Shown here piece by piece: positions 1-64,000 of a stretch of DNA of 64,000 nucleotides. Position 1 is the stretch's first letter. Each line of letters begins with the position of its first letter. This DNA is from Trueperaceae bacterium (GTDB lineage Bacteria > Deinococcota > Deinococci > Deinococcales > Trueperaceae): positions 1 to 64,000 of the forward strand of contig JAMLIB010000002.1 in assembly GCA_023954415.1 (NCBI GenBank), read 5' to 3'. The position numbers and the translations under genes are program-made. The notes under the pieces are model-generated. The model made no database searches. It was not told where the DNA came from and saw only the letters and a list, made by a program, of their open reading frames with translations.

Positions 1-1
1 G

Positions 2-2041
2 AGCATCGACCCTGACGCCCTCGCGCCCGGCGGCGGCGAACTCGCGCCCTTCAGCGCCGGCAACGGCACCGACAGCGGCACCTCCTGCTCGGCCCCCACG
101 GGCTTCGTGGCGCGGCTCTGGTTCCCGCTCAAGCAGTTCGTCTCGCCCGTGCGCGACCAGGCGAACCGCGGGACCTGTTGGGCGTTCACGGCGATCGGCG
201 CCATCGAGAGCCGCGAGCGCGTCCAGAACGCCAACCCCGTCAACCTCTCCGAGCAGTTCCTCGTCAACAAGGTCAAGAACGACTGGGCCGAGAGCGACTA
301 TTCGGACGGCTACAGCTCGCTCAACGCCATCAACCTCGCCACGCAGCACGGCCAGGTAATGCCGTCGGAGAGCGTCTGGACGTACAACACGGCGCCGAAC
401 CGGGCCGACTCGAGGGACGGGAAGGCGGAGTACTACCGAGGCACGTGCGACCCGTACGGCACCACGGGCGGCGGCTGGTGCTCCGAGACGGCGCACGAGA
501 GCCCCGCCTACTGCACCACGGTCCTGATCTTCACCTACTGCGGCTACAAGACCATGACGTTCAGCGGTTCGGGCGTGTCGGCCGGCAAGGCCGTGCAGGT
601 ATGGTCGTCCGGGCAGACGTTCAACCTCAACAACTACCGCAACCTCCTAGCGCAGGGGCACGTGCTCATGGCGAGCTTCCCCGTCTACGAGGGGTTCATG
701 TCGGCACCCGCCGGGGTCGTGTCCGACTACGACAAGAAGTACATCGACGACAAGGGCGACCTCGTCGACGGCTCCTACGGCGGCCACGCCGTGCAGATTG
801 TGGCGTTCTTCAGCAACGCCGACCTCTCGACGCCGTCCTACACGTACGCCATCGGCGGGGGCGGCTACTTCGTCGTCAAGAACTCATGGGGCTGCGGGGC
901 GGGCGACGGCGGCTACTACTACGTGCCGGCCGACTACGTCAGCAGCCGCTTCAACGCCCTCTACACGCTGGACTTCGACTCCAAGCGCAGCGCCGCGTGG
1001 ACGAAGGAGCAGGCGAACCCAGGCAGCACCGAGGCGCCTGCAGTCACCATCAGGAACGCCCATCCCACGGTCGACCTGCGCGTCGGAACGGACCTGGCCG
1101 GCTTCTTCGGCGTGACGCACTCCGTCGCGAGCTCCGTGAACCTGACGGTGCGCTCCAGCGTGGACGGCCTGCTCTTCGACGGCGCGTGGAACACTGCGCC
1201 GTTCACCTTCCCCGCGTCGCTCGTGCGCACCTTCACGAGCACGGGTCAGCGCACGATCACGGTGCGCGCCAGCTACGCGGGCAACGTCAGCGAGAAGACG
1301 TTCGTCGCGAACGTCGTCAACTCGGCGCCTTCGCTCGCCATCTCGGGAGCAGGCACCGCGTACGTCGCCGAGGCCTACGCGATATCGGCGACCGTGTCGG
1401 ACGTCAACGACGCCGGCACCGCCGCCCTATGCGCCCGCACGACCTGGAGCGTCACCTCACCGGACGTGCTGAGCACGACGACGGGCTGCCAGGTGTCCGT
1501 CACGTTCGGGACGACCGGCACCAGGACCGTGACGGCCACGACGCGCGACGCCGAAGGGCTCGGCACGACGAGGTCCCTGACGTTGAACGTGCAACCGACG
1601 CCGGTCAACCCGTACCCGCGGGTCACGGCCTACGGCGTGCACGCGCGCCGGTTCACACCGGTCGGTCAGGTCACCCTCTGCCTCAACAACAGCGTGAGCT
1701 CCGGGAGCACGATCGACTTCCGCGAAGACGGCTGCAACTTCGTCGGCGAGACCGGCACGCACAAGCGCTACTCCGCCTACGTGGAGGTGGAGAACCCGGA
1801 CAACGAGACGCTCACGTACGACTGGCGCGTCTACGTCACCTACAGCGGCTCGGAGCACCTCCTCAACTACATCTCCGCCTCCCCGGACAGCACGTTCGTG
1901 CCCTACTCGCCAGGCAACGCCCTCGAAGGCACCGAGCCGTGCCGGATCACGGTGACGGTCCACACTCCCGACCCGGCCCGCGACAAGTCCCTGACGGTGT
2001 GGTCGGGCAGCTGCACCTACTACACCACGCGTATCAACTGA
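2..2041 (+). CDS. Secreted papain-like (C1A) cysteine protease with PKD/Ig-like repeats, 5' partial
   Basis: The reading frame is open from base 2, so the gene starts before the window; the GTG at 107 is internal. The C1A catalytic set is visible: the oxyanion Gln and nucleophile Cys in QANRGTCWAF (Cys codon at 176-178), the His in YGGHAVQIV (about 778-804) and the Asn in VKNSWG (about 874-891). Several extra Cys between them could form disulfides, which fits an exported enzyme. After the protease domain (to about 980) come two or more beta-rich PKD/Ig-like segments (about 1020-1600) and a C-terminal beta-rich tail. The signal peptide would lie upstream of the window. Role inferred: extracellular proteolysis or cell-surface turnover. 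Family assignment is firm; substrate unknown. Confidence 0.9.
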   Translation, partial: SIDPDALAPGGGELAPFSAGNGTDSGTSCSAPTGFVARLWFPLKQFVSPVRDQANRGTCWAFTAIGAIESRERVQNANPVNLSEQFLVNKVKNDWAESDYSDGYSSLNAINLATQHGQVMPSESVWTYNTAPNRADSRDGKAEYYRGTCDPYGTTGGGWCSETAHESPAYCTTVLIFTYCGYKTMTFSGSGVSAGKAVQVWSSGQTFNLNNYRNLLAQGHVLMASFPVYEGFMSAPAGVVSDYDKKYIDDKGDLVDGSYGGHAVQIVAFFSNADLSTPSYTYAIGGGGYFVVKNSWGCGAGDGGYYYVPADYVSSRFNALYTLDFDSKRSAAWTKEQANPGSTEAPAVTIRNAHPTVDLRVGTDLAGFFGVTHSVASSVNLTVRSSVDGLLFDGAWNTAPFTFPASLVRTFTSTGQRTITVRASYAGNVSEKTFVANVVNSAPSLAISGAGTAYVAEAYAISATVSDVNDAGTAALCARTTWSVTSPDVLSTTTGCQVSVTFGTTGTRTVTATTRDAEGLGTTRSLTLNVQPTPVNPYPRVTAYGVHARRFTPVGQVTLCLNNSVSSGSTIDFREDGCNFVGETGTHKRYSAYVEVENPDNETLTYDWRVYVTYSGSEHLLNYISASPDSTFVPYSPGNALEGTEPCRITVTVHTPDPARDKSLTVWSGSCTYYTTRIN

Positions 2042-2141
2042 GGCGCCGGCCCGGGCGCGGCGCCCGGGAGCGCCGCACCCGGGAACGCCCGAGGCGAGCG
2101 ACACGCTCTCGAGGGTGAGCAGCCCGACCGCCACGCGATGA

Positions 2142-2177
2142 GCCGGTGGACCGCGCTACACGACGCGGTCCACCGGC
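2142..2177 (+). terminator. Strong hairpin downstream of the protease gene, probable terminator
   Basis: Perfect 14-bp inverted repeat (GCCGGTGGACCGCG and its complement) with an 8-base loop, 100 bases after the protease stop codon. Only a weak T-containing tail follows (ccgttctgc), so termination is inferred from position and stem strength. Confidence 0.55.
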
Positions 2178-2325
2178 CCGTTCTGCTAAGCTCCACGAGC
2201 CGCGCGCGGACTCCGCCCGCGCGGCCCCCCACGCCTAGCGGAAGGCCAGACCAGGTAGATGCGCGACTCGCACTGACGACGAGGACCAGCTGATCGAGTT
2301 CTTCGACTCCTGACAGGAGGTCAGT

Positions 2326-3729
2326 GTGAGTATCGCTTTACGCGCCGTGGCCAAGGGCTACGGCGGCATCGCCGTCTTGGAAGACGTCTCCCTCAAGGTC
2401 GGGCGCGGCGACAAGGTCGCGCTCATCGGCCCCAACGGCGGCGGCAAGTCGACGCTACTGAGGATAGCCGCCGGGCTCGAGCGGCCGGACGCCGGCAGCG
2501 TCGTGGTCGAGGGCCGCGTGGCCTACCTCGAGCAGGCCGCGACGGCGCCGACCGACCGCTCCGGTGGTCAGGCCAGGAAGGCGCAGCTCGCCGAGCGGCT
2601 CCTCGCCGATGCCGACGTCTACTTGCTCGACGAGCCTACCAACCACCTCGACGCCGCCGGGCTCGCCTGGTTGGAGCGCTGGGTGCGTTCCAGCCCGGCC
2701 ACCATGCTGATCGTCTCGCACGACCGCGCGTTCCTGGACGCCACGGTGAGCGCCGTGGCCGAGCTCGAGAGGGGCGAGCTCACCGTCTGGCCCGGCGCGT
2801 ACACGGAGGCGCTGGCCACGAAGGCCACCGCGCGCGCCGCGCAGCTAAGGCAGCACGACGCCCAGGCGCGCACGAAGCGGCGCCTGGAGCAGGAAGCCGC
2901 CAAGCTCGCCTCCAAGGGCAGGAGCGCCGACAAGTTCGACGCGAAGCGCGCGGGCAACCAGGCGCTCATCCTCGCGAAGGCGAAGGCCGAGAACGTGTCG
3001 CGAACGCTCGCGCGGCGCGCCAAGGCGCTGCAGGAGCGCGCCGAGAAGCTGGAGCCCGTGAGGAAGCCCTTCGAGGACGACGGCCTGCCGGAGATCCCGC
3101 TGCCGGAGACCCCGCTCGGGCCGACGGACGTGGTCAGGTTCGCCGGCTTCGGCATGGAGCGCGGGGGCAAGCCGCTGGTCGGGGGACTCGACCTCGTGCT
3201 GCGCCGCGGCGAGAAGCTGGCGCTCGTCGGCCCGAACGGGAGCGGCAAGAGCAGCCTGCTCGCGACGGTGACGGGGGAGCTGGCCCCCACGACGGGCACC
3301 GTCTCCGTCGGGGTGACGCCCTTCGTCCTGGGCCAGCACGGCACGGAGCTCGACGCCTTCCTCACCGTGGAGGAGGCGCTACGCGACGCGCAGGGCGCGC
3401 TCCGGCGCCAGGACCTCCACTACCTGCTCGCGCGCATGGGACTGCCTACCGACCCGTCCGCGCCGGTCGCCACCCTCTCGGGTGGGCAACGCACGCGCCT
3501 CGCCCTCGCGCGCCTGAGCGTGACCCGTTCGCCGCTGCTCGTGCTCGACGAGCCCACCAACCACCTGGACGTGCGCATGGTCGAGGCGCTGGAGCGCCTG
3601 CTAGTCGCGTACCCCGGCGCCGTGCTCCTGGCGTCGCACGACCGGCGCCTGGTGGGGGCGGTGGCGGAGCGCGCCTTGCGGCTCGACGGCGAGGGGGGAG
3701 CGTGGCGGGTGGAGGCGGCGGACGGTTAG
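2326..3729 (+). CDS. ABC-F family ATPase (ribosome-associated type)
   Basis: A 467-residue soluble protein with two ABC ATPase domains and no membrane segments, the hallmark of ABC-F proteins, which act on the ribosome as translation factors or antibiotic-protection factors. Domain 1 has Walker A GPNGGGKST, signature SGGQ and Walker B YLLDEPTNHLD. Domain 2 has GPNGSGKSS, LSGGQRTRLALARLS and LVLDEPTNHLD. A charged Lys/Arg/Ala-rich linker (about residues 160-245) matches the P-site interacting linker position. The stretch between Walker A and signature in domain 1 is unusually short (about 50 residues), as in several resistance-type ABC-F proteins. Start is GTG with AGGAGG five bases upstream. 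Whether it is a housekeeping or antibiotic-protection member cannot be decided here. Confidence 0.88.
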   Translation: MSIALRAVAKGYGGIAVLEDVSLKVGRGDKVALIGPNGGGKSTLLRIAAGLERPDAGSVVVEGRVAYLEQAATAPTDRSGGQARKAQLAERLLADADVYLLDEPTNHLDAAGLAWLERWVRSSPATMLIVSHDRAFLDATVSAVAELERGELTVWPGAYTEALATKATARAAQLRQHDAQARTKRRLEQEAAKLASKGRSADKFDAKRAGNQALILAKAKAENVSRTLARRAKALQERAEKLEPVRKPFEDDGLPEIPLPETPLGPTDVVRFAGFGMERGGKPLVGGLDLVLRRGEKLALVGPNGSGKSSLLATVTGELAPTTGTVSVGVTPFVLGQHGTELDAFLTVEEALRDAQGALRRQDLHYLLARMGLPTDPSAPVATLSGGQRTRLALARLSVTRSPLLVLDEPTNHLDVRMVEALERLLVAYPGAVLLASHDRRLVGAVAERALRLDGEGGAWRVEAADG

Positions 3730-3747
3730 GCGCTCGGACCGAGCCGC

Positions 3748-6700
3748 CTACGACCCAGCCCCCAGCCCCGCTCTGAGCCGCTCCAACTCGCGGGCGTCCA
3801 GCCGCTCGCCGACCTCCGCCAGCCGTCGCTGCGCCCGCGCCAGCGCGGCGGCGGCGCCGGACGGGTCGCCCGCCCGCTCGCGCGCCTCCACCTCCAGGGC
3901 GGCGAGGCGCGGCTCGAAGGGGGCTACGTCCTGCAAGTACTGGGCCACGCGCGCGGCGTCGGTGGGCCGGAACCCGACCGCACGCCCGGCCACGCGGGCG
4001 GCGACCTCGGTGAGGCGCGCGGCCACGCCGTCCTCGCGCGCCTCCGGCACGTCCTTCAGGAACGGCCCGCGCCATGCCGCCAGCGCCTCTGTCGCACCGG
4101 CGTCGGCGGCCACCGCGCGCCCCGCGGCCACGCCTCCCTCGGCGCCTCGGCTCCCGGTGTCTTCGGCCACCTCCAGGAACCGTTCGGCATCCGAGCCCAC
4201 GCCCGCGCCGAGGGCGTAGCCCCCGGGAGTGCGGGTCACGACCCGCGTGCCGTACTTGCGCCGCACCTGGTGCACGAGCTGCTTGAGGGCACGCACGGCG
4301 TCCGGCTCCGGGATGCTCGGGTAGAGGGCCTCTATGAGGTCGAGGTCGGTCACCTCGGACCTGCCGTCCATGCGCGCTTGCAGCAGGCAGGCGAGCAGCA
4401 GGCGGCGCTGTTCGCCCTTCACGGCCTCGGCGCCGCCGATCGGCCCAAGCCGCATGTCGCCCAGCACCTCCAACCGCAACTCGGCGCCCTCCGCCGCTCC
4501 CGGACCGGTCACCCCGCCCGCGCTCTGCGCGTGGAAGCCGTGCCCCGTGACTCCCTGCCCGGCGGTCGCCGACCCCATCGGCGCCGGTTCGTCCGCGGTC
4601 GAGCCGCTACCGAGGAGGCCGGGGAACGCGCGCCCGACGAGCACCCGGCCGACGCCGAGTCCGTTACCGTCGAACCATGCCAGCGCGGCGGCGGCGGCGG
4701 CCGCATCGCCTTCGGCGGCGGCGAGGTCGACGGCGACCTTGTTGGCTTCCAGCGCCAGGCCGCCACCGCGCGCGACCACGAGGGCGGCGCGCAGCTCGGT
4801 GGCCGCGGCCGCGGCGTCGCCGGCGGCCGCGAGGGCCAGCCCCTTGGCCCAGCGGGCACGGCACTCGTCGATGAGCGAGGCGCCCGTCTCCGGACCGAGG
4901 GCCGTCATCTCCTCGGCCAGCGCCAAGGCCTTGGCGCCGTCGCCCATACGGGCGCTGGCCGCGGCCGCGTCGAAGAGGATCTCGCGCACGACGCGCGGGC
5001 CGCTCGTCTCGCGGGCGAGCTGTAGGGACCGCTCGGCGTAGTGCCAGGCCAGGAGCGGCTCACCCCGCGCCAGGTGCAGCACCGACGTCATGGAGAGCGT
5101 GTTGACGAGGAAGCGCGACGGGCCGTACAGCTCCTGCGTCTCGAGCGCCTCCTCCAGCAGGTCCTCGGCCTCGGCGAAGCGGGCCTGGTCGATGCGCAGC
5201 TCCGCGAGCGCCGCCTGTGCGAACGCGTACGAGCGGCCATCGAGGGTCTCGCTCCTCAGCCGCAGGCACTCCTCCAGGCTGGCGTTCATCTCCTGGAAGC
5301 GGGAGAGCTGCTTGAGGAACGCGGCGCGGTTGAGCAGGGCGGTGCTGAGGAGCCGCGGTCGGTCCATGCCCCTCAGCAGTCCGACCGCCTCGCCGACGAT
5401 CGCCTCGCTCGCCTCGAAGTCGCCCCGATGGTAGGCCACGAGGGCCCGCAGCGAGATGAACTCGCAGCGCAGCTCGTCGCTCAGGTCGCCACTGGCGCCG
5501 CGCGCCAGCAGCTCCTCGGCGAGACCCATGTCGCCGGTGGCCAACGCCGAGGCCGCCGCCGCGCGCAGCAGCTCGAAGCCGGGGCTCTCGTTCAGACGCG
5601 GGTTGGTCCTCCAGACCTCTAGCGCGGACCGGTGGTCGCCGGCGGCGTTGAAGCTCGTGACGAGCAGGTCCGCGACGTCCCGCGCCGGCGTGCCGGCCGC
5701 CGCCAGCCCGGCAGCCAGGTCGCGCACGGCGTCCAGCCTCCCCTGGCGCGCCAGCGCGTGGGCGTGCGCCCGCACCATGCGCGGCTCGGCGCCGGGACCA
5801 CTCGCCGCTTGCTCCAGGAGCGAGAAGGCGGCCGGCAGGTCGAAGTCGATCAGCAGCGTGGCCGCCTCGTACGCCAGCCGGGCCCGCACCTCGCCCTGCG
5901 CGTACTGCGCCGCGCGCGCCAGGAGCCTCGCCCTGTCAGCCTTGTACGGAGCTACGGCCGCGGCGGCCAGCAGCAGGTCGAGCGCCTGACCGGCCGGCAG
6001 GTCAGCTGCCTCGACGAAGTGCGCCGCGGCGACGGGGTCGGAACCGAGGCTGGCCACGGCCCGCGCCGCCATGTCCTTGCGGCGGCCGGCAGGCAGGGTC
6101 GCCACCGTGAGCTCGCGCACGAGCCCATGCGAGAAGTCGCCGCGCCTCAGGAGCCCCAGCCGATGCAGGCGGGCGGACTGCACCGTCAGCTCGGCGTCCG
6201 TCAGGCCGGCGACCTCGCCCCAGAGGCGCATGTCCGGCTCGCCGACCGGCAGCAGCGCCCGCGCCTCGACGGCCGCGGCAGCCGCGGGCGAGTCGCCCTT
6301 GGCGTGCGCCACCACATGCTCGATGACGGCCTCGACGCGCGCCGGCCGCACGCCCGCCGGCGGCTCGCGCCAGTTCCACCGCCGCCCGTCGCTCCAGAGG
6401 AAGCCGCCGCGCGCCAGCTGCCGCTGGTACTCGAGGGTGAAGAGGGGGTTGCCGCCGGCGCGCGCGTACACCCACTCCGCGGCGGCGGTCGGGACCGGGC
6501 CACCGAGCGTGGCTCCAAGGAGCGCGGACGCGGCGTCCTCCCCGAGCGGCTCGAGCCACAGCTCGTCGAACGGCTCGCCGTGGAACTGCCTGCTGGCCAC
6601 CAGCAGGCCGACGCCCGGGCTGCGCCTGCAAGCGCCGGCCAGCACGTGGAGCATGGCGGCGAGCTCCGGCGGCGCCTCGTGCAGGTCGTCGACGTGCAAG

Positions 6701-7062
6701 ACGAAGGGGGCGCTGCGCTGCAGCGCGGCCGAGACGGCACCGACGAGGGCCGCCTGCTCGACCGCCTCGCCGCCCGCGGCGCGCTCCAGGCCGAGCCGGG
6801 CCCACGCCGGCAGGGCGTCCGGGCGAGGCAGCTCCCGCACCAACCGCGCGAGGCCGACGTTGGCCGGGAGGCTGAGGTAGCGGCAGCCGACGCTGCCAAG
6901 GGCTTGGGCAGCCAACGTGGTCTTGCCGATGCCGGGCGGCCCGGCCAAGGCCACGGCCGCGCCCTTCCGGCGGGAGACGAGCGGCCGCAGGCGCGCCAGG
7001 AGCTGCTCCAAGCGGTCGTCGGCGGGGCTGGCGGCGTGGTGGTTCGAGCGGTGATCCGGCAA
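3748..7062 (-). CDS. Large P-loop ATPase/TPR regulator with C-terminal SARP-type winged helix and BTAD domain
   Basis: About 1104 residues from the chosen TTG start. Walker A GPPGIGKTT lies near residue 41 and a Walker B-like HVDDLHE near residue 120, typical of STAND/AAA signalling ATPases. A long helical repeat (TPR-like) region fills the middle. The C-terminus (from about residue 860) has a winged-helix segment (LEVLGDMRLG to TRTPGGYAL) followed by a helical BTAD-like domain. SARP regulators usually carry the DNA-binding part first, so the order is reversed. The frame stays open up to 7440, but that extension runs through the zinc-ribbon gene and reads as low-complexity Arg/Ala sequence. 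TTG at 7062 has AAGGA six bases upstream; GTG at 7107 is an alternative. Probably a transcriptional regulator; target and ligand unknown. Confidence 0.8.
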   Translation of the reverse strand: MPDHRSNHHAASPADDRLEQLLARLRPLVSRRKGAAVALAGPPGIGKTTLAAQALGSVGCRYLSLPANVGLARLVRELPRPDALPAWARLGLERAAGGEAVEQAALVGAVSAALQRSAPFVLHVDDLHEAPPELAAMLHVLAGACRRSPGVGLLVASRQFHGEPFDELWLEPLGEDAASALLGATLGGPVPTAAAEWVYARAGGNPLFTLEYQRQLARGGFLWSDGRRWNWREPPAGVRPARVEAVIEHVVAHAKGDSPAAAAAVEARALLPVGEPDMRLWGEVAGLTDAELTVQSARLHRLGLLRRGDFSHGLVRELTVATLPAGRRKDMAARAVASLGSDPVAAAHFVEAADLPAGQALDLLLAAAAVAPYKADRARLLARAAQYAQGEVRARLAYEAATLLIDFDLPAAFSLLEQAASGPGAEPRMVRAHAHALARQGRLDAVRDLAAGLAAAGTPARDVADLLVTSFNAAGDHRSALEVWRTNPRLNESPGFELLRAAAASALATGDMGLAEELLARGASGDLSDELRCEFISLRALVAYHRGDFEASEAIVGEAVGLLRGMDRPRLLSTALLNRAAFLKQLSRFQEMNASLEECLRLRSETLDGRSYAFAQAALAELRIDQARFAEAEDLLEEALETQELYGPSRFLVNTLSMTSVLHLARGEPLLAWHYAERSLQLARETSGPRVVREILFDAAAASARMGDGAKALALAEEMTALGPETGASLIDECRARWAKGLALAAAGDAAAAATELRAALVVARGGGLALEANKVAVDLAAAEGDAAAAAAALAWFDGNGLGVGRVLVGRAFPGLLGSGSTADEPAPMGSATAGQGVTGHGFHAQSAGGVTGPGAAEGAELRLEVLGDMRLGPIGGAEAVKGEQRRLLLACLLQARMDGRSEVTDLDLIEALYPSIPEPDAVRALKQLVHQVRRKYGTRVVTRTPGGYALGAGVGSDAERFLEVAEDTGSRGAEGGVAAGRAVAADAGATEALAAWRGPFLKDVPEAREDGVAARLTEVAARVAGRAVGFRPTDAARVAQYLQDVAPFEPRLAALEVEARERAGDPSGAAAALARAQRRLAEVGERLDARELERLRAGLGAGS

Positions 7063-7132
7063 AGGGTCGTCCTTCGGGGCTCTGCGTACGACCCCCGGGC
7101 CCCTCACATGATAGGCCGCCGCCCACCGGGCG

Positions 7133-7369
7133 TCAGTGCCGCTGCGGTTCGCGCCCCTCGTGGGCGAAGAGCCGGCCCCCGCAAGCGGAGCAGTACTCGC
7201 CGAACGGCGAGCCGATGGGGGCTCCGCAGCTCGGGCACGCCCGCAGCAGTTCCGCGCCGTCGTTGGGGCAGTAGTTCTCACCGGCCGAACTCGGGGTGGC
7301 GCGGGCGCAGACAGGGCAGATCCGGTACGAGACCGCCGGCTCCAAGGACGCGCGCGTCTTCGATGACAT
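7133..7369 (-). CDS. Small double zinc-ribbon protein
   Basis: 78 residues with four Cys pairs: CPVC, YCPNDG (a C with a downstream partner), CPSCG and YCSACG. This is the layout of tandem zinc ribbons that bind one or two zinc ions. It begins MSSKTRASLEP and ends in a charged tail. It lies just upstream of the large regulator, 70 bases from its TTG start, and is divergent from the DUF4282 gene. No clear Shine-Dalgarno sequence precedes the ATG. The function cannot be told; such proteins are often protein-protein adaptors or regulators. Confidence 0.75.
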   Translation of the reverse strand: MSSKTRASLEPAVSYRICPVCARATPSSAGENYCPNDGAELLRACPSCGAPIGSPFGEYCSACGGRLFAHEGREPQRH

Positions 7370-7514
7370 GCCAAGGATGTTCGCCCGCGCTCGGTTATGC
7401 GCCGGTTATACGGGAGGGCGTCGGGGTGTATTACGGCCAAGACGGCAATCGCACTGCGCTAATGCCGGCCCGGCCTTTATGCTGCGGCGAATAACTACAT
7501 CGGAGGCCTCAAGC

Positions 7515-7832
7515 ATGGATAGTCAGTCGTTCTTCTCCAAGCTCTTCGACATGTCGTTCACGCAGTACGTGACGCCGAGCATCATCCGGATCATCTTCGT
7601 GCTCAGCATCGTCATGGCCGGCATCGCGGCCATCGGCGTCTTCACGACGGCCTCCACGACGTTCGGGGGCGCCGGCGTCCTCCTGGGCCTGCTCCTCGCG
7701 GTGGTCGGCTTCATCCTTTACGTGGTGTTCGCGCGCATGGGCCTCGAGGTCGTCATAGCGCTGTTTCGCATCGCGGAGAACACCCGGGTCATCGCCGACA
7801 ACGCGCGCCGGTCGAACGGCAGCGGCGACTGA
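7515..7832 (+). CDS. DUF4282 domain inner-membrane protein
   Basis: 105 residues starting at ATG 7515, with GGAGG eight bases upstream. The N-terminus FFSKLFDMSFTQYVTP followed by two hydrophobic helices (about residues 20-45 and 50-75) and a polar C-terminal tail matches the DUF4282 pattern. Function of the family is unknown. In other genomes it is often near zinc-ribbon proteins, and here a zinc-ribbon gene is transcribed divergently from it (established association only in the loose sense; not checked). Confidence 0.75.
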   Translation: MDSQSFFSKLFDMSFTQYVTPSIIRIIFVLSIVMAGIAAIGVFTTASTTFGGAGVLLGLLLAVVGFILYVVFARMGLEVVIALFRIAENTRVIADNARRSNGSGD

Positions 7833-7856
7833 CAGCCGGTTCCACCCCGTCGTAAC

Positions 7857-7898
7857 GAAGAAGCCGCCGGCCCCCTCTCGAGGGCCGGCGGCTTCTTC
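7857..7898. terminator. Bidirectional intrinsic terminator
   Basis: Perfect 17-bp inverted repeat (7857-7873 and 7882-7898, GAAGAAGCCGCCGGCCC and complement) with an 8-base loop between two converging genes. The stem ends in A/G-rich and T/C-rich sides, so both strands give a GC-rich stem followed by a pyrimidine tail. The best terminator in the window. Confidence 0.9.
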
Positions 7899-7926
7899 TT
7901 GCGCCCGCTAGGGCGTCAGATCTGCC

Positions 7927-10533
7927 TCACTCCTGCGCGGGCGGGGTGAGCAGGTTGGCGTAGATGCGGTAGGCGCCCGGCACGTTGTTCTCGATCTCCG
8001 TGTGGAGGACGAGGCTCGTGTAGGTGTAGCGGCCCTTGCCGTAGTCGGTCGTGAGCATGGAGCCGAGGAAGGGCAGCTCGTCCCACGTGTCCGGCCACTG
8101 CCTGTCGGTGACGCTGAAGAGCGGGGTGAAGTGCTCGTCCCACTCCTGCGCGAAGTACAGGCCGCGCTCCTTCACCCAGTTGTCGAAGTCGGCCTGGGTG
8201 AGGACGTTCGGGGTGGTCATGATCGGGTTCTCGGGCTCGAGGAACTCGACCTCGCCGTCGGCGGCCGTGACGCGCGAGAGGAGCGACACGCGGCCGAGCT
8301 CGATCTCGTACGGCGGCACGGACTCCGGGTCCCAGGCGTCGGCGGGGCGGTGGTACTGGACGAGCAGGTTGCCGCCGTCCTCGACCCACTGCAGGAGGCG
8401 CTGGTTAGCGGCGAACAGGTCGGGGCGGGCGCGGTACGCGTAGATGCCGACCGCGATGGAGTCGTACTTGCTGAGGTCGCCGGTGGTGAGGTCGTCCTCG
8501 GTGAGGAGATCGACGTTCATGCCGATCTGGCGGAGGCCTTCGTACACGCGGTCGGAGCCACCGTCGACGTAGCCGATGCGCAGGTTCGGATCGAAGGCGA
8601 CCTCGAGGGCCTGGACGTTGGCGGAGGCGGAGCTCACGAGGTACGTCTTGCCGGTGTGCTCGTAGCTGATGACGCGGGTGTAGTCAGTGCTGGAGGCGTC
8701 GCCTTCCGCGCGGACGGCGAAGTCGTAGGCGCCTTCCACGACGCCCTCGCCCGGGATCAGGGTGAAGCTGGCGCCACGGGCGTCGCCCTTGCGGTCGAAG
8801 CTCAAGGCAACGGAGGCGGGCTCGACGGTCCAGCCTGCCGGGGCGTCGACAGTGAGGACCGTCTGGGCGGGGCCGTTCACGTAGTTCGTGGCGGCCACGT
8901 TCATGACGAGCTCGGAGGGGCTGAGGAAGTTGTAGACGAGGTTCTCGGGGGTGACGCGGAGGGAGATGTCGGGCAGCACGCCGATGATCGCGCGCGCGTC
9001 CACCGTGACCGAGACGGGCACGCCGTCGACCTCGTAGGAGACGACGCCGTAGACGTCGCCCGAGGCGCGGAACGGGTTCACGTTGCGGCGGTAGGGGTTG
9101 TAGTACGGGGCGTCCGCCGGGACGGTGACGACGAAGGTCTGCTTGGCGGTCTCGCCGTTGGTCAGGTTGGCCGGCTCGACGGCCTCCTTGGGCTCGACGG
9201 TCCAGCCTTCCGGGGCGACGACGGCGAACGTGACGTTGTCGGCGTTGACAGCGCCGCCGAGGTAGGCGCTGACGGTCACTTCGGTCGTGCCGCCGCGGGT
9301 GAGCTCCGGGTTGGCGGCCACGACGCGCGTGACGAGGGAGAGGGCGCGGCGGCTCGCGACCTGGAGCTCGAGCTCCTTCTGGGCGAGGCGGAAGTCGATG
9401 TCGGAGGCCGTGGCGGCGTCCACGTCGCTCGCAGCGAGGGCGGCGCGAGCGGCCCGCACGGTCGCGAGGGCGACGGTCAGCTCACCCTGCACGGCGCCGA
9501 AGTCGGGGAACGCGGCGATGGCGCGGTCGATGGCGGCCTGCGCGTCGGTCAGGAGGCCGGCGAGGCCGGCGTCGTCGACCTTGGCGGCCAGGTCGGCCAC
9601 GGTGTACGGGATGCCGGCGAAGAGCGAGGTGTCGGTCTCCGCGTCCGTCACGAACGACTGGACGAGGTGGAGGTTGGAGTTAGAGGCGCGCTCGTCGGCC
9701 CAGCTGCCCATGTCCTGGCTGCGGTGGTAGGCACGCGACTGCTGGCCGAGCTGCTCGTACGTGGCGCCGTAGACCTGGTCGTACCCGCCGGTCGGGATGG
9801 AGAGGGTCGTCTCCAGCTCGAAGTCGGCCTGGCCGGAGCCGCGGCCGCTCGGCAGGTAGAACTTGGCGGCCTGCCACGGCTCGAGGCCCAGCTCGAAGTG
9901 CTCGGGGTAGGCGTTCGGGTCGGCGGCGAGGGCGAACGCCTGCTCGGCCGCGTAGGCCATGGCGCGGTGGTTGCCGTGCTGGCCGAAGACGTTCTGGAAG
10001 TTCGTGAAGATGACGTCAGGGCGGCTCTGGCGGATGGCGCGCACGAGCTTCTCCATCATGACGTCCTCGCCCCAGATCTCGAGGGTCTCGACGGCGGACT
10101 TGGAGAAGCGGAAGTCGAAGATGGGGTCGGCGAAGCTCTCGCTGAGGAAGAACAGCTCGACGTTGAACGCCGCGCTGGCCTGTTCCATCTCGCGGCTGCG
10201 CAGCACGCCGAGGGCCTGGCGGTACTCGGTGCCGATGGAGTTCTGGCCACCCTCGCCGCGGTTGGCGGTGACGGTGATGCTACGCACGCCGAGGCCCTTG
10301 GAGAGGAGCGCGATCTGGCTGGAGCGCTCGTCGTCGGGGTGGGCGCCGACGGTCATGAAGCTGGCGACCGACTTGAGGGGCGTGAGGGCCTCGTAGAGGT
10401 CGAGGATGCCGATCTGAGCCTCTTGCTCGAGGACGCGGGCGTCCGTGCGGCTCTGGGCCGACGCGAACGCGACGAGGAGCGCCATGAGCGAGACGACCAC
10501 CGCGCGCAGAAGGTTGTTGGGCTTCGCTTGCAT
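7927..10533 (-). CDS. Secreted PIG-L family deacetylase with C-terminal beta and amidotransferase-like domains
   Basis: 868 residues from ATG 10533, with GGAGG nine bases upstream. An N-terminal signal peptide (hydrophobic run ending AFASAQS) predicts export. The PIG-L/LmbE motif AHPDDE lies near residue 65 and a second metal-site motif HGNHRAM near residue 190, the zinc ligands of N-acetylglucosamine deacetylases. After the catalytic domain come NEW3-type beta domains (about residues 420-690) and a C-terminal Rossmann-like region (SIAVGIYAYRARPDL to GGNLLVQYHRP) resembling the glutamine-amidotransferase fold without its catalytic triad. Likely removes acyl groups from an extracellular sugar or glycan; substrate unknown. 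The antisense strand is also open over most of the gene, a GC-rich codon-bias artefact. Confidence 0.88.
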   Translation of the reverse strand: MQAKPNNLLRAVVVSLMALLVAFASAQSRTDARVLEQEAQIGILDLYEALTPLKSVASFMTVGAHPDDERSSQIALLSKGLGVRSITVTANRGEGGQNSIGTEYRQALGVLRSREMEQASAAFNVELFFLSESFADPIFDFRFSKSAVETLEIWGEDVMMEKLVRAIRQSRPDVIFTNFQNVFGQHGNHRAMAYAAEQAFALAADPNAYPEHFELGLEPWQAAKFYLPSGRGSGQADFELETTLSIPTGGYDQVYGATYEQLGQQSRAYHRSQDMGSWADERASNSNLHLVQSFVTDAETDTSLFAGIPYTVADLAAKVDDAGLAGLLTDAQAAIDRAIAAFPDFGAVQGELTVALATVRAARAALAASDVDAATASDIDFRLAQKELELQVASRRALSLVTRVVAANPELTRGGTTEVTVSAYLGGAVNADNVTFAVVAPEGWTVEPKEAVEPANLTNGETAKQTFVVTVPADAPYYNPYRRNVNPFRASGDVYGVVSYEVDGVPVSVTVDARAIIGVLPDISLRVTPENLVYNFLSPSELVMNVAATNYVNGPAQTVLTVDAPAGWTVEPASVALSFDRKGDARGASFTLIPGEGVVEGAYDFAVRAEGDASSTDYTRVISYEHTGKTYLVSSASANVQALEVAFDPNLRIGYVDGGSDRVYEGLRQIGMNVDLLTEDDLTTGDLSKYDSIAVGIYAYRARPDLFAANQRLLQWVEDGGNLLVQYHRPADAWDPESVPPYEIELGRVSLLSRVTAADGEVEFLEPENPIMTTPNVLTQADFDNWVKERGLYFAQEWDEHFTPLFSVTDRQWPDTWDELPFLGSMLTTDYGKGRYTYTSLVLHTEIENNVPGAYRIYANLLTPPAQE

Positions 10534-10971
10534 CAGGTTGTGCCTCCGTGGGTGTTCAACGTGGGTCCAAGGGTCGTGCCCCCGGCCAGTCGCTGCCGAA
10601 GTCTCCGCGGGCTCGCGTCGGCTTCGTCGAACCGTGTTCGGTTCCGGGCTGGAGTCGTGGCGTGCGGCCTGTCCTTCGCTCTTGCGAACCGTCACCTCCG
10701 CGGCCCTGGTGATGGTCGACGGCGGTCGGGCTAGGCTTCGCCGGCGGCTGGAACTCGCACTATGAAACAGCTTTCGCAATGGGGTTTCTAAATCTCCCTC
10801 TGAAAGGGTACGCAGGGTGTGCGGGGATGTCAACACGCCGTCATGGTCAAGTGGTACACAGGCCGGCCGTCCGGCCTGGGGCGGGGGGTGAGCGGCCCGG
10901 TCGTAGGTCGAACAACGCCGTTCGCAGCGCTAGGATCGATCAGCCATCCGCGCTCATGGCGGACTGGCGCC
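10534..10971. other. Intergenic region, 438 bp, between the divergent deacetylase and AbrB genes
   Basis: Contains the deacetylase promoter and its long leader (10534-about 10798). I saw no riboswitch-like fold in the leader. A hairpin with 8-bp arms and 4-base loop (CAGGCCGG at 10859-10866, CCGGCCTG at 10871-10878) lies on the antitoxin side. No convincing gene. Confidence 0.5.
10805..10833 (-). promoter_or_regulatory. Sigma70-type promoter for the PIG-L deacetylase gene
   Basis: On the minus strand TTGACA (10833-10828), a 17-base spacer, then TACCCT (10810-10805), which fits the TAnnnT -10 consensus. Transcription would start near 10798, giving a leader of about 265 bases before the ATG at 10533. 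Confidence 0.6.
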
Positions 10972-11241
10972 ATGACTGTTACCATCGACGCCGCCGGCCG
11001 GCTCGTCATCCCGAAGACGCTGCGCGACGCGGCCGGGTTGCGCCCCGGCATGCCGTTGCAGGCGCGCCTGAGGGACGGTCGAATCGAGATCGAGCCGGCG
11101 CCGACCGCCGTGAGCCTGGTGATGAAGGACGGCATCGGCGTAGCGCGCAGCGCAGGTGCGCCAGGTGAGGACGAACCCGTCCTCCTCGCCTCGGAAGTAG
11201 AGACCGTCCGGGCTCGGCTGCGTGATGAGCGCGGGCAGTAA
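10972..11241 (+). CDS. AbrB/MazE-fold (VapB-like) antitoxin, orphaned
   Basis: 89 residues. The N-terminus MTVTIDAAGRLVIPKTLRDAAGL is the swapped-hairpin AbrB DNA-binding fold: beta strand, G-R-x-V-I-P turn, helix. Such proteins repress their own operon and bind a PIN toxin with their C-terminal tail. A PIN reading frame starts inside the last codons (ATG 11225, 17-base overlap) but is cut short, so this antitoxin seems to have lost its partner. No good Shine-Dalgarno precedes the ATG. Confidence 0.8.
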   Translation: MTVTIDAAGRLVIPKTLRDAAGLRPGMPLQARLRDGRIEIEPAPTAVSLVMKDGIGVARSAGAPGEDEPVLLASEVETVRARLRDERGQ

Positions 11242-11368
11242 CAAGCCGATCGCGCTCGACACGAGCGTCATCCTGGCGGCGCTGATCGAGCGTCACGAGC
11301 ACCACGACCGCGCGTTCCCAGTCGGCCACGCCGCTAGCGAACGAGGCCGTACCCCGCCCACTCCTTGA
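11225..11368 (+). pseudogene. Truncated VapC-type PIN toxin remnant
   Basis: 47 codons beginning MSAGSNKPIALDTSVILAA, which holds the first PIN acidic residue (Asp in ALDTSV) and the following helix. Homology-like sequence stops after about residue 30 (HEHHDRAF) and the frame ends at a TGA within the 3' end of the opposing DUF58 gene. The other three PIN acidic residues are missing, so no nuclease activity is expected. The junction lies near 11315-11335. Confidence 0.75.
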
Positions 11369-12299
11369 GGAGAAGCGCCTCCAGGTCGGCGTCGGAGCGC
11401 GCGCGCAGCCACATCCCGCCGTGGCGCACGAAGGCGGCCTCCAGCCCCTCCTGCCACCGCCGCAGGTTCCGCGCGTAGACGGCCAGCGCGGCGGGCGTGA
11501 GCGCCACGTTCACCTCCGCCCCCGTCTCCACGTCCTCGAGGGTGAGCGTGCCGCCACCGAGCCCGCCCGTCGCGAGCACGCCCGGGTCCAGCTCCTCGGG
11601 CGAGCAGACCTGCACACCGACGACCGCCTGCCGGGCGCCCCGAAGCACACCCAACCCAGCCTCGGGGGCCGCGAAGAGCCAGTCGCTGACGACCAGGCAC
11701 ACTCCTGGGCGCGGCAGGCGCGCCGCGAGCGCCTTGGCGGCGTGGTCGAACTCCACCGCGCCCTCCGCCCGCAGCCCCTCGAGCCACTCGAAGAGCTGTC
11801 CGGCCGCGCGCACCCCGCCGCCCCGCGGACCCCAGCGCAGGCCGCGGCCGGTGAAGGCTACGAGCCGCACGCGGTCGCTGCCGGCGAGCGCCACGTACGC
11901 GAGCGCCCCGGCCACGCGCCGCGCTAGGACGGACTTCTCCGGCACGCCGCCCCCCATGGACGCACTCATGTCGACCACCACCGTCACGGCCAGCTGCTCC
12001 AAGAGGTCACCCTCCCGCACGAACAGCTCGCCGGACCGGGCCTCCAGATGCGGGTCGACGCGCCTGAGGTCGTCGCCCGGTTGGTAGGCGCGGTACTCGG
12101 CGAACTCGAGGCCGGGCCCGAGCGTGCTCGAGCGGTGCTCGCCCACCCCGCCGAACGTGCCGGCGCGCGGCACGTTCAGGCGGCGGCGCGCCAGGCGCTG
12201 CAGGAGGCTCGGCGGGGGCGCGACGTCCACCACGCTCAGCCGCACGTCCGCGCGCGGCTCCGGTCGCTCGCCTCCGCTCACGCGCTCACGCCCGCCCAC
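11334..12299 (-). CDS. DUF58 (VWA-like) protein of the MoxR operon
   Basis: 321 residues from GTG 12299, which directly follows the MoxR stop codon. It carries the DUF58 signature (GLEFAEYRAYQPGDDLRRVD near residue 75) followed by a VWA-like half with VVDMSASM (MIDAS DxSxS form, near residue 110). DUF58 proteins are partners of MoxR AAA+ ATPases and are thought to help metal-cofactor insertion or envelope-protein maturation. Last gene of a four-gene operon. The 3' end overlaps the broken vapC frame on the other strand by 35 bases. Confidence 0.88.
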   Translation of the reverse strand: MGGRERVSGGERPEPRADVRLSVVDVAPPPSLLQRLARRRLNVPRAGTFGGVGEHRSSTLGPGLEFAEYRAYQPGDDLRRVDPHLEARSGELFVREGDLLEQLAVTVVVDMSASMGGGVPEKSVLARRVAGALAYVALAGSDRVRLVAFTGRGLRWGPRGGGVRAAGQLFEWLEGLRAEGAVEFDHAAKALAARLPRPGVCLVVSDWLFAAPEAGLGVLRGARQAVVGVQVCSPEELDPGVLATGGLGGGTLTLEDVETGAEVNVALTPAALAVYARNLRRWQEGLEAAFVRHGGMWLRARSDADLEALLLKEWAGYGLVR

Positions 12300-13411
<1,112 letters not shown>

Positions 13412-13412
<1 letters not shown>

Positions 13413-16400
13413 CAGTCCTTCCGGGGCGCGACCGGAGCGCGCGGTTTGGCGACGCGCAGCAGGTCGGGGGCGTAGCGCCACGTGAGTTCGAGGAGGAGCG
13501 CGAGGAGGGCGGCGCCGAGCGCCAGCGGCCACACGGGCGAGCGCGGCCAGTACCAGCCGACGGGCGCCAGGGCGTCCGCCAGGTCCGCGAGCGCGTGGCC
13601 ACCCGTCGCGGTCGCCGCGGCCACGAGCCGCTCCGGGGCAGCGCGACCGGCGTCGAGGACGGCCAGGTAAGGCACCTCGAGCGTAAGCGTGGCGCCGCCG
13701 GCCGTCACGCGGTACGTGCCCGTCTCGTCCAGTAAGAGCTCGGAGGCGTAGCCGCCTGCCGCCGGCCGCGCGCTCAGGTCGGCGGACCGGCCGCCCGGCA
13801 GCTCGACGACCGCATCCGCCGCCGCCGACACCACGCGCAGGAGGTCGCCGTCGCGCACGAGGCGCACGGCGGCGGCGCTCGGGGTCCTGGCGAGCTGCCT
13901 GACCAGGTGCGCCCACAGCGTGGGGTAGGCCGGGTCGCTCAGCCACTCCCGCGTCCACGGTCCGGCGGCGTGGGCCGTGAAGGCGACCACCTCGCCGGCG
14001 CCGTAGTGCCAGCTAGCGAGGAGGGGCTGGACCTCTCCCTGCTCGTCCGTGATGGAGAGGTGCAGCCTGGCCTCCGGCTTGACGCTCGTCGGCACGTACC
14101 CGCCGACCGCCGGGAGCGCGTCCGGCCAGGCGCGCAGGAAGCGCGGGCGCTGGCCTTGCCAGGTCGGGGTGGAGTCGCGCTCGTCGGTGAGCTCGCCCGA
14201 CTGCAGGAGGACCTCGTGGGCCATGATGCCCGGCAGCGCCGAGAAGTCCGCGCTGGAGTGGAACGTGCCGCCCCCCAGGCGGGCGACCTCGCGGAGCTGC
14301 TCCGCGTCCGCCTCGGGCCCGATGGCGATGGTAGACACGGTCACGTTCGCTTCCCGCAGGAGCGCGAGGATGCCGGGGAAGTCACCCGGCTGCGACAGGC
14401 CATCGCTCATGACGATCACGTGCGCGGCGGCGGCGCCCGCGCCGGACAGCTGCTCGTAGGCCGCCGCCAGAGCCGGGTACAGGTTCGTGCCGCCCCGCGG
14501 GTCGAGCTCGAGCACGGCGGCGCGGAACGCCTCGCCCGCCGCCGCCGGACCGAGCGGCACGAGCGTGCGCGCGGTGGAGTCGAACGCGATCAGGGTGCTC
14601 CTCGCCCCTTCCGGCAGCAGCTCGTGCGCGCTCAAGGTGGCCACCTTGGCGATGTCGAGCCGCACGGCGTCGCCCGCGTACTGACGCATGCTGTTGGAGC
14701 GGTCGAGGACGAACGCGATGGCCAGCTCGGGCGCCTCGCGCGGCACGAGGCTGGACGTGGGCGAGAGGCGCTCGAGGGGCGTCTCGTAGTAGCCGCCCGG
14801 GCCGAACGCGCTCTCGCCGCCGAGCATCAGGAGGGGCAAGCCGAGGTCGAACACCGCCGCCTCGAGGGCGAGCTGCTGCCCGCTCGTGAGGGCGATCGCG
14901 GGCACGTTCATGAGCGCCGCGGCGCTGAAAGCCGCCAGAGCGCCGGGGCTCGCCGGCAGCTCCCCCGGGGCGCTCGACACGACCTCCACCCCCTGCGCCT
15001 CGAGGGCGGCCGCGAAGACGCGCAGCCAGGCGTCGTCCTCGCCGACGAGGAGTACCCGCGGGGCGCGAGCCACGCTCACGTTCGCGACGCCCACGTCGTT
15101 GCGACCCTCGCCGTCGCCCGGCAGCGCCACGACGACCGCGTAGCGCTCGTCGCCGGGCTCGAGCGCCACGACCTCGACCGCCACCAGGTTGTCGCCCGCT
15201 CCCAGCACGACCTCGCGCTCGTCGAGCGCCTCGCCTCCACGGTAGGTCGTCACGCCCGCCGCCGCCGCGCTGCTCACGTGGACCACGGCCTGCAGCTCGA
15301 AGCGGTCGCCGAGCATGACGGCCGCGGGCGCGACGACGCGGCGGAGCACGGCGTCGGGGGCGGCAGAGGCCCCCGCGGCACCGTCAGTAGCGCCATCAGC
15401 GGCGCCTGCGGGGCCGTCGCGACCGACGTCCACCCGCGCGTCGAGCGTGAGGCCGCGCGCCTCTATGCGCGCGGCGGCGCGGGTGAGATCGCCGCGGGTC
15501 TCGAGCCCGTCGCCGGCAATCAGGAGGCGCGCGGGCATGCCGGGCGGGGCCGCCGCGGACGCCATGTCGAGGTCCTGCTCGAGGTCGGACCTCGTCGGTT
15601 CGGCCGGGGGCTCCAACGCCAGCTCCGCTGAGGGCTCCAGCGCCTGCCGCGGTCCCGTGACCACGAGCAGGCCGCCGCGGGTGGGCAGGGGGAGGCGCGC
15701 GTCTGTCATGGCGAGCGCCACGAGGGCGAGCACCAGGAGACGGGGGGCGAGGGCACCGAGCCGCGCCAGCCGGCGCGCCGCCAGCCCCTCACGGTCGCCG
15801 GCCCGTGCCGACGACCGCCACCAGACGACCGCCTCCGCCACAAGGACGACGAACAGCGCGGCCACCAGGATCCGGCGCAGCGGGACCTGGGATGGAGGGG
15901 CCCGACCAGGCGCCGCGCTCCCGTCCGCACCGGCCAAGGCCGGTAGGCGATCGGCGAGCGCGGCGACGGCGAGGGGCCGCGCGGCGCCGCGCGCGTCCAT
16001 GAGCCGGTAGCTGCCGGCCATGGCGGGCACGAAGTCGGCGCTCGCCAGGCGCTCGGAACCGTAGAGGGTCGTGCCGAGCGGCACGCCGTGACCTCGCGGA
16101 TCGGTCACGGCGAGCGTCCCGGCCGGCAGGGCGCACGCCGAGCCGACGAGGCACGGCCGCTCCACCAGGCGCCCGGCGTTAGGCTCGACGAGCTCCAGCA
16201 GACCGCGCACGAAGAGGGGGAAGCCGTCGGCCTCCGGCCAGTCGCTCGCGCTCAGGTCGAACGCGGTGCGAAGCTCCAGCCCGCTCTCGCCCCGCCGCAG
16301 CTGGAGCAGGGGTCCGTGAGAGCCGGCCACGAGCACAGTGGCGCCCGGCAGGGCCTGCGAGCCCCACACCGCGCCGAACGACGTGGCGCGCCAGTCGGTC

Positions 16401-17803
16401 GCCGCCACGAACGGCTCCTCGACCCACGGTCCAGCTATCACGTCGCCCGGCGCCGGACCGCTCACACGCTCCGGCGCCGGCTCCGACTCCGTGCGCGCGG
16501 ACGCGAGCCACCACGTGCTGGTCCGCGGCACCGCCGGCACGACGACGCGGTCGAGGACCACGAGGTCGAACTCCGCAGCGTCTCGCGGCAGGCCCGCCGT
16601 GACAGGCAGCTCCTCGAGCTCGACGTATGCCAGGGCGCGCAGCGCCCTCGAGAGCGCGGCGTTGCCCGGCCCGAGGTAGAGGACCCGCACGGCCACCGGC
16701 CGAGCGTGAGCCACGAACGCGGCCACGCTCGCGCCCACCGAGAGTTGTAAGGTCCCCACCGTGGCTTCGGGGCCGAGGCCGAGGTCGGTGGGGAGGTCGA
16801 GGAGGAGGTCGAACGCGCCGCGGAGCTCGCCCGCGGTTCCCGGCTCCAGCGCCACGGCCACCGTGCCGACCCGCCCGAGGGCGCCCTGGCCCGCCGACCA
16901 CGCCAGCTCAAGCGCGGTCGCAGCGGCGGCCCCGCCGGCGTCGGCCGCGCCTACGTCGACCGCCCCGGCATCGACCGCGCCGGACCCGTCGGCCCGCCCG
17001 ACGACCTCGCCCGCGACGCGCCACTGGCCGGGCGCGGCGCCGGGCGTGAGCGAGGCCGAGGCGAGCGCCGCCGACGGACCGCCCGGAACCGGCAGAACCT
17101 CCGCGTCGGGCAGGACCGCCAGCGCCTCGGCCGCGCCCGCGACCGTCGGGCCGACCAGGACGACGCGCACGGCGCCGGACCCGACGCCGGACCCGACACC
17201 AGGCCCGACACCGACAGCCATCTCGTTGGCCACCTCGCCCGAGGCCCCAGCCCCGGCGCTCGTAAGCGTGAGCCCCTCGCCCGTCACGATGCGCCGGGCC
17301 AGCAGCGCGGCCTCGCGCCAGTCGGCGGTGCCGCCGCCGCTGACGAGGCCGGGGCCGAGGTCCGCCAACGACGTGCGCGAGGCCGGCCACCGCACCGCCA
17401 GCGGCGTCGGGCGCCCGGTGACGAGGACCAGCGACCAGACCGCACGCTCGCTAGCTCCGGTCGCCACGACCAGGCGCCGCACCTGTTCGAGCGAGGCGGC
17501 GAAGCGCGCCTGGTCCTGCGTGGCGCCGGCGTCGAGCAGCACGACGAGGTGGTCCGCGCCGGCGACCCCGAGCGCCGGCCTGGTCAGCGCGGCGGTCGCC
17601 AGCACGAGCGCTACGAGCTGTAAGACGAGCGCGGCGGTGAGCGGCGGTGGTCGCAAGGCGTGGCTGGGCCGCGGCGTGGCGGCCACGCCCTCCCACAGGA
17701 GCAGGCTCGACACGATCACGCGCTTCTTGCGCCGCATGTGTAGGAGCACGATCGGCCCGGCGAGCAGCAGGAGCGCGAACCAGGCCGGGGCGAGGAAGGT
17801 CAC
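13412..17803 (-). CDS. Giant BatA/VWA membrane protein
   Basis: 1463 residues from GTG 17803. The N-terminus (MTFLAPAWFALLLLAGPIVLLH) is the BatA-type membrane anchor. A first VWA-like segment covers about residues 60-230 (VVLLDAGATQ in place of DxSxS, so probably not metal-binding). Membrane helices occur near residues 640-660 and 680-700. A second VWA domain near residues 1030-1190 has an intact MIDAS (VLDRSNSMRQ, then DPRGGTNLY, then MSDGLS). A last helix lies near 1425-1450. A region before the second VWA (LLVGEDDAWLRVFAAALE) resembles the amidotransferase-like fold often found in these proteins. It appears to merge what are separate BatA and BatB/VWA genes elsewhere. GTG overlaps the previous stop by four bases. 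Confidence 0.85.
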
Positions 17804-19092
17804 TGGCCCACGGCCCCCGCGAGCGAGCGGTAGCGGCGCAGGAGGTCGAGGTCGTCGGGGTAGGACGGGGGGCGCGACACGCGCGGCTCGTCAGCGGCGA
17901 CGAACTCGACCCACGCGGCGGTCCGGTCGAGGCCGGCCAGGTCGGGCGCGTCGGGTAGCCGCTCCACGCGCACGCGCCTCCCGGAGGGGTCGGTCACGTC
18001 GGGGATGTCCAGCTCGCTCGTGCGTTGGGGCGCGCCGGGCAACCCCTCTCCCCCACCGCCCTCGTAGCCGGCAGTGGCGTCGCCGGCGACGGCAGCGTCC
18101 GCGAGGGCGACCGGCTCACCACCGCCACCTCCCGGGGCTGCGGCAGACTCGCGGCGGCGCGCGTAATCCCGCAGCTCCTGATCGCGGGTGGAGGCGGCGC
18201 CGTAGGTGGGGTTCGTGCTCCCGTCGTTGCGGAGCGACGGCGCCGCCGGCTCGGTGCCGACGGGTGGGGCCTGTTGGCGTCCTGCCGCCTCGGCCACGGC
18301 CCGCAACGCGTCGCTCACGTCGTCGCGCTGACGCTCGACGGCGTTCGCCGGGGCCGCCGTCGCAGGTAGGCTCGCGACGCCCGTCTGGCGCTCCGCGCCT
18401 GTCACCCCCGTGTTTCCTGCCGTTCCGCCGTCTCGGGGGCCGGCGCTCTCGTCTGACCGCGCTTCCCGAGCGCTCGCGCCGGCCTCCCCCGCCACGGTCA
18501 TGAGCAGGTCGTCGATCCTGACGCGCGCCAGGTCGGCGCCGTGATCAGCGGCGACGCCAGCGGCCGGCTCGCCGCCGATCACCGCATCGACCCCCGGGGC
18601 CCCCGAAGGCAGGGGGGCGAGGAGGGCAATCGCGAGCAGCGCCGACCCGGCGAGCAGCGCCGCCCCTTGCCGCCTGGAGAGCCGTGGAGGGGCGAAGCCG
18701 CGCAACGTCAGGGCGCTCGCATGGGCGTCAGCGTCCGCGCGCAGTGCCTCGGCGACGGCGTCGCGCCGCTCGCCTAGTTCCAAGCTCGTGCTGAGCCGCT
18801 CGGAGAGGCCGAAGTGGCGTTCAACGGCGCGCGCCGCGCCGGCCAGGCCGAGCGTGAGGCGCAGCGCCGCCGCGGCGACGCCGACGGCGACGAGGAGGGC
18901 GGCACCGACCGCCGCGGCCACCGTCGGCAGGCCAAGCCACCACCCGTCGGCGGGGAGCGGCAAGACGCCGAGCCTGGTAGCCGCGACCAGACCCGCCCCG
19001 ACCAGCGCCGCGCCCGCGAGGGCCCAACCGGAGCAGCGGACTAACGCCGTGAGGAACAGGCGCGCTCGCGCCCGCTCTAGCGTGCGGCGCAT
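17800..19092 (-). CDS. Membrane protein, first gene of the MoxR/DUF58/VWA operon
   Basis: 430 residues from ATG 19092. Two adjacent transmembrane helices (about residues 10-35 and 45-75), a third near 145-165, then a long hydrophilic Ala/Gly/Asp-rich C-terminus (about 260 residues) with no recognised domain. The segment ERHFGLSERLSTSLELGE after the second helix resembles a conserved stretch of DUF4175-like proteins, which occur in MoxR-VWA operons. No strong Shine-Dalgarno. Role inferred only from operon position: envelope-located partner of the MoxR chaperone system. Confidence 0.7.
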   Translation of the reverse strand: MRRTLERARARLFLTALVRCSGWALAGAALVGAGLVAATRLGVLPLPADGWWLGLPTVAAAVGAALLVAVGVAAAALRLTLGLAGAARAVERHFGLSERLSTSLELGERRDAVAEALRADADAHASALTLRGFAPPRLSRRQGAALLAGSALLAIALLAPLPSGAPGVDAVIGGEPAAGVAADHGADLARVRIDDLLMTVAGEAGASAREARSDESAGPRDGGTAGNTGVTGAERQTGVASLPATAAPANAVERQRDDVSDALRAVAEAAGRQQAPPVGTEPAAPSLRNDGSTNPTYGAASTRDQELRDYARRRESAAAPGGGGGEPVALADAAVAGDATAGYEGGGGEGLPGAPQRTSELDIPDVTDPSGRRVRVERLPDAPDLAGLDRTAAWVEFVAADEPRVSRPPSYPDDLDLLRRYRSLAGAVGQ

Positions 19093-19207
19093 CAGGTCAG
19101 GACCGGCTGGGGCGTGGCCGCCGCGCTCGTGGCGTTGCTCATGGCGTCGAGGCCGACGCCGTGGGCGCGGGACGTCCGGAGAGTCGGGACGGAGCGAAGC
19201 ACGGCTT

Positions 19208-19236
19208 ATCCTAAGGGCTTTGCAAACCCGTTTGCA
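19208..19236 (-). promoter_or_regulatory. Operator-like palindrome with -10 element upstream of the MoxR operon
   Basis: TGCAAAC and GTTTGCA form a perfect 7-bp inverted repeat with a 2-base spacer (19221-19236). Just downstream on the minus strand is TAGGAT (19213-19208), which fits TAnnnT. The operon start codon is 116 bases further. No good -35 is visible; the palindrome occupies that place, so it may bind an activator or repressor. Confidence 0.4.
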
Positions 19237-19405
19237 CAAGGTGTGATCGAGGGCGATACACCGACTGGACGGTCATGGTCGAACCCGCAGCCGCGGTCGC
19301 CGGCCACGCTAGGGTTCACGGCCGCTGCCGCCGGGCTCGGTCAGCCGACCTCGGCCGCCCGCCCGCGACGTCGTCGGCTCCCCGACGAGGCCGGCGCGAG
19401 GACAC

Positions 19406-19434
19406 TTGACAGCCACCCCCGCCCGGCACATACT
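19406..19434 (+). promoter_or_regulatory. Sigma70-type promoter, long leader before the RIO kinase gene
   Basis: TTGACA (19406-19411), 17-base spacer, CATACT (19429-19434; four of six -10 matches). The start would be near 19441, about 395 bases before the kinase TTG. Either the kinase has a long leader or a small RNA lies here. Confidence 0.45.
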
Positions 19435-19641
19435 CGCCCCGTAGCCCGAAGTGCGCTCTTGCGAGCCCGACGCCATGTCAAGCGCGGCGCCAGAGCGATC
19501 AGTGGCGACGGAAGGCGGTGTTACATGGCTCATGACGAAGTCTTCGTGATCGCAAGTCAACGGCGGGGCCGTGAACGCCGCTTGCCGGGCGTGCAGCTGT
19601 AGGGCACCGGACCGAACCCCCAACGAGCGAGGGACCTGGCA

Positions 19642-19669
19642 GCTTGGCTTGCAGAGCTTGGCTTGCAGA
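19642..19669 (+). repeat. Two perfect 14-bp tandem copies
   Basis: GCTTGGCTTGCAGA occurs twice head to tail, followed by a partial third copy (GCTTGA). It lies in the leader region before the RIO kinase gene. Confidence 0.8.
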
Positions 19670-19834
19670 GCTTGACCGACGACGCTCGGCCTGCCGCGTG
19701 TGACCTGCCACGCTTGGCTCGCGGCGGCCGGCCGCCGGAGTCCGGCTCGAGCCTCCCACCGACGACACCCGTCGCACCCTCGAGGTGCCCGTCCCCACAC
19801 GGCCCGACCGGGCACCCATCCTCGGAGGAAGAGT

Positions 19835-20764
19835 TTGTCTCGTAACGACTTGTCAGGGAAGCTGGAGGAGTGGGCCGACGACGCCCAGTCCCACGGTTTC
19901 AGGAGCGGCATCACGGAGAGCACGTTCGAACCGGGGCGGCCGAAGCGCGACCGCAGGAAGCCGAGCGCCAAGCGCAGGGCGGCGGACCTGGTGTTGCCTG
20001 AGGCCGCCAGGCAAGCCGCGGACACGGAGACGGAGTTCGCGGACGCGGACATGCAGCGGCTCTACGCGCGCGGCTACTTCGACAGGCTGATCGGCCAGGT
20101 GAAGGGCGGCAAGGAGGCGACCGTCTACCTGGTTGGCCGCGGCGACGAGCTGTTCGCCGCCAAGGTGTACGCCGACATCGACGCGCGCACGTTCCGCGAC
20201 GACTCGGCCTACTGGGCCGGGATCACCATCCCGGACGCGCGCATCGCCAGGGCCATGAAGCACCGCACGCGAGCGGGTCAGGCAGCCAGGGCCGCCTTCT
20301 GGGTCGGCAGGGAGTACATGTACCTCTGGCAGCTCCATAGGGCGGGGCTGCCCGTACCGCGGCCCGCGGTCGGGCCGGAGGCGACGGCGATCAGCGCGGC
20401 CGGCGCGGTCGTGCTCATGCAGTTCATTGGTGAGGGCGACGTGCCGGCGCCGCGCCTCTCGGACGTCCGGTTGGCCGGAGCCGAGGCGGAGTCGGCGTAC
20501 GCCCAGAGCGCCGCCATCCTCGTCCGCCTCGCGGAGTTCGGCCTCGTGCACGGCGACTTCTCGACCTACAACCTCCTCTGGCACCGGGAGAAGGTCGTCC
20601 TGATCGACGTGCCGCAGATGCTGGAGCTCCGCAACGGGCGCACGGCGCATGAGCTGTTGGCGCGTGACGTCAGCTCGCTCGTCACGTCGTTCCGGCGGCT
20701 GCGCGTGAACGCGGACGAGGGGGAGTTGCGCAGGGCCGTGCTCGGCGCGGCTAGGGAGGGCTAG
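19835..20764 (+). CDS. RIO1-family atypical Ser/Thr kinase
   Basis: 309 residues from TTG 19835; GGAGG six bases upstream supports this rare start. RIO kinase motifs are in order: GGKEATVYLV (nucleotide loop, about residue 95), AAKVY (catalytic Lys), a REYMYLWQLHRAGLPVPRP segment, LVHGDFSTYNLLW (catalytic loop with Asp and Asn) and LIDVPQ (metal-binding Asp). RIO1/RIO2 act in ribosome maturation in archaea and eukaryotes; bacterial roles are poorly known. The first 90 residues are a charged Lys/Arg-rich extension. Stands alone, no operon partners. Confidence 0.9.
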   Translation: MSRNDLSGKLEEWADDAQSHGFRSGITESTFEPGRPKRDRRKPSAKRRAADLVLPEAARQAADTETEFADADMQRLYARGYFDRLIGQVKGGKEATVYLVGRGDELFAAKVYADIDARTFRDDSAYWAGITIPDARIARAMKHRTRAGQAARAAFWVGREYMYLWQLHRAGLPVPRPAVGPEATAISAAGAVVLMQFIGEGDVPAPRLSDVRLAGAEAESAYAQSAAILVRLAEFGLVHGDFSTYNLLWHREKVVLIDVPQMLELRNGRTAHELLARDVSSLVTSFRRLRVNADEGELRRAVLGAAREG

Positions 20765-20907
20765 GCCCGCGGTCGCGGTAGTTGCCGAGAGCGCCCTGGT
20801 AGAGGGCGGGGGCCGAACCGGGTTGGCCCGCGTCCAGCGCCGCCAGCGTGGCGTACATGCTGACGCGCAGCAACGCGGTCCAGAGGCCGCCGCGAGGCGC
20901 CCGCCTC

Positions 20908-21768
20908 CTAGTCCGCGTCGAGGTCTATCGCGTGATGGTCGAGGTTGGCGATGCCACGCTTCCAGTAACCGTCGACCACGACCCGCTCTTTAGACAGCCC
21001 GAGCTCGCGGCGGAAGTAGTCGCGGATCGGCCGGAGGGCCCCAGCCTCGCCGGCGGCGAAGACGAACCAGTCGTCGCCGTCGGGCGGGAGCACTTGGCGG
21101 ACGGCGCGCTCGAGGCCACCAGCCCCGGCGTGATCTCGCAGCACCCACGTGACCTCGACGTCGGGGCGGTCCGTGAGCTTCTGGCGCTCCGCGGCGTCGG
21201 CCACCTCCACCACTACCCGCGCGGAGGCCGTCTCCGGCAGCTCCTCGGCGAACCGGCCCATGGCCGGCAGCGCCGACTCGTCGCCGGCCATCAGGTAGAA
21301 GGAGTAGTTCTCCGGGAAGACGATGTTGCCGCGGGGGCCCATGACGCCGAGCTGGTCGCCCGGCTTGGCCGCCGCCGCCCAGGCGGAACCGACCCCGCGA
21401 CCGTGCACGACGAAGTCGATGACCAGCTCCCCCGTCTCCGGCAGCCAGCCCCTCACCGTGTAGTCGCGGAAGACGGGCTCGGCCGCGCCTTCCGGGCTCA
21501 CCCAGCCCTCCTTCGTCCGCTGCGGCATGACGACCTCGCCGGACGGCTGCGGGAAGAGGACCTTCACGTGGTCCGTCGGGGCGAGGCGCACGTACGGGAA
21601 GCCGGCGTCCAGGTCGGGGCCGGCCAGGAAGACGCGCCGGTAGCGCGGGGTGATCTGCTCTACGCGGCTCACTCTCACGACACGCCGGCCGACGTTCTCG
21701 ATGAAGTTCACCTGCGTCTGCCCGGTGCGGTTCGGACCGGACCAGGTCCGGGGTTGGCGCGTGGTCAC
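20908..21768 (-). CDS. Siderophore-interacting FAD/NAD(P)H ferric-chelate reductase
   Basis: 286 residues from GTG 21768, with AGGAG seven bases upstream. The N-terminal half is the FAD-binding beta barrel (RRVFLAGPDL, FRDYTVRGW flavin motif) and the C-terminal half the SIP-type NAD(P)H domain (YLMAGDESALPAMGR, FVFAAGEAGALRPIR, VDGYWKRG). Family members (ViuB/YqjH type) reduce ferric siderophores in the cytoplasm to release iron. A 14-bp palindrome 60 bases upstream could be a regulatory site. Confidence 0.92.
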   Translation of the reverse strand: MTTRQPRTWSGPNRTGQTQVNFIENVGRRVVRVSRVEQITPRYRRVFLAGPDLDAGFPYVRLAPTDHVKVLFPQPSGEVVMPQRTKEGWVSPEGAAEPVFRDYTVRGWLPETGELVIDFVVHGRGVGSAWAAAAKPGDQLGVMGPRGNIVFPENYSFYLMAGDESALPAMGRFAEELPETASARVVVEVADAAERQKLTDRPDVEVTWVLRDHAGAGGLERAVRQVLPPDGDDWFVFAAGEAGALRPIRDYFRRELGLSKERVVVDGYWKRGIANLDHHAIDLDAD

Positions 21769-21828
21769 GTTTGGTCTCCTATCGGTGGCGCGAGCGATTG
21801 TCCGCCATGATCGTCTGGTGGTCGTGGC

Positions 21829-21842
21829 AACCGCATGCGGTT
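21829..21842 (-). promoter_or_regulatory. 14-bp perfect palindrome upstream of the ferric-chelate reductase gene
   Basis: AACCGCATGCGGTT is self-complementary without a spacer and lies 60 bases before the GTG at 21768. It does not look like a Fur box. An operator role is inferred from position only. Confidence 0.35.
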
Positions 21843-21936
21843 CGGGCGGCTGCCTATGGACTTCGCGCCAACGCCGTGAACGTCTCGGCTCGTGCCCGCG
21901 TGTACCGAGCAGCGGCCTTATTCCCGAGTGATGTTA

Positions 21937-22488
21937 TCAGGATTGGCCGGTGGCTTGCGAGCCTGCTGGAGCCGGGTACGTGACCCTCGACCCCTCCACG
22001 ACCGCGAACTTCGTCAATGAGTGTGGCGTGGACTTGTCAGCGGACATGATGTCGAGCACGCGCACCCCGCGCACGAGCAGCGCGTCGCCGATGAGCGAGC
22101 GGTGGCACCGCCACGGCACGGCCTCGGCGCACATGATGGCGAGGTCGTCGCCCTCGCCTTCCTTCACCAGCGCCTCCACCGCCTGGGCGAACTCCGGCGT
22201 CTGCATGTAGTCGGCGTAGCCGCGGAAGGACGCGTTCCGCCAACCCAGGTTGACGCTGTCCTTGTGGGCGTGGCGCAGCCCGCCCAGCTCCTTCGCCCAC
22301 CGGTACGAGATGCCGGCGGCCGCGAGGCTGGCCGGCAACTCGTCCTGGCCGAACTGCGGGTTGTGGCGCGACCTCGGCACCGTGCGCACGTCCACGAGCC
22401 GCTCGACGCCGTGGGCGGTGAGCATGCCGATGAACACCTCGATCGGGTGCGTGGAGTGGCCGACGGTGAAGATCGTTTCGGCGGGCAT
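21937..22488 (-). CDS. DUF488 family protein
   Basis: 183 residues from ATG 22488. The opening ETIFTVGHSTHPIEVF, then VDVRTVPRSRHNPQF, LGGLR and the Cys-containing MCAEAVPWRCHRSLI are the standard DUF488 motifs. Biochemical role of the family is unsettled. No Shine-Dalgarno is seen. A TAnnnT -10 match (TACTCT, 22499-22494) ends five bases before the ATG, so translation may be leaderless. An upstream in-frame start at 22551 adds a tail not typical of the family. Confidence 0.85.
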   Translation of the reverse strand: MPAETIFTVGHSTHPIEVFIGMLTAHGVERLVDVRTVPRSRHNPQFGQDELPASLAAAGISYRWAKELGGLRHAHKDSVNLGWRNASFRGYADYMQTPEFAQAVEALVKEGEGDDLAIMCAEAVPWRCHRSLIGDALLVRGVRVLDIMSADKSTPHSLTKFAVVEGSRVTYPAPAGSQATGQS

Positions 22489-22493
22489 GGGTA

Positions 22494-22499
22494 AGAGTA
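22494..22499 (-). promoter_or_regulatory. Candidate -10 element giving a leaderless DUF488 mRNA
   Basis: TACTCT on the minus strand, five bases upstream of the ATG at 22488. Same spacing as the -10 before the LysM gene. No -35 match. Confidence 0.35.
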
Positions 22500-22568
22500 G
22501 ACCCTGAACGGTCTGACCTTCCCAGGATGAGGATCGCGGCCGCGCAGGCACGCACGGCGACCGTCCGT

Positions 22569-22961
22569 TTACCAGATAGCTTCTACCGACCCGCTCGCTC
22601 GGATGCGCGCATCCTTGGTGACGAGCGGCACGCCCAGCCGAAGAGCCGTCGCGACGATCATCCGGTCAGCGGGATCCGGATGGAAGGGCGACAGTTCGAC
22701 GGCGCCCAAGGCGATCGCCGGGTCGATGGCCTCGAAGCGCAAGAAGGAGAGCGCAAGGCAGCCGCGAACGAGCGTGGTCATGTCGACCGTGAGTTCCAGC
22801 CGGCCTTTCTTGACCAGCAGCGCCGCTTCCCACACGCTGATGGCGGACACGACGATGCGGCCATCACGTCTGGCAAGCTCGATCCGCTCCGCCGCGGCTC
22901 GGCTGAGCCGACCAGGATCGCTCAGCCACCAGAGCCAAGCGTGCGTGTCGAGCAAGATCAC
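22569..22961 (-). CDS. PIN-domain toxin (VapC type)
   Basis: 130 residues, full length for a PIN toxin. Acidic residues of the active site are visible: Asp in MILLDTHAWLWW, Glu in SAISVWEAAL, Asp in PFHPDPADRMIVATA, Asp in LVTKDARI. Expected to be an RNase, possibly tRNA-specific, held inactive by the antitoxin encoded directly upstream. Starts with ATG that overlaps the antitoxin stop by four bases (ATGA). Confidence 0.92.
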   Translation of the reverse strand: MILLDTHAWLWWLSDPGRLSRAAAERIELARRDGRIVVSAISVWEAALLVKKGRLELTVDMTTLVRGCLALSFLRFEAIDPAIALGAVELSPFHPDPADRMIVATALRLGVPLVTKDARIRASGSVEAIW

Positions 22962-23185
22962 CGAAGCGCTTCCCAGTCATCCTCTCCCACCGGCTCCGTC
23001 GGGCCGTCGTACCGGAGTACGACTCCCCGGAGAAGCCGAAGCGCGTCGTCATCATCGCCGTAGGGCTCGATCCTGATCACCGGGCGACCCCGGTCCGTCA
23101 CCAAGAGGGGCTCTCCCGTCGCCTCGACTTCGCGAAGGTACTCGAGAACCTTCGGCTTCAGCTCCGACTTCGAGACTGTGCGCAT
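22958..23185 (-). CDS. Phd/YefM-type antitoxin
   Basis: 75 residues from ATG 23185, preceded by GAGG about nine bases upstream. MRTVSKSELKPKVLEYLREVE and the following TGEPLLVTDRGRPVIRIEPY match the Phd/YefM fold: a DNA-binding N-terminus and a toxin-wrapping C-terminal tail. Cotranscribed with the PIN toxin. Autoregulation is likely through the inverted repeat at 23224-23240. Confidence 0.88.
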   Translation of the reverse strand: MRTVSKSELKPKVLEYLREVEATGEPLLVTDRGRPVIRIEPYGDDDDALRLLRGVVLRYDGPTEPVGEDDWEALR

Positions 23186-23223
23186 AGCCGCTTTCCTCTC
23201 ACACGCCGCCGGGCAATTATGCC

Positions 23224-23256
23224 CATGGTCTGTGACCATGAGCGTAATGCATTCTA
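23224..23256 (-). promoter_or_regulatory. Operator and -10 element of the PIN/Phd toxin-antitoxin operon
   Basis: CATGGTC and GACCATG form a perfect 7-bp inverted repeat with a 3-base spacer (23224-23240), 38 bases before the antitoxin ATG. On the minus strand TAGAAT (23256-23251) would place the transcription start next to the repeat, ideal for autorepression. Confidence 0.55.
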
Positions 23257-23295
23257 CCCGGAGTACGGTTACCGGCGGTTACGCCGCCGGCGTCC

Positions 23296-24897
23296 TTACC
23301 AGCTCTCGACGGCCTCCGCGAACGCCTTCCCTGTGACGTCGTCGAACACCACGAACCTGATCAGGTCGAACGTGCCCCGCTGGAGCCAGCTCTTGGCGAC
23401 CCCCGCCGCGATCGGCGCGGCGATCTCTGGCGGGAACGCGCATCGGCCGGTGCCGATCGCCGGCACCGCCACGGACCTCGCACCCAGCTGGGCGGCTAGG
23501 GCGAACGCGGCCTCGTGGCGCTGGCGCAGGACCTCACGCTCACGGACGCCCCCACGCCACGGCTGCGCCGCCGTGTGGATGACGTAGGTCGCGGGGATGC
23601 CGAAGGCGGGTGTGAAGACCGCCTGCCCGAAGTCGACGCCCCCGATCGCGCGCATGGCCGCCACGTGCCGCGGACCGCCCGCACGGGCGAGCGCGCCGTC
23701 GACACCGGCGGCACCCATCAGGGCGCGGTTCGAGGAGTTGACGACGGCGTCCACCGCTTGCTTCGTGATGTCGCCCTTCACGACCTGGACGCGGCCCGCC
23801 GGCGAGGCGGCCTCGTAGAGGACGACGGGGGTAGCAAGGGCCTGCGCGATCCGCGCCTCCAGTTCTCGCCGCTCCCGCTCTCGCGTCTCCTCCTCCCCGA
23901 ACTCCCAGATGACGTTCCTTCCTCGCTCGCCGAGGGCCCTCTTCCGCTCGGTCAGGACGCGTTCCGCGGCCACCATGGCCGACCGCTTCCTGTCGTTCGA
24001 GCCGTGGTAACGGTCGCGTGACTTCACGTCCGAGTAGCGCGCCGCGGGGCTGAAGGCGCGTTGCCGGACGTACCCCTCCATCTGCCCGAACTCCGCCTCC
24101 TCGCGGGAACGCTCCTCGCCTGCCGGCAACGTGCAGATCAGCGCGTCGAGCCGGCCGAGCCACTGCCTCGCCGCCTGCTCGTCCTCACTCGCCGCGGCTT
24201 GCGCCAGTTTGCGCTTGACGCCGGCCAGCTCTACCAGCACCCTAGCCTGGGCGACGCGTTCGTCCGTAGACGCGGCCTCCCAGGCAGCGGGCGAGAACCA
24301 CGGGAGGTCGATCGGGTAGCTCTCCTCGTCGGGCGCGCCGGTCACGACGTCGTCCCAGTACAGCTTCAGCCTCAGATCCGCGTGACCGGGCTCGAGCTCG
24401 AGGCTCACGAGGTAGTCGCCCGGCATGCCGGCGAGCAGGTCGGAGAGGGCGATGCCCCTGTCATCCGTCCCCAAACCGGCGGTCCGGGCCGCGGCCGCGT
24501 CGGCATGGGCCAAGAGGGCAGCAGTCCGGGGCTCGGCGGCGAGCCGGACGTCGCGGCCACGCAACGAGCTCAAGCCGGCCACCTCCACCTCGAACGCGCG
24601 CGCCATGTCGGTCTCGTTGGCGAGGAAGACGTAGTTGCCCCTGCCGGCGTCGGCCATACCGCGCAGGAGGTCCTCGTCGTAGTGGACACCGAGCCCCATC
24701 GTCGTCGTGGTAACCCCGTGTGAGGCCGCTCGAGTGACGTCCTGCGCGATAAGACCGCGGTCGGTGACCCCGCAGTTCGCTTGGCCGTCGCTCAGGAGCA
24801 CGACCCGGCCGACGACGCCCGGCTCTGCGCAAGCCATCACCTGCGAGAGGCCCTCGGCCCAGCCGCCGAAGAGGTTGGTGCTGCCGCCGGCCCGCAC
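23296..24897 (-). CDS. 5'-truncated VWA domain joined to a macro domain
   Basis: Open frame of 533 codons from GTG 24897. The first about 110 residues are the second half of a VWA domain (AGGSTNLFGGWAEGL, the MIDAS Thr motif, then VVLLSDGQANCG). The first half with DxSxS is absent. VWA-like sequence (VVAKV, then DRVDAAIDAV) continues in frame upstream of the GTG, but is cut by the TAG stop of the LysM gene at 24972-24970. After a helical middle comes a macro domain (about residues 365-530): VKGDITKQAVDAVVNSSN, GVDGALARAGG, PAIGTGRCAFPPE. Macro domains bind or hydrolyse ADP-ribose derivatives. The gene seems to have lost its 5' end by deletion or insertion, so the product may be non-functional or only the macro part may act. 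Confidence 0.7.
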   Translation of the reverse strand: MRAGGSTNLFGGWAEGLSQVMACAEPGVVGRVVLLSDGQANCGVTDRGLIAQDVTRAASHGVTTTTMGLGVHYDEDLLRGMADAGRGNYVFLANETDMARAFEVEVAGLSSLRGRDVRLAAEPRTAALLAHADAAAARTAGLGTDDRGIALSDLLAGMPGDYLVSLELEPGHADLRLKLYWDDVVTGAPDEESYPIDLPWFSPAAWEAASTDERVAQARVLVELAGVKRKLAQAAASEDEQAARQWLGRLDALICTLPAGEERSREEAEFGQMEGYVRQRAFSPAARYSDVKSRDRYHGSNDRKRSAMVAAERVLTERKRALGERGRNVIWEFGEEETRERERRELEARIAQALATPVVLYEAASPAGRVQVVKGDITKQAVDAVVNSSNRALMGAAGVDGALARAGGPRHVAAMRAIGGVDFGQAVFTPAFGIPATYVIHTAAQPWRGGVREREVLRQRHEAAFALAAQLGARSVAVPAIGTGRCAFPPEIAAPIAAGVAKSWLQRGTFDLIRFVVFDDVTGKAFAEAVESW

Positions 24898-24969
24898 GGC
24901 GTCGATGGCCGCGTCGACCCGATCCCTGGGCGAGCCATCCGCCGCCGTCCGAACCTTGGCTACGACCGA

Positions 24970-26718
24970 CTACAGCTGCGGAACGATGAGCACCATCCCC
25001 GGGAAGATCAGGTTGGGGTCGTCGATGAGGTGGGCGTTCGCCTCCAGCACGCGCGGCCACTGCGAGCCCTGGCGGTAGAAGAACGTGGCGATCGACGAGA
25101 GCGAGTCGAGCGGCTGCACGGTGTAGATGCCGCGCGCGCCCGTCAGCGTGGCCACCTGCTGCTGGGCCTCCTGAAGCTCGGAGCGGATCCGCGCGAGCTC
25201 CGCCTGGCGCTCCTCGCTCACCTGCTCGAGCTGGGTCCTCTCGTCTGACAGCGACTCGAGCTCGCGCGTGAGGTCGGCGGCGCGCGCCCTGGCGCTGTCG
25301 AGGTCCAGCGAGGTCGCTCCCAGGCGCTGCTGAAGATCGGAGCGCAGCGCTTGCGACGCGTCCACCGTGGCGCGCAGGCGCCCCAGCTCCTCGACGGCCT
25401 CGTCGCGCTCGGCCACCAGCCCGTCGCGCTGGGCAGCGAGCTGATCGCGCTGACTGGCGGCCTCGTCGCGCTCGGCCGCGAGCCCATCACGCTCGGAAGC
25501 GAGCTCGGCTGCCTGGGCGGCGAGCCCGTCGCGTTCGCTCACGGTGGCGGCAAGATCGGCCTGTGCAGCGCTGAGGGCGGTAGCGACCTCGTCACGCTCG
25601 GCGACTGAGGCGGCGAGGTTCGCCTGCGTCGCACTCAGGGCCGTCGCGACCTCGTCGCGCTCGCTCACGGCCGCAGCGAGGTCCGCCTGCGTCGCGGTGA
25701 GGGCGGTCACGACCTCGTCACGCTGCTGCATGACGATGTCCAGGCTCATCCTCGCCTCCTCGGCGGAAGCGTCCCCCTCCCCTGAGGCACCCACTCCAGA
25801 GGCACCCGCTGCAGAGGCGGTGCTCGCCGCCTCGGCCGCCGCCCTCGCCTCGGACGCCGCGGTGCGAGCGCCTTCGAGCTCGACCACGATCGCATCGCGT
25901 TCTTCCATGACCGCCGTGAGCTGGCGCGTTAGGTCGTCCCTGGCGACCCGCAGTTCGGCGATCTCGCGATCGGCCGCGTCGCTCAGGACGCGCAGGTCGG
26001 CAAGGTCGCCCCGTTCGTGGTCGAGCGCGGCACGTAGGTCGGCGACCTCCGCCATCGCGGCCGAGGCCTCATCGCGAGCAGCCTGTAGGAAAGCCACTGG
26101 CGCCGCGGCCACCGCCCCGGCCGCGTCGCCCGCGGCCGCGCCCTGGCCGGACTCGAGCGCTTCGAGCCGCGCCTGAGCCGCCTCGGACTGGGCTCGAGCC
26201 TCCTCCAACTGGGCCGTCGCCTGGGCGCGCCCCGCGATGGCCTCGTTCAACTGGGCATTGACGGCGTCACGCTCGGCGTTGGCCGCGGCGAGGTCGGCCC
26301 CGGCCTGGTCCCTCTCGGCGTTGGCCTGACCAAGCTGGGCGTTGACCGAGGCCACCTGGGCCAGGGCGGCGTCGACCCGACCCTGGGCCTCGCCCAACCT
26401 CGCCTCGAGGCCGGTAACCCGGTCCTGGAGGTCGGTCACGTTCGCGGCCGCCGTGTCGCGGTCGGCCTCGGCGCGCGCGAGCGTGTCGAGCGCCTCCGCG
26501 AGGCTCGCCTCGACGGCCTCCTTCGCGCTCGTCGCCTGGCTCAGCTCGCCCTGGAGACTCGTGACGCGGCCGGACAAGGTCGCGTTCTGCTCGGTGAGCT
26601 CCTTCTCCAGCTTGCTCGGGCCGCAGGCGAGCAGGAGCGTGAGCGGCATGACCGCCGCGAGGACTACGAACGAGGCCCGCCTCCGGCGAGCCGCTGGCCG
26701 GGTGCTCTGGTTGCGCAT
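24970..26718 (-). CDS. Coiled-coil lipoprotein with C-terminal LysM domain
   Basis: 582 residues from ATG 26718. The N-terminus has an Arg-rich start, a hydrophobic run and lipobox LLLACGPS, so it is probably a lipoprotein attached at Cys near residue 32. Most of the rest is a long coiled coil (about residues 35-520) with degenerate repeats of the type SERDEVATALSATQADLAA and RDGLAAERDEAASQRDQL. The last 50 residues are a LysM domain (YTVQPLDSLSSIATFFYRQG, ending FPGMVLIVPQL) that binds peptidoglycan. Probable structural link between membrane and cell wall. The -10 element TATATT ends five bases before the ATG, implying a leaderless mRNA. Confidence 0.87.
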   Translation of the reverse strand: MRNQSTRPAARRRRASFVVLAAVMPLTLLLACGPSKLEKELTEQNATLSGRVTSLQGELSQATSAKEAVEASLAEALDTLARAEADRDTAAANVTDLQDRVTGLEARLGEAQGRVDAALAQVASVNAQLGQANAERDQAGADLAAANAERDAVNAQLNEAIAGRAQATAQLEEARAQSEAAQARLEALESGQGAAAGDAAGAVAAAPVAFLQAARDEASAAMAEVADLRAALDHERGDLADLRVLSDAADREIAELRVARDDLTRQLTAVMEERDAIVVELEGARTAASEARAAAEAASTASAAGASGVGASGEGDASAEEARMSLDIVMQQRDEVVTALTATQADLAAAVSERDEVATALSATQANLAASVAERDEVATALSAAQADLAATVSERDGLAAQAAELASERDGLAAERDEAASQRDQLAAQRDGLVAERDEAVEELGRLRATVDASQALRSDLQQRLGATSLDLDSARARAADLTRELESLSDERTQLEQVSEERQAELARIRSELQEAQQQVATLTGARGIYTVQPLDSLSSIATFFYRQGSQWPRVLEANAHLIDDPNLIFPGMVLIVPQL

Positions 26719-26723
26719 GACCG

Positions 26724-26729
26724 AATATA
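26724..26729 (-). promoter_or_regulatory. -10 element of the LysM lipoprotein gene, leaderless arrangement
   Basis: TATATT on the minus strand (26729-26724) followed by five bases and the ATG at 26718. Transcription would begin at or one base from the start codon. No Shine-Dalgarno and no clear -35. Confidence 0.55.
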
Positions 26730-26850
26730 CAAGGCGAGGGGCACTTCAGACGAGACTCATGAGAGCGGCCCAGGGAACGAGCGCTAGGCCCAGCGTAGGC
26801 CGCCCACGGCGAATGGCCGGAACTTTCTTCTCAAACTGCTGAACAATGTA

Positions 26851-26879
26851 TTGACACCCGACCCGCTAGCCCCTACACT
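26851..26879 (+). promoter_or_regulatory. Consensus promoter of the RpiR regulator gene, leaderless arrangement
   Basis: TTGACA (26851-26856), 17-base spacer, TACACT (26874-26879). Only eight bases separate the -10 from the ATG at 26888, so the mRNA should begin at or within two bases of the start codon. Confidence 0.8.
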
Positions 26880-26887
26880 CCCCTCAA

Positions 26888-27946
26888 ATGACAAGCGAGC
26901 GGCCTTCGCGCCACTGTCTGCAACGGCTACGTCAGCACTTCTCGCGGCTGTCTCCAGCCCAGCAGGTCGTCGCGGAGTACATCCTGAAGAACCCGAACGA
27001 CGCCATGCAGGCCTCCATCCACGAGATCGCGGCGCGCTGCCGGACGAGCGTCGGCACCGTCGTGCGCCTCGCGAAGGACATCGGGTTCGAGGGCGTGAGG
27101 GAGATGAAGCTCGCCCTCGCGCTCGAGGTCGGCACCCTCATCCCCAACCTCACCGCGCGCCAGGGGTCCAGCCGCGGGAACGCGGCGGAACTCCTCGAGA
27201 ACACGGTCCTCGGCCTGAACGAGACCGCCGCAGCCCTCGACATACCGGAGCTGCAGCGGGTGGCGCGCCTGATCGCCGAGGCAGGCCACGTCGACGTCTA
27301 CGGGGCCAGCACCTCCTACCTCGTCGGGATGGACCTCGTCGAGAAGCTCAAGCGCCTCGGCATCTACGCCTCCGTGTACGAGAACAGCTACATGCAGGCG
27401 ATCTCGGCCACGGGCCTCGGTCCGGGCGACGTCGCCATCGGCGTCTCCTACTCCGGCGAGACGCAGAGCGTGGTGGAGTGCGTGGCCATGGCCCGCGAGC
27501 AAGGCGCTACCACCGTCGCCCTCACGAACTTCACCGACTCGAGCATCGTGGACGTGTCCGACGTCGTCCTCTCGACCGCCGTGTCGCGCCACCTGATACC
27601 CGACGGCAGCCTGGGTGGCCGGATAGCGCAGCTCTACGTCGTGGACGCCCTGTTCATCGAGCTTATCGCCTCTGATTCCGAGCGCTTCGATGCGGCCTTC
27701 CACCGCTACAACCAGATCCTCCTGCAGAAGGTGGGCAAGTCCCGCGACCGCCTCGGCCTGGGCCTCAAGCACCCGGGCCTCGGCAGGGGCCGGTCAGGTG
27801 ACGGCCCCTCGGCCCCGCCCCCCACCAGGTCCTCGGCCAAGACCCTGACCGTGGCGGCCAGCACCAAGAAGACGGCCAAGAACGCCAAGAACACCGGGAA
27901 GAAGAGCGGGGCCAAGACCCCGCGTAAGGAGAGCAGCCATGAGTAG
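26888..27946 (+). CDS. MurR/RpiR family transcriptional regulator (HTH + SIS)
   Basis: 352 residues. The N-terminal HTH_6 domain (LSPAQQVVAEYILKNP to SVGTVVRLAKDIGFEG, residues about 20-80) is followed by a SIS sugar-phosphate-binding domain (VDVYGASTSYLVGMDL to GVSYSGETQSVVE, about 130-260). An unusual C-terminal tail (about residues 300-352) is rich in Lys, Thr and Ala (AKNAKNTGKKSGAKTP), like a nucleic-acid-binding histone-like tail. Family members sense a phosphosugar. It is the first gene of the catabolic cluster and likely regulates it. Its last codons overlap the next ATG by eight bases. Confidence 0.9.
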   Translation: MTSERPSRHCLQRLRQHFSRLSPAQQVVAEYILKNPNDAMQASIHEIAARCRTSVGTVVRLAKDIGFEGVREMKLALALEVGTLIPNLTARQGSSRGNAAELLENTVLGLNETAAALDIPELQRVARLIAEAGHVDVYGASTSYLVGMDLVEKLKRLGIYASVYENSYMQAISATGLGPGDVAIGVSYSGETQSVVECVAMAREQGATTVALTNFTDSSIVDVSDVVLSTAVSRHLIPDGSLGGRIAQLYVVDALFIELIASDSERFDAAFHRYNQILLQKVGKSRDRLGLGLKHPGLGRGRSGDGPSAPPPTRSSAKTLTVAASTKKTAKNAKNTGKKSGAKTPRKESSHE

Positions 27947-29000
27947 CGCAGGTTCGATGCGCGCCGCCGTGTTCCGCGGGGTGCGCGACATCGCAGTGAC
28001 GGAAGTGGCGCGGCCCACCGCGGAACCGGGCAAGGTCCTCGTGAAGGTGACGCGCACCGGGATCTGCACGTTCGAGCGGCGCATCTACAGCGGCGCCCAG
28101 AAGCACGTCCCCATGCCGTCTATCGCTGGGCACGAGGTCGCCGCGACCGTCGAGGCCGCGCCGGCGGACACGGGCTTCGAGCCGGGCGACCGCGTCGCCC
28201 TCGACCTGGTCTACCGCTGCGGCCATTGCTACTACTGCGTGCGCGGCCAGGACAACCAGTGCGTTCGGCTCTACAGCGAGGGCCTCAAGTGGGACGGCCT
28301 CAACGTCATCGGCGGCGGCTTCGGCGAGTACATCTCCGTCGACCCCGCCAAGGTCTTCAAGGTCGACCCCACCGTCCCGCACCACATCATCGCGCTCTCG
28401 GAGCCCCTCGGCTGCGTGATCCACAGCTTCAGCAAGACGACCGTCGGCCTCGGCGACACGGTAGCGGTGATCGGCGCCGGCACGATGGGCTCGCTCCACG
28501 TGGTCCTGGCCAAGCTCTACGGCTGCAAGGTGCTGGTCAGCGACCCCGACGAGGAGCGCCTCGCGTTCGTGCGCGACCGCCTCGGAGCGGACGTCACCGT
28601 GAACCCGACCAAGGACGACCCCATCGCCGCCGCTAGGGCGCTGTCCGCCGGGCGCGGCACCAACGCCGTCTTCGTGACCGCCGGTGTGGGCGCAGCCGCC
28701 GAGCAGGCCATCGAGATGGCGGGCAAGTACTCCACCGTGGTCCTGTACGCGTCCACCCACCCGGCCGCCAAGATCCAGGTCGACTGGAACCGCATCCACT
28801 ACAACGAGATCCGCATCGACGGCACGGAATCGCGCACCAGGAACGACGTCCGCACGGCCGCCGAGCTCCTGCCCCAGCTCCAAGGGCGGCTCGAGCACCT
28901 CGTCTCGCGCCAGATCGCCCTGGAGGAGCTACCGGACGAGCTCGAGCACGGGGTGCCGACGGGCGCCACGCAGCGCGTCATCGTGAACTTGGAGGCGTGA
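27939..29000 (+). CDS. Zinc-dependent alcohol/polyol dehydrogenase (MDR family)
   Basis: 353 residues from ATG 27939, with AAGGAG eight bases upstream. Catalytic zinc ligands are suggested by the Cys in RTGICTFERR and the His-Glu in IAGHEVAA. Structural zinc ligands are the four Cys of CGHCYYCVRGQDNQC. The NAD-binding Rossmann motif is VIGAGTMGSLHVVLA. The family oxidises secondary alcohols of polyols or sugars (sorbitol or threonine dehydrogenase type). Likely first oxidation step of the catabolic pathway. Overlaps the regulator gene and is presumably cotranscribed. Confidence 0.88.
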   Translation: MSSAGSMRAAVFRGVRDIAVTEVARPTAEPGKVLVKVTRTGICTFERRIYSGAQKHVPMPSIAGHEVAATVEAAPADTGFEPGDRVALDLVYRCGHCYYCVRGQDNQCVRLYSEGLKWDGLNVIGGGFGEYISVDPAKVFKVDPTVPHHIIALSEPLGCVIHSFSKTTVGLGDTVAVIGAGTMGSLHVVLAKLYGCKVLVSDPDEERLAFVRDRLGADVTVNPTKDDPIAAARALSAGRGTNAVFVTAGVGAAAEQAIEMAGKYSTVVLYASTHPAAKIQVDWNRIHYNEIRIDGTESRTRNDVRTAAELLPQLQGRLEHLVSRQIALEELPDELEHGVPTGATQRVIVNLEA

Positions 29001-29045
29001 ACCTAGAGGCGTGAACCCAGAGGCATGAGTCTGGAGGCGTGAAGG
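28990..29045 (+). repeat. Four imperfect 14-bp tandem repeats spanning the dehydrogenase stop codon
   Basis: Units of consensus TGGAGGCGTGAACC at 28990, 29004, 29018 and 29032. The first includes the gene's own last codons and TGA. Each copy contains a GGAGGCGTGA-like core that resembles a Shine-Dalgarno site followed by GTG. Confidence 0.75.
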
Positions 29046-29186
29046 CCGTCGCCCGTCCAGCCGCCCCATGAGGGACGGACCCACCACCGCGCGCCACCCG
29101 ACCGGCGCCGAGGCCCCGACCACCGCCTGCGCGACGAGCGCAGAGAGCCCGCAACCGGGCGAAGCTAGAGAGTCAGGAGAGCGAAC

Positions 29187-29981
29187 ATGCACGTCAGCAG
29201 CACCAAGGTCCGCAGGCTCCAGAGGGTCTTCCGTGAGGACGGCCGCACGCTGATCGTGGCCATGGACCACGGGTCATACATGAACGTCCTCCCCCAGGCG
29301 GCAGACCCTGGGAGGATCCTCGACGAAGTGCGCGAGGCCGGAGCAGACGCCGTCCTTACCACCCTGGGCATAGCGACGACCTACACGGACCGCCTCGGCG
29401 GCATGGGCCTCATCCTGCGCCTCGACGGCTCCGGCTCCATGCTCGACCAGGGCTCCACCTTCGAGCAGCGCTACACCATCGAGGACGGGCTGCGCGTCGC
29501 CGCGGACGCCGTGGCGGCCATGGGCTTCCCCGGCGAGGGCCGGGGCGAGACCCTGCACAACCTCGGCCGGATCGCCAGCCAGTGCACGGCCTGGAACATG
29601 CCGCTGCTCGCCGAGATGATGCCGGGCGGCTTCAACCCGAGCCTGCACACGCCGGAGAACATCACTCTCGCCAGCCGCATCGGCGTCGAACTCGGCGCAG
29701 ACATCATCAAGACCACCTACACGGGCGACGTGGAGTCGTTCAAGGCCCTCACCGCCGGCGTCTTCGCCCCCGTGGTCGTGCTCGGCGGGAACAGGAAGGG
29801 CGAGTTGGTGGACCTCCTCACGATGGTCCACGACTCCCTCCAGGGCGGCGCGAGCGGCGTGGCCGTCGGCCGCAACGTCTGGCAGCACGAGAACGCCGGG
29901 GGCGTGGTGCGCGCCCTCGCCCGCATCATCCACGACGGCGCCACCGTCGCGCAGGCAGCCAAGGAGCTCGGGTCGCGGTAG
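29187..29981 (+). CDS. DhnA/FbaB-type class I aldolase
   Basis: 264 residues from ATG 29187, with AGGAGA seven bases upstream. The TIM-barrel pattern of COG1830 is visible: LIVAMDHGS at the first strand, AEMMPGGFNP, DIIKTTYTGD with the Schiff-base Lys (near residue 175), PVVVLGGNRKG and GASGVAVGRNVWQ as the phosphate-binding end. Related enzymes include FbaB and LsrF. Within this cluster it would cleave a ketose-1-phosphate made by the FGGY kinase. The LsrF-like thiolase possibility is kept open. Confidence 0.87.
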   Translation: MHVSSTKVRRLQRVFREDGRTLIVAMDHGSYMNVLPQAADPGRILDEVREAGADAVLTTLGIATTYTDRLGGMGLILRLDGSGSMLDQGSTFEQRYTIEDGLRVAADAVAAMGFPGEGRGETLHNLGRIASQCTAWNMPLLAEMMPGGFNPSLHTPENITLASRIGVELGADIIKTTYTGDVESFKALTAGVFAPVVVLGGNRKGELVDLLTMVHDSLQGGASGVAVGRNVWQHENAGGVVRALARIIHDGATVAQAAKELGSR

Positions 29982-29995
29982 TGACCGAGTAGCCG

Positions 29996-31039
29996 ATGCT
30001 CAGAGCGACCACCCAGGCCCTCGCCAGACGCTCCGCCACGTTCGCGGGGGAGCTGTGGGCGCTTGCGGCGGTAGTCGGCTACACCGGCTCGAACCTGTTC
30101 GGCCGCGCGGGCGTCGCCTTGGGCAACCCCGTCGCCGGCCCCCTGCTACGCGACCTCCCGAGCTTCCTGCTCGGGCTGGCGCTGCTGAGCCGCGCGGGAC
30201 GCTACCGCCAGCTCGTACCAGGTCGGAGCGCCTTCCAAGGCGCCAAGCTGGTCCCCTTCGCCCTCAGCGGCGCCATCTCGGTCATCGGCACCTTCGCGTT
30301 CTTCTTCTCGCTGAGTATCGGCGGCGTGAACATCGCCGTGCCCGTCCTCCAGACCCAGCTCCTCTGGGGCGCCCTCTTCGGCTGGCTCCTCCTCGGCGAA
30401 CGCGTCCTGCCCCGGGGCGTCCTCGGCATCGCCGTGACGTTCGCCGGCCTATGCGTGCTCGCCGTCGGGCAGAGCAGGGGTACCCCCGTGTCCGACGCCT
30501 GGTTCACGGCCCTGCTCTTGGCGCTGGTGCCGGCGGTGGCCTGGGGCCTCTCCGGCGTCATCTGGCGCCGCGGCCAGATGCAAGGCGTCGAGCGCGCCAC
30601 CGGCATGACCGTGCACTACGGCACGTCAGTCAGCCTCAGCCTGGGCTTCCTCGTCGCGGCCGGCCAGCTTGGCGTGTATCAGGCTATCGGCTGGGAGAGC
30701 CTCGCCTCGCTCGTCATGAGCGGCATCTGCGGTGGCGTGATCGCCGCGTTCGCCATGTTCACGGCCATCAAGCTCCTGCCGGCCGCCACCGTCTTCGTCC
30801 TGAACGGCCTCACTCCCCTCCTCACAGCGCTGGGCGGAGCCTGGTTCCTGGGGGAGTACGTCAACCTGCTCATGTGGGCCGGCATCGCGCTAACGAGCCT
30901 CGGCGTCGTGGTGTTCCAGGCCACCAAGCCCGTCAGGATCGGCGCGCAGGACGGCGCACCAGGCGTGCCGGCGCGCGGCGCCCCCGGCGCGGCGGCCGCG
31001 CCGGCACCCGACCCACGCCCCGGGAGGCGGCGTCCATGA
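29996..31039 (+). CDS. EamA (DMT) family transporter
   Basis: 347 residues with about ten hydrophobic helices in two EamA repeats (ELWALAAVVGYTGSNLF at the start; LLALVPAVAWGLSGVIWRR begins the second). The last about 40 residues are Ala/Pro/Gly-rich and cytosolic. Drug/metabolite transporters usually export or import small metabolites. There is no visible Shine-Dalgarno before ATG 29996, 14 bases after the aldolase stop. Ends with a four-base overlap (ATGA) with the kinase gene. Confidence 0.85.
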   Translation: MLRATTQALARRSATFAGELWALAAVVGYTGSNLFGRAGVALGNPVAGPLLRDLPSFLLGLALLSRAGRYRQLVPGRSAFQGAKLVPFALSGAISVIGTFAFFFSLSIGGVNIAVPVLQTQLLWGALFGWLLLGERVLPRGVLGIAVTFAGLCVLAVGQSRGTPVSDAWFTALLLALVPAVAWGLSGVIWRRGQMQGVERATGMTVHYGTSVSLSLGFLVAAGQLGVYQAIGWESLASLVMSGICGGVIAAFAMFTAIKLLPAATVFVLNGLTPLLTALGGAWFLGEYVNLLMWAGIALTSLGVVVFQATKPVRIGAQDGAPGVPARGAPGAAAAPAPDPRPGRRRP

Positions 31040-32532
31040 GCCGGCCCGAACGCCCACGCCCCACGGGTGGACCCGGCGACCTCGTCCTGGGCGTCGACCT
31101 CGGCACCACGGGCTTCAAGGCCGGGGCGTTCGACGCGGAAGGGCGCCTCGTCGCGGCGGGCAAGGTGGAGTACGCGCTCGAGCGGCCGCGCGCCGCGTGG
31201 GCGGAGCAGCCGGCCGAGCGCTGGTGGGAGGCCTTCGAGCTGGTGCTGAGCCAGCTCCGCGAGAACGTCGACACGCGCCTCATCCGCGCCATCGCCGTGG
31301 CGGGCCAGTCGCCGACCGTGGTGCCGGTCGGCCCGGACGGCGCCGCGCTCAGGCCTGCCATCACGTGGGCCGACCGACGCGCGGTCGCGCAGGCCGCCCG
31401 GATGGCGGAGACGCTGGGGGCCGGCTTCGTGAACATCGAGTTCGAGTCCTTGCCACGCGTGCTGTGGATCAGGGACAACGAGCCGGACGTGTTCAGGCGC
31501 ACCGCGGCCTTCCTGCAGTCTTACGAGTACCTCGCCTTCCGACTGACGGGCACGGCCGTGACCATCGAGCCGCTCGACGGTCTGCCGAACTGGACCGACG
31601 ACCGCTTGGAGCGCCTGGGCCTGGAACGGACCCGCTTCCCCGCTCGCACGGTGGGCACCGGCCGCGTCATCGGCACGGTGCGCCCCGCCGTGGCCGAGGC
31701 CCTCGGCTTGCACCCTGAGGCACAAGTGGTGAGCGGCACCGTCGACGCGTTCGCGCACTGGATCGGCGTGAACTTGAGCCGCCAAGGCCAGCTCTCCAAC
31801 ATCGGCGGCACCTCGGAGGGCGTGGCTTTCGCCTCCGAGGCGCCCCTAACCGACCCGAGGCACCGGGTCTTCCGCATGCGCAGCCCCTTCGGCGCCGGCT
31901 GGGTGATAGGCGGCGCCATGTCGAACAGCGGCGGCCTCCTCGACTGGGTGGTCGCCAAGCTGGGCGGTCCGCGCGCCGACCACGACTCCGTGCTCGCCGC
32001 CATCGCCCGCGTGAGGCCGGGCAGCGAGGGCCTGATCGCCCTCCCCTACTTCCGCGGCGAGCGGACCCCCATCTACGACGCCGACGCCCGCGGCTGCTTC
32101 TTCGGCGTGAGCGCCGAGCACGGCCCCGAGCACCTCGGCCGGGCGCTCCTCGAGGGCGTGGCCTTCGGCCTGCGTCAGGTCGTCGGCGTCCTCTCGGATA
32201 TCGGCGGCGACGTCGAACGCGTGGTGATCAGCGGGGGGACGGCTCGCGCCGCCGCGTGGAACCGGATCAAGGCCGACGTCCTCGGGAAGCCCGTCCACGT
32301 ACCCTCGGTCACCGACTCAGGCGTGCTCGGCGCCGCGATCCTCGCGCGCGCCGCCGTAAGCGACGAGCCGCTGAGCCAGGTGGCTCAGCGCATGGTCCAC
32401 GATCGGGAGGTGATAGAACCGGACGCGAAGAACACGGCGGTCTACGACCAGACGTACCCACTCTTCCTCGAGCTCTACGAGCGCCTGAAGGAGCCGTACC
32501 GCCGCCTAGCCGAGCTGAACCCATCAGCGTAG
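31036..32532 (+). CDS. FGGY-family carbohydrate kinase
   Basis: 498 residues from ATG 31036, with GGGAGG about nine bases upstream. The N-terminal phosphate motif GVDLGTTGFKAGAFD, the middle SGTVDAFAHW and SNIGGTSEG, and the C-terminal VVISGGTARAAAWNRIKADVLGKP with GVLGAAILA are FGGY signatures (xylulokinase/gluconokinase/LsrK group). It phosphorylates a sugar or ketose with ATP. With the dehydrogenase, aldolase and ALDH it makes a complete predicted ketose degradation route. Confidence 0.9.
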   Translation: MSRPERPRPTGGPGDLVLGVDLGTTGFKAGAFDAEGRLVAAGKVEYALERPRAAWAEQPAERWWEAFELVLSQLRENVDTRLIRAIAVAGQSPTVVPVGPDGAALRPAITWADRRAVAQAARMAETLGAGFVNIEFESLPRVLWIRDNEPDVFRRTAAFLQSYEYLAFRLTGTAVTIEPLDGLPNWTDDRLERLGLERTRFPARTVGTGRVIGTVRPAVAEALGLHPEAQVVSGTVDAFAHWIGVNLSRQGQLSNIGGTSEGVAFASEAPLTDPRHRVFRMRSPFGAGWVIGGAMSNSGGLLDWVVAKLGGPRADHDSVLAAIARVRPGSEGLIALPYFRGERTPIYDADARGCFFGVSAEHGPEHLGRALLEGVAFGLRQVVGVLSDIGGDVERVVISGGTARAAAWNRIKADVLGKPVHVPSVTDSGVLGAAILARAAVSDEPLSQVAQRMVHDREVIEPDAKNTAVYDQTYPLFLELYERLKEPYRRLAELNPSA

Positions 32533-32589
32533 TCCCGACTCGGACCCCTCCACCCAGCGATGACGCAACCCCACAGAAGGAGAGCCTTA

Positions 32590-33618
32590 ATGAAGAAGCG
32601 TGGCTTGTCGATCGTAGTCGCTATGGCGTTGGCGCTTGGCCTTGGCTACGGCCTCGCGCAGCAGACCTTCGACGTAGCGGTGTTCTTCCCCGGCACCTTG
32701 GGCGGCAACCCGCTCGAGCCGCCGATCACCGCCGGCGTGACGCGCGTCCGCCAGGACTTCCCGAACGTCACGGTCCGCGTGGTAGAGGGCGGCGCCGCCT
32801 CGGACTGGGAGTCTGGGCTGACCGCCCTCGTGGCCACCCAGACGTACGAGCTGATCATCACCCTCACCGACGGGATGCCGCAGATCCTCCAGTCGGTGTC
32901 GGCCATGTTCCCCGACCAGAAGTACGTGCTGCTCGACTCCGCCGTCGAGGGGCTGCCCAACGTCTACTCGCTGATGTACTCCGACGAGGCGCTCGGCTTC
33001 GTAGGCGGCGTGTTCGCCGGCCTCCTCTCCAAGAACTTCAGCATGTCCGGCGATTCCGCCAGCCCCAAGGTGGGCCTGCTCGCCGGCACGCCGTACCCGC
33101 AGATGGACAACAAGATCCACCCGGGCTACGCGGCCGGCGCGCACTACGTCGACCCGAGCATCGAGGTGCTGTTCGCGGCCGTCGGCGACTGGAACAACCC
33201 CAACCGGGCCCGCGACCTCGCCCTCAACATGTTCAACCGCGGCACCACGGCCATCATGTCGATCACGGGCGGCGGCGACCCGGGCGTACACAAGGCGGCC
33301 TCGGAGACCGGCCGCTACGCCATCGCGGTCAACACGAACCAGAACGCCTCCATGCCAGGCGTCATCCTCGGCTCGGTGCTCAAGCGCATCGACAACTCCA
33401 TCCACAGCGCCGTCGAGGCGGCGTTGGCCGGCACCCTGGCCTACGGCACGACCGACATCGCCGGCGTGAAGGAAGGCGCCATCTCGATAGCGGACGACGA
33501 CCTGTACAGGGAGTTCGTGCCCGGCTCGATCCGTGACGAGCTGGCTTCCGTCATGGCCGCCATCGTTTCCGGCGAGATCGACCTGACGGCCCTCCTCCAG
33601 GCGGAGTTGGGCAACTGA
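32590..33618 (+). CDS. BMP/PnrA-family substrate-binding lipoprotein-like protein of ABC importer
   Basis: 342 residues from ATG 32590, with AAGGAG eight bases upstream. Signal sequence MKKRGLSIVVAMALALGLG ends near GLAQQ; no lipobox Cys, so it may be a soluble or membrane-tethered secreted form. The mature protein has the BMP pattern (FDVAVFFPG, YELIITLTDGMPQIL, FVGGVFAGLLSK, ATTAIMSITGGGDPGV is close to TAIMSITGGGDPGVHKAA). The family binds nucleosides or furanose-like sugars for CUT2-type importers. Its substrate defines the pathway but cannot be read from sequence alone. Confidence 0.88.
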   Translation: MKKRGLSIVVAMALALGLGYGLAQQTFDVAVFFPGTLGGNPLEPPITAGVTRVRQDFPNVTVRVVEGGAASDWESGLTALVATQTYELIITLTDGMPQILQSVSAMFPDQKYVLLDSAVEGLPNVYSLMYSDEALGFVGGVFAGLLSKNFSMSGDSASPKVGLLAGTPYPQMDNKIHPGYAAGAHYVDPSIEVLFAAVGDWNNPNRARDLALNMFNRGTTAIMSITGGGDPGVHKAASETGRYAIAVNTNQNASMPGVILGSVLKRIDNSIHSAVEAALAGTLAYGTTDIAGVKEGAISIADDDLYREFVPGSIRDELASVMAAIVSGEIDLTALLQAELGN

Positions 33619-33636
33619 GTCAGCAGGAGTAGTCGC

Positions 33637-33672
33637 GGGAGTGGCGCTCCCGACGAAAGGGGCGCCACTCCC
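33637..33672 (+). promoter_or_regulatory. Strong hairpin between binding-protein and ATPase genes
   Basis: Perfect 11-bp stem (GGGAGTGGCGC, 33637-33647; GCGCCACTCCC, 33662-33672) with a 14-base loop and no T tract. In ABC importer operons such hairpins often protect the upstream mRNA or limit readthrough, so the binding protein is made in excess. Confidence 0.6.
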
Positions 33673-33706
33673 TCCCGCACCCGACCCCGCCCAAGGAGAC
33701 CTCGGC

Positions 33707-35242
33707 ATGGCCCCGTATCTGGTGTGTGAAGGCCTCTCGAAGACGTACGGCGGAACCCTGCGTGCCCTGCAGGGGGTCAGCCTGAGCGTCGAGCGGGGGA
33801 AAGTACACGCGTTCATCGGGGAGAACGGCGCCGGCAAGAGCACGCTCGCCAAGATCATCGGCGGGATGGTGGCGCCGGACGCCGGGAGCATGAGCTTCGA
33901 TGGCAAGCCCTACGCCCCCGGTAAACCGCGAGACGCCCACGCGCACGGGATCGGCATGGTGCATCAGCACTTCACGCTGTTCCCGGCCCTCACGGTCGCG
34001 GAGAACATAGTCCTGGGCGACGAGCCTACCCGCCTCGGCCAGGTCGACATCGCCAGGGCCGTGGAGGAGGTGAGGGCGCTGTCCGAGGAGTACGGCATGC
34101 CCCTCGACCCCAGGCGGCGCCTCCACGACCTGTCGGTAGGCGAGCAGCAGCGCGTCGAGATCCTGAAGGAGCTGCGGCGCGACGTCGAGCTCCTCATCCT
34201 CGACGAGCCCACCGCCGTCCTCACGCCCCAGGAGGTCGAGAGGCTCTTCAAGGGCATCCGGCGCCTGATCCGCGAGAACCGGACCGTCATCTTCATCGCC
34301 CACAAGCTCGAGGAGGTCCTCGCCATCGCGGACGAGATCACGGTCATGCGCAAAGGCCGCGTCGTAGGGCACCGCGACCGCGCCGAGGCCACCAAGGAGG
34401 AGCTCGTGCAGCTCATGGTGGGCGAGAGCCTGCCAGTGCACGAGCGGCGCTACGGCGCTGAACCGGGAGGCGAGAAGCTCGTCACGCGCGAGCTGACCAT
34501 CCGGGACGAGCGGGGGCGGCCAGAACTCGACGGGATCACGCTCAGCGTCAACGCGGGCGAGATCCTCGGCCTGGCCGGCGTGGAAGGGAACGGCCAGCAG
34601 GCGCTCGAGCAGGTGCTCGGCGGGCTGATCACGCCCACCACCGGCAGCGTGGTCCTCAACGGGGCGGCCATCACGCGCGCTTCGCCCGCTAGGCGGCGCA
34701 GGCTGGGCCTCGCCTACGTCCCGGCCGACCGGCTGGAGTGGGGCTGCGCCCCCCAGGCGAGCGTCTTCGAGAACGCCATGACGCAGTGCTACAGGCGCGA
34801 ATCCACCGCAGGTATCTTGCGACGGAGGCGGCTGCGGCAGGTCGTCCGCTCCATGTTCAAGCGCTTCGACGTCCGCGCCCCCGACCTCGACTCCCCTATC
34901 TCCTCCCTCTCCGGAGGCAACATCCAGAAGCTGATCCTGGCGCGCGAGCTCGGCTCCGAGCGGAGCGAGCGGCTGGAAGCTATCGTCATCTCCAACCCCA
35001 GCCGCGGCATCGACATCAGGGGCGTGCAGTTCGTCCACGACCTGCTCGCGGGCTACCGCGACGCCGGCTGCGCCATCCTCCTGATCTCCACCGACCTAGA
35101 CGAGATCCTCGCCCTCAGCGACCGCATCGGCGTGCTCTACACTGGCAGGCTCGTCGCCATGCTGCCCGGCCAAGGCCGCACCAGCAAGACGGAGCTGGGG
35201 CGCTACATGCTGCAGGGCGACGACAAGGAGCGTGCGGCATGA
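33707..35242 (+). CDS. ABC importer ATPase, two fused nucleotide-binding domains
   Basis: 511 residues from ATG 33707, with AAGGAG nine bases upstream. Domain 1 is intact: Walker A GENGAGKST, signature LSVGEQQRVEIL, Walker B LLILDEPTAVLTP. Domain 2 has a degenerate Walker A (GVEGNGQQAL, no Lys), signature LSGGNIQKLILAREL and Walker B AIVISNPSRGID. One active and one degenerate site is normal for sugar/nucleoside-type double ATPases (RbsA/YufO-like). Energises the two permeases that follow. Confidence 0.93.
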   Translation: MAPYLVCEGLSKTYGGTLRALQGVSLSVERGKVHAFIGENGAGKSTLAKIIGGMVAPDAGSMSFDGKPYAPGKPRDAHAHGIGMVHQHFTLFPALTVAENIVLGDEPTRLGQVDIARAVEEVRALSEEYGMPLDPRRRLHDLSVGEQQRVEILKELRRDVELLILDEPTAVLTPQEVERLFKGIRRLIRENRTVIFIAHKLEEVLAIADEITVMRKGRVVGHRDRAEATKEELVQLMVGESLPVHERRYGAEPGGEKLVTRELTIRDERGRPELDGITLSVNAGEILGLAGVEGNGQQALEQVLGGLITPTTGSVVLNGAAITRASPARRRRLGLAYVPADRLEWGCAPQASVFENAMTQCYRRESTAGILRRRRLRQVVRSMFKRFDVRAPDLDSPISSLSGGNIQKLILARELGSERSERLEAIVISNPSRGIDIRGVQFVHDLLAGYRDAGCAILLISTDLDEILALSDRIGVLYTGRLVAMLPGQGRTSKTELGRYMLQGDDKERAA

Positions 35243-36372
35243 CCGACCGCCTGCTCGATCGACTCGCCGACGGGCTCAGCCTCGCCTTGACCATCGGCGT
35301 GGCGCTCGTCGCCGGGGCGGTCATCATCTGGCTGACGAGCGCCGACCCCGGCCACGCCCTGCGCGCCTTCTTCCTCGGCCCGTTCCAGAACAAGCTCTTC
35401 TTCGGCAACTTGCTGCAGACGGCGGCGCCCCTCCTGTTGACGGGCCTCGGCGTCGCGGTGGCCTTCCAGGTCGGCGCCGTGAACCTCGGCGCCGAAGGCC
35501 AGGTGTACGCGGGGGCGCTGGCCGGCGCGACGCTCCTACTGTTCCCACCGTTCGTCAGCCCGTGGCTGATCCCCGTCGCCGTGGTGGCGGCCGGAGCGGC
35601 CGGCGCGCTCTTCGCCTGGCTCGCCGGTTGGTTGCGGACGCGCTTCGGCGCCACGGAAGTCATCGGCTCGTTCCTGATCGGCGCGGCGCTCATCCAGCTC
35701 TTCGACTTCTTCCTCAGGCGCTACCTGGCCGACCCCACGGCGGGCTTCCCCACCTCCAAGCCGCTCGCCGCCACCTTCCGCCTCGCGAGGCTGCTGCCGC
35801 CTTCGAACCTCAACGTCATGTTCGCGATCGGCATCGTGCTGGCGGTCGTGGCCTTCTTCGTGCTGTACCGCACGACCTTCGGCTACCGCATCCGCCTGAC
35901 GGGCTTGAGCGTGAAGTACGCGCGCTACAGCGGCATCCGCGTCGGCTGGCACTTCCTCGTGGCCATGGCCATCAGCGGGGCGTTGGCCGGCATCGCCGGC
36001 GTGGGGGAGGTGATGGGCGTGCAGGGCCGCCTCGTGACGGGCCTCTCGAACAACCTGGGTTGGAACGGCGTGACCGTGGCGCTGGTCGCGCGCCTCCATC
36101 CGCTCGGGGTGATCCCGGCCGCGCTCCTATACGGCTACCTGCACTCCGGTGCCACGGTGGCGGGCCTCACGTCCGACGTCTCGCCGCGCATAGCCGCGAT
36201 CATCCAGTCGTTGATCTTCTACCTGATAACGGCGCAGGCCATCTACGTCTGGCTGCGGCGGAGGCTGGGGGCCGCACGCGCGAACGCCGGGCCCGGGGGC
36301 GCCCTGCCGAGCGGCGCGGCCGGAAGGCCACGACGCCAGGGCGGCCCGAGCGCCGCGCGGAGCGACCGATGA
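35239..36372 (+). CDS. ABC importer permease 1 (BPD_transp_2 type)
   Basis: 377 residues from ATG 35239, overlapping the ATPase stop by four bases. Eight to ten membrane helices with the motif FQVGAVNLGAEGQVYAGAL, a marker of the nucleoside/sugar permease family, and an Arg/Gly-rich C-terminal tail. Forms the channel with the next gene's product. Confidence 0.9.
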   Translation: MTDRLLDRLADGLSLALTIGVALVAGAVIIWLTSADPGHALRAFFLGPFQNKLFFGNLLQTAAPLLLTGLGVAVAFQVGAVNLGAEGQVYAGALAGATLLLFPPFVSPWLIPVAVVAAGAAGALFAWLAGWLRTRFGATEVIGSFLIGAALIQLFDFFLRRYLADPTAGFPTSKPLAATFRLARLLPPSNLNVMFAIGIVLAVVAFFVLYRTTFGYRIRLTGLSVKYARYSGIRVGWHFLVAMAISGALAGIAGVGEVMGVQGRLVTGLSNNLGWNGVTVALVARLHPLGVIPAALLYGYLHSGATVAGLTSDVSPRIAAIIQSLIFYLITAQAIYVWLRRRLGAARANAGPGGALPSGAAGRPRRQGGPSAARSDR

Positions 36373-37289
36373 GCTCGTTGGCGGAGGTCTTCAACCTGCA
36401 GCTGCTGTTCGACGTGCTGCGCATGACGACGCCCATCCTCCTGCTCGCGCTCGGCGGCATGATCACCGACAGGGCGGGGGTGCTCAACATCGCCCTGGAG
36501 GGGCTCCTGGTGTTCGGGGCCTTCGCCGCGGTCGTCGGCACCGGCATGACGGGGAACCTGCTCGTCGGCGTCGTCGCCGCCCTCGTCGGCAGCGGGCTCC
36601 TGTCGCTCGCCTTCGCGTGGTTCGCCCTGTACCTGCGCGGCAACATCTTCATCGTCGGCCTCGCCACGAACGCGTTCGCGGCCGCCGTCACCACCTACGC
36701 CTCGTGGCTGATCTCGGGGCGCGAGGGCTCGCTCAGCTACCCGCAGGCGCCCACGATCGGCCCCATCAGCGTGCCGCTCGTGAAGGACGCCCACTTCCTG
36801 TCGTTCCTGAGCGGCCACACGGTCATCGACTACACGGCCTGGGCCCTCGTGCTCGTGGTCTCGTTCGTGGTGTTCCGCACGCGCATGGGGCTGCGCCTCA
36901 GGGCGGTCGGACAAGAGCCGCTGGCGGCGCGAGCCGTCGGGCTGTCGGTCCGCCGCATCCGCTACCTCGCGGTCCTGGCCAGCGGGCTCCTCGCCGGGCT
37001 GGCCGGCGCCCAGCTCTCCCTGACCCTCGGGGGCTTCGTGCAGAACATGTCCGCCGGGCGCGGGTGGATCGGACTCGTCGCCTCGATCGTGGGGAGCGGG
37101 ACGGCGTTCGGGTCCGCCGCGGCCTCGCTCCTGTTCGGGGCCACGGAGGGCGTGGCGAACTCGCTCCAGATCACCGCGCCCAAGGTGCCGGCCCAGCTCC
37201 TCTTCGCCCTGCCATACGTGATCACCCTCGCAGCGCTGGTGTTCTACAGTGCTACCCGCTCACGCAAGAAGGGCGTGCTCGACACGTGA
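36369..37289 (+). CDS. ABC importer permease 2 (BPD_transp_2 type)
   Basis: 306 residues from ATG 36369, overlapping permease 1 by four bases. MITDRAGVLNIALEGLLVFGAF is the counterpart of the family motif in permease 1, and GLVASIVGSGTAFGSAAASLL near the C-terminus is also typical. About eight helices. Completes the BMP-type importer. Confidence 0.92.
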   Translation: MSSLAEVFNLQLLFDVLRMTTPILLLALGGMITDRAGVLNIALEGLLVFGAFAAVVGTGMTGNLLVGVVAALVGSGLLSLAFAWFALYLRGNIFIVGLATNAFAAAVTTYASWLISGREGSLSYPQAPTIGPISVPLVKDAHFLSFLSGHTVIDYTAWALVLVVSFVVFRTRMGLRLRAVGQEPLAARAVGLSVRRIRYLAVLASGLLAGLAGAQLSLTLGGFVQNMSAGRGWIGLVASIVGSGTAFGSAAASLLFGATEGVANSLQITAPKVPAQLLFALPYVITLAALVFYSATRSRKKGVLDT

Positions 37290-37320
37290 GCGCGCCCTCG
37301 CCCTTCAGGAGGATAGGCAC

Positions 37321-38760
37321 TTGAGAGAGTTCGGCCTTTACATAGACGGCGAGTGGACCGCTGCGCTCGGTGGCGGGACCTTCGAGGTCATCGACCCCGC
37401 CAACGGCCGCCCGGTCGCGCGCGTGGCGCGCGGCGGGGCGCAGGACGTCGAGCGCGCGGTGCGCGCGGCGACCAAGGCCGCGGCGGCGTGGCAGGCCATG
37501 CCGCTACGCGAGCGCGCGGCCGCCATGCGGCGAGTAGCCGACCTCATGCAGCGCGACACGGAGGAGCTGGCGCTACTCGAGACGCTGGACTCCGGTGGCA
37601 CGCTCTGGTACTCGCGGGTGACGGTGACGGACATCGCGGCCAAGCGCTTCGAGTACTTCGCCGGCCTCGTCGACAAGGTCGAGGGGCAGCAGATCCCGGT
37701 CTCCGCGAACCACCTCGTCTACACGGCCCTCGAGCCGCTCGGGGTGACCGCTCACATCATCCCGTGGAACGGGCCCCTCTGGGAGGCGTCGCGCAGCGTG
37801 CCCCCGGCCTTGGCGGCCGGGAACGCCGTCATCCTGAAGCCGGCCCAGGAGGCGCTCCTCGGCGCCATCAAGCTCGGCGAACTCGCCAAGGAGGCGGGGC
37901 TGCCGGACGGCCTCGTCAACGTGATCCCCGGGCCCGGCTCGGACGTGGGGGAAGCGCTGGTCCAACACCCCGGCATCCACGGCATCACGTTCACAGGCTC
38001 CGTCGCCACCGGCCAGCGGATCATGCGCGGGGCGGCGGCCACCATGAAGCGCCTCGTGCTGGAGCTCGGCGGCAACGCCGCGAACATCGTGTTCGACGAC
38101 GCCGACCTGGAGCGGGCCGTGGAAGGGAGCGTCTGGGCCGCGTTCTCCAACTCCGGTCAGATCTGCGTGTCCGGGCCTCGCATACTCGTGCACGAGTCCG
38201 TGCGCGAGGAGTTCACTGCGCGTTTCGTCGAGCGCGTCAAGAGCCTGAGCGTGGGACCGGGGGTGGAGAACCACCCCATCGGCCCCGTCGTCTCGGAGCA
38301 CCACATGCGCTCCGTGCTCGACTACATCGAGGTCGGTAAGCAGGAGGGCGCGAAGGTCCTGACGGGCGGCTACCGCGCGACGGACGGGGCGTTACGCGAC
38401 GGTTACTTCGTGATGCCCACGGTATTCGACGACGTGACCCCGAGCATGCGCGTCTGGCGCGAGGAGGTCTTCGGTCCGGTCGTGACCATCACGGGCTTCC
38501 GCACCGAGGAGGAGGCCGTGCACATGGCGAACGACACCGAGTACGGCCTCGCCAACGGCATGTGGACGCAGAGCCTCGCGCGCGCGCACCGGGTGGCCCG
38601 GCTCCTGCAATCCGGCCAGGTGTACGTGAACGAGTGGTTCTGCGGCGATATCCAGTGCCCCGCCGGGGGGTACAAGATGAGCGGCATAGGCCGCGAGGAA
38701 GGCCAGCAGGCGTTGGGGAACTACCTGCAGCTGAAGAGCGTCAGGGTGAACTTGGGGTAG
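37321..38760 (+). CDS. NAD(P)-dependent aldehyde dehydrogenase
   Basis: 479 residues from TTG 37321, with AGGAGG eight bases upstream, a strong support for the rare start. ALDH signatures: IIPWNGPLWEASR, LKPAQEA, FTGSVATGQ, catalytic Glu in LELGGN (near residue 247), catalytic Cys in NSGQICVSG (near residue 280) and EEVFGPVVTI. It lies 31 bases after permease 2 and probably belongs to the same operon. Inferred role: oxidise the aldehyde released by the aldolase. Confidence 0.93.
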   Translation: MREFGLYIDGEWTAALGGGTFEVIDPANGRPVARVARGGAQDVERAVRAATKAAAAWQAMPLRERAAAMRRVADLMQRDTEELALLETLDSGGTLWYSRVTVTDIAAKRFEYFAGLVDKVEGQQIPVSANHLVYTALEPLGVTAHIIPWNGPLWEASRSVPPALAAGNAVILKPAQEALLGAIKLGELAKEAGLPDGLVNVIPGPGSDVGEALVQHPGIHGITFTGSVATGQRIMRGAAATMKRLVLELGGNAANIVFDDADLERAVEGSVWAAFSNSGQICVSGPRILVHESVREEFTARFVERVKSLSVGPGVENHPIGPVVSEHHMRSVLDYIEVGKQEGAKVLTGGYRATDGALRDGYFVMPTVFDDVTPSMRVWREEVFGPVVTITGFRTEEEAVHMANDTEYGLANGMWTQSLARAHRVARLLQSGQVYVNEWFCGDIQCPAGGYKMSGIGREEGQQALGNYLQLKSVRVNLG

Positions 38761-38780
38761 TTGGCGTCCTGGGCGATGTG

Positions 38781-38852
38781 CCGTTGATAGCCCCGACGAT
38801 CAGGCCGGTGTAGTACCGCCGCGCACTCCGCAGTGGCGTACGCGGTGCGCGC
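38781..38852 (-). pseudogene. Decayed partial copy of the ADP-ribosylglycohydrolase gene
   Basis: 38781-38818 matches 40829-40866 at 34 of 38 bases and 38822-38851 matches 40878-40907 at 25 of 30, same orientation, with an 8-base deletion between the blocks that breaks the frame. The matching part of the intact gene encodes the stretch ending CRYYAGLMVGAING. It is too short and shifted to make a protein. Confidence 0.8.
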
Positions 38853-38897
38853 GGCGGCCTTCGTGGGGCCGAGGCAACCGCGCGACCCGGAGCGCCC

Positions 38898-39320
38898 TCA
38901 GAGGACCCCTATCAACACGTGCCAATCCTCTCGGCCGTCGTCCGACACGGCCAGGTGGTACGCGACCACCCGCAACCCGGACTCCTCCATGACCTGCGAG
39001 AGGTGCGACGTCACCAGCGACACGTGCCCGCCCGCTCGGACCGGTCGCGTGATCATCACCGCCGCACCGCCCTCCGCCAACGCGAACAGCGAGCCAGCGA
39101 GCATCTCGGCCACCTCGTCGAGGTAGCTCTCGACCGTCGCGATCGCCAGCACCGGGTCGGACTGCCTTGCCAGCCAGGCCGCGTGCGTGGGCGGGTGGAC
39201 GACGAGCATGTCGGCGGCACCGGCGAGCCCCATGGCCGCGACCCCCGCGTGCCGGTGCAAGGACCTGGCGTCGACCCGGTGTACGAAACCGGCACCCGGC
39301 TCCGTGTCGCCCGACCAACT
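38898..39320 (-). pseudogene. 5'-truncated DNA-methyltransferase-like remnant
   Basis: The C-terminal part of a class I SAM methyltransferase: GAGFVHRVDARSL, then ADMLVVHPPTHAAW (a DPPY-type catalytic motif with Tyr changed to Thr), then a helix, ALAEGGAAVMITRP and SGLRVVAYHLAVSD, ending at TGA 38898. Upstream of about 39320 the frame no longer looks like the family, and it meets the opposite-strand gene. The altered motif and missing N-terminus suggest a dead gene. Confidence 0.6.
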
Positions 39321-40439
39321 ATCGACCCCGAACTCGCGGGCCGCGAGGCCGATGGTCCCACTGCCGCGCCCGACAGCGCCGGCACGCGCATCCTGCAGAC
39401 GACCAGGGAGCTGCTTGACTGCGAGGACGCCTACACCATCTCGCATGAGGACGGCTTCACCTGGTGGCTCGAGCGGCGCGCCCAGCGGTTCAGCCTCAGC
39501 GGTCCCCACGAGGACGGGGGCAGGCGCTTCAGAACGCTCTCGTTCACCACGGACTTCGTCGCAGGCGTATCCAGGCGCACCGCCGCCGTCGACTCGCTGA
39601 TCGAACTGCTGCACCGCGGCGGCGAGATGACCAACGCCGCGCTCGTCGGCGACAAGCTAGTGCAACGGGGCCGCATCGCGATCTACGAGGACAGCTCGGA
39701 CGAGGAGGTCGAGAACCGGCTCAAGATGTTCACGCATCGAGCCATCCTGGCCAACCTCATCTGCGGCGCTCACGGGCCGCGGGTGGCCGTCGGCCTCACC
39801 GCCGACGGCGCGGGCTTCCCTAACGTCACCGCAGACGACACCGTCCACCCCACTACCGGACCGCGCCGGCACCCCCACCCCCTCCATGACGCCCTGGACC
39901 GCATCTTCGTTGCCCGCGGGAACGAGCCGCTCCCTGGACCGTGCCGCCCCGACCTGGTCGAGTGCTTCGTCGACCTGGTCAAAGCCGGGTACAAGGTCTT
40001 CATCAAGCCCGACATGAGCGAGTACTTCCTCCCCGGTACGCAGCGAGGGATCGAGTACAGGGTGAGCCTCGACCTCAGCGAACGCAACGCGATGCTGGGC
40101 GGCGGCATGTTCGTGCGACTCACCCTCACCCTGCCCAAGACCATCGCGGAGAAGGCAGACTTCACCCTCCCGCAGCTCCTCAACGACCTCGAGTGGGATT
40201 CCCCCGATCCGCTCATGCAGTGCGGCGGCTGGGCCCTCCTGGCGCCCGACCTCCAGCCGGGGCCCAACCCCCTGCGGCCTACTGACGAGCTCCTACCGCT
40301 CGACAAGACGTCACTGCTCTACGGCGCCTTCTTCCCCAACGCCTCGATGACCGCCGGCCTCGCCATGGACGCGACCTTGGACGCGTTGGCACGGGTCGGG
40401 CGAACCGTGCGGTGGTTGCAGCCGGATTGGCCGAACTGA
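39279..40439 (+). CDS. Uncharacterised protein, start uncertain (possibly 5'-truncated)
   Basis: From about 39380 the frame gives a non-repetitive soluble protein (for example CEDAYTISHEDGFTWWLE, RLKMFTHRAILANLICG, GYKVFIKPDMSEYFLPGTQ). I do not recognise a family. The only in-frame starts are GTG 39279, inside sequence antisense to the methyltransferase remnant, or ATG near 39628, well inside the conserved-looking part. Neither has a good Shine-Dalgarno, so the natural start may have been lost in the same rearrangement. Ends 13 bases from the converging ADP-ribosylglycohydrolase gene. Confidence 0.55.
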   Translation: MYETGTRLRVARPTIDPELAGREADGPTAAPDSAGTRILQTTRELLDCEDAYTISHEDGFTWWLERRAQRFSLSGPHEDGGRRFRTLSFTTDFVAGVSRRTAAVDSLIELLHRGGEMTNAALVGDKLVQRGRIAIYEDSSDEEVENRLKMFTHRAILANLICGAHGPRVAVGLTADGAGFPNVTADDTVHPTTGPRRHPHPLHDALDRIFVARGNEPLPGPCRPDLVECFVDLVKAGYKVFIKPDMSEYFLPGTQRGIEYRVSLDLSERNAMLGGGMFVRLTLTLPKTIAEKADFTLPQLLNDLEWDSPDPLMQCGGWALLAPDLQPGPNPLRPTDELLPLDKTSLLYGAFFPNASMTAGLAMDATLDALARVGRTVRWLQPDWPN

Positions 40440-40452
40440 GGCGCCGCGCAGG

Positions 40453-41493
40453 TCACCCCGCCAAGGCCACCAACCCATCCGCCAACCGCGAGATGACGTC
40501 CCGCATGGCGAGCACCTCGCGCCAGCGCTCGGGGATCCCACTCTCACCGTAGTAGGCGCCGGCGAGCTGGCCGTAGACGGCACCGATCGTGTCGGCGTCC
40601 TCCCCGAGGTTCACGGCCAGAAGCGCCCCCTCCTCGAACGACGCCGCGCGCGCGAACGCCCATAACGCGGCCTCGAGGGACCTCACCACGTAGCCAGCGC
40701 CGCGAACGACCGGCGGTTCCCGGTGCAGGAACGAACCGCCGGCCACCTCGGCGACCCCCGGCGCCAGCCCGTCCAGTCCACCCGCGACCGGCGAGTAGTG
40801 AGGCGCGAGTAGCTCGGCCTTGGTGGCGCCGTTGATGGCCCCGACCATCAGGCCGGCGTAGTAGCGACACGCGCTCACGCACTCCGCGGCGCCGTGCGTG
40901 GTGCGCGAGCTCTCCCCCGCCAGGCGCAGCGCCGCGGCGGGGTCGTGGTGGAACGCCATCGGCACGGGCGCGAGGCGCATGAGGCTGCCGTTACCGGCCG
41001 ACTGGCTGTCCTCACTGCCGCTGAACGCGTCGCCGGACCGCTCGAAGCTGGACAGCGCCGCACGCGTGGCGTTGCCGATGTCGAAGCAGCGACCGTTCAC
41101 CGACAGGTGCCCTTCGCGCCACCAGCGCACGTAGCGCCGCATCTGGTCCAGCGGGTCGAAGCCGCCGGTCTCCACCAGGCTCTCGGCCAGGCAGAGCGCC
41201 ATGCTCGTGTCGTCCGTCCACTCGCCGGGCTCGAGACCGAAGGGCCCGCCACCGACGATGTCGGTGACTGGTTCGAACGAGCCGGGGGACGTGAACTCGA
41301 CGGTCGTACCCAGGGCATCGCCCACGGCCAGGCCGATGAGGGCGCCGCGCGCGGCGTCGCGGCGGGCGACCGAGCCGGTATCGCGGCCGGAAGCGGCCGC
41401 GGGATCCACGGCGCGGAGCGCAGCGGCCGCGGCATCACCGGCGCGGAGCGCAGCGCCCGCGTCGGACCCGGCGCCGCTCACCACCGCGCCCAC
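40453..41493 (-). CDS. ADP-ribosylglycohydrolase (DraG family)
   Basis: 346 residues from GTG 41493; GTG 41481, which overlaps the phosphatase stop by four bases, is an alternative. Metal-binding motifs are intact: GLAVGDALGTTVEF, EWTDDTSMALCLAE (two adjacent Asp), AGNGSLMRLAP and NLGEDADTIGAVYGQLAGAYYG. The family removes ADP-ribose from proteins, nucleic acids or metabolites using two Mg ions. The first about 45 residues are low-complexity Ala/Gly. It is cotranscribed behind a dual-specificity phosphatase, a pairing seen in other bacteria. A damaged copy of its middle lies at 38781-38852. Confidence 0.92.
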   Translation of the reverse strand: MGAVVSGAGSDAGAALRAGDAAAAALRAVDPAAASGRDTGSVARRDAARGALIGLAVGDALGTTVEFTSPGSFEPVTDIVGGGPFGLEPGEWTDDTSMALCLAESLVETGGFDPLDQMRRYVRWWREGHLSVNGRCFDIGNATRAALSSFERSGDAFSGSEDSQSAGNGSLMRLAPVPMAFHHDPAAALRLAGESSRTTHGAAECVSACRYYAGLMVGAINGATKAELLAPHYSPVAGGLDGLAPGVAEVAGGSFLHREPPVVRGAGYVVRSLEAALWAFARAASFEEGALLAVNLGEDADTIGAVYGQLAGAYYGESGIPERWREVLAMRDVISRLADGLVALAG

Positions 41494-42077
41494 GTCCCGG
41501 CCGACGCCCAGCGCCGCTCCGCGCCAGCCACGTAACCCGTCTGGAGCTCGTTCTCCAGCGCCTTCGGCTGCGCCACGCGCACGTAGCGGATGGCCTCCTC
41601 CGCAGAGAGCCCGTAGCTCGTGAGGGTGAGCGCCGCCACCGTGCCCGTGCGGCCGTGCCCGCCCATACAGTGGATTACGACGGTCTCGCCGGCCGCCAGC
41701 GCAGACCGGACGGTGGCGATCAGTCCGTCTACCTCCCCTTCCTGACCGGCCCGCGGCACCCGCGCGTCCTGGATGGGGAAGTGCTCGGTGCGCACCCCGC
41801 AGGCCTCGGCCACCGTGAACAGGTCGGGGATCCCGAGGTCCTCGTACTCGAAGTCCTCCAGCAAGGACACGAGTAGGTCCGCACCGTGCACCTCGCGCAG
41901 GCGCCGCATGTCCTGACCCAGGTCGCGGTCCCAGTAGACACCCTCGTCACTGCCGTGGGCCCTCTTGCCGGGTGCGAAGGTCAGGCCCAGGCGACCGGGA
42001 GTGCCGTGGGCAGCGTCGGCGACCCAGAACACCTTGATGGGGCTGTCTGCTGAGGTAAGGCGGCCAGCGTGGGTCAT
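41478..42077 (-). CDS. Dual-specificity/tyrosine-type protein phosphatase
   Basis: 199 residues from ATG 42077, with GGAG seven bases upstream. The CX5R active-site loop VIHCMGGHGRTGT lies near residue 137 and a general-acid Asp is plausible in FPIQDARVP upstream. DSP-type phosphatases next to ADP-ribosylglycohydrolases may act on the same substrate, for example a phosphorylated ADP-ribosyl group (inference). The gene overlaps the glycohydrolase start. Confidence 0.88.
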   Translation of the reverse strand: MTHAGRLTSADSPIKVFWVADAAHGTPGRLGLTFAPGKRAHGSDEGVYWDRDLGQDMRRLREVHGADLLVSLLEDFEYEDLGIPDLFTVAEACGVRTEHFPIQDARVPRAGQEGEVDGLIATVRSALAAGETVVIHCMGGHGRTGTVAALTLTSYGLSAEEAIRYVRVAQPKALENELQTGYVAGAERRWASAGTWARW

Positions 42078-42337
42078 GGTCGATCTCCGGTCAGCGCGCT
42101 CAGCGCGCGCAGCAGCGTAGCGGCGGAACCCGTCAGGTACGGTCGCGGCGCCAGCGCCGCCCAACGAACCTGGTCCACGGACCTGGTTCGCCGCGCTCGG
42201 CTCCGCCTACCCCGTCCCGTCGCTTCCTGTCGCAAGGCGAACCTAGCATGCCTTCAGGTGGCCGGGTGGCAACTCGCCTCCGGTTGTAGTGTGTGCTCAA
42301 AGCTACATGGCGGCGAACCAAGAAGACCAGGAGGTCC

Positions 42338-44425
42338 ATGGATGCGTCGATTCCGATGATCCCCATCATGGCCAACACGTTCCATCAGCCGTACGCCCGG
42401 CTCAACACCGAAGAGCAGAAGCTCGTGAAGGACCTGGTCATGGAGTTGCATCTTGGCGTTCACACGCCGGGTCAGAACCTCGAGAAGCTCGGCGGCACGG
42501 CCTCGAACGCGCACTCCATGCGGGTGAACGACGACATCAGGCTGATCCTGAACATCCACGGGCGGCACGCCGTCCTGTGCTACGTCGGTCACCACGACGA
42601 CGCCTACGCTTGGGCGAAGGGCCGCACGCTCGAGGTGAACGAGGACACCGGGGCGGCCCAGTTCGTGGTCATCGACGAGAAGACCGTCGAGGTGATCAAG
42701 CGCAAGGTCATCGACCAGGCGCCCGAAACGCCCGAGGAGCGCCTCAGCCGCCGCCCCTTCAAGCACCTGACGGACGCGCACCTCGGCCTGCTCGGCGTGC
42801 CGAAGGCGTGGCGTGCCCTCGTGCGCGACGCCTCCGAGGAGACGTTCCTCGGTGAACTCGGCAGACAGCTCCCCGAGGAAGCTCGCGAGTACCTCCTCGA
42901 GGTCGCGGCCGGTGGCAAGCCGAACCTCCCCGCCAAGGTCGCGGGCCGCGACCCCTTCGAGCACCCGGACGCCAGGCGCCGCTTCCACGTACTGAACGTC
43001 GATGACGCGGCGCTGCGCCATGCCCTCGCCGAGCCTTGGGAGGACTGGGAGGTGTTCCTCCACCCCGCCCAGCAGGACGCGGTGGACCGCAGCCGTAGCG
43101 GTCCCGCCCGCGTGAGCGGCGGCCCGGGCACGGGCAAGACCGTCGTGGCCGTGCACCGCGCGGCCAGGCTGGCCCGTGAGGGGCGCGGGCGCGTGCTGCT
43201 CACCTCGTTCTCCAAGACGCTGGCCGAACGGCTGCAGGAGCAAGTGAACTCCCTGATGCGCCTGGAGCCCGCGGCCAGGGCGCGGGTCGACGTCGTCCAC
43301 CTGCACCAGGTAGCCGTGCGCGGCTACAACGACCGCTCACCGCAGCCGTTCAAAGCGGTGCAAAGCGCCAGGCTCGAGGAGCTGCTGCGGCGGGCCTGGA
43401 ACGAAGCGGGCGGCGGCGGGCAGACGCTGCCGTTCGCGGAAGCCGAGTGGGACATGGTCGTCGACCCGCTCGGCATCCGCGACTTCGCGTCGTACCGGGT
43501 GACCGAGCGAGCCACGCGCGTCACGCCCCTCGGGCCGCCGGCGAGGGAGCGGCTCTGGCCCGTGTTCGGCCGCCTGCACGAGCTGCTGGACGAGGAAGGG
43601 CTCACCACGTGGTCGGGTGTGTGCTGGCGCTTCGCGCGCATGTTGGACGCGCCCGGCGAGCGCCCGTACACGCACGTCGTGGCTGACGAGGCGCAGGACC
43701 TCGGACCCGCCGAGCTGAGGCTCCTGCGCGCGCTGGCCCCGGAAGGCGAGAACGACGTGTTCATCGCCGGCGACGGCTACCAACGCATCTTCAAGCCCCG
43801 CACCTCGTTCCTGGCCGCTGGTGTGGAAGTGCGTGGCCGCTCGAGCGTCCTTCGCCTCAACTACCGCACCACGGAGGAGATCAGGAAGGCGGCCGACGCG
43901 CTCGTGGCGCGCCGCGCCGCCGACGACCGGGAGGGCGAGCCCGGCGCGGTCTCCCTCATGACGGGCCCGAAGCCCGTCTACAACGTCTACCCGACGGTCA
44001 TGAAGGAGCGCGCGGCCGTGGCCGAGTGGATCGCGAAGCTCGTCTCCACGGGCTACCGGCCGAGCGAGATCGCCGTCCTGGTGAGGACGAAGGACCTCCT
44101 GGGCGACCGCGTGAAGCCCGCGCTGGCCGCGGCGCGATGTCGGTACGTCGAGCTCGAGTCGGCCCGCGCGGACGAGGCACAGGGCGTGGCCATCGGAACG
44201 ATGCACCGGAGCAAGGGGTTGCAGTTCAGGGCGGTCGTCGTGATGGGTGCCGAGGCCGGCATCGTGCCACTGGAGAAGGCGCTCAGGAAACAGGTGGACG
44301 AGCCGGCGCGCCGCGCGTTCCTCGAGCAGGAGCGGAACCTGCTGTACGTCGCTTGCACCCGGGTCAGGGAGAGGTTGCTGGTCACGGGGGTCGGGGAGCG
44401 GTCGGCGTTCCTCAGGTTGGCTTGA
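42338..44425 (+). CDS. RelE/ParE-like domain fused to UvrD-type helicase
   Basis: 695 residues from ATG 42338; AGGAGG lies only three bases upstream, so ATG 42356 or 42368 cannot be excluded. The first about 90 residues have a RelE/ParE-like pattern (LVKDLVMELHLG, SMRVNDDIRLILNIHG, LCYVGHHDDAYAWAK). A helicase core follows: Walker A SGGPGTGKTVVAVHRAA (near 260), VVADEAQDLGP (near 450), GDGYQRIF, LRLNYRTTEEIRKAADA, GTMHRSKGLQF (near 620) and LLYVACTRVRERLLV. It is a superfamily 1A DNA translocase. The toxin-like domain may target the helicase to RNA/ribosomes or be a structural relict. First of three collinear genes with helicase and nuclease functions. Confidence 0.87.
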   Translation: MDASIPMIPIMANTFHQPYARLNTEEQKLVKDLVMELHLGVHTPGQNLEKLGGTASNAHSMRVNDDIRLILNIHGRHAVLCYVGHHDDAYAWAKGRTLEVNEDTGAAQFVVIDEKTVEVIKRKVIDQAPETPEERLSRRPFKHLTDAHLGLLGVPKAWRALVRDASEETFLGELGRQLPEEAREYLLEVAAGGKPNLPAKVAGRDPFEHPDARRRFHVLNVDDAALRHALAEPWEDWEVFLHPAQQDAVDRSRSGPARVSGGPGTGKTVVAVHRAARLAREGRGRVLLTSFSKTLAERLQEQVNSLMRLEPAARARVDVVHLHQVAVRGYNDRSPQPFKAVQSARLEELLRRAWNEAGGGGQTLPFAEAEWDMVVDPLGIRDFASYRVTERATRVTPLGPPARERLWPVFGRLHELLDEEGLTTWSGVCWRFARMLDAPGERPYTHVVADEAQDLGPAELRLLRALAPEGENDVFIAGDGYQRIFKPRTSFLAAGVEVRGRSSVLRLNYRTTEEIRKAADALVARRAADDREGEPGAVSLMTGPKPVYNVYPTVMKERAAVAEWIAKLVSTGYRPSEIAVLVRTKDLLGDRVKPALAAARCRYVELESARADEAQGVAIGTMHRSKGLQFRAVVVMGAEAGIVPLEKALRKQVDEPARRAFLEQERNLLYVACTRVRERLLVTGVGERSAFLRLA

Positions 44426-44467
44426 GGGTACGGCAGCGTCCCTGAGGAGCCCGAAGGAAGGAATAAA

Positions 44468-47182
44468 GTGAGCCAGCCGATCAAGAGCCAGACAGTACCT
44501 CGGCGGGTTGATGGGGGTGTCCACGTGTTCATGAAGCGCCGTACTCTCGTAACCCACGGTTCGCTGGCAACCCGCACCCTCCAACTCGAGGCTGCTCGCC
44601 AAGGCGTCAACGGCCTCCACATCACGACGATCGGGCACGCCGCCGCCCGCTTGGCAGGTGGCTTCGCTGCCCCAGTAGACAACGAGTCCTTGCGCGACGC
44701 CGTCGCTGCTGCGCTCAGGACCACCCCGCTCGGCGATCTCGACGCGATCAGGGGGTTGCCAGGCTCCGTCAGCGCCGTCGCTGGAACCCTTCGCAAGGTC
44801 TGGCTGGCGGGGCTCGACCTGGACGCGTACGCGGCTCCCACACCGGCCGCTGCCGAGCGCACCGCGACCGTCGGGAGGCTGCGAACCGCCGTCAAGGCCC
44901 ACTTGCCACCTTTCCTCATGACGCCGGACGACCTTGTCGGCCGCGCGCTCGAGCGGCTGGTCCATGCGCCGCGCGTCCTGGGAGACGTGAAGGTGCAAGG
45001 CGTGCTCGACGTCGCCCCCGTGTGGCGTGCACTCCTCGCCAGGCTCGTGGAGCACGTGCGGGTCGAGTGGGTGGCCGCTGGTGGACACGTGCCGGAGTGG
45101 CTCCCAGGCACGGCCATCGAGGTCATCACACCCCCACTGCAGGAACCCAAGGCGACCATCGTCAGCGCAGCCACGGCTTACGACGAGGCGGTCGAGGCCA
45201 TCCGCTGGGCGCGCGAGCTGTTGGCCTCGGGAAGTGTCAAGCCCGAGGAGATCGCGTTGGCAAGCACCGCCATCGACGACTACGACGACTACCTCATCGC
45301 TCTGAGGGACGACTCGGCTCTCCCCATCCACTTCCCGCATGGGATCCCCGTGCTCACGACCGCAGCCGGGCAAGCGGCCGCCGCCCTCGCCGACGTCCTC
45401 GCGAACGGTCCTACCCAGACGAACCTGCGCCGCCTCGCACGCCGCGTCGGCACCGACCAGGGGCCGTTCGCCACCCTACCGGAAGGTTGGACGCAAGTCC
45501 TGTCCACGACCGCTTCGCTAGACCGCCCGGCCGCGTGGGAACGTTTCTTCGCCCGCCTCACGTCCGACCAGTGGCCCGACGGTGAGGACCATGGTGCCAC
45601 GTTGCGAGACATCGTCACGCCACTGCAAGGCGGCACCGCGAACGCGCACGAGGTCGGCGAGCGGTTCCTGAGTGGGCTCGCGAGGCAGGTCTGGCGGCGG
45701 GCGCTCGCCACCGGTCCGGCCAGCATGATCGATCAGACGCTCTCCGGCATGCGCCAGGCCGATACGCAGGACCCGACCACGAGCATCGCGTGGCTACCCG
45801 CCAGCCAGTTGCCGGCCTCGCCACGGCCTTACGTACGCCTACTCGGGCTCAACTCCGGCAAGTGGCCACGCCCTTCGGTGGAGGACGCACTGCTACCGGA
45901 ACACGTGGTCCCGACCAAGCTGCTCGACCCGCTGCCCGCGACCAAGCTCGACAGGACGACCTACTTCGCCATCCTGAACGAGACGGGTAGACAGGTCTTC
46001 TTGTCGTACGCCCGGCACGAGGCGGAGGGCCGCCTCGCCAGTCCGAGCCCGTTGCTGAGCGGCGGCGCAGCTGCCGTTCACTTGGTGCGGCACCGCGTCC
46101 CGTCTCATGCGCTGAGCGAGAGCGACCGGCTCCTCGCACGCCCGGCCGAGTTCGGTTCTACGCCGCTCGCCAAGAGCGCAGTAGCTTGTTGGCGCGACTG
46201 GAGCAGACCGGAGATCACTCCCCACGACGGCCGCGTCCGGGAAGATCACCCGCTCGTCCTCAAGGCGCTGGAACGCGTCCAATCGGCCAGTTCTCTTACG
46301 ACCCTGCTGCGGCAACCGCTGGGGTTCGTGTGGAAGTACGCCCTACGGGTGACCGACCCGTACGAGGAGAGCGAGTCACTAGTGCTCGACAGCCTCGCCT
46401 TCGGCACGCTGCTGCACGAGATCGTCAGCCGGGCGCTGGACGACCTCCGCGTCAGCCCGGACCTGGTCACGACCTCCGCGGTCGAAGGTGCAGCCAAGGC
46501 GGTCGGTGAGCGGTGGCTCGCGGAAGAACCGACGCCGCCGCTCCTGATCTGGCAGCGCCAACTCGAGGACGCCACCCAACTGGCGGTGCAGGCGCTAGAG
46601 CTCACGCGAGCCCAGTGGCCCTACTCCCGGCTCTGGACGGAGCTCCAGTTCGGCGCCGCCGACGTGGAGCCCGGCACTCCCACCGAGCCCTGGGACCGCT
46701 CGCGTCCCGTCCTCATCCCGCGTGCCGGCTTCACCATCGGCGGCCGCATCGACCGCCTGGACACGGACGACGAGTACGCCAAGGCCCGCGTGATCGACTA
46801 CAAGACCGGCTCCATGCCGTCCAGAGCCCATGAACTCGTGCTCGGCGGTGGGACCGAGCTGCAGCGCAGCCTCTACGCCTTCGCCGTCCGCGACCTCCTC
46901 GGTGAGCGGACTGAGATCGAGGCCGCGCTCGTCTACCCCCGCAACGGCGCCGTGTTGCGCCTCGCCGATGCCGATGGGGTGCTGGAGCGCCTCACTGACC
47001 ACCTGATGGCCAGCCGCACGGCCATGAGCAGCGGCCTTACCCTACCGGGCATCCAAACTCCGGAACGGTACGAGCCGTTCAAGCTGGCCTTCCCCGCGTT
47101 CTGCGGCGGCTACTGGGAGCGCAAGCAGCGCCCTGTCACCACGGCGTTGGGTCCGGCAGCCCAGGTCTGGAGCGAGCGGTGA
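44468..47182 (+). CDS. AddB/RexB-like PD-(D/E)XK nuclease
   Basis: 904 residues from GTG 44468, with GGAAGGAAT close upstream. The C-terminal nuclease core is visible: FGTLLHEIVSRAL (His near residue 651), GGRIDRLDTDD, then ARVIDYKTGS (near residue 778). The long N-terminal part resembles the inactivated helicase of AddB: no Walker A is seen (THGSLATRT at its place). Only two Cys are present, so the iron-sulfur cluster of classical AddB is missing. It ends with a four-base overlap (GTGA) with the AddA-like gene, so the two are probably a complex that resects double-strand ends. Confidence 0.82.
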   Translation: MSQPIKSQTVPRRVDGGVHVFMKRRTLVTHGSLATRTLQLEAARQGVNGLHITTIGHAAARLAGGFAAPVDNESLRDAVAAALRTTPLGDLDAIRGLPGSVSAVAGTLRKVWLAGLDLDAYAAPTPAAAERTATVGRLRTAVKAHLPPFLMTPDDLVGRALERLVHAPRVLGDVKVQGVLDVAPVWRALLARLVEHVRVEWVAAGGHVPEWLPGTAIEVITPPLQEPKATIVSAATAYDEAVEAIRWARELLASGSVKPEEIALASTAIDDYDDYLIALRDDSALPIHFPHGIPVLTTAAGQAAAALADVLANGPTQTNLRRLARRVGTDQGPFATLPEGWTQVLSTTASLDRPAAWERFFARLTSDQWPDGEDHGATLRDIVTPLQGGTANAHEVGERFLSGLARQVWRRALATGPASMIDQTLSGMRQADTQDPTTSIAWLPASQLPASPRPYVRLLGLNSGKWPRPSVEDALLPEHVVPTKLLDPLPATKLDRTTYFAILNETGRQVFLSYARHEAEGRLASPSPLLSGGAAAVHLVRHRVPSHALSESDRLLARPAEFGSTPLAKSAVACWRDWSRPEITPHDGRVREDHPLVLKALERVQSASSLTTLLRQPLGFVWKYALRVTDPYEESESLVLDSLAFGTLLHEIVSRALDDLRVSPDLVTTSAVEGAAKAVGERWLAEEPTPPLLIWQRQLEDATQLAVQALELTRAQWPYSRLWTELQFGAADVEPGTPTEPWDRSRPVLIPRAGFTIGGRIDRLDTDDEYAKARVIDYKTGSMPSRAHELVLGGGTELQRSLYAFAVRDLLGERTEIEAALVYPRNGAVLRLADADGVLERLTDHLMASRTAMSSGLTLPGIQTPERYEPFKLAFPAFCGGYWERKQRPVTTALGPAAQVWSER

Positions 47183-50100
47183 TCGCTCCGTCCGATCAAC
47201 TCGCACGCGACCAGGCTCTCACCCGCCACGACCGCACCCTGCTCATCGAGGCGGGTGCCGGCTCCGGCAAGACCGCGATCCTGGCGGGCAGGGTGGCTCT
47301 CATGCTCGCCGGCGGCATCCCCGCGAGGAGCATCGTGGCCATAACGTTCACCGAGGCGGCGGCCAGCGAGCTCTCCACTCGCATCAGGTCGTACGTGAAC
47401 ATGCTCGCCGACGGTGGCGCCCCGCCACCCGAGCTGGCCGCCACGCTCGCAGAAGGCCTTAGCGACGAGCAGCTCGACCATCTCGACAACGCCAGAGACG
47501 AACTCGACGAGCTGACCTGCACCACCATCCACGGCTTCTGCCGCAGGCTCGTGGGCCCTTACCCGGTGGAGACGGACTCCGACCCGGGTGCCGGCGTTGC
47601 CGATCCGATCACTGCGCGGCTCATCCTCCAAGACACCGTGGAAGAGTGGCTCCGCGACCACCTCGGCGAGGCGAACGACGGCTTCCTCGTGGAGCTCGTC
47701 CAACACGACGCCAAGCAGGCCGTCAAGCTGATCGGCGAGCTCGCGGAGACCATGTGCGATCACGCAGAGGTGAGACCACCTCAGGTGACGGACCTGGCGC
47801 TCGTGCGCCAGGCGGTCGCCGTCACGATCACCGCCTTCATCGAGCATGTGCGCGCCGGCCGTTTCCACGTCGCGGAAGTCGAGGCGGTCGTCCAGGACAT
47901 GGAGGCGCTGCTGGACGCCCTTCCGACGAACGATCCGAAGAGCCTGCTGCGCTTCCTCGAGTTGGGTGGCGGCAACGTCCTGAAGCAGGACGGAGACTTC
48001 AAGGTCTTCAAGCTCAAGGGCAAGTACGAGGCGGCGGCCGGCGCCAACGGGTGCACCAGGCAGCAGGCGGGCGAGGCGTACATCGCGGCACAAGCACGCT
48101 ACGCAGCCGCAGCCGAGGCCTGGCCCGCGCTGCGCGCCGAGGCGGCGAGCACGATGCTCGCGGGGCTGATGCGCGAGGCCAGCCTGGCCGTCGGGCAGTA
48201 TCACCTTCGCAAGCGCGGCTCGGCGCTACTCGACTTCAACGACCTGATCCACAAGGCCCGGGCGCTGCTGGCGAACGACGAGGCTGTCCGCCGGGCGTTG
48301 AGCGCACGCTACCGGCACGTGCTCGTGGACGAGTTCCAGGACACCGACCCGCACCAGGCCGAGATCCTGTGGCGCCTCTGCGGCGAGGCCGACCCGGAGG
48401 CACCGGACGACTGGACCAAGCGCGTGCTGCGCCCTGGCGCGCTCTTCCTGGTGGGAGACCCGAAGCAGGCGATATACCGCTTCCGCGGCGCCGACATCGC
48501 TACCTACGTGCGCTCGCGCGACGCCATCGGCGCGGCCGACCCGGGTTCGCTGCTCTCGATCACCACGAACTTCCGGTCCAGGGCGGGTGTCCTGGACTAC
48601 GTGAACACCTGCTTCGAGGAAGGGTTGCGTGCCGAGGGCCAACCGGGGTTCGCCAGGCTCGAGGCTCGACGACCCGACCGGAATGCCGGACCGACCGTAG
48701 CGCGGCTCATCGTCGAGTGCGACGAAGAGGCGAAGATGGACGAGGCCAGGGCGCGCGAAGCGGGGGCCGTGGCCGAACTGTGCGCCTCCCTGTTGACCAG
48801 TCACACCGTCGATGACGGCAGGGGGTCCAGCCGACCTCTGCGGCCAAGGGACATCGCACTACTGGCACCCACAGGCGCCGGGCTCCACGCGTACGAGGAA
48901 GCCTTGGAAGCGCTAGCCATACCCGTATCCAGCCAGGCGGGCAAGACGTTCTGGCAGCGGCAGGAGATACAGGACATGATCGCCCTCACGCGCGTCCTCG
49001 CCGACGGGCGCGACGGACTGGCCCTGTTGGCCTTCCTGCGTGGCCCCCTCGTCGGCCTGACCGACGAGGAGCTGCTCGACATCAACTGGCAACTGCCGCC
49101 GGACGAGCGCGCACCTGGGTGGCCGACACGGCTGAACGTGAACACCCCGCTCGAACACGTCCGTCACCCGCTCGCGCACGATGTCCTGGAGCGCCTCCAG
49201 ACACTGCGGCGCTACGCCGCCACGACGACGCCCCACCACATCCTGGCGCAGGCAGTCGAGCATCTGAACATCCGCCCGCTCCTCCGACAGCGCCACCGCA
49301 GGCCCGAACGCGCCCTGGCGAACATCCAGGCCTTCCTTGAACTCGCGCGTCCGTACCGGGTGCGCGGGCTCCTGCAGTTCGCCGCCATGGCCGAGAGCAG
49401 CTGGGAGGACTCCGAGCGCGCCGTGGAAGGCAGGGCGGACGTCCAGGAAGACACGGTCGCGCTGGTGACCATGCACGCTTCCAAGGGCCTCGAGTGGCCG
49501 GTAGTCATCCCTATCAACACCATGTCCAGCCCGAAAGGGCAGGAGAACGCCTTCGTCGACCGCCGAGACATGCGGCTCTATCGCACCATCCTCGGGGCCA
49601 AGCCGCGAGGCTTCGAAGAGGCCATCGCCAGGGAGGAAGCCCAAGCGGGCTTCGAGCGGCAGCGGCTCTGGTACGTCGCCACCACCCGGGCACGCGAGGT
49701 GCTCATCATCCCGTGGGTCAAGGTCAAGGACTCGGGTCGCCGTTGGCGTGAGGCAGTGCCACTGATGGTCGAGGACCTGAGTGAGTTCGAGGTCAACGGT
49801 GCCAGCGCAAGGACCCCGGTGGTCTCGGAGGTCATCAACAACGAACAAGCGCGCGACGTCTTCAGCGAGCAAGCCCAGGCGATCGAGGGGTTGAGCGCTC
49901 GGCGCAAGTGGGCGCGCCCCAGCCGCGACGAAGGCTCTGACGACGAGCCCCCAGAGGCCGCCGAGGTGGCGGCAGGCATGGAGATCCTACGTTTCCTGGA
50001 GGCCGACACGGACGAGCCTCTCGAAGCCTCGCCGCAAGGTGGCCGGCTGCGAGGCACCGTGCTGCACAAGCTGCTCGAGGAGGTGCTCACGGCTGAGCTG

Positions 50101-50526
50101 ACCGAAGATCCGGCCGCCGTAGAGTCGCGCGCTCGCCAGTTGATCCACATCCTCGGGCACGAACCGAGCGAAGACCCGGCCCACGGGTTGGCGCCGGCCG
50201 AACTCGCCGCCACCGTGCTGCGCGCGCTGGCGCTACCGGAGGTCGTGGAGTTGAGGCCCGGCCTCGAGCCGGAGCTATCGGTCTTCGCCCTGAACGAACT
50301 CGGCGAGGGCCGAGAGGAGGTCGTCGTCGGAGTCGCGGACGCGATCAAGTGGGCGCCAGACGGAACGGCTGAGGTGGTCGTGGACTGGAAGAGCGACGTG
50401 AGGCCTAGCAGCCGGGCACTGTCCAAGTACGTGGGCCAGGTGCGGGACTACCTGGCGGCTACCGGGGCGAAGCACGGCCTCATCGTGTTGGCGACCGTGG
50501 GGCGGTGTCTGCGGGTGAGCGCTTGA
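47179..50526 (+). CDS. AddA-like helicase-nuclease (UvrD superfamily)
   Basis: 1115 residues from GTG 47179. Helicase motifs: Walker A EAGAGSGKTAIL (near 24), ITFTEAAASEL, VDEFQDTDPHQAEIL (near 383), GDPKQAIYRFRGAD, TMHASKGLEWPVVI (near 765) and LWYVATTRAREVLII. The C-terminal nuclease has LRGTVLHKLLEEV, GVADAIKW and VVVDWKSDVRP (near 1067), then YVGQVRDYL, the PD-(D/E)XK layout of AddA/RecB. Together with the previous two genes it forms a helicase-nuclease operon. GC content and codon use match the host backbone, unlike the opposing operon. Confidence 0.92.
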   Translation: MIAPSDQLARDQALTRHDRTLLIEAGAGSGKTAILAGRVALMLAGGIPARSIVAITFTEAAASELSTRIRSYVNMLADGGAPPPELAATLAEGLSDEQLDHLDNARDELDELTCTTIHGFCRRLVGPYPVETDSDPGAGVADPITARLILQDTVEEWLRDHLGEANDGFLVELVQHDAKQAVKLIGELAETMCDHAEVRPPQVTDLALVRQAVAVTITAFIEHVRAGRFHVAEVEAVVQDMEALLDALPTNDPKSLLRFLELGGGNVLKQDGDFKVFKLKGKYEAAAGANGCTRQQAGEAYIAAQARYAAAAEAWPALRAEAASTMLAGLMREASLAVGQYHLRKRGSALLDFNDLIHKARALLANDEAVRRALSARYRHVLVDEFQDTDPHQAEILWRLCGEADPEAPDDWTKRVLRPGALFLVGDPKQAIYRFRGADIATYVRSRDAIGAADPGSLLSITTNFRSRAGVLDYVNTCFEEGLRAEGQPGFARLEARRPDRNAGPTVARLIVECDEEAKMDEARAREAGAVAELCASLLTSHTVDDGRGSSRPLRPRDIALLAPTGAGLHAYEEALEALAIPVSSQAGKTFWQRQEIQDMIALTRVLADGRDGLALLAFLRGPLVGLTDEELLDINWQLPPDERAPGWPTRLNVNTPLEHVRHPLAHDVLERLQTLRRYAATTTPHHILAQAVEHLNIRPLLRQRHRRPERALANIQAFLELARPYRVRGLLQFAAMAESSWEDSERAVEGRADVQEDTVALVTMHASKGLEWPVVIPINTMSSPKGQENAFVDRRDMRLYRTILGAKPRGFEEAIAREEAQAGFERQRLWYVATTRAREVLIIPWVKVKDSGRRWREAVPLMVEDLSEFEVNGASARTPVVSEVINNEQARDVFSEQAQAIEGLSARRKWARPSRDEGSDDEPPEAAEVAAGMEILRFLEADTDEPLEASPQGGRLRGTVLHKLLEEVLTAELTEDPAAVESRARQLIHILGHEPSEDPAHGLAPAELAATVLRALALPEVVELRPGLEPELSVFALNELGEGREEVVVGVADAIKWAPDGTAEVVVDWKSDVRPSSRALSKYVGQVRDYLAATGAKHGLIVLATVGRCLRVSA

Positions 50527-50647
50527 CTCGGGCGAGTACGAAGGTGGGCGACTATGGGCACCTCGGTACCACTTATGCGAGCGTGTAAATGGACAGTGCC
50601 ACCGCAAGTCCATCCTATCGAACCGTCGTTCACCTAACGAACGCCGC

Positions 50648-53305
50648 TCAAATAGTCGTTTTCGGCGTTAGGAACGCTAACGCCGGGTTCACCTTGGGCC
50701 GCCTGAATGGCAAGCCCAAGTGCGGGACTTCTCGTTCTAGGCGCTCCACTGATTGCTGGAGAACGGTTAGCTCTGCGGTTGAAGGAGGTTCGGCGGCCTC
50801 GGCTAGCGGTTGTGCTTCGTTGAGGAGCAGCAGGGCCTCCCAATCTCTCATGACCAGTACGCTGCCGTCCGAACCTGTTCGTACTGCAAGAACAATCCGG
50901 TGGATCGTTGCATCCGTCCCAGTCACCTCGTCTTCCACCTGTACAAGGACCACCGGGCCCTCCAGATTGCCTACGCGGCATAGGAAGGACGGCCTGGCAC
51001 CGAACTCCTTGACAGCCCGGTCTATGAGCGGATGGCCCATACCTAGCAGGTGATTCAGCGAACGCTCATACGGCATGTCTCGATTGAACACGAGGCCGTC
51101 ATATCGAGACCGGAACTCAAGCGAACCGCGCCAGGCCTCTGGCGTCGCCACCGAGAGCCCTGCATCTGTTCGCGTCACGCGCCGACCCAGGTGCTGCATG
51201 ACGTTCCTGAAGAATGGCTCCAGTGCAGGCAGGTCAAGTCGTGGGATGTCGGAGCCCACGGACTGGAAATCGTAATGTGCAACACTTCCTACCAGTTGAC
51301 GCACGGTCGCTACCACGTCCTGTCCACCGAACTGCTGCGTATGTGCGTCGAACCAGGTTGAGAGGCCGTCCTCATCGACGACCGTAGCATGCGTGAACAA
51401 CTCATCGAAAAAGTGGCTCCCAGTCATGCCAATCACCAGCTGGGTAATGTCCTCTTCTACCTCCATAGATGCAGACAGGGTGGCTTGGATCCGCCCCAAT
51501 TTCTCCTCTAATAGTTCCCAAATCCGCGCCTCTACGGTGTCGGGGTTGCGGAGTATGAAGACCCTTACTGGCCTCTTCTGCCCGTACCTGTTTACTCGTC
51601 CAACCCGTTGGTGAAGCCTCATCGGGTTCCATGGAAGATCCAGGTGAACTAGTGTGGCACAGCGTTCCTGGAGATCGATACCCTCTCCACCAGCTTCGGT
51701 GGAAATCAAGAAGCGAATACGACCGGCATTGAAGTCGGAAGCCGCCGTATCTCGATTGCTCGTGTATGACCGTTCCGATCCATCAGGTTGTTCCGTGGTC
51801 AGCTTGTCATCTCCGTTGATGAAACCCGCGCAGCCAATCCCGTATCGCGCTTCAAGCGCCGAATAAGCCAGCGCCTGGGTGGCCTTGTACTCAGTAAAGA
51901 GAAGCAGGGGCTCGTCGGAGGTCAGGCGCTTGTCGATTAGGTGCAACAGACTCGCAACCTTGGATTCGTGCGAGATCGTCCTAGCCAAGTTGATCAAGTC
52001 ATCCAGACGGTTGATCTCATCCGACATCAATAGCAGTTCCCACTCGACCGGGCGACGCTCCTCACCCTCCGCCGCTTCGTCCAGAGTCTCGTTTTCATCC
52101 TCAACAGTCGGCGGAAGCCGTTCACTTAGCATTTTCTTAAGCATCGCTCGGCGTCCGCGAAGCGCACGCGTGATTGCGGCGATGGAACTCGCAGCAAGCT
52201 TCTGGAGCGCAACCAGCAACAACATGCGAGCAGTCTGCTGTCTCCCCGATAGGCTCATGGCGTAGGCCCGCCCGTCAATGATGAACTCACTCATCGTGGT
52301 GTAGAACTGCGCTTCCGCGGGCACGTAGGAGTAATCGATAGACTCAGTGCTCACCGGTTGGAACAGCTTGTTGCCGTGTAGGTCCGTGACGGACGCCTTG
52401 TTGTTGCGAATCATAGCCTGCGGCAATGCGTAAAGCTGCTCGGCAATATCCCTGTTCGGGTCGAACAAGTCTCGTCGCAGCAACTGCATGAGAGCGAGGA
52501 AGCCAAAGTCCTTCCCTCGGTGGGGCGTGCCCGTCAACAAGACCAGCGAACTTATGCGCTCGGACTCATCCAGTTGGCGCAGCAAGTTGTATGTCAACGT
52601 CGACGCGCGCTCCTGCGCCTGGAAGTGGTGCGCCTCATCGACGAGCACCATGTCCCAGGCCTCAGCTCTCAACAACCGTTCCAGAGCCCTCTCCTGCCGC
52701 AGCGTTTGGAAGGAGGCCACCACTTGGCTGGCTGTCTCCCAGAACGATACCGACCCCTTGTCCTGCGCGGTGGAGTACTCCTGAAGGCGAATGTCGAACA
52801 TGCTCTTCAGCCGGTCACGCCACTGAGGCACTAGGCGCGCCGGGGCAAGCACGAGGAGTCGCCTCACTCGTCCACCTGCCATAAGGGGCTCGAGAATCAG
52901 ACCAGCTTCGATGGTCTTACCCAAACCGACATCGTCCGCGACCAACCAGCGCGTCGGCCACGTCCGCGTGACCTGCTTGCACACCCACAGTTGATGCGGT
53001 AGGAGCCTGACCCGGGACCGAGAGAAGACACCCCATTGATCGTTAATCGACCTGATAAGCAAAGCTTGGGCCTTGGCCAGCGAACCAAGCGATCCGTCGA
53101 GCGTCCCCTCGAGGAGGACATCCTTGAACGAACGAATGCGAACGAGTTCGTGAGCTTCAACCTGGTGTAGATTCGTGTCGAAGCGCACAACAACCGTCGG
53201 TCCAAGGTCCGTCACTACCCGGCCTTCACCATGAACGGGGTGTGAAACGACCTCGTCCTGCAAGTAGCTAACCACGAGCCCCCAGCGAGCCAGACACACC
53301 AGCAC
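50648..53305 (-). CDS. SNF2/RapA-type helicase, second gene of low-GC operon
   Basis: 885 residues from GTG 53305 (GTG 53275 also possible). A short N-terminal beta domain (DEVVSHPVHGEGRVV) precedes SNF2 motifs: VADDVGLGKTIEAG (near 125), LVDEAHHF (DEAH, near 223), LLTGTPHRG, LLFTEYKATQAL, FLISTEAGGEGIDLQ and LHQRVGRVNRYGQKRPV. This matches the RapA/HepA and DrmD-like group of nucleic-acid translocases. No nuclease motif seen. It starts 59 bases after the stop of the giant sacsin-like gene, so they are cotranscribed. GC content is visibly lower than that of flanking genes, a sign of transfer. Confidence 0.9.
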   Translation of the reverse strand: MLVCLARWGLVVSYLQDEVVSHPVHGEGRVVTDLGPTVVVRFDTNLHQVEAHELVRIRSFKDVLLEGTLDGSLGSLAKAQALLIRSINDQWGVFSRSRVRLLPHQLWVCKQVTRTWPTRWLVADDVGLGKTIEAGLILEPLMAGGRVRRLLVLAPARLVPQWRDRLKSMFDIRLQEYSTAQDKGSVSFWETASQVVASFQTLRQERALERLLRAEAWDMVLVDEAHHFQAQERASTLTYNLLRQLDESERISSLVLLTGTPHRGKDFGFLALMQLLRRDLFDPNRDIAEQLYALPQAMIRNNKASVTDLHGNKLFQPVSTESIDYSYVPAEAQFYTTMSEFIIDGRAYAMSLSGRQQTARMLLLVALQKLAASSIAAITRALRGRRAMLKKMLSERLPPTVEDENETLDEAAEGEERRPVEWELLLMSDEINRLDDLINLARTISHESKVASLLHLIDKRLTSDEPLLLFTEYKATQALAYSALEARYGIGCAGFINGDDKLTTEQPDGSERSYTSNRDTAASDFNAGRIRFLISTEAGGEGIDLQERCATLVHLDLPWNPMRLHQRVGRVNRYGQKRPVRVFILRNPDTVEARIWELLEEKLGRIQATLSASMEVEEDITQLVIGMTGSHFFDELFTHATVVDEDGLSTWFDAHTQQFGGQDVVATVRQLVGSVAHYDFQSVGSDIPRLDLPALEPFFRNVMQHLGRRVTRTDAGLSVATPEAWRGSLEFRSRYDGLVFNRDMPYERSLNHLLGMGHPLIDRAVKEFGARPSFLCRVGNLEGPVVLVQVEDEVTGTDATIHRIVLAVRTGSDGSVLVMRDWEALLLLNEAQPLAEAAEPPSTAELTVLQQSVERLEREVPHLGLPFRRPKVNPALAFLTPKTTI

Positions 53306-53364
53306 CTGAAAGTCGGTTAGGGTGCCTCCGTGAATCTGCGACTATCATGCCCCGTGGCCTCGGA

Positions 53365-56300
53365 TCATTGCTGAACATGCAGTTGGAGAGGTAGGTCCAA
53401 GTCGCCCTGGAAGTCAGCTCGGTTACCCAGCGACTTACGGACCTTGTCATATACAACGCGGGAAAGGTCCATCTGGTTTCCACCCTGTGTATTGAGCCCG
53501 GCTTCCTCCAATCCGAGGAAGTCGCGTACGCGACGCGTGGCTGACCAGGCATAGGGATGCAAGAGCGCTGCCTCGCCCGGCCGCCACAGGCCATTGCGGG
53601 CGGCCTCACGGATCATCCAATTTGCCCCCAGGCCGAGGCTTTGTGTTAGCGGACCGCCCTCCAACCCTCTGCGTTGCCAAATAGGTGACGCGCTCAACCG
53701 CCAGGCATCCGACAGCGAAAAGGGGCCAGTCTTAGCAACCACCGGCAGCAGCCGAAAGGCCTCGGCATACTCAGGCAACCAACGAGCTGCAGCATAGAGA
53801 TCAACGACGGCCCGGTGCCACTGGGGATAATCGATATAGGTTGCGTCACCGGATGCAAACGCTTCGAGACGGGATATCCACGGCTCCGGGGCCTCTGGAA
53901 GCCTCGCGCTGGCCATCTCCTGCCACCAACCACGCTCCGTAGCACGGTCAATGAAGTTGCGATGTGCACTGTCCCTGGTCCGGCCTATCGTTCGGAAGAT
54001 GCCCAAGGCGAAGAATGTGAACCACGTCTCTCGGTCAAACTTCTCATCCATTGCCTGGAGCCGTTGCCAATCGAACCTGGTGGGATACACGTCATCAAAA
54101 TACCGGCTCGCCTTGTCTTGCCGATTACGGTTCCACCATGAATAGAGGTCCTCTAGCCGCGCGTCAAGAGCGTAGGTGTCTGCGCTCTGAAGCGCGTGGG
54201 TCTCCTCCTCAAACTCGTCCTCAAGAACGAATGCCACGGCCCAGCGCCTTTGGCTTTCACGCGGGTATAGCCGGCTTAAGAGGATATCGCGGCTGCGTTC
54301 GTCCATCCCCTCAACCAACGGTGACTGCTTCATAGACTCGGGACTCGCTGGAATCCAGGCAGGTTTCAGGCGAGCGAGTTCATCCGCCATCTCGTCACCG
54401 GACGTCCACTTCACAAGATACTGGATGGCTGCTCGCTGCGCGGAAGGGTTGCTACACTCTGCCGCCCACCGCGCAATGGTGCGCGCATCCCTCTGGAACC
54501 CACCTTGCTCACTGGCCAACTGATAAAAGTCTAGGCCCATACCTACGTAACCAGGAGCTGCTACTACGCTCTTGGGAGCGAATTGAAGGAGTGTGCTCTC
54601 TAGCTTGTCGGTCGGGACGGAGGCTCTCGGCGGTAACGCAACCCGGCCCCATGTTCCATCCTCCATGCGGAACTGGGCGTCCTTCCTCAATAACTCACGT
54701 ACCTCTGTCTGCTCGTTCCGGTCGAATTGCTCGAACCACTGCTTGGCCACAATCGTCCCAAGGCGCCCTGCCAGCTCCTGGTCAATCCGAGAACCCTTAC
54801 CGACCTCCAGCTTCAGCAGTTCACGTAAGCGAAGTGCCGGTGGCTTAGAGAATCCAAGGTCAGCAAGTGTTTCGGCCGTCGCGCTGCCAATGCTCGTGGA
54901 TAGCAACCCGCCTATTGACTTCCACCCCTCCAAGGTCGCCAGGAACCCGGCTTCTGCCATTGCACCTGACACCAGGTGTCGAACAGCACCCAACTCCACC
55001 AGGGGAGCGAACGGACCAGGTAGGCCAGACGGCAACGACCGCCTGGAACTGAGTAGATAACCTAAGCCTCGATCAGTATCGTGCAAACGTCTGGCCACGG
55101 GGTCTTTGAGGTCAGCGGAGAAGAGATCAAAGAGTTTCATGAGAAAGTGGTCGCTACCGCGGGACCCTTGCGTGTCAATCAGGCCTGCGGACTCTGCAAA
55201 CTCGGCCCAACCGGTCGTTACCAACTCGTAGAGGTCGACCAGGGCCGCGCCAAGCGCGCGGCCCGTGTCCCGAAACAATTCATGCTTTTGCTCCAAGGTC
55301 CCGGCCAACCGTCCCCGACCAGGATCGACCCGGAAGGACCAGTTGTTCATCAGCCAACCGACGCGAAGTTCCTCCTCCAGTGGGGCAAGGCTCCACAGGC
55401 GTGGTACGCCAACCTCGGCGGGGACGGGTCCAACCCCATCTAGACACAAGAACAGGCGCACTTGATCACTTAGTTCTAGTGCCAGGGCCTTACGTACACT
55501 TGAACCTCCCAAGGTGACGAGCCGTACACCTGGCTTCCTCGTTTGATCGAAATGCGCGGTCCACGTCAGCACCCGTTCATGGCCGAGCTCAATCCTCCTA
55601 ATGTGCCTTGTCATGGCGGGAAGCCAGGGTGCCGACGCACGAAACCCAGTGATGGCTGAGTTCACCTGCTCTTCACACTTCGGATCCTCGACCAATTCGA
55701 TTATTGTGGCCGAACGCCCTCCAACCTTGTGAGCAGACGACACTCTCCGACCGCTGGCCCAAATCTCAGGTAGCATTCCGCCCCGAATTCTGCACGCGAC
55801 GAACCTACTTGCCACCCCTACCTCTTTGCAGAATAGGTGCACACCCTTGAACCCAAGCCCGAACCTGCCAGTTACACCTTCCCGCTTGTTCGAAAGGTTC
55901 AAGGTCAGCATATTGGAGAGGTCACGCCCCCAGCCCATTCTCTCACCAACCTTGGGGTCTTCGCCCAAGTGGTTTATTGGCCTGCCCCAATGGACAATGC
56001 GCAATTGATCGGGCGACTCCTCACTCTGAACGATCTTGAAGCGGGCCTCGCCAGCGACAGGCTGCTGCGCATAAGCATCATCGGCATTCTGAAAGAGTTC
56101 GAAGAACACGCGCTTTGAGTCGTAACCCAGCTCGGTCAATGCATTGCGAACCGCGTTGAGCAGGGCGGCGTGGCCGTTTGGGGTGTTGAGCTTGTTCCAC
56201 AGGGTGAACTTCGCTCTCCGTCTTGCTAGGTATCTTTCTCTAGGGGCCACCCGGTAGATGTCCGAATCGAATAGGTTCAAAGCGTCGCTCACCAGCCCCA

Positions 56301-59300
56301 CATTCGGTGGCTTCAACTGTCGAATCGTATTATCCAAGTGGTCGTTGACTTCGTCCAGAACGCTCTGAACATCCACCTGGTCGGGAATTGCATGGTCAGC
56401 CAGAAGGCTAGCGAGCGCATCTGTAAATGCGGTTTGCTGGGTCGGCTCTCCGTAGACAATCCGGGAGACTTCCAGGCAGAGGGCTTTGAGCCCCGATTCA
56501 TCAGGAGTGCCGCCGGCAGGAGTTGCGACCTGGAGGGAGTAGATGCGCCGACCGGTAATTACTTCCGATTGTGCGCTTCCACGCACCCTGAAGCCCCCGA
56601 TGACCCCCAGGGGGCGGATGTCATCGCGCGTTGGAACGGTAGCCATTGAACCCGCAAGCGTCTCCACGTTTACTGAGGCTAGGTTCTCCGCAAGGGCCGT
56701 AACCACGACCAGGCGCTGTTGGCGCCGCCTTTCTGACCCTGCCGTACCGTTAGGAGCGAATTGAGACTCGACCCGCTCCTCAAGCTCGGTCCACACGCGA
56801 GAGATGTCAGCCTGGGAAGCTTGCCTTAGTTCGGTCCGCACGAGGTTCTCGAATGCGTCTGAACGCCCAAATAGCCCGACGAGGACTAGCAACAACCCGT
56901 GGGGCACAAAGGGCTCCGCATACTGAAGGACACCTCGCAGACCTCTGATTACGTCGCTCTCGAGGCTAGCCAATTCGGCTGGCGAAGGCGTTAGAACGTT
57001 GGCCTTTGACGTTGTTTCGTGTGTCTGGACCGGTCCATTGCTTGTCTGCGGCTGGAGAAGTTGGCGAAGATCGACGCTCAGCAAATGACTGTCGGCTATC
57101 CCCTGCCCGTGGGCTGCAACCTCACTCCCGTTCCTGAAGGCGCCTGACGCAGTTGGCACGAGCACACTGCCGAAGACGTGCCGGCGGACCGCCACTGGCC
57201 ACCGCGAAACGGCTTCGAATGCGAGCTTATAGGCATCGCGCGCTTCGGCCGCACCATTCTCCCACTCGGCAGCCATTGCCGAAAGGTAATTGCAAGCGAG
57301 TATCGGCTCATGATTGTCTACGCTTGCGAACGCTTGAATCAGAACGCTCGGGGGGCGACCATCCTTGAGGCGCAGCAGCGCCGACAGCAGTGGCCAACCA
57401 GGGAGGTTTGCCGAGATGCCTCTTCTCGCCAAAGCCGGGAGGATCGTCGTGAGTGAGCCCGCAGCACCAAGAAACCCGACCAAGCGCCGATTGGTGGCCA
57501 CGCGCAATACTGCGTCCTCAGCACCAGCGACGCCGGGAAGCAAACCCTTCTCGTGCAATTTGGCGAAGCCAGCGTGATTTCTGACTTCGGGTAAGACCGT
57601 ACTTGCAAGCGCAAAGGCCCCATGGTCAGTCCCAAGCGCCTCCTGGACGGCCTGTTCAACTTCTGGAGGAAGTTCAAGTACCTCTTTGGGACACCAACAG
57701 TTGTCATGTACATCCCTTATCCAGCGACCCCTGCGCACGTTCTCCGGCAGTTCCATGGAACCCATATGTTGCAGAGCCTCCAGGATGGGTAGAGCGTACA
57801 AATGGGGATCCGGCTGACCAGCTGCCACCTCTAACTGAGAACTCGGCGACCATTCACCAACGAGCTGCTCGGCCCGGGTGCTGGCCTCGGAGGGCTCTGT
57901 GGGTAGCCATCGGTGTACGACGCCTGCCATACCTGCCGGAATGGGCCATCTTAACGTCTCACGCCAAAGATCCAACGGACGACAGAGCTGGCCGTGCTGG
58001 TTCCTAAGGATTGGAATGCTACGCAAATGCTCGTTAGCTAAGTTCGAGCAAAGCAAGTCCCTGACAGTTGCTTCGTCCAGCGAAGGGGCTTCGAGGGCAC
58101 TTGCATTGTCAACCAGCATCCTGCCAAATTGCTCGGTGTCAAGCTCCGTGATACGCAAGAAATTCCTCTGCTGGGGTGAAAGGTTGGATGCAATCTCTCT
58201 GCTGACCAATATTGCGTCTCCCGACCCCGCCAGGAGGCGCAGGGCCAACTGATCTAGCTGAGCCGTCCGTTCCGGGAGTGCAACGAGAGCGCGGCCTAGC
58301 GAGGCAGCTTGCTGGTCGCCGGTCGCCAACACCCGAAGAGCGCGAGTCGCTTCTAAGCCGCCGCCTTCCGCATATACCTCAGACAGGAGTCTCTCGCGGT
58401 CCGAGGCCGGGCCAAAATGGGCAGCACGCGTTGCGAGTGAGGCAAATGCCTGCAAAGTCGGTTCGGTGGCCTTGAAGGGTTCGCCTGCAAGTTCGTCAAG
58501 CAGCGCTGCGGCCGCGCCCCTAACGATAAGTGCGCCTGAACCAGGAGCTGCCTTACTGAGCAGGCCGAATAGTCTTTCTGTCCTCGGGTCGGACTTGAAG
58601 AGGCGGCCCTCACGGGAGGCAGCGGTAACCTCTTGGAGACTTACGGCTACAGGTTTACCGCTACCGTCGTCCGCGCGGAAGCAACGGAGTTCGGCAAACC
58701 GAGGATTGCTCACGGCCCCTGGCTCGTGGACAAGGACCAGCCCAGCAATCGCAAGTGCTGCGGAGCCAGCCACATCGCTCCGCGCACCAAGCGCGGTTCT
58801 GTCCTCGCGCACATCCTGGTCCAGGAGCGGTTGCAGCGCTTCAAGCAGTCGTATCCCCGCTGCTACAGATAGTCGCCGAACCTTCGCGCTTTCGGGAAGC
58901 CACTCATCGCGTAGGCATGCCTCTACATCATCAGCCGTAGCAAGCGCTTGCAAAACGTAGACCCTACTCGCTGCGTGGGGGAGCGGAACCGCAGAGCACG
59001 CGGGGAGGAACCGCCATATCCCCCGCATCGCTTCGTCACTTGCAAGGTTCCGCGCGTCTGCTATTGCTGTTCGAAAGGCAGCAAGAAGCGCGTCGGCGCC
59101 AGGTTTCGACAACTGCTGGTCACCCAGGGCCACTTCCAACATGGCGGCAAGCGCCCTGGCACGTGCGTCATTGATGAAGACATCTGCCGCCAGGGAAGAC
59201 AGCAACTCATCCAGTTCCTTGTGAGTCCACTCGGCACCTTCCAACGCAAGGGACGTTGAGAGCCCCGGTGCAAGCTTCAGCCCACGCTCGGCTGCCCAGT

Positions 59301-60771
59301 TCGTGAGGCCACCGACCACTAGCCCATCCAACTCAACCGCGCTGACGGGACCGAGCACCGGTAAAGGTCGCAAGTTTGTCCTAACGGAGACTAGTTGCCA
59401 GCCCGAGTGGTCAATGTCAGCCCGAGAATCGAATAAGCGGACCAACATGACACGTGAGGTAAGACTGGCTATGTGCCTTCGCCCAAACTCGCTCTGCCTG
59501 ATTGCTGTTACGAGCGTTGATAGGTCCGCAGGTGAAACCACGTCCGCTTTCAAGGCATCATGAAGCACCGTCGGCAGGAGTGGGAGTAGCACTTTGTCCC
59601 TCAGCGCCTCATTCCATTCGACCGCTACGGAACTACTACCTTCGCCGTCCCCGGCAGCCAAGACGTACTGCCTTCCAGCGTCCACAAAGAAGTAGCCGTG
59701 CAGGAGGATCTTGATCGTCCGCGTCGTACCTTCAAGCGTGGCAGCAGGTTCTATGGGTAGGAAAACTCCCCAATCAATAGTTACTTCATGACGCCCGCAA
59801 TCACGCTCCCCGGAGTCCCACGTCACCAGGATTACTGCAGCGTGCGAGGCAGCCTTTCTAGGAAGGTACTTCAGACCTTCCCCAGAAATCACAGGGTCCC
59901 GAGGCCACTTCTCGCCCTTCTGGAGCTCGGTGAGGTCGTCAACCAGTGGTTGTACTTCCCTGCCCACATATCGACAAGCTGAACCGGAATTGGTATGGAT
60001 GGATCCTTGGAACTCAGCCTCCGCGCCTTCTCCAAGTTGATCTGGACCGAGCATGCTGTTAGAGCCAAGCCCCAGTCGATGGAGTGACAGAAGTGTGCGG
60101 GTCTGATCTGCGATCTCGATGCTCGTCAGTTTGCGCAGAGAAGCGAGAATCAACCTGAGTTCTGGCTCTTGCTTCAGCAGCTCGGGCAACAGTCTTTCGG
60201 CCGTGGGCCTGGCCTCAGTAAAACTCAGTTTCGGCGCAGGTAAGAGATCATCGCGGCGAAAAGGAACCCAAATCAGTAGCGCTCGCTCCAAAGATCCCGC
60301 TGACCCCTCTAGGAGAGAAAGATCCTCGTCATGAAGAGGATCCCACTCACGTGCGTTTGAATTGGGTAGCCCGAAGCAAGGATTCACGACCATTGAGAAG
60401 GCCGTCTCATATCCAAGCGCATGCACAACAAATGCATCGCATAGGTGGAAGAGTGCCTTTTGACCGAACCCGAACCTACCAATGTCCGTAACCCGACCGG
60501 TCTTGTGGCTATCGCCAAGCGACATGATGCCTTCACCATCCTGCGCATCAAACTTCCCGTTGTTGACTACCAATAGCCCCGGAACCCTGAACAGAGGATT
60601 CCGCGCGTTGACCCAACCCGGCAGGGCGTGGAAGAAGATGTCATTGGCGTCGGCATCCTCGGCGTTTTGGATGAGTTCCTTAATAATGGGGAACCCACTC
60701 TTATACCGATCACCCAAGTTCTCCCTTATCAGGTTGAACTGGGCTGTTGGGCTCGTCTTCAGATCAGGCAT
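53365..60771 (-). CDS. Giant protein with two sacsin/HSP90-type GHKL ATPase domains
   Basis: 2468 residues from ATG 60771 (GGGGG six bases upstream); an in-frame extension to 60882 reads as non-conserved sequence. GHKL domain 1: KELIQNAEDADAND (near residues 32-43, the Mg/ATP Asn box), NNG near 70, DIGRFGFGQKALFH near 96-109. GHKL domain 2 near residues 1540-1660: FFELFQNADDAYAQQ, then GRFGLGFKGVHLF. Both lid motifs are intact, so both may bind ATP. The other about 2000 residues are mostly helical and match no motif I know; no nuclease motif is visible. Sacsin-like proteins are chaperone-like, and bacterial versions often sit beside helicases in defence loci. Partner: the SNF2 helicase. Confidence 0.85.
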   Translation of the reverse strand: MPDLKTSPTAQFNLIRENLGDRYKSGFPIIKELIQNAEDADANDIFFHALPGWVNARNPLFRVPGLLVVNNGKFDAQDGEGIMSLGDSHKTGRVTDIGRFGFGQKALFHLCDAFVVHALGYETAFSMVVNPCFGLPNSNAREWDPLHDEDLSLLEGSAGSLERALLIWVPFRRDDLLPAPKLSFTEARPTAERLLPELLKQEPELRLILASLRKLTSIEIADQTRTLLSLHRLGLGSNSMLGPDQLGEGAEAEFQGSIHTNSGSACRYVGREVQPLVDDLTELQKGEKWPRDPVISGEGLKYLPRKAASHAAVILVTWDSGERDCGRHEVTIDWGVFLPIEPAATLEGTTRTIKILLHGYFFVDAGRQYVLAAGDGEGSSSVAVEWNEALRDKVLLPLLPTVLHDALKADVVSPADLSTLVTAIRQSEFGRRHIASLTSRVMLVRLFDSRADIDHSGWQLVSVRTNLRPLPVLGPVSAVELDGLVVGGLTNWAAERGLKLAPGLSTSLALEGAEWTHKELDELLSSLAADVFINDARARALAAMLEVALGDQQLSKPGADALLAAFRTAIADARNLASDEAMRGIWRFLPACSAVPLPHAASRVYVLQALATADDVEACLRDEWLPESAKVRRLSVAAGIRLLEALQPLLDQDVREDRTALGARSDVAGSAALAIAGLVLVHEPGAVSNPRFAELRCFRADDGSGKPVAVSLQEVTAASREGRLFKSDPRTERLFGLLSKAAPGSGALIVRGAAAALLDELAGEPFKATEPTLQAFASLATRAAHFGPASDRERLLSEVYAEGGGLEATRALRVLATGDQQAASLGRALVALPERTAQLDQLALRLLAGSGDAILVSREIASNLSPQQRNFLRITELDTEQFGRMLVDNASALEAPSLDEATVRDLLCSNLANEHLRSIPILRNQHGQLCRPLDLWRETLRWPIPAGMAGVVHRWLPTEPSEASTRAEQLVGEWSPSSQLEVAAGQPDPHLYALPILEALQHMGSMELPENVRRGRWIRDVHDNCWCPKEVLELPPEVEQAVQEALGTDHGAFALASTVLPEVRNHAGFAKLHEKGLLPGVAGAEDAVLRVATNRRLVGFLGAAGSLTTILPALARRGISANLPGWPLLSALLRLKDGRPPSVLIQAFASVDNHEPILACNYLSAMAAEWENGAAEARDAYKLAFEAVSRWPVAVRRHVFGSVLVPTASGAFRNGSEVAAHGQGIADSHLLSVDLRQLLQPQTSNGPVQTHETTSKANVLTPSPAELASLESDVIRGLRGVLQYAEPFVPHGLLLVLVGLFGRSDAFENLVRTELRQASQADISRVWTELEERVESQFAPNGTAGSERRRQQRLVVVTALAENLASVNVETLAGSMATVPTRDDIRPLGVIGGFRVRGSAQSEVITGRRIYSLQVATPAGGTPDESGLKALCLEVSRIVYGEPTQQTAFTDALASLLADHAIPDQVDVQSVLDEVNDHLDNTIRQLKPPNVGLVSDALNLFDSDIYRVAPRERYLARRRAKFTLWNKLNTPNGHAALLNAVRNALTELGYDSKRVFFELFQNADDAYAQQPVAGEARFKIVQSEESPDQLRIVHWGRPINHLGEDPKVGERMGWGRDLSNMLTLNLSNKREGVTGRFGLGFKGVHLFCKEVGVASRFVACRIRGGMLPEIWASGRRVSSAHKVGGRSATIIELVEDPKCEEQVNSAITGFRASAPWLPAMTRHIRRIELGHERVLTWTAHFDQTRKPGVRLVTLGGSSVRKALALELSDQVRLFLCLDGVGPVPAEVGVPRLWSLAPLEEELRVGWLMNNWSFRVDPGRGRLAGTLEQKHELFRDTGRALGAALVDLYELVTTGWAEFAESAGLIDTQGSRGSDHFLMKLFDLFSADLKDPVARRLHDTDRGLGYLLSSRRSLPSGLPGPFAPLVELGAVRHLVSGAMAEAGFLATLEGWKSIGGLLSTSIGSATAETLADLGFSKPPALRLRELLKLEVGKGSRIDQELAGRLGTIVAKQWFEQFDRNEQTEVRELLRKDAQFRMEDGTWGRVALPPRASVPTDKLESTLLQFAPKSVVAAPGYVGMGLDFYQLASEQGGFQRDARTIARWAAECSNPSAQRAAIQYLVKWTSGDEMADELARLKPAWIPASPESMKQSPLVEGMDERSRDILLSRLYPRESQRRWAVAFVLEDEFEEETHALQSADTYALDARLEDLYSWWNRNRQDKASRYFDDVYPTRFDWQRLQAMDEKFDRETWFTFFALGIFRTIGRTRDSAHRNFIDRATERGWWQEMASARLPEAPEPWISRLEAFASGDATYIDYPQWHRAVVDLYAAARWLPEYAEAFRLLPVVAKTGPFSLSDAWRLSASPIWQRRGLEGGPLTQSLGLGANWMIREAARNGLWRPGEAALLHPYAWSATRRVRDFLGLEEAGLNTQGGNQMDLSRVVYDKVRKSLGNRADFQGDLDLPLQLHVQQ

Positions 60772-60827
60772 CCAGTACCCCCACTCGACCCTCAAGACAC
60801 ATTTCAACTCGAACGCCAAGTGGGAGA

Positions 60828-60833
60828 ATAATA
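60828..60833 (-). promoter_or_regulatory. Possible -10 element of the sacsin-like operon
   Basis: TATTAT on the minus strand, about 57 bases upstream of the ATG at 60771. It is A/T-rich within an otherwise GC-rich setting. No good -35 match, so weak. Confidence 0.3.
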
Positions 60834-61031
60834 CGCTCTGAGCGGCGGACCCTGTTCTTCGACAGCCTTCCCTTTGGTCCAACCTGTTACCACGACCCCA
60901 ACAGTGTGGAGCTAGAGACCAAGCTTGGTCGGAGGGGGACTGCCCCGGGGCGGCTTCAATGGCGGTTTTAATCCATCAACGCAACGCCCGCCTGCTGACG
61001 TCGTAACGTCGGCGGCGCATTGGAGGCGTGC

Positions 61032-61440
61032 ATGCGTGGACCGAACCGTCGTCGGGAGGGCCGCCGCTTCTCGGGCGCCGAGAGGTTCCTTGCGTACCAG
61101 CGGATCCTCGAGGGCCGCTCGTACGTTGAGATCGTCGCCGAACTCGACTGTTCTTCGAACTCTCTCTACCGGCAGCGCGGGGCGCAGAAGGAGCGCGCGG
61201 CGCGAGCCGGTGAGATTCCCGTCGCGTCTGTCGCCGACGGAACGCGAGGAGATCAGCCGCGGCTTGCAGGCAGCGGCTTCCTTTCGCGGGTTGGCGGCGC
61301 GCCTTGGATGTTCCCCGTCGACTGTGTCGCGCAAGATGAGCGCTCACGGCGGGCGCGACAAGTACCGCGCCTGGCGCGCTGATGAACGTGCCGTGCGGCG
61401 CACCGCCAGACCGATCGCGGAACGGAGGGCGGATTCAAGT
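61032..61440 (+). pseudogene. IS30-family transposase remnant, frameshifted and truncated
   Basis: Starts as MRGPNRRREGRRFSGAERF with an HTH-like region (GRSYVEIVAELDCSSNSLYR). The IS30 HTH (RLSPTEREEISRGLQAAAS, then LGCSPSTVSRKMSAHGG) follows in the +1 frame, so a shift occurred near 61200. The sequence stops at 61440 where the intact IS30 begins, so only the DNA-binding part is left. Confidence 0.8.
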
Positions 61441-61455
61441 GGTCGTCGCAACACC
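61441..61455 (+). repeat. IS30 left terminal inverted repeat
   Basis: GGTCGTCGCAACACC, one mismatch to the right end. Confidence 0.8.
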
Positions 61456-61474
61456 TCGGTTGTGGAGGTGCTAG

Positions 61475-62905
61475 ATGGGCCAGTCGAGGAAGCAGGTGCC
61501 TGAGGTTCCGGTTGGGGCGCGGCGCCAGTGGGCGGCGGATCGGGCTTTACGGCCGCCGATGCGGTCACCGGGTCGGCCGGAGCCGTCGCGTGCGGTGCAG
61601 CGTGAGTTCTGGCGCCTGATCGCGTCGGGGATCACGACGGTCGAGGCGGCGGCGGTAGGCGTGTCATCGCCGGTAGCGGTGCGCTGGTTCCGGCATGCTG
61701 GTGGCATGCCGCCGTTGAGCCTGGTTGAGCCCTCGAAGCGTTACCTGTCTTTCGCTGAGCGTGAGGAGATCGCGCTGTTACGCGCACAGGATGTGGGTAT
61801 TCGTGAGATCGCCCGCCGTATCGGGCGTGACGCCAGCACCATCTCACGGGAGGTGCGCCGTAACTCCGCGACCCGCGCCGGGAAGCCCGAGTATCGGGCG
61901 CTGGTGGCTCAGTGGAAGGCGCAGCAGGCCGCCAAGCGCCCCAAGGTAGCGAAGCTCGCGGTCAACACCCGGTTGCGGGAGTACGTGCAAGACCGGCTCA
62001 GTGGGGCTGTTCGTCGGCCTGATGGCACGAGCGTTGCCGGACCCACACCGCCAGCGTGGAAGGGGTTGAACAAGCCGCATCGGGCTGACCGGCGCTGGTC
62101 ACTCTCGTGGAGCCCGGAGCAGATCTCTCAACGGTTGAAGCTCGATTTCCCTGATGATGAGACCATGCGGATCAGTCACGAGGCGATCTACCAAGCCCTG
62201 TTCATCGAGGGTCGCGGCGCGCTCAAGCGGGAGCTGGTCGCGTGCCTGCGCGCCGGGCGAGCGTTACGGCGACCGCGAGAACGATCACGCAACAGGCCGC
62301 AGGGGCATATCACTGCGGATGTGGTGATCTCCGAGCGGCCAGCGGAAGCATCTGATCGCGCCGTTCCCGGGCATTGGGAGGGAGACCTCCTCATCGGCAC
62401 GGGCCGCTCCGCCATCGGCACCCTCGTGGAGCGCAAGAGCCGGTCCACGCTGTTGGTGCACCTACCGCGGCTGGAAGGCTGGGGTGAGAAGCCCGCGGTG
62501 AAGAACGGGCCCGCCCTAGGCGGTTACGGCGCGGTCGCCATGACCGCAGCCCTAACCGCGTCGATCACGAAGTTGCCCGATCAGCTCCGTAAGACGCTCA
62601 CCTGGGATCGCGGCAAGGAACTAACGGCGCACGCCCAGTTCACCCTGGCCACCGGCACGAAGGTGTACTTCGCCGACCCGCACTCACCCTGGCAAAGGGC
62701 CACGAACGAGAACACCAACGGGCTGCTAAGGCAGTACTTTCCCAAAGGCACCGATCTATCGAGGTGGTCAGCGGAGGATCTGGAAGCCGTGGCCTTCACG
62801 CTGAACAACCGCCCCCGAAAAGTCCTCAACTGGAGAACCCCTGCAGAGGTATTCAACGAGCAGCTACAATCACTCCAACAAGACGGTGTTGCAACGACCG
62901 ATTGA
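61475..62905 (+). CDS. IS30-family DDE transposase
   Basis: 476 residues from ATG 61475, with GGAGG six bases upstream. The N-terminal HTH (YLSFAEREEIALLRAQ, then IGRDASTISREVRRNS) binds the ends. DDE catalytic residues: GHWEGDLLIG, TWDRGKEL and the Glu of RATNENTNGLLRQYFPKG, the last being the IS30 hallmark motif. Complete and probably active. Its frame runs through the right inverted repeat, and the last codon and stop (gat tga) come from flanking DNA beyond 62899. Confidence 0.93.
   Translation: MGQSRKQVPEVPVGARRQWAADRALRPPMRSPGRPEPSRAVQREFWRLIASGITTVEAAAVGVSSPVAVRWFRHAGGMPPLSLVEPSKRYLSFAEREEIALLRAQDVGIREIARRIGRDASTISREVRRNSATRAGKPEYRALVAQWKAQQAAKRPKVAKLAVNTRLREYVQDRLSGAVRRPDGTSVAGPTPPAWKGLNKPHRADRRWSLSWSPEQISQRLKLDFPDDETMRISHEAIYQALFIEGRGALKRELVACLRAGRALRRPRERSRNRPQGHITADVVISERPAEASDRAVPGHWEGDLLIGTGRSAIGTLVERKSRSTLLVHLPRLEGWGEKPAVKNGPALGGYGAVAMTAALTASITKLPDQLRKTLTWDRGKELTAHAQFTLATGTKVYFADPHSPWQRATNENTNGLLRQYFPKGTDLSRWSAEDLEAVAFTLNNRPRKVLNWRTPAEVFNEQLQSLQQDGVATTD
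62885..62899 (-). repeat. IS30 right terminal inverted repeat
   Basis: Minus-strand GGTCGTTGCAACACC, pairing with the left end at 61441-61455. Confidence 0.8.
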
Positions 62906-63290
62906 ACTCAGAGAGTACTTCGCCCGCGAGTTCCAGGAGGCCCTGGCACGAAACGCGATCAAGTTCAGGCCGGTCAGGCCGCGCTCGCCGCATCTCAACG
63001 GCAAGGTGGAGCGTTCCCAGCAGACCGACCTAAGGGAGTCCCGGCCCACGGTTGACCTGAGAACGCGAGACTTAGGCATGCAGCTTGAGTACTGGCAGTT
63101 CCACTACAACTGGCATCGGCCGCACGGCGCGCTGGGCGGCAAGACCCCGATCGATCGCTGCGCGAAGCCAAGCGACATCACACCACCACACGAGTACCTA
63201 GACCATCTCTACGATCCCTCTCAGGAACAACCCAGAATCAGGGACAGCGCCGCCGATACCACCGCCGGCAAATTGAAACGAACACTATGA
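62900..63290 (+). pseudogene. IS481/IS3-like transposase, C-terminal remnant
   Basis: Encodes the last third of an integrase-core transposase: FRPVRPRSPHLNGKVERSQQ with the catalytic Glu in VER, and LEYWQFHYNWHRPHGALGGK before the stop at 63290. The two upstream catalytic Asp are missing because the 5' part is absent at the IS30 boundary. The sequence just after the stop (gttccaca, 63291-63298) ends as TGTGGAAC in reverse, like an IS481 terminus; a similar TGTGGAGC lies at 60905. Confidence 0.82.
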
Positions 63291-63456
63291 GTTCCACACG
63301 TAAACGGTCCTCGATACCCGGCACATACCGCCTTGTGCAATAAGAGACGCGCCAGCTCAGGGGGGTCCGCTCCGGTACAATGCCTTCCATGCAGGGGAGT
63401 GAGTGGGTGCGCAGAAGCAATACTCGGCCGGCGCGAACGGCCGAGTGAGCTAACGA
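63291..63456 (+). other. Intergenic region before the last gene, with hairpin
   Basis: Possible -10 TACAAT at 63376-63381 without a -35. A perfect 9-bp hairpin (ACTCGGCCG 63422-63430, CGGCCGAGT 63438-63446, 7-base loop) ends ten bases before the ATG at 63457 and could hide the ribosome site. No clear Shine-Dalgarno. Confidence 0.45.
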
Positions 63457-64000
63457 ATGCGCATCATTGACAACGTCAACGCGTTCCTAGGTGACGACCT
63501 CAAGGGTGCGATCAAGCCCGGTTCGCAACTGCGCATTGCGGCGGGCACATTCTCGATCTTCGCCTTCGAGGCGCTGAAGCGCGAGTTGCAATCTATCAAG
63601 GAGCTGGAGTTCATCTTCACTGCACCGTCGTTCACGGCGACGACTGCTACAGACAAGCCCGCACCTGAGAAGCGGCAGTTCTTCATCCCGAACCACAAGA
63701 ACCAGGGCGTCGCTCTGTACGGCTCGGAGTTCGAGATCCGCCTGCGAAACAAGCTCACCCAACGCGCCATCGCTCGCGAGTGCGCCGACTGGGTGCGGCA
63801 GAAGGCAACGTTTCGCTCCAACCGCACCGGCGCGCCGATGCAACCGGTCGCGACAGTAGATGAGCATGCTGCCTACTTTCCTATCCAGGGTTTTACAACG
63901 TCCGATCTTGGTTACGAGCGTGGACCAGCGGTGTCGAACTACGTCACGAAGTTCGAGGGCGCCGCGGAGACGCGGCAGTTCGTACAGCTCTTCGACCAGA
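63457..64000 (+). CDS. N-terminus of a possible PLD-like/SNF2-type helicase protein, 3' partial
   Basis: The frame from ATG 63457 is open to the window edge (181 codons). It begins MRIIDNVNAFLGDDLKGAI, then QLRIAAGTFSIFAFEALKREL, a pattern like the N-terminal phospholipase D-like domain of large defence-associated SNF2 helicases (RIASGYFS-type strand). Then KRQFFIPNHKNQGVALYGSE and LTQRAIARECADWVRQKATF. The helicase part would lie outside the window, so the assignment is tentative. It continues the defence-like region past the insertion sequences. Confidence 0.6.
   Translation, partial: MRIIDNVNAFLGDDLKGAIKPGSQLRIAAGTFSIFAFEALKRELQSIKELEFIFTAPSFTATTATDKPAPEKRQFFIPNHKNQGVALYGSEFEIRLRNKLTQRAIARECADWVRQKATFRSNRTGAPMQPVATVDEHAAYFPIQGFTTSDLGYERGPAVSNYVTKFEGAAETRQFVQLFDQ

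What the first reader, a model, noticed from the sequence alone, without database searches (positions are those of the whole stretch)
50648..60771. Two-gene operon: giant double-GHKL (sacsin-like) protein plus SNF2 helicase
A 2468-residue protein with two complete HSP90/sacsin-type ATP sites (IQNAEDA/GRFGFG near residues 32-105 and FQNADDA/GRFGLG near 1540-1645) is followed 59 bases later by a RapA/DrmD-like SNF2 helicase. GC is visibly lower than in the neighbours (34/60 in line 57001-57060 against 46/60 in line 42781-42840), and insertion sequences border it. No nuclease, methylase or known effector motif is visible, so it fits none of DISARM, BREX, Zorya or Druantia as I know them. Inferred: a horizontally acquired anti-phage or DNA-quality system in which a chaperone-like ATPase works with a DNA translocase. 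About 2000 residues of the giant protein are unassigned and could hide an effector.
Basis: partly seen in the sequence, partly recalled or inferred. Interest (0 to 1): 0.88.

Follow-up and report, generated by a model that had tools for sequence, protein, structure and literature searches.

The report
Double-clamp ATPase plus DNA translocase operon
A giant protein with two sacsin/HSP90-type ATP engines is encoded directly upstream of a DNA-translocase gene, and the same pair recurs in mobile defence-gene neighbourhoods of at least ten bacterial phyla, which makes it an untested, unnamed candidate anti-phage system.

Summary
A 2468-residue protein (53365-60771, minus strand) is followed 59 bases later by an 885-residue SNF2 helicase (50648-53305); GC is 58% against 70-75% to the left. 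Insertion sequences lie on the upstream side only.

The pairing is a real two-gene unit. A scan of about 85,000 species genomes returned 45 helicases of this clade. The giant, or a remnant of it, lies upstream in all 44 that can be checked, and next to none of 35 other SNF2 helicases. The trees of the two proteins agree (r = 0.92). Both ATP sites are intact throughout. Predicted folds show GHKL plus an S5-like transducer in each half. Neither protein has a conserved nuclease signature.

Neighbours are integrases, conjugation genes, restriction-modification and DISARM genes. The window copy was acquired horizontally.

PADLOC files the helicase family under DrmD, but it falls far below NCBI's DISARM-DrmD cut-off and can sit beside a canonical DrmD. 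The giant matches Tiamat TmtA only at the ATPase domain. I found no named system with these two genes.

Best reading: a nuclease-free, DNA-directed defence system in which a double GHKL clamp is loaded or moved by a dsDNA translocase. Defence is inferred from context; the clamp mechanism is a hypothesis.

The parts
53365..60771 (-). Giant double-GHKL (sacsin-like) ATPase, 2468 residues from ATG (TTG extension to 60882 possible)
   Evidence: Pfam SACS 78.7 bits, NCBIfam P_loop_sacsin 109 bits, 2 stretches
60076..60750 (-). GHKL module 1 (residues 8-232); catalytic Glu32, Asn36, Asp39, Gly98/101/103
   Evidence: AF2 model pLDDT 82; sacsin SR1 5v46_B Z 20.7, rmsd 2.4 over 197 residues; conservation
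59503..60075 (-). S5-like transducer 1 (residues 233-423) with invariant H358, R367 (FFVDxGR motif), W386-N387
   Evidence: MORC3/Hsp90/TopoVI-B/GyrB matches Z 13-15.5 reaching residue about 410-423
55552..56178 (-). GHKL module 2 (residues 1532-1740); Glu1558, Asn1562, Asp1565, Gly1635/1638/1640, Lys1642 all 32/32
   Evidence: Hsp90/GyrB Z about 15, sacsin SR1 Z 13.0
55039..55551 (-). S5-like transducer 2 (residues 1741-1911) with invariant R1819 in a DxGR motif like that of module 1
50648..53305 (-). RapA/DrmD-like SNF2 dsDNA translocase, 885 residues (true start probably about 11 codons downstream of the GTG at 53305)
   Evidence: PADLOC PDLC02634 'DrmD' 768.8 bits over 13-874
61475..62905 (+). 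IS30-type transposase, upstream border of the pair
   Evidence: HTH_38 + rve
62886..63290 (+). Integrase-core (rve_3) fragment, IS remnant
63457..64000 (+). Start of an HKD (PLD)-SNF2 helicase, 1090 aa, continuing beyond the window into a type III RM locus
   Evidence: PADLOC C3a139 HKD+Snf2 406 bits; two Mod, one Res gene downstream

Best explanation
The two genes form a mobile, DNA-directed defence system. The SNF2 protein translocates on dsDNA. The giant is a GHKL clamp: each half carries one GHKL ATPase plus S5-like transducer, as in MutL, MORC, topoisomerase VI and Hsp90, and ATP binding would bring the two modules together within one chain to close a gate on DNA or on a DNA-bound complex. 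The translocase loads the clamp or pushes it along invading DNA, so that replication or transcription of that DNA is blocked by trapping or compaction rather than by cutting, or a host nuclease is called in. Shown here: the obligate pairing, intact ATP sites and helicase motifs, the predicted module folds, horizontal mobility, defence-type neighbourhoods and the absence of a conserved nuclease signature. Inferred: anti-phage or anti-plasmid function, physical complex formation, clamp closure and the non-nucleolytic outcome. I put a defence or mobile-element-conflict role at about 0.75 and the specific nuclease-free clamp mechanism at about 0.35.
For: Pairing: the giant is upstream of 44 of 44 checkable clade helicases and 0 of 35 other SNF2 helicases; 18 loci overlap by 4 nt, which suggests translational coupling. 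Trees co-vary: r = 0.915, best of 2000 permutations 0.23. Catalytic residues are invariant in 31-32 giants while most of the rest is only 24-40% conserved. Predicted modules match sacsin SR1, MORC3, Hsp90, TopoVI-B and GyrB. Mobility: 1 of 61 relatives and 1 of 111 genomes of the phylum carry it; the window helicase is 68% identical to Henriciella's, as close as Gemmobacter's is to Henriciella's (67%), although host RecA is only 64% identical to Gemmobacter's. Neighbourhood: 73 PADLOC families within 10 kb downstream in 14 genomes against 13 in same-contig controls; recurrent neighbours are DrmMI (5 of 45 loci), tyrosine integrase (4), C5 methylase (4), F-type conjugation genes (3), canonical DrmD (3). 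In the window's own genome a type III RM locus follows within 20 kb.
Against: No phage assay exists for any member as far as I could find. The middle of the giant (residues about 424-1531) and its C-terminus (about 1912-2468) have no assigned fold and could bind something other than DNA. Sacsin and Hsp90 act on proteins, so a protein client is possible. The neighbourhood test used one region per genome, counted families rather than loci, and its controls were not matched for mobile islands. Frequent DISARM adjacency allows an accessory role.
Confidence: 0.55

Rival explanations
1. The pair is an optional accessory module of DISARM class 1 or other RM-type systems: a second DrmD-like translocase with a GHKL partner that shapes DNA for a separate methylase/nuclease system, as proposed for MORC/paraMORC proteins in RM operons.
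For: PADLOC itself files the helicase family as DrmD. DrmMI lies near the pair in 5 of 45 loci and canonical DrmD in 3; in L030 and L055 they follow on the same strand. The Trichormus plasmid has drmABC plus DrmMI about 5-17 kb away. GHKL plus SFII helicase operons in RM systems are described (PMC2292703).
Against: About 39 of 45 loci show no DISARM gene in the flanks held, including the window's own. Several carry other systems instead (type III RM, Ssp/Dnd, C5 methylases). No third gene exceeds 5 of 45 loci.
Confidence: 0.2
2. The pair serves the mobile element that carries it (plasmid, integrative element or prophage edge), for example in element-element exclusion, transfer or maintenance, not in host defence.
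For: F-type T4SS genes flank it in 3 loci, tyrosine integrases in 4-5, and it occurs on plasmids of three phyla. In L091 it abuts a prophage integrase.
Against: Defence genes also ride on such elements. The pair occurs with many unrelated element types and also apart from them, so no one transfer pathway fits.
Confidence: 0.15
3. The pair acts on protein complexes: a chaperone-like giant and a RapA-like remodeller that strip or inactivate RNA polymerase or phage replisomes on DNA.
For: The nearest solved relatives of the helicase by sequence are RapA chains. Module 1 is closest to sacsin SR1, module 2 to Hsp90/TRAP1 and GyrB.
Against: GHKL-S5 modules of DNA-acting proteins (MORC, TopoVI-B, GyrB) match nearly as well. 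The long variable regions give no chaperone signature (no J domain or HEPN matched).
Confidence: 0.15

Closest known systems
MORC/paraMORC GHKL ATPases with SFII (including SWI2/SNF2) helicases in RM operons (PMC2292703)
   Same: GHKL + S5 engine encoded next to an SNF2-type helicase in mobile, patchily distributed defence loci
   Different: Those proteins carry one GHKL-S5 module and occur with nucleases or methylases; here there are two modules in about 2,500 residues and no obligate nuclease or methylase gene
DISARM class 1 (DrmD)
   Same: SNF2 helicase of the same broad family (PADLOC PDLC02634 DrmD, 769 bits); sometimes the same locus
   Different: 256.8 bits against the NCBIfam DISARM_DrmD cut-off of 610; no drmA/B/C next to it here; canonical DrmD can be present separately in the same locus (L030)
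Tiamat (TmtA)
   Same: Sacsin-type GHKL at the N-terminus
   Different: Only about 100 of 1300-1650 profile positions match; no second module; no helicase partner in the PADLOC definition as I know it (from memory)
Shedu with GHKL N-terminus, VcSduA (PMC12137116)
   Same: Prokaryotic defence protein using a GHKL ATPase, modelled as a clamp-like dimer
   Different: Fused to a PD-(D/E)xK nuclease; no SNF2 partner
Sacsin (animals)
   Same: Best fold match of module 1 (SR1, Z 20.7) and of the Pfam SACS profile; giant with repeated Hsp90-like modules
   Different: No ubiquitin-like, J or HEPN domain found; operon partner is a DNA translocase
RapA
   Same: Closest solved structures of the helicase by sequence (164 bits)
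   Different: 176.8 bits against the NCBIfam RapA cut-off of 576; obligate giant partner

Membership tests
DISARM | SNF2 subunit scores above the NCBIfam DISARM_DrmD equivalog cut-off (610 bits) | tested here: not met
   256.8 bits; second model DISARM_DrmD_b 154 against 950
DISARM | SNF2 subunit belongs to a PADLOC DrmD model | tested here: met
   PDLC02634 768.8 bits, 13-874 of 900; other DrmD models score much lower (next 232 bits)
DISARM | Core drmA, drmB (DUF1998) and drmC plus a methylase in the locus | tested here: not met
   None among the genes scanned at 42.3-77 kb; the genome's single MZB (PF09369) match is on another contig, C5
Tiamat | Full-length TmtA homology | tested here: not met
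   Best match covers profile positions 28-110 of 1370
MORC/paraMORC RM operons | GHKL + S5 ATPase module | tested here: met
   Both halves
MORC/paraMORC RM operons | Adjacent SFII helicase | tested here: met
   44 of 44 checkable loci
MORC/paraMORC RM operons | Associated nuclease or methylase as a regular operon partner | tested here: not met
   No third gene in more than 5 of 45 loci
MORC/paraMORC RM operons | MORC family-specific sequence motif | not tested
   No MORC profile was run beyond Pfam and NCBIfam; Pfam HATPase_c_3 only 20 bits, below its cut-off of 25
Sacsin-type GHKL ATPase | Pfam SACS / NCBIfam P_loop_sacsin above cut-off | tested here: met
   78.7 (cut-off 32.8) and 109.3 (cut-off 50)
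RapA | NCBIfam RapA equivalog cut-off 576 | tested here: not met
   176.8 bits
Anti-phage defence system | Protects against phage in an assay | not testable with these tools
   Needs an experiment

The most novel reading that the evidence does not exclude
A defence system with no nuclease, methylase or toxin of its own: a translocase loads a single-chain double GHKL gate onto invading DNA and silences it topologically, a bacterial counterpart of eukaryotic MORC compaction, present in at least ten phyla and so far unnamed.
Probability: 0.3. Interest if true: 0.88.

Novelty: new variant of a known kind. Interest (0 to 1): 0.64.

Why it matters
The parts are known kinds, but this pairing recurs as a unit in distant phyla without a name in the libraries searched. 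If it defends cells without cutting DNA, it would link sacsin/MORC-type ATPases to immunity and give a compact two-gene system for asking whether GHKL clamps silence foreign DNA. It would also warn that automatic annotation calling this helicase 'DrmD' hides a separate system.

Tried and rejected
Hidden effector in the giant: looked for invariant catalytic sets in 32 homologues, found none outside the GHKL/S5 modules; fold searches were filled by GHKL matches, so the middle and the C-terminus remain untested rather than shown to be novel. Helicase C-terminus as an active nuclease: no conserved acidic-lysine set in 49 sequences. Housekeeping role: patchy distribution. SNF2 loci L056-L090 as a neutral neighbourhood control: not used for enrichment, because many look like defence helicases; replaced with same-contig regions. 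Terminal repeats of the insertion sequence: none found of 15 nt or more at plausible ends. Paper searches for the same two-gene system returned nothing; subscription papers and bioRxiv at large were not searchable.

Full report
WHAT IS THERE. On the minus strand, a 2468-residue ORF (53365-60771; a TTG start would add 37 residues) is followed after 59 bases by an 885-residue ORF (50648-53305). Homologue alignment suggests that the helicase really starts about 11 codons downstream of its GTG. The pair is 58.4% GC; 81 windows of the same size to its left average 71.5% with a minimum of 69.6%, and third-position GC is 0.62-0.68 against 0.84-0.95 in most neighbouring genes. An IS30-type transposase and an integrase-core fragment lie upstream; downstream is an AddA-like gene, not an insertion sequence. 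Beyond it, the same contig continues with an HKD-SNF2 helicase, two type III Mod genes, an AlbA-type protein and a type III Res gene. On the left, 42293-44425 encodes a UvrD helicase whose N-terminus looks RelE-like to me by eye (no profile was run on that part alone); such a fusion is described for ArmD of ARMADA (PMC12458937).

THE PAIR IS A UNIT. tblastn on plasmids found the giant directly upstream of the helicase in Sphingomonas, two Deinococcus and Trichormus records, with two copies in D. wulumuqiensis. One scan of about 85,000 species genomes with the helicase profile gave 45 full-clade loci at 40-70% identity and then a drop to 29-35%. A giant profile, with tblastn for the doubtful cases, finds giant sequence upstream in 44 of 45; the 45th contig starts 33 bases before the helicase. 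The exceptions are informative: in L031 the giant stops after about 166 residues and methylase-type genes follow; in L033 a PIN-like ORF lies between the two genes. None of 35 other SNF2 loci has the giant. Eighteen loci overlap by exactly 4 nt. In cyanobacteria the giant is split into two ORFs near residue 780, and in Sphingomonas C33 near residue 1607; some other copies are fragmented. The clade has 52 helicase tips and includes no control or canonical DrmD. Giant and helicase distances correlate at r = 0.915, against at most 0.23 in 2000 permutations. By record titles the hosts span Pseudomonadota, Desulfobacterota, Planctomycetota, Chloroflexota, Gemmatimonadota, Cyanobacteriota, Acidobacteriota, Verrucomicrobiota, Spirochaetota and Deinococcota.

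ANATOMY OF THE GIANT. Across 32 full-length giants at about 20-35% identity, the conserved islands are the two ATPase modules, their transducers and scattered tryptophans. E32, Q35, N36, D39, G98, G101 and G103 (31/31) and E1558, Q1561, N1562, D1565, R1597, D1617, G1635, G1638, G1640 and K1642 (32/32) are kept. Two AlphaFold2 models built from 29 window and locus sequences have mean pLDDT 82. Module 1 matches sacsin SR1 (Z 20.7, rmsd 2.4 over 197 residues); with the following region it matches MORC3, TopoVI-B, Hsp90 and GyrB (Z 13-15.5) up to residue about 410-423. Module 2 matches Hsp90 and GyrB at Z about 15. Both transducers carry an invariant arginine in a DxGR motif (R367, R1819); by position this may correspond to the switch lysine or arginine of MutL and Hsp90, which is inference. 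The halves align to each other only over the ATPase domain (probability 96.7%). Outside these modules there is no conserved nuclease-like set. Residues of about 424-1531 and 1912-2468 remain without an assigned fold, and the fold searches barely tested them.

THE HELICASE. SNF2 and helicase-C domains are intact. The closest solved relatives are RapA chains. PADLOC model PDLC02634, named DrmD, covers it end to end, but NCBI's DISARM_DrmD scores 257 against a cut-off of 610. In Marinobacterium (L030) the pair is followed by a canonical DrmD (1554 bits) and DrmMI, so the two helicases are distinct and can coexist.

MOBILITY AND NEIGHBOURS. Only 1 of 61 relatives, 1 of 111 genomes in the phylum and 1 of 385 in another class have the giant; each hit was the query's or centre's own genome. 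The window helicase is 68% identical to that of an alphaproteobacterium (Henriciella), as close as two alphaproteobacteria are to each other (67%), while host RecA is equally far (58-65%) from every group tested. Within 10 kb downstream in 14 genomes, 101 proteins hit 73 PADLOC families at 1e-40, against 13 for 113 proteins from the same contigs; the Pfam lists are integrases, F-type T4SS, ResIII and methylases against two-component systems, transporters and metabolism. This counts families, not loci, so it is suggestive only. By all-against-all BLAST the commonest neighbours are DrmMI (5 of 45 loci), tyrosine integrase (4), C5 methylase (4), F-type conjugation genes (3) and canonical DrmD (3); no third gene is obligatory. 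In an IMG/VR contig the pair abuts the integrase of a prophage.

INTERPRETATION. The simplest account is a two-gene, DNA-directed conflict system. The SNF2 protein supplies directed movement on dsDNA and the giant supplies two ATP-gated GHKL modules that could close on each other in one chain. With no nuclease conserved in either gene, I favour trapping or compaction, or recruitment of a host nuclease, over cutting. Precedent: MORC/paraMORC plus SFII helicase operons (PMC2292703) and GHKL-Shedu (PMC12137116). Hachiman (PMC12278908) shows a helicase acting as a DNA-integrity sensor, but it has its own nuclease. Rivals are a DISARM/RM accessory module, a mobile-element function, and a remodeller of protein complexes on DNA.

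NOVELTY. The parts are known and the combination is unnamed in PADLOC 2.0, NCBIfam 20.0, Pfam and the open papers searched. I rate it a new variant of a known kind; a nuclease-free clamp mechanism would raise that.

Noticed in passing
[quoted passage not shown] followed by a PD-(D/E)XK protein (44468-47182) and an AddA-like helicase-nuclease (47179-50526).
   Followed up: partly
L003:3457-16193 (contig positions about 63.5-76.2 kb, just past the window): Type III RM locus with two tandem Mod methylases, an AlbA_2/HATPase_c_4 protein and an HKD-SNF2 helicase.
   Followed up: partly
L031:223-8575: Thiocystis MAG in which most of the giant is replaced by a cassette of methylase-type and other genes, leaving the first 166 residues and the helicase: a possible system swap or assembly artefact.
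   Followed up: partly
L007, L037, L051: In cyanobacteria the giant is encoded as two or more ORFs with a shared split near residue 780, so the first GHKL half can be a separate protein.
   Followed up: partly
L005:22160-33228 and L010:1910-7413: Two alphaproteobacterial plasmids carry the same HEPN-protein, WYL-protein and TM0106-type RecB-like nuclease genes near a giant; in L010 the giant is truncated and has no helicase.
   Followed up: no
PADLOC model PDLC02634: The model is named DrmD but captures this separate clade, so PADLOC-based annotation may report it as a DISARM component.
   Followed up: yes
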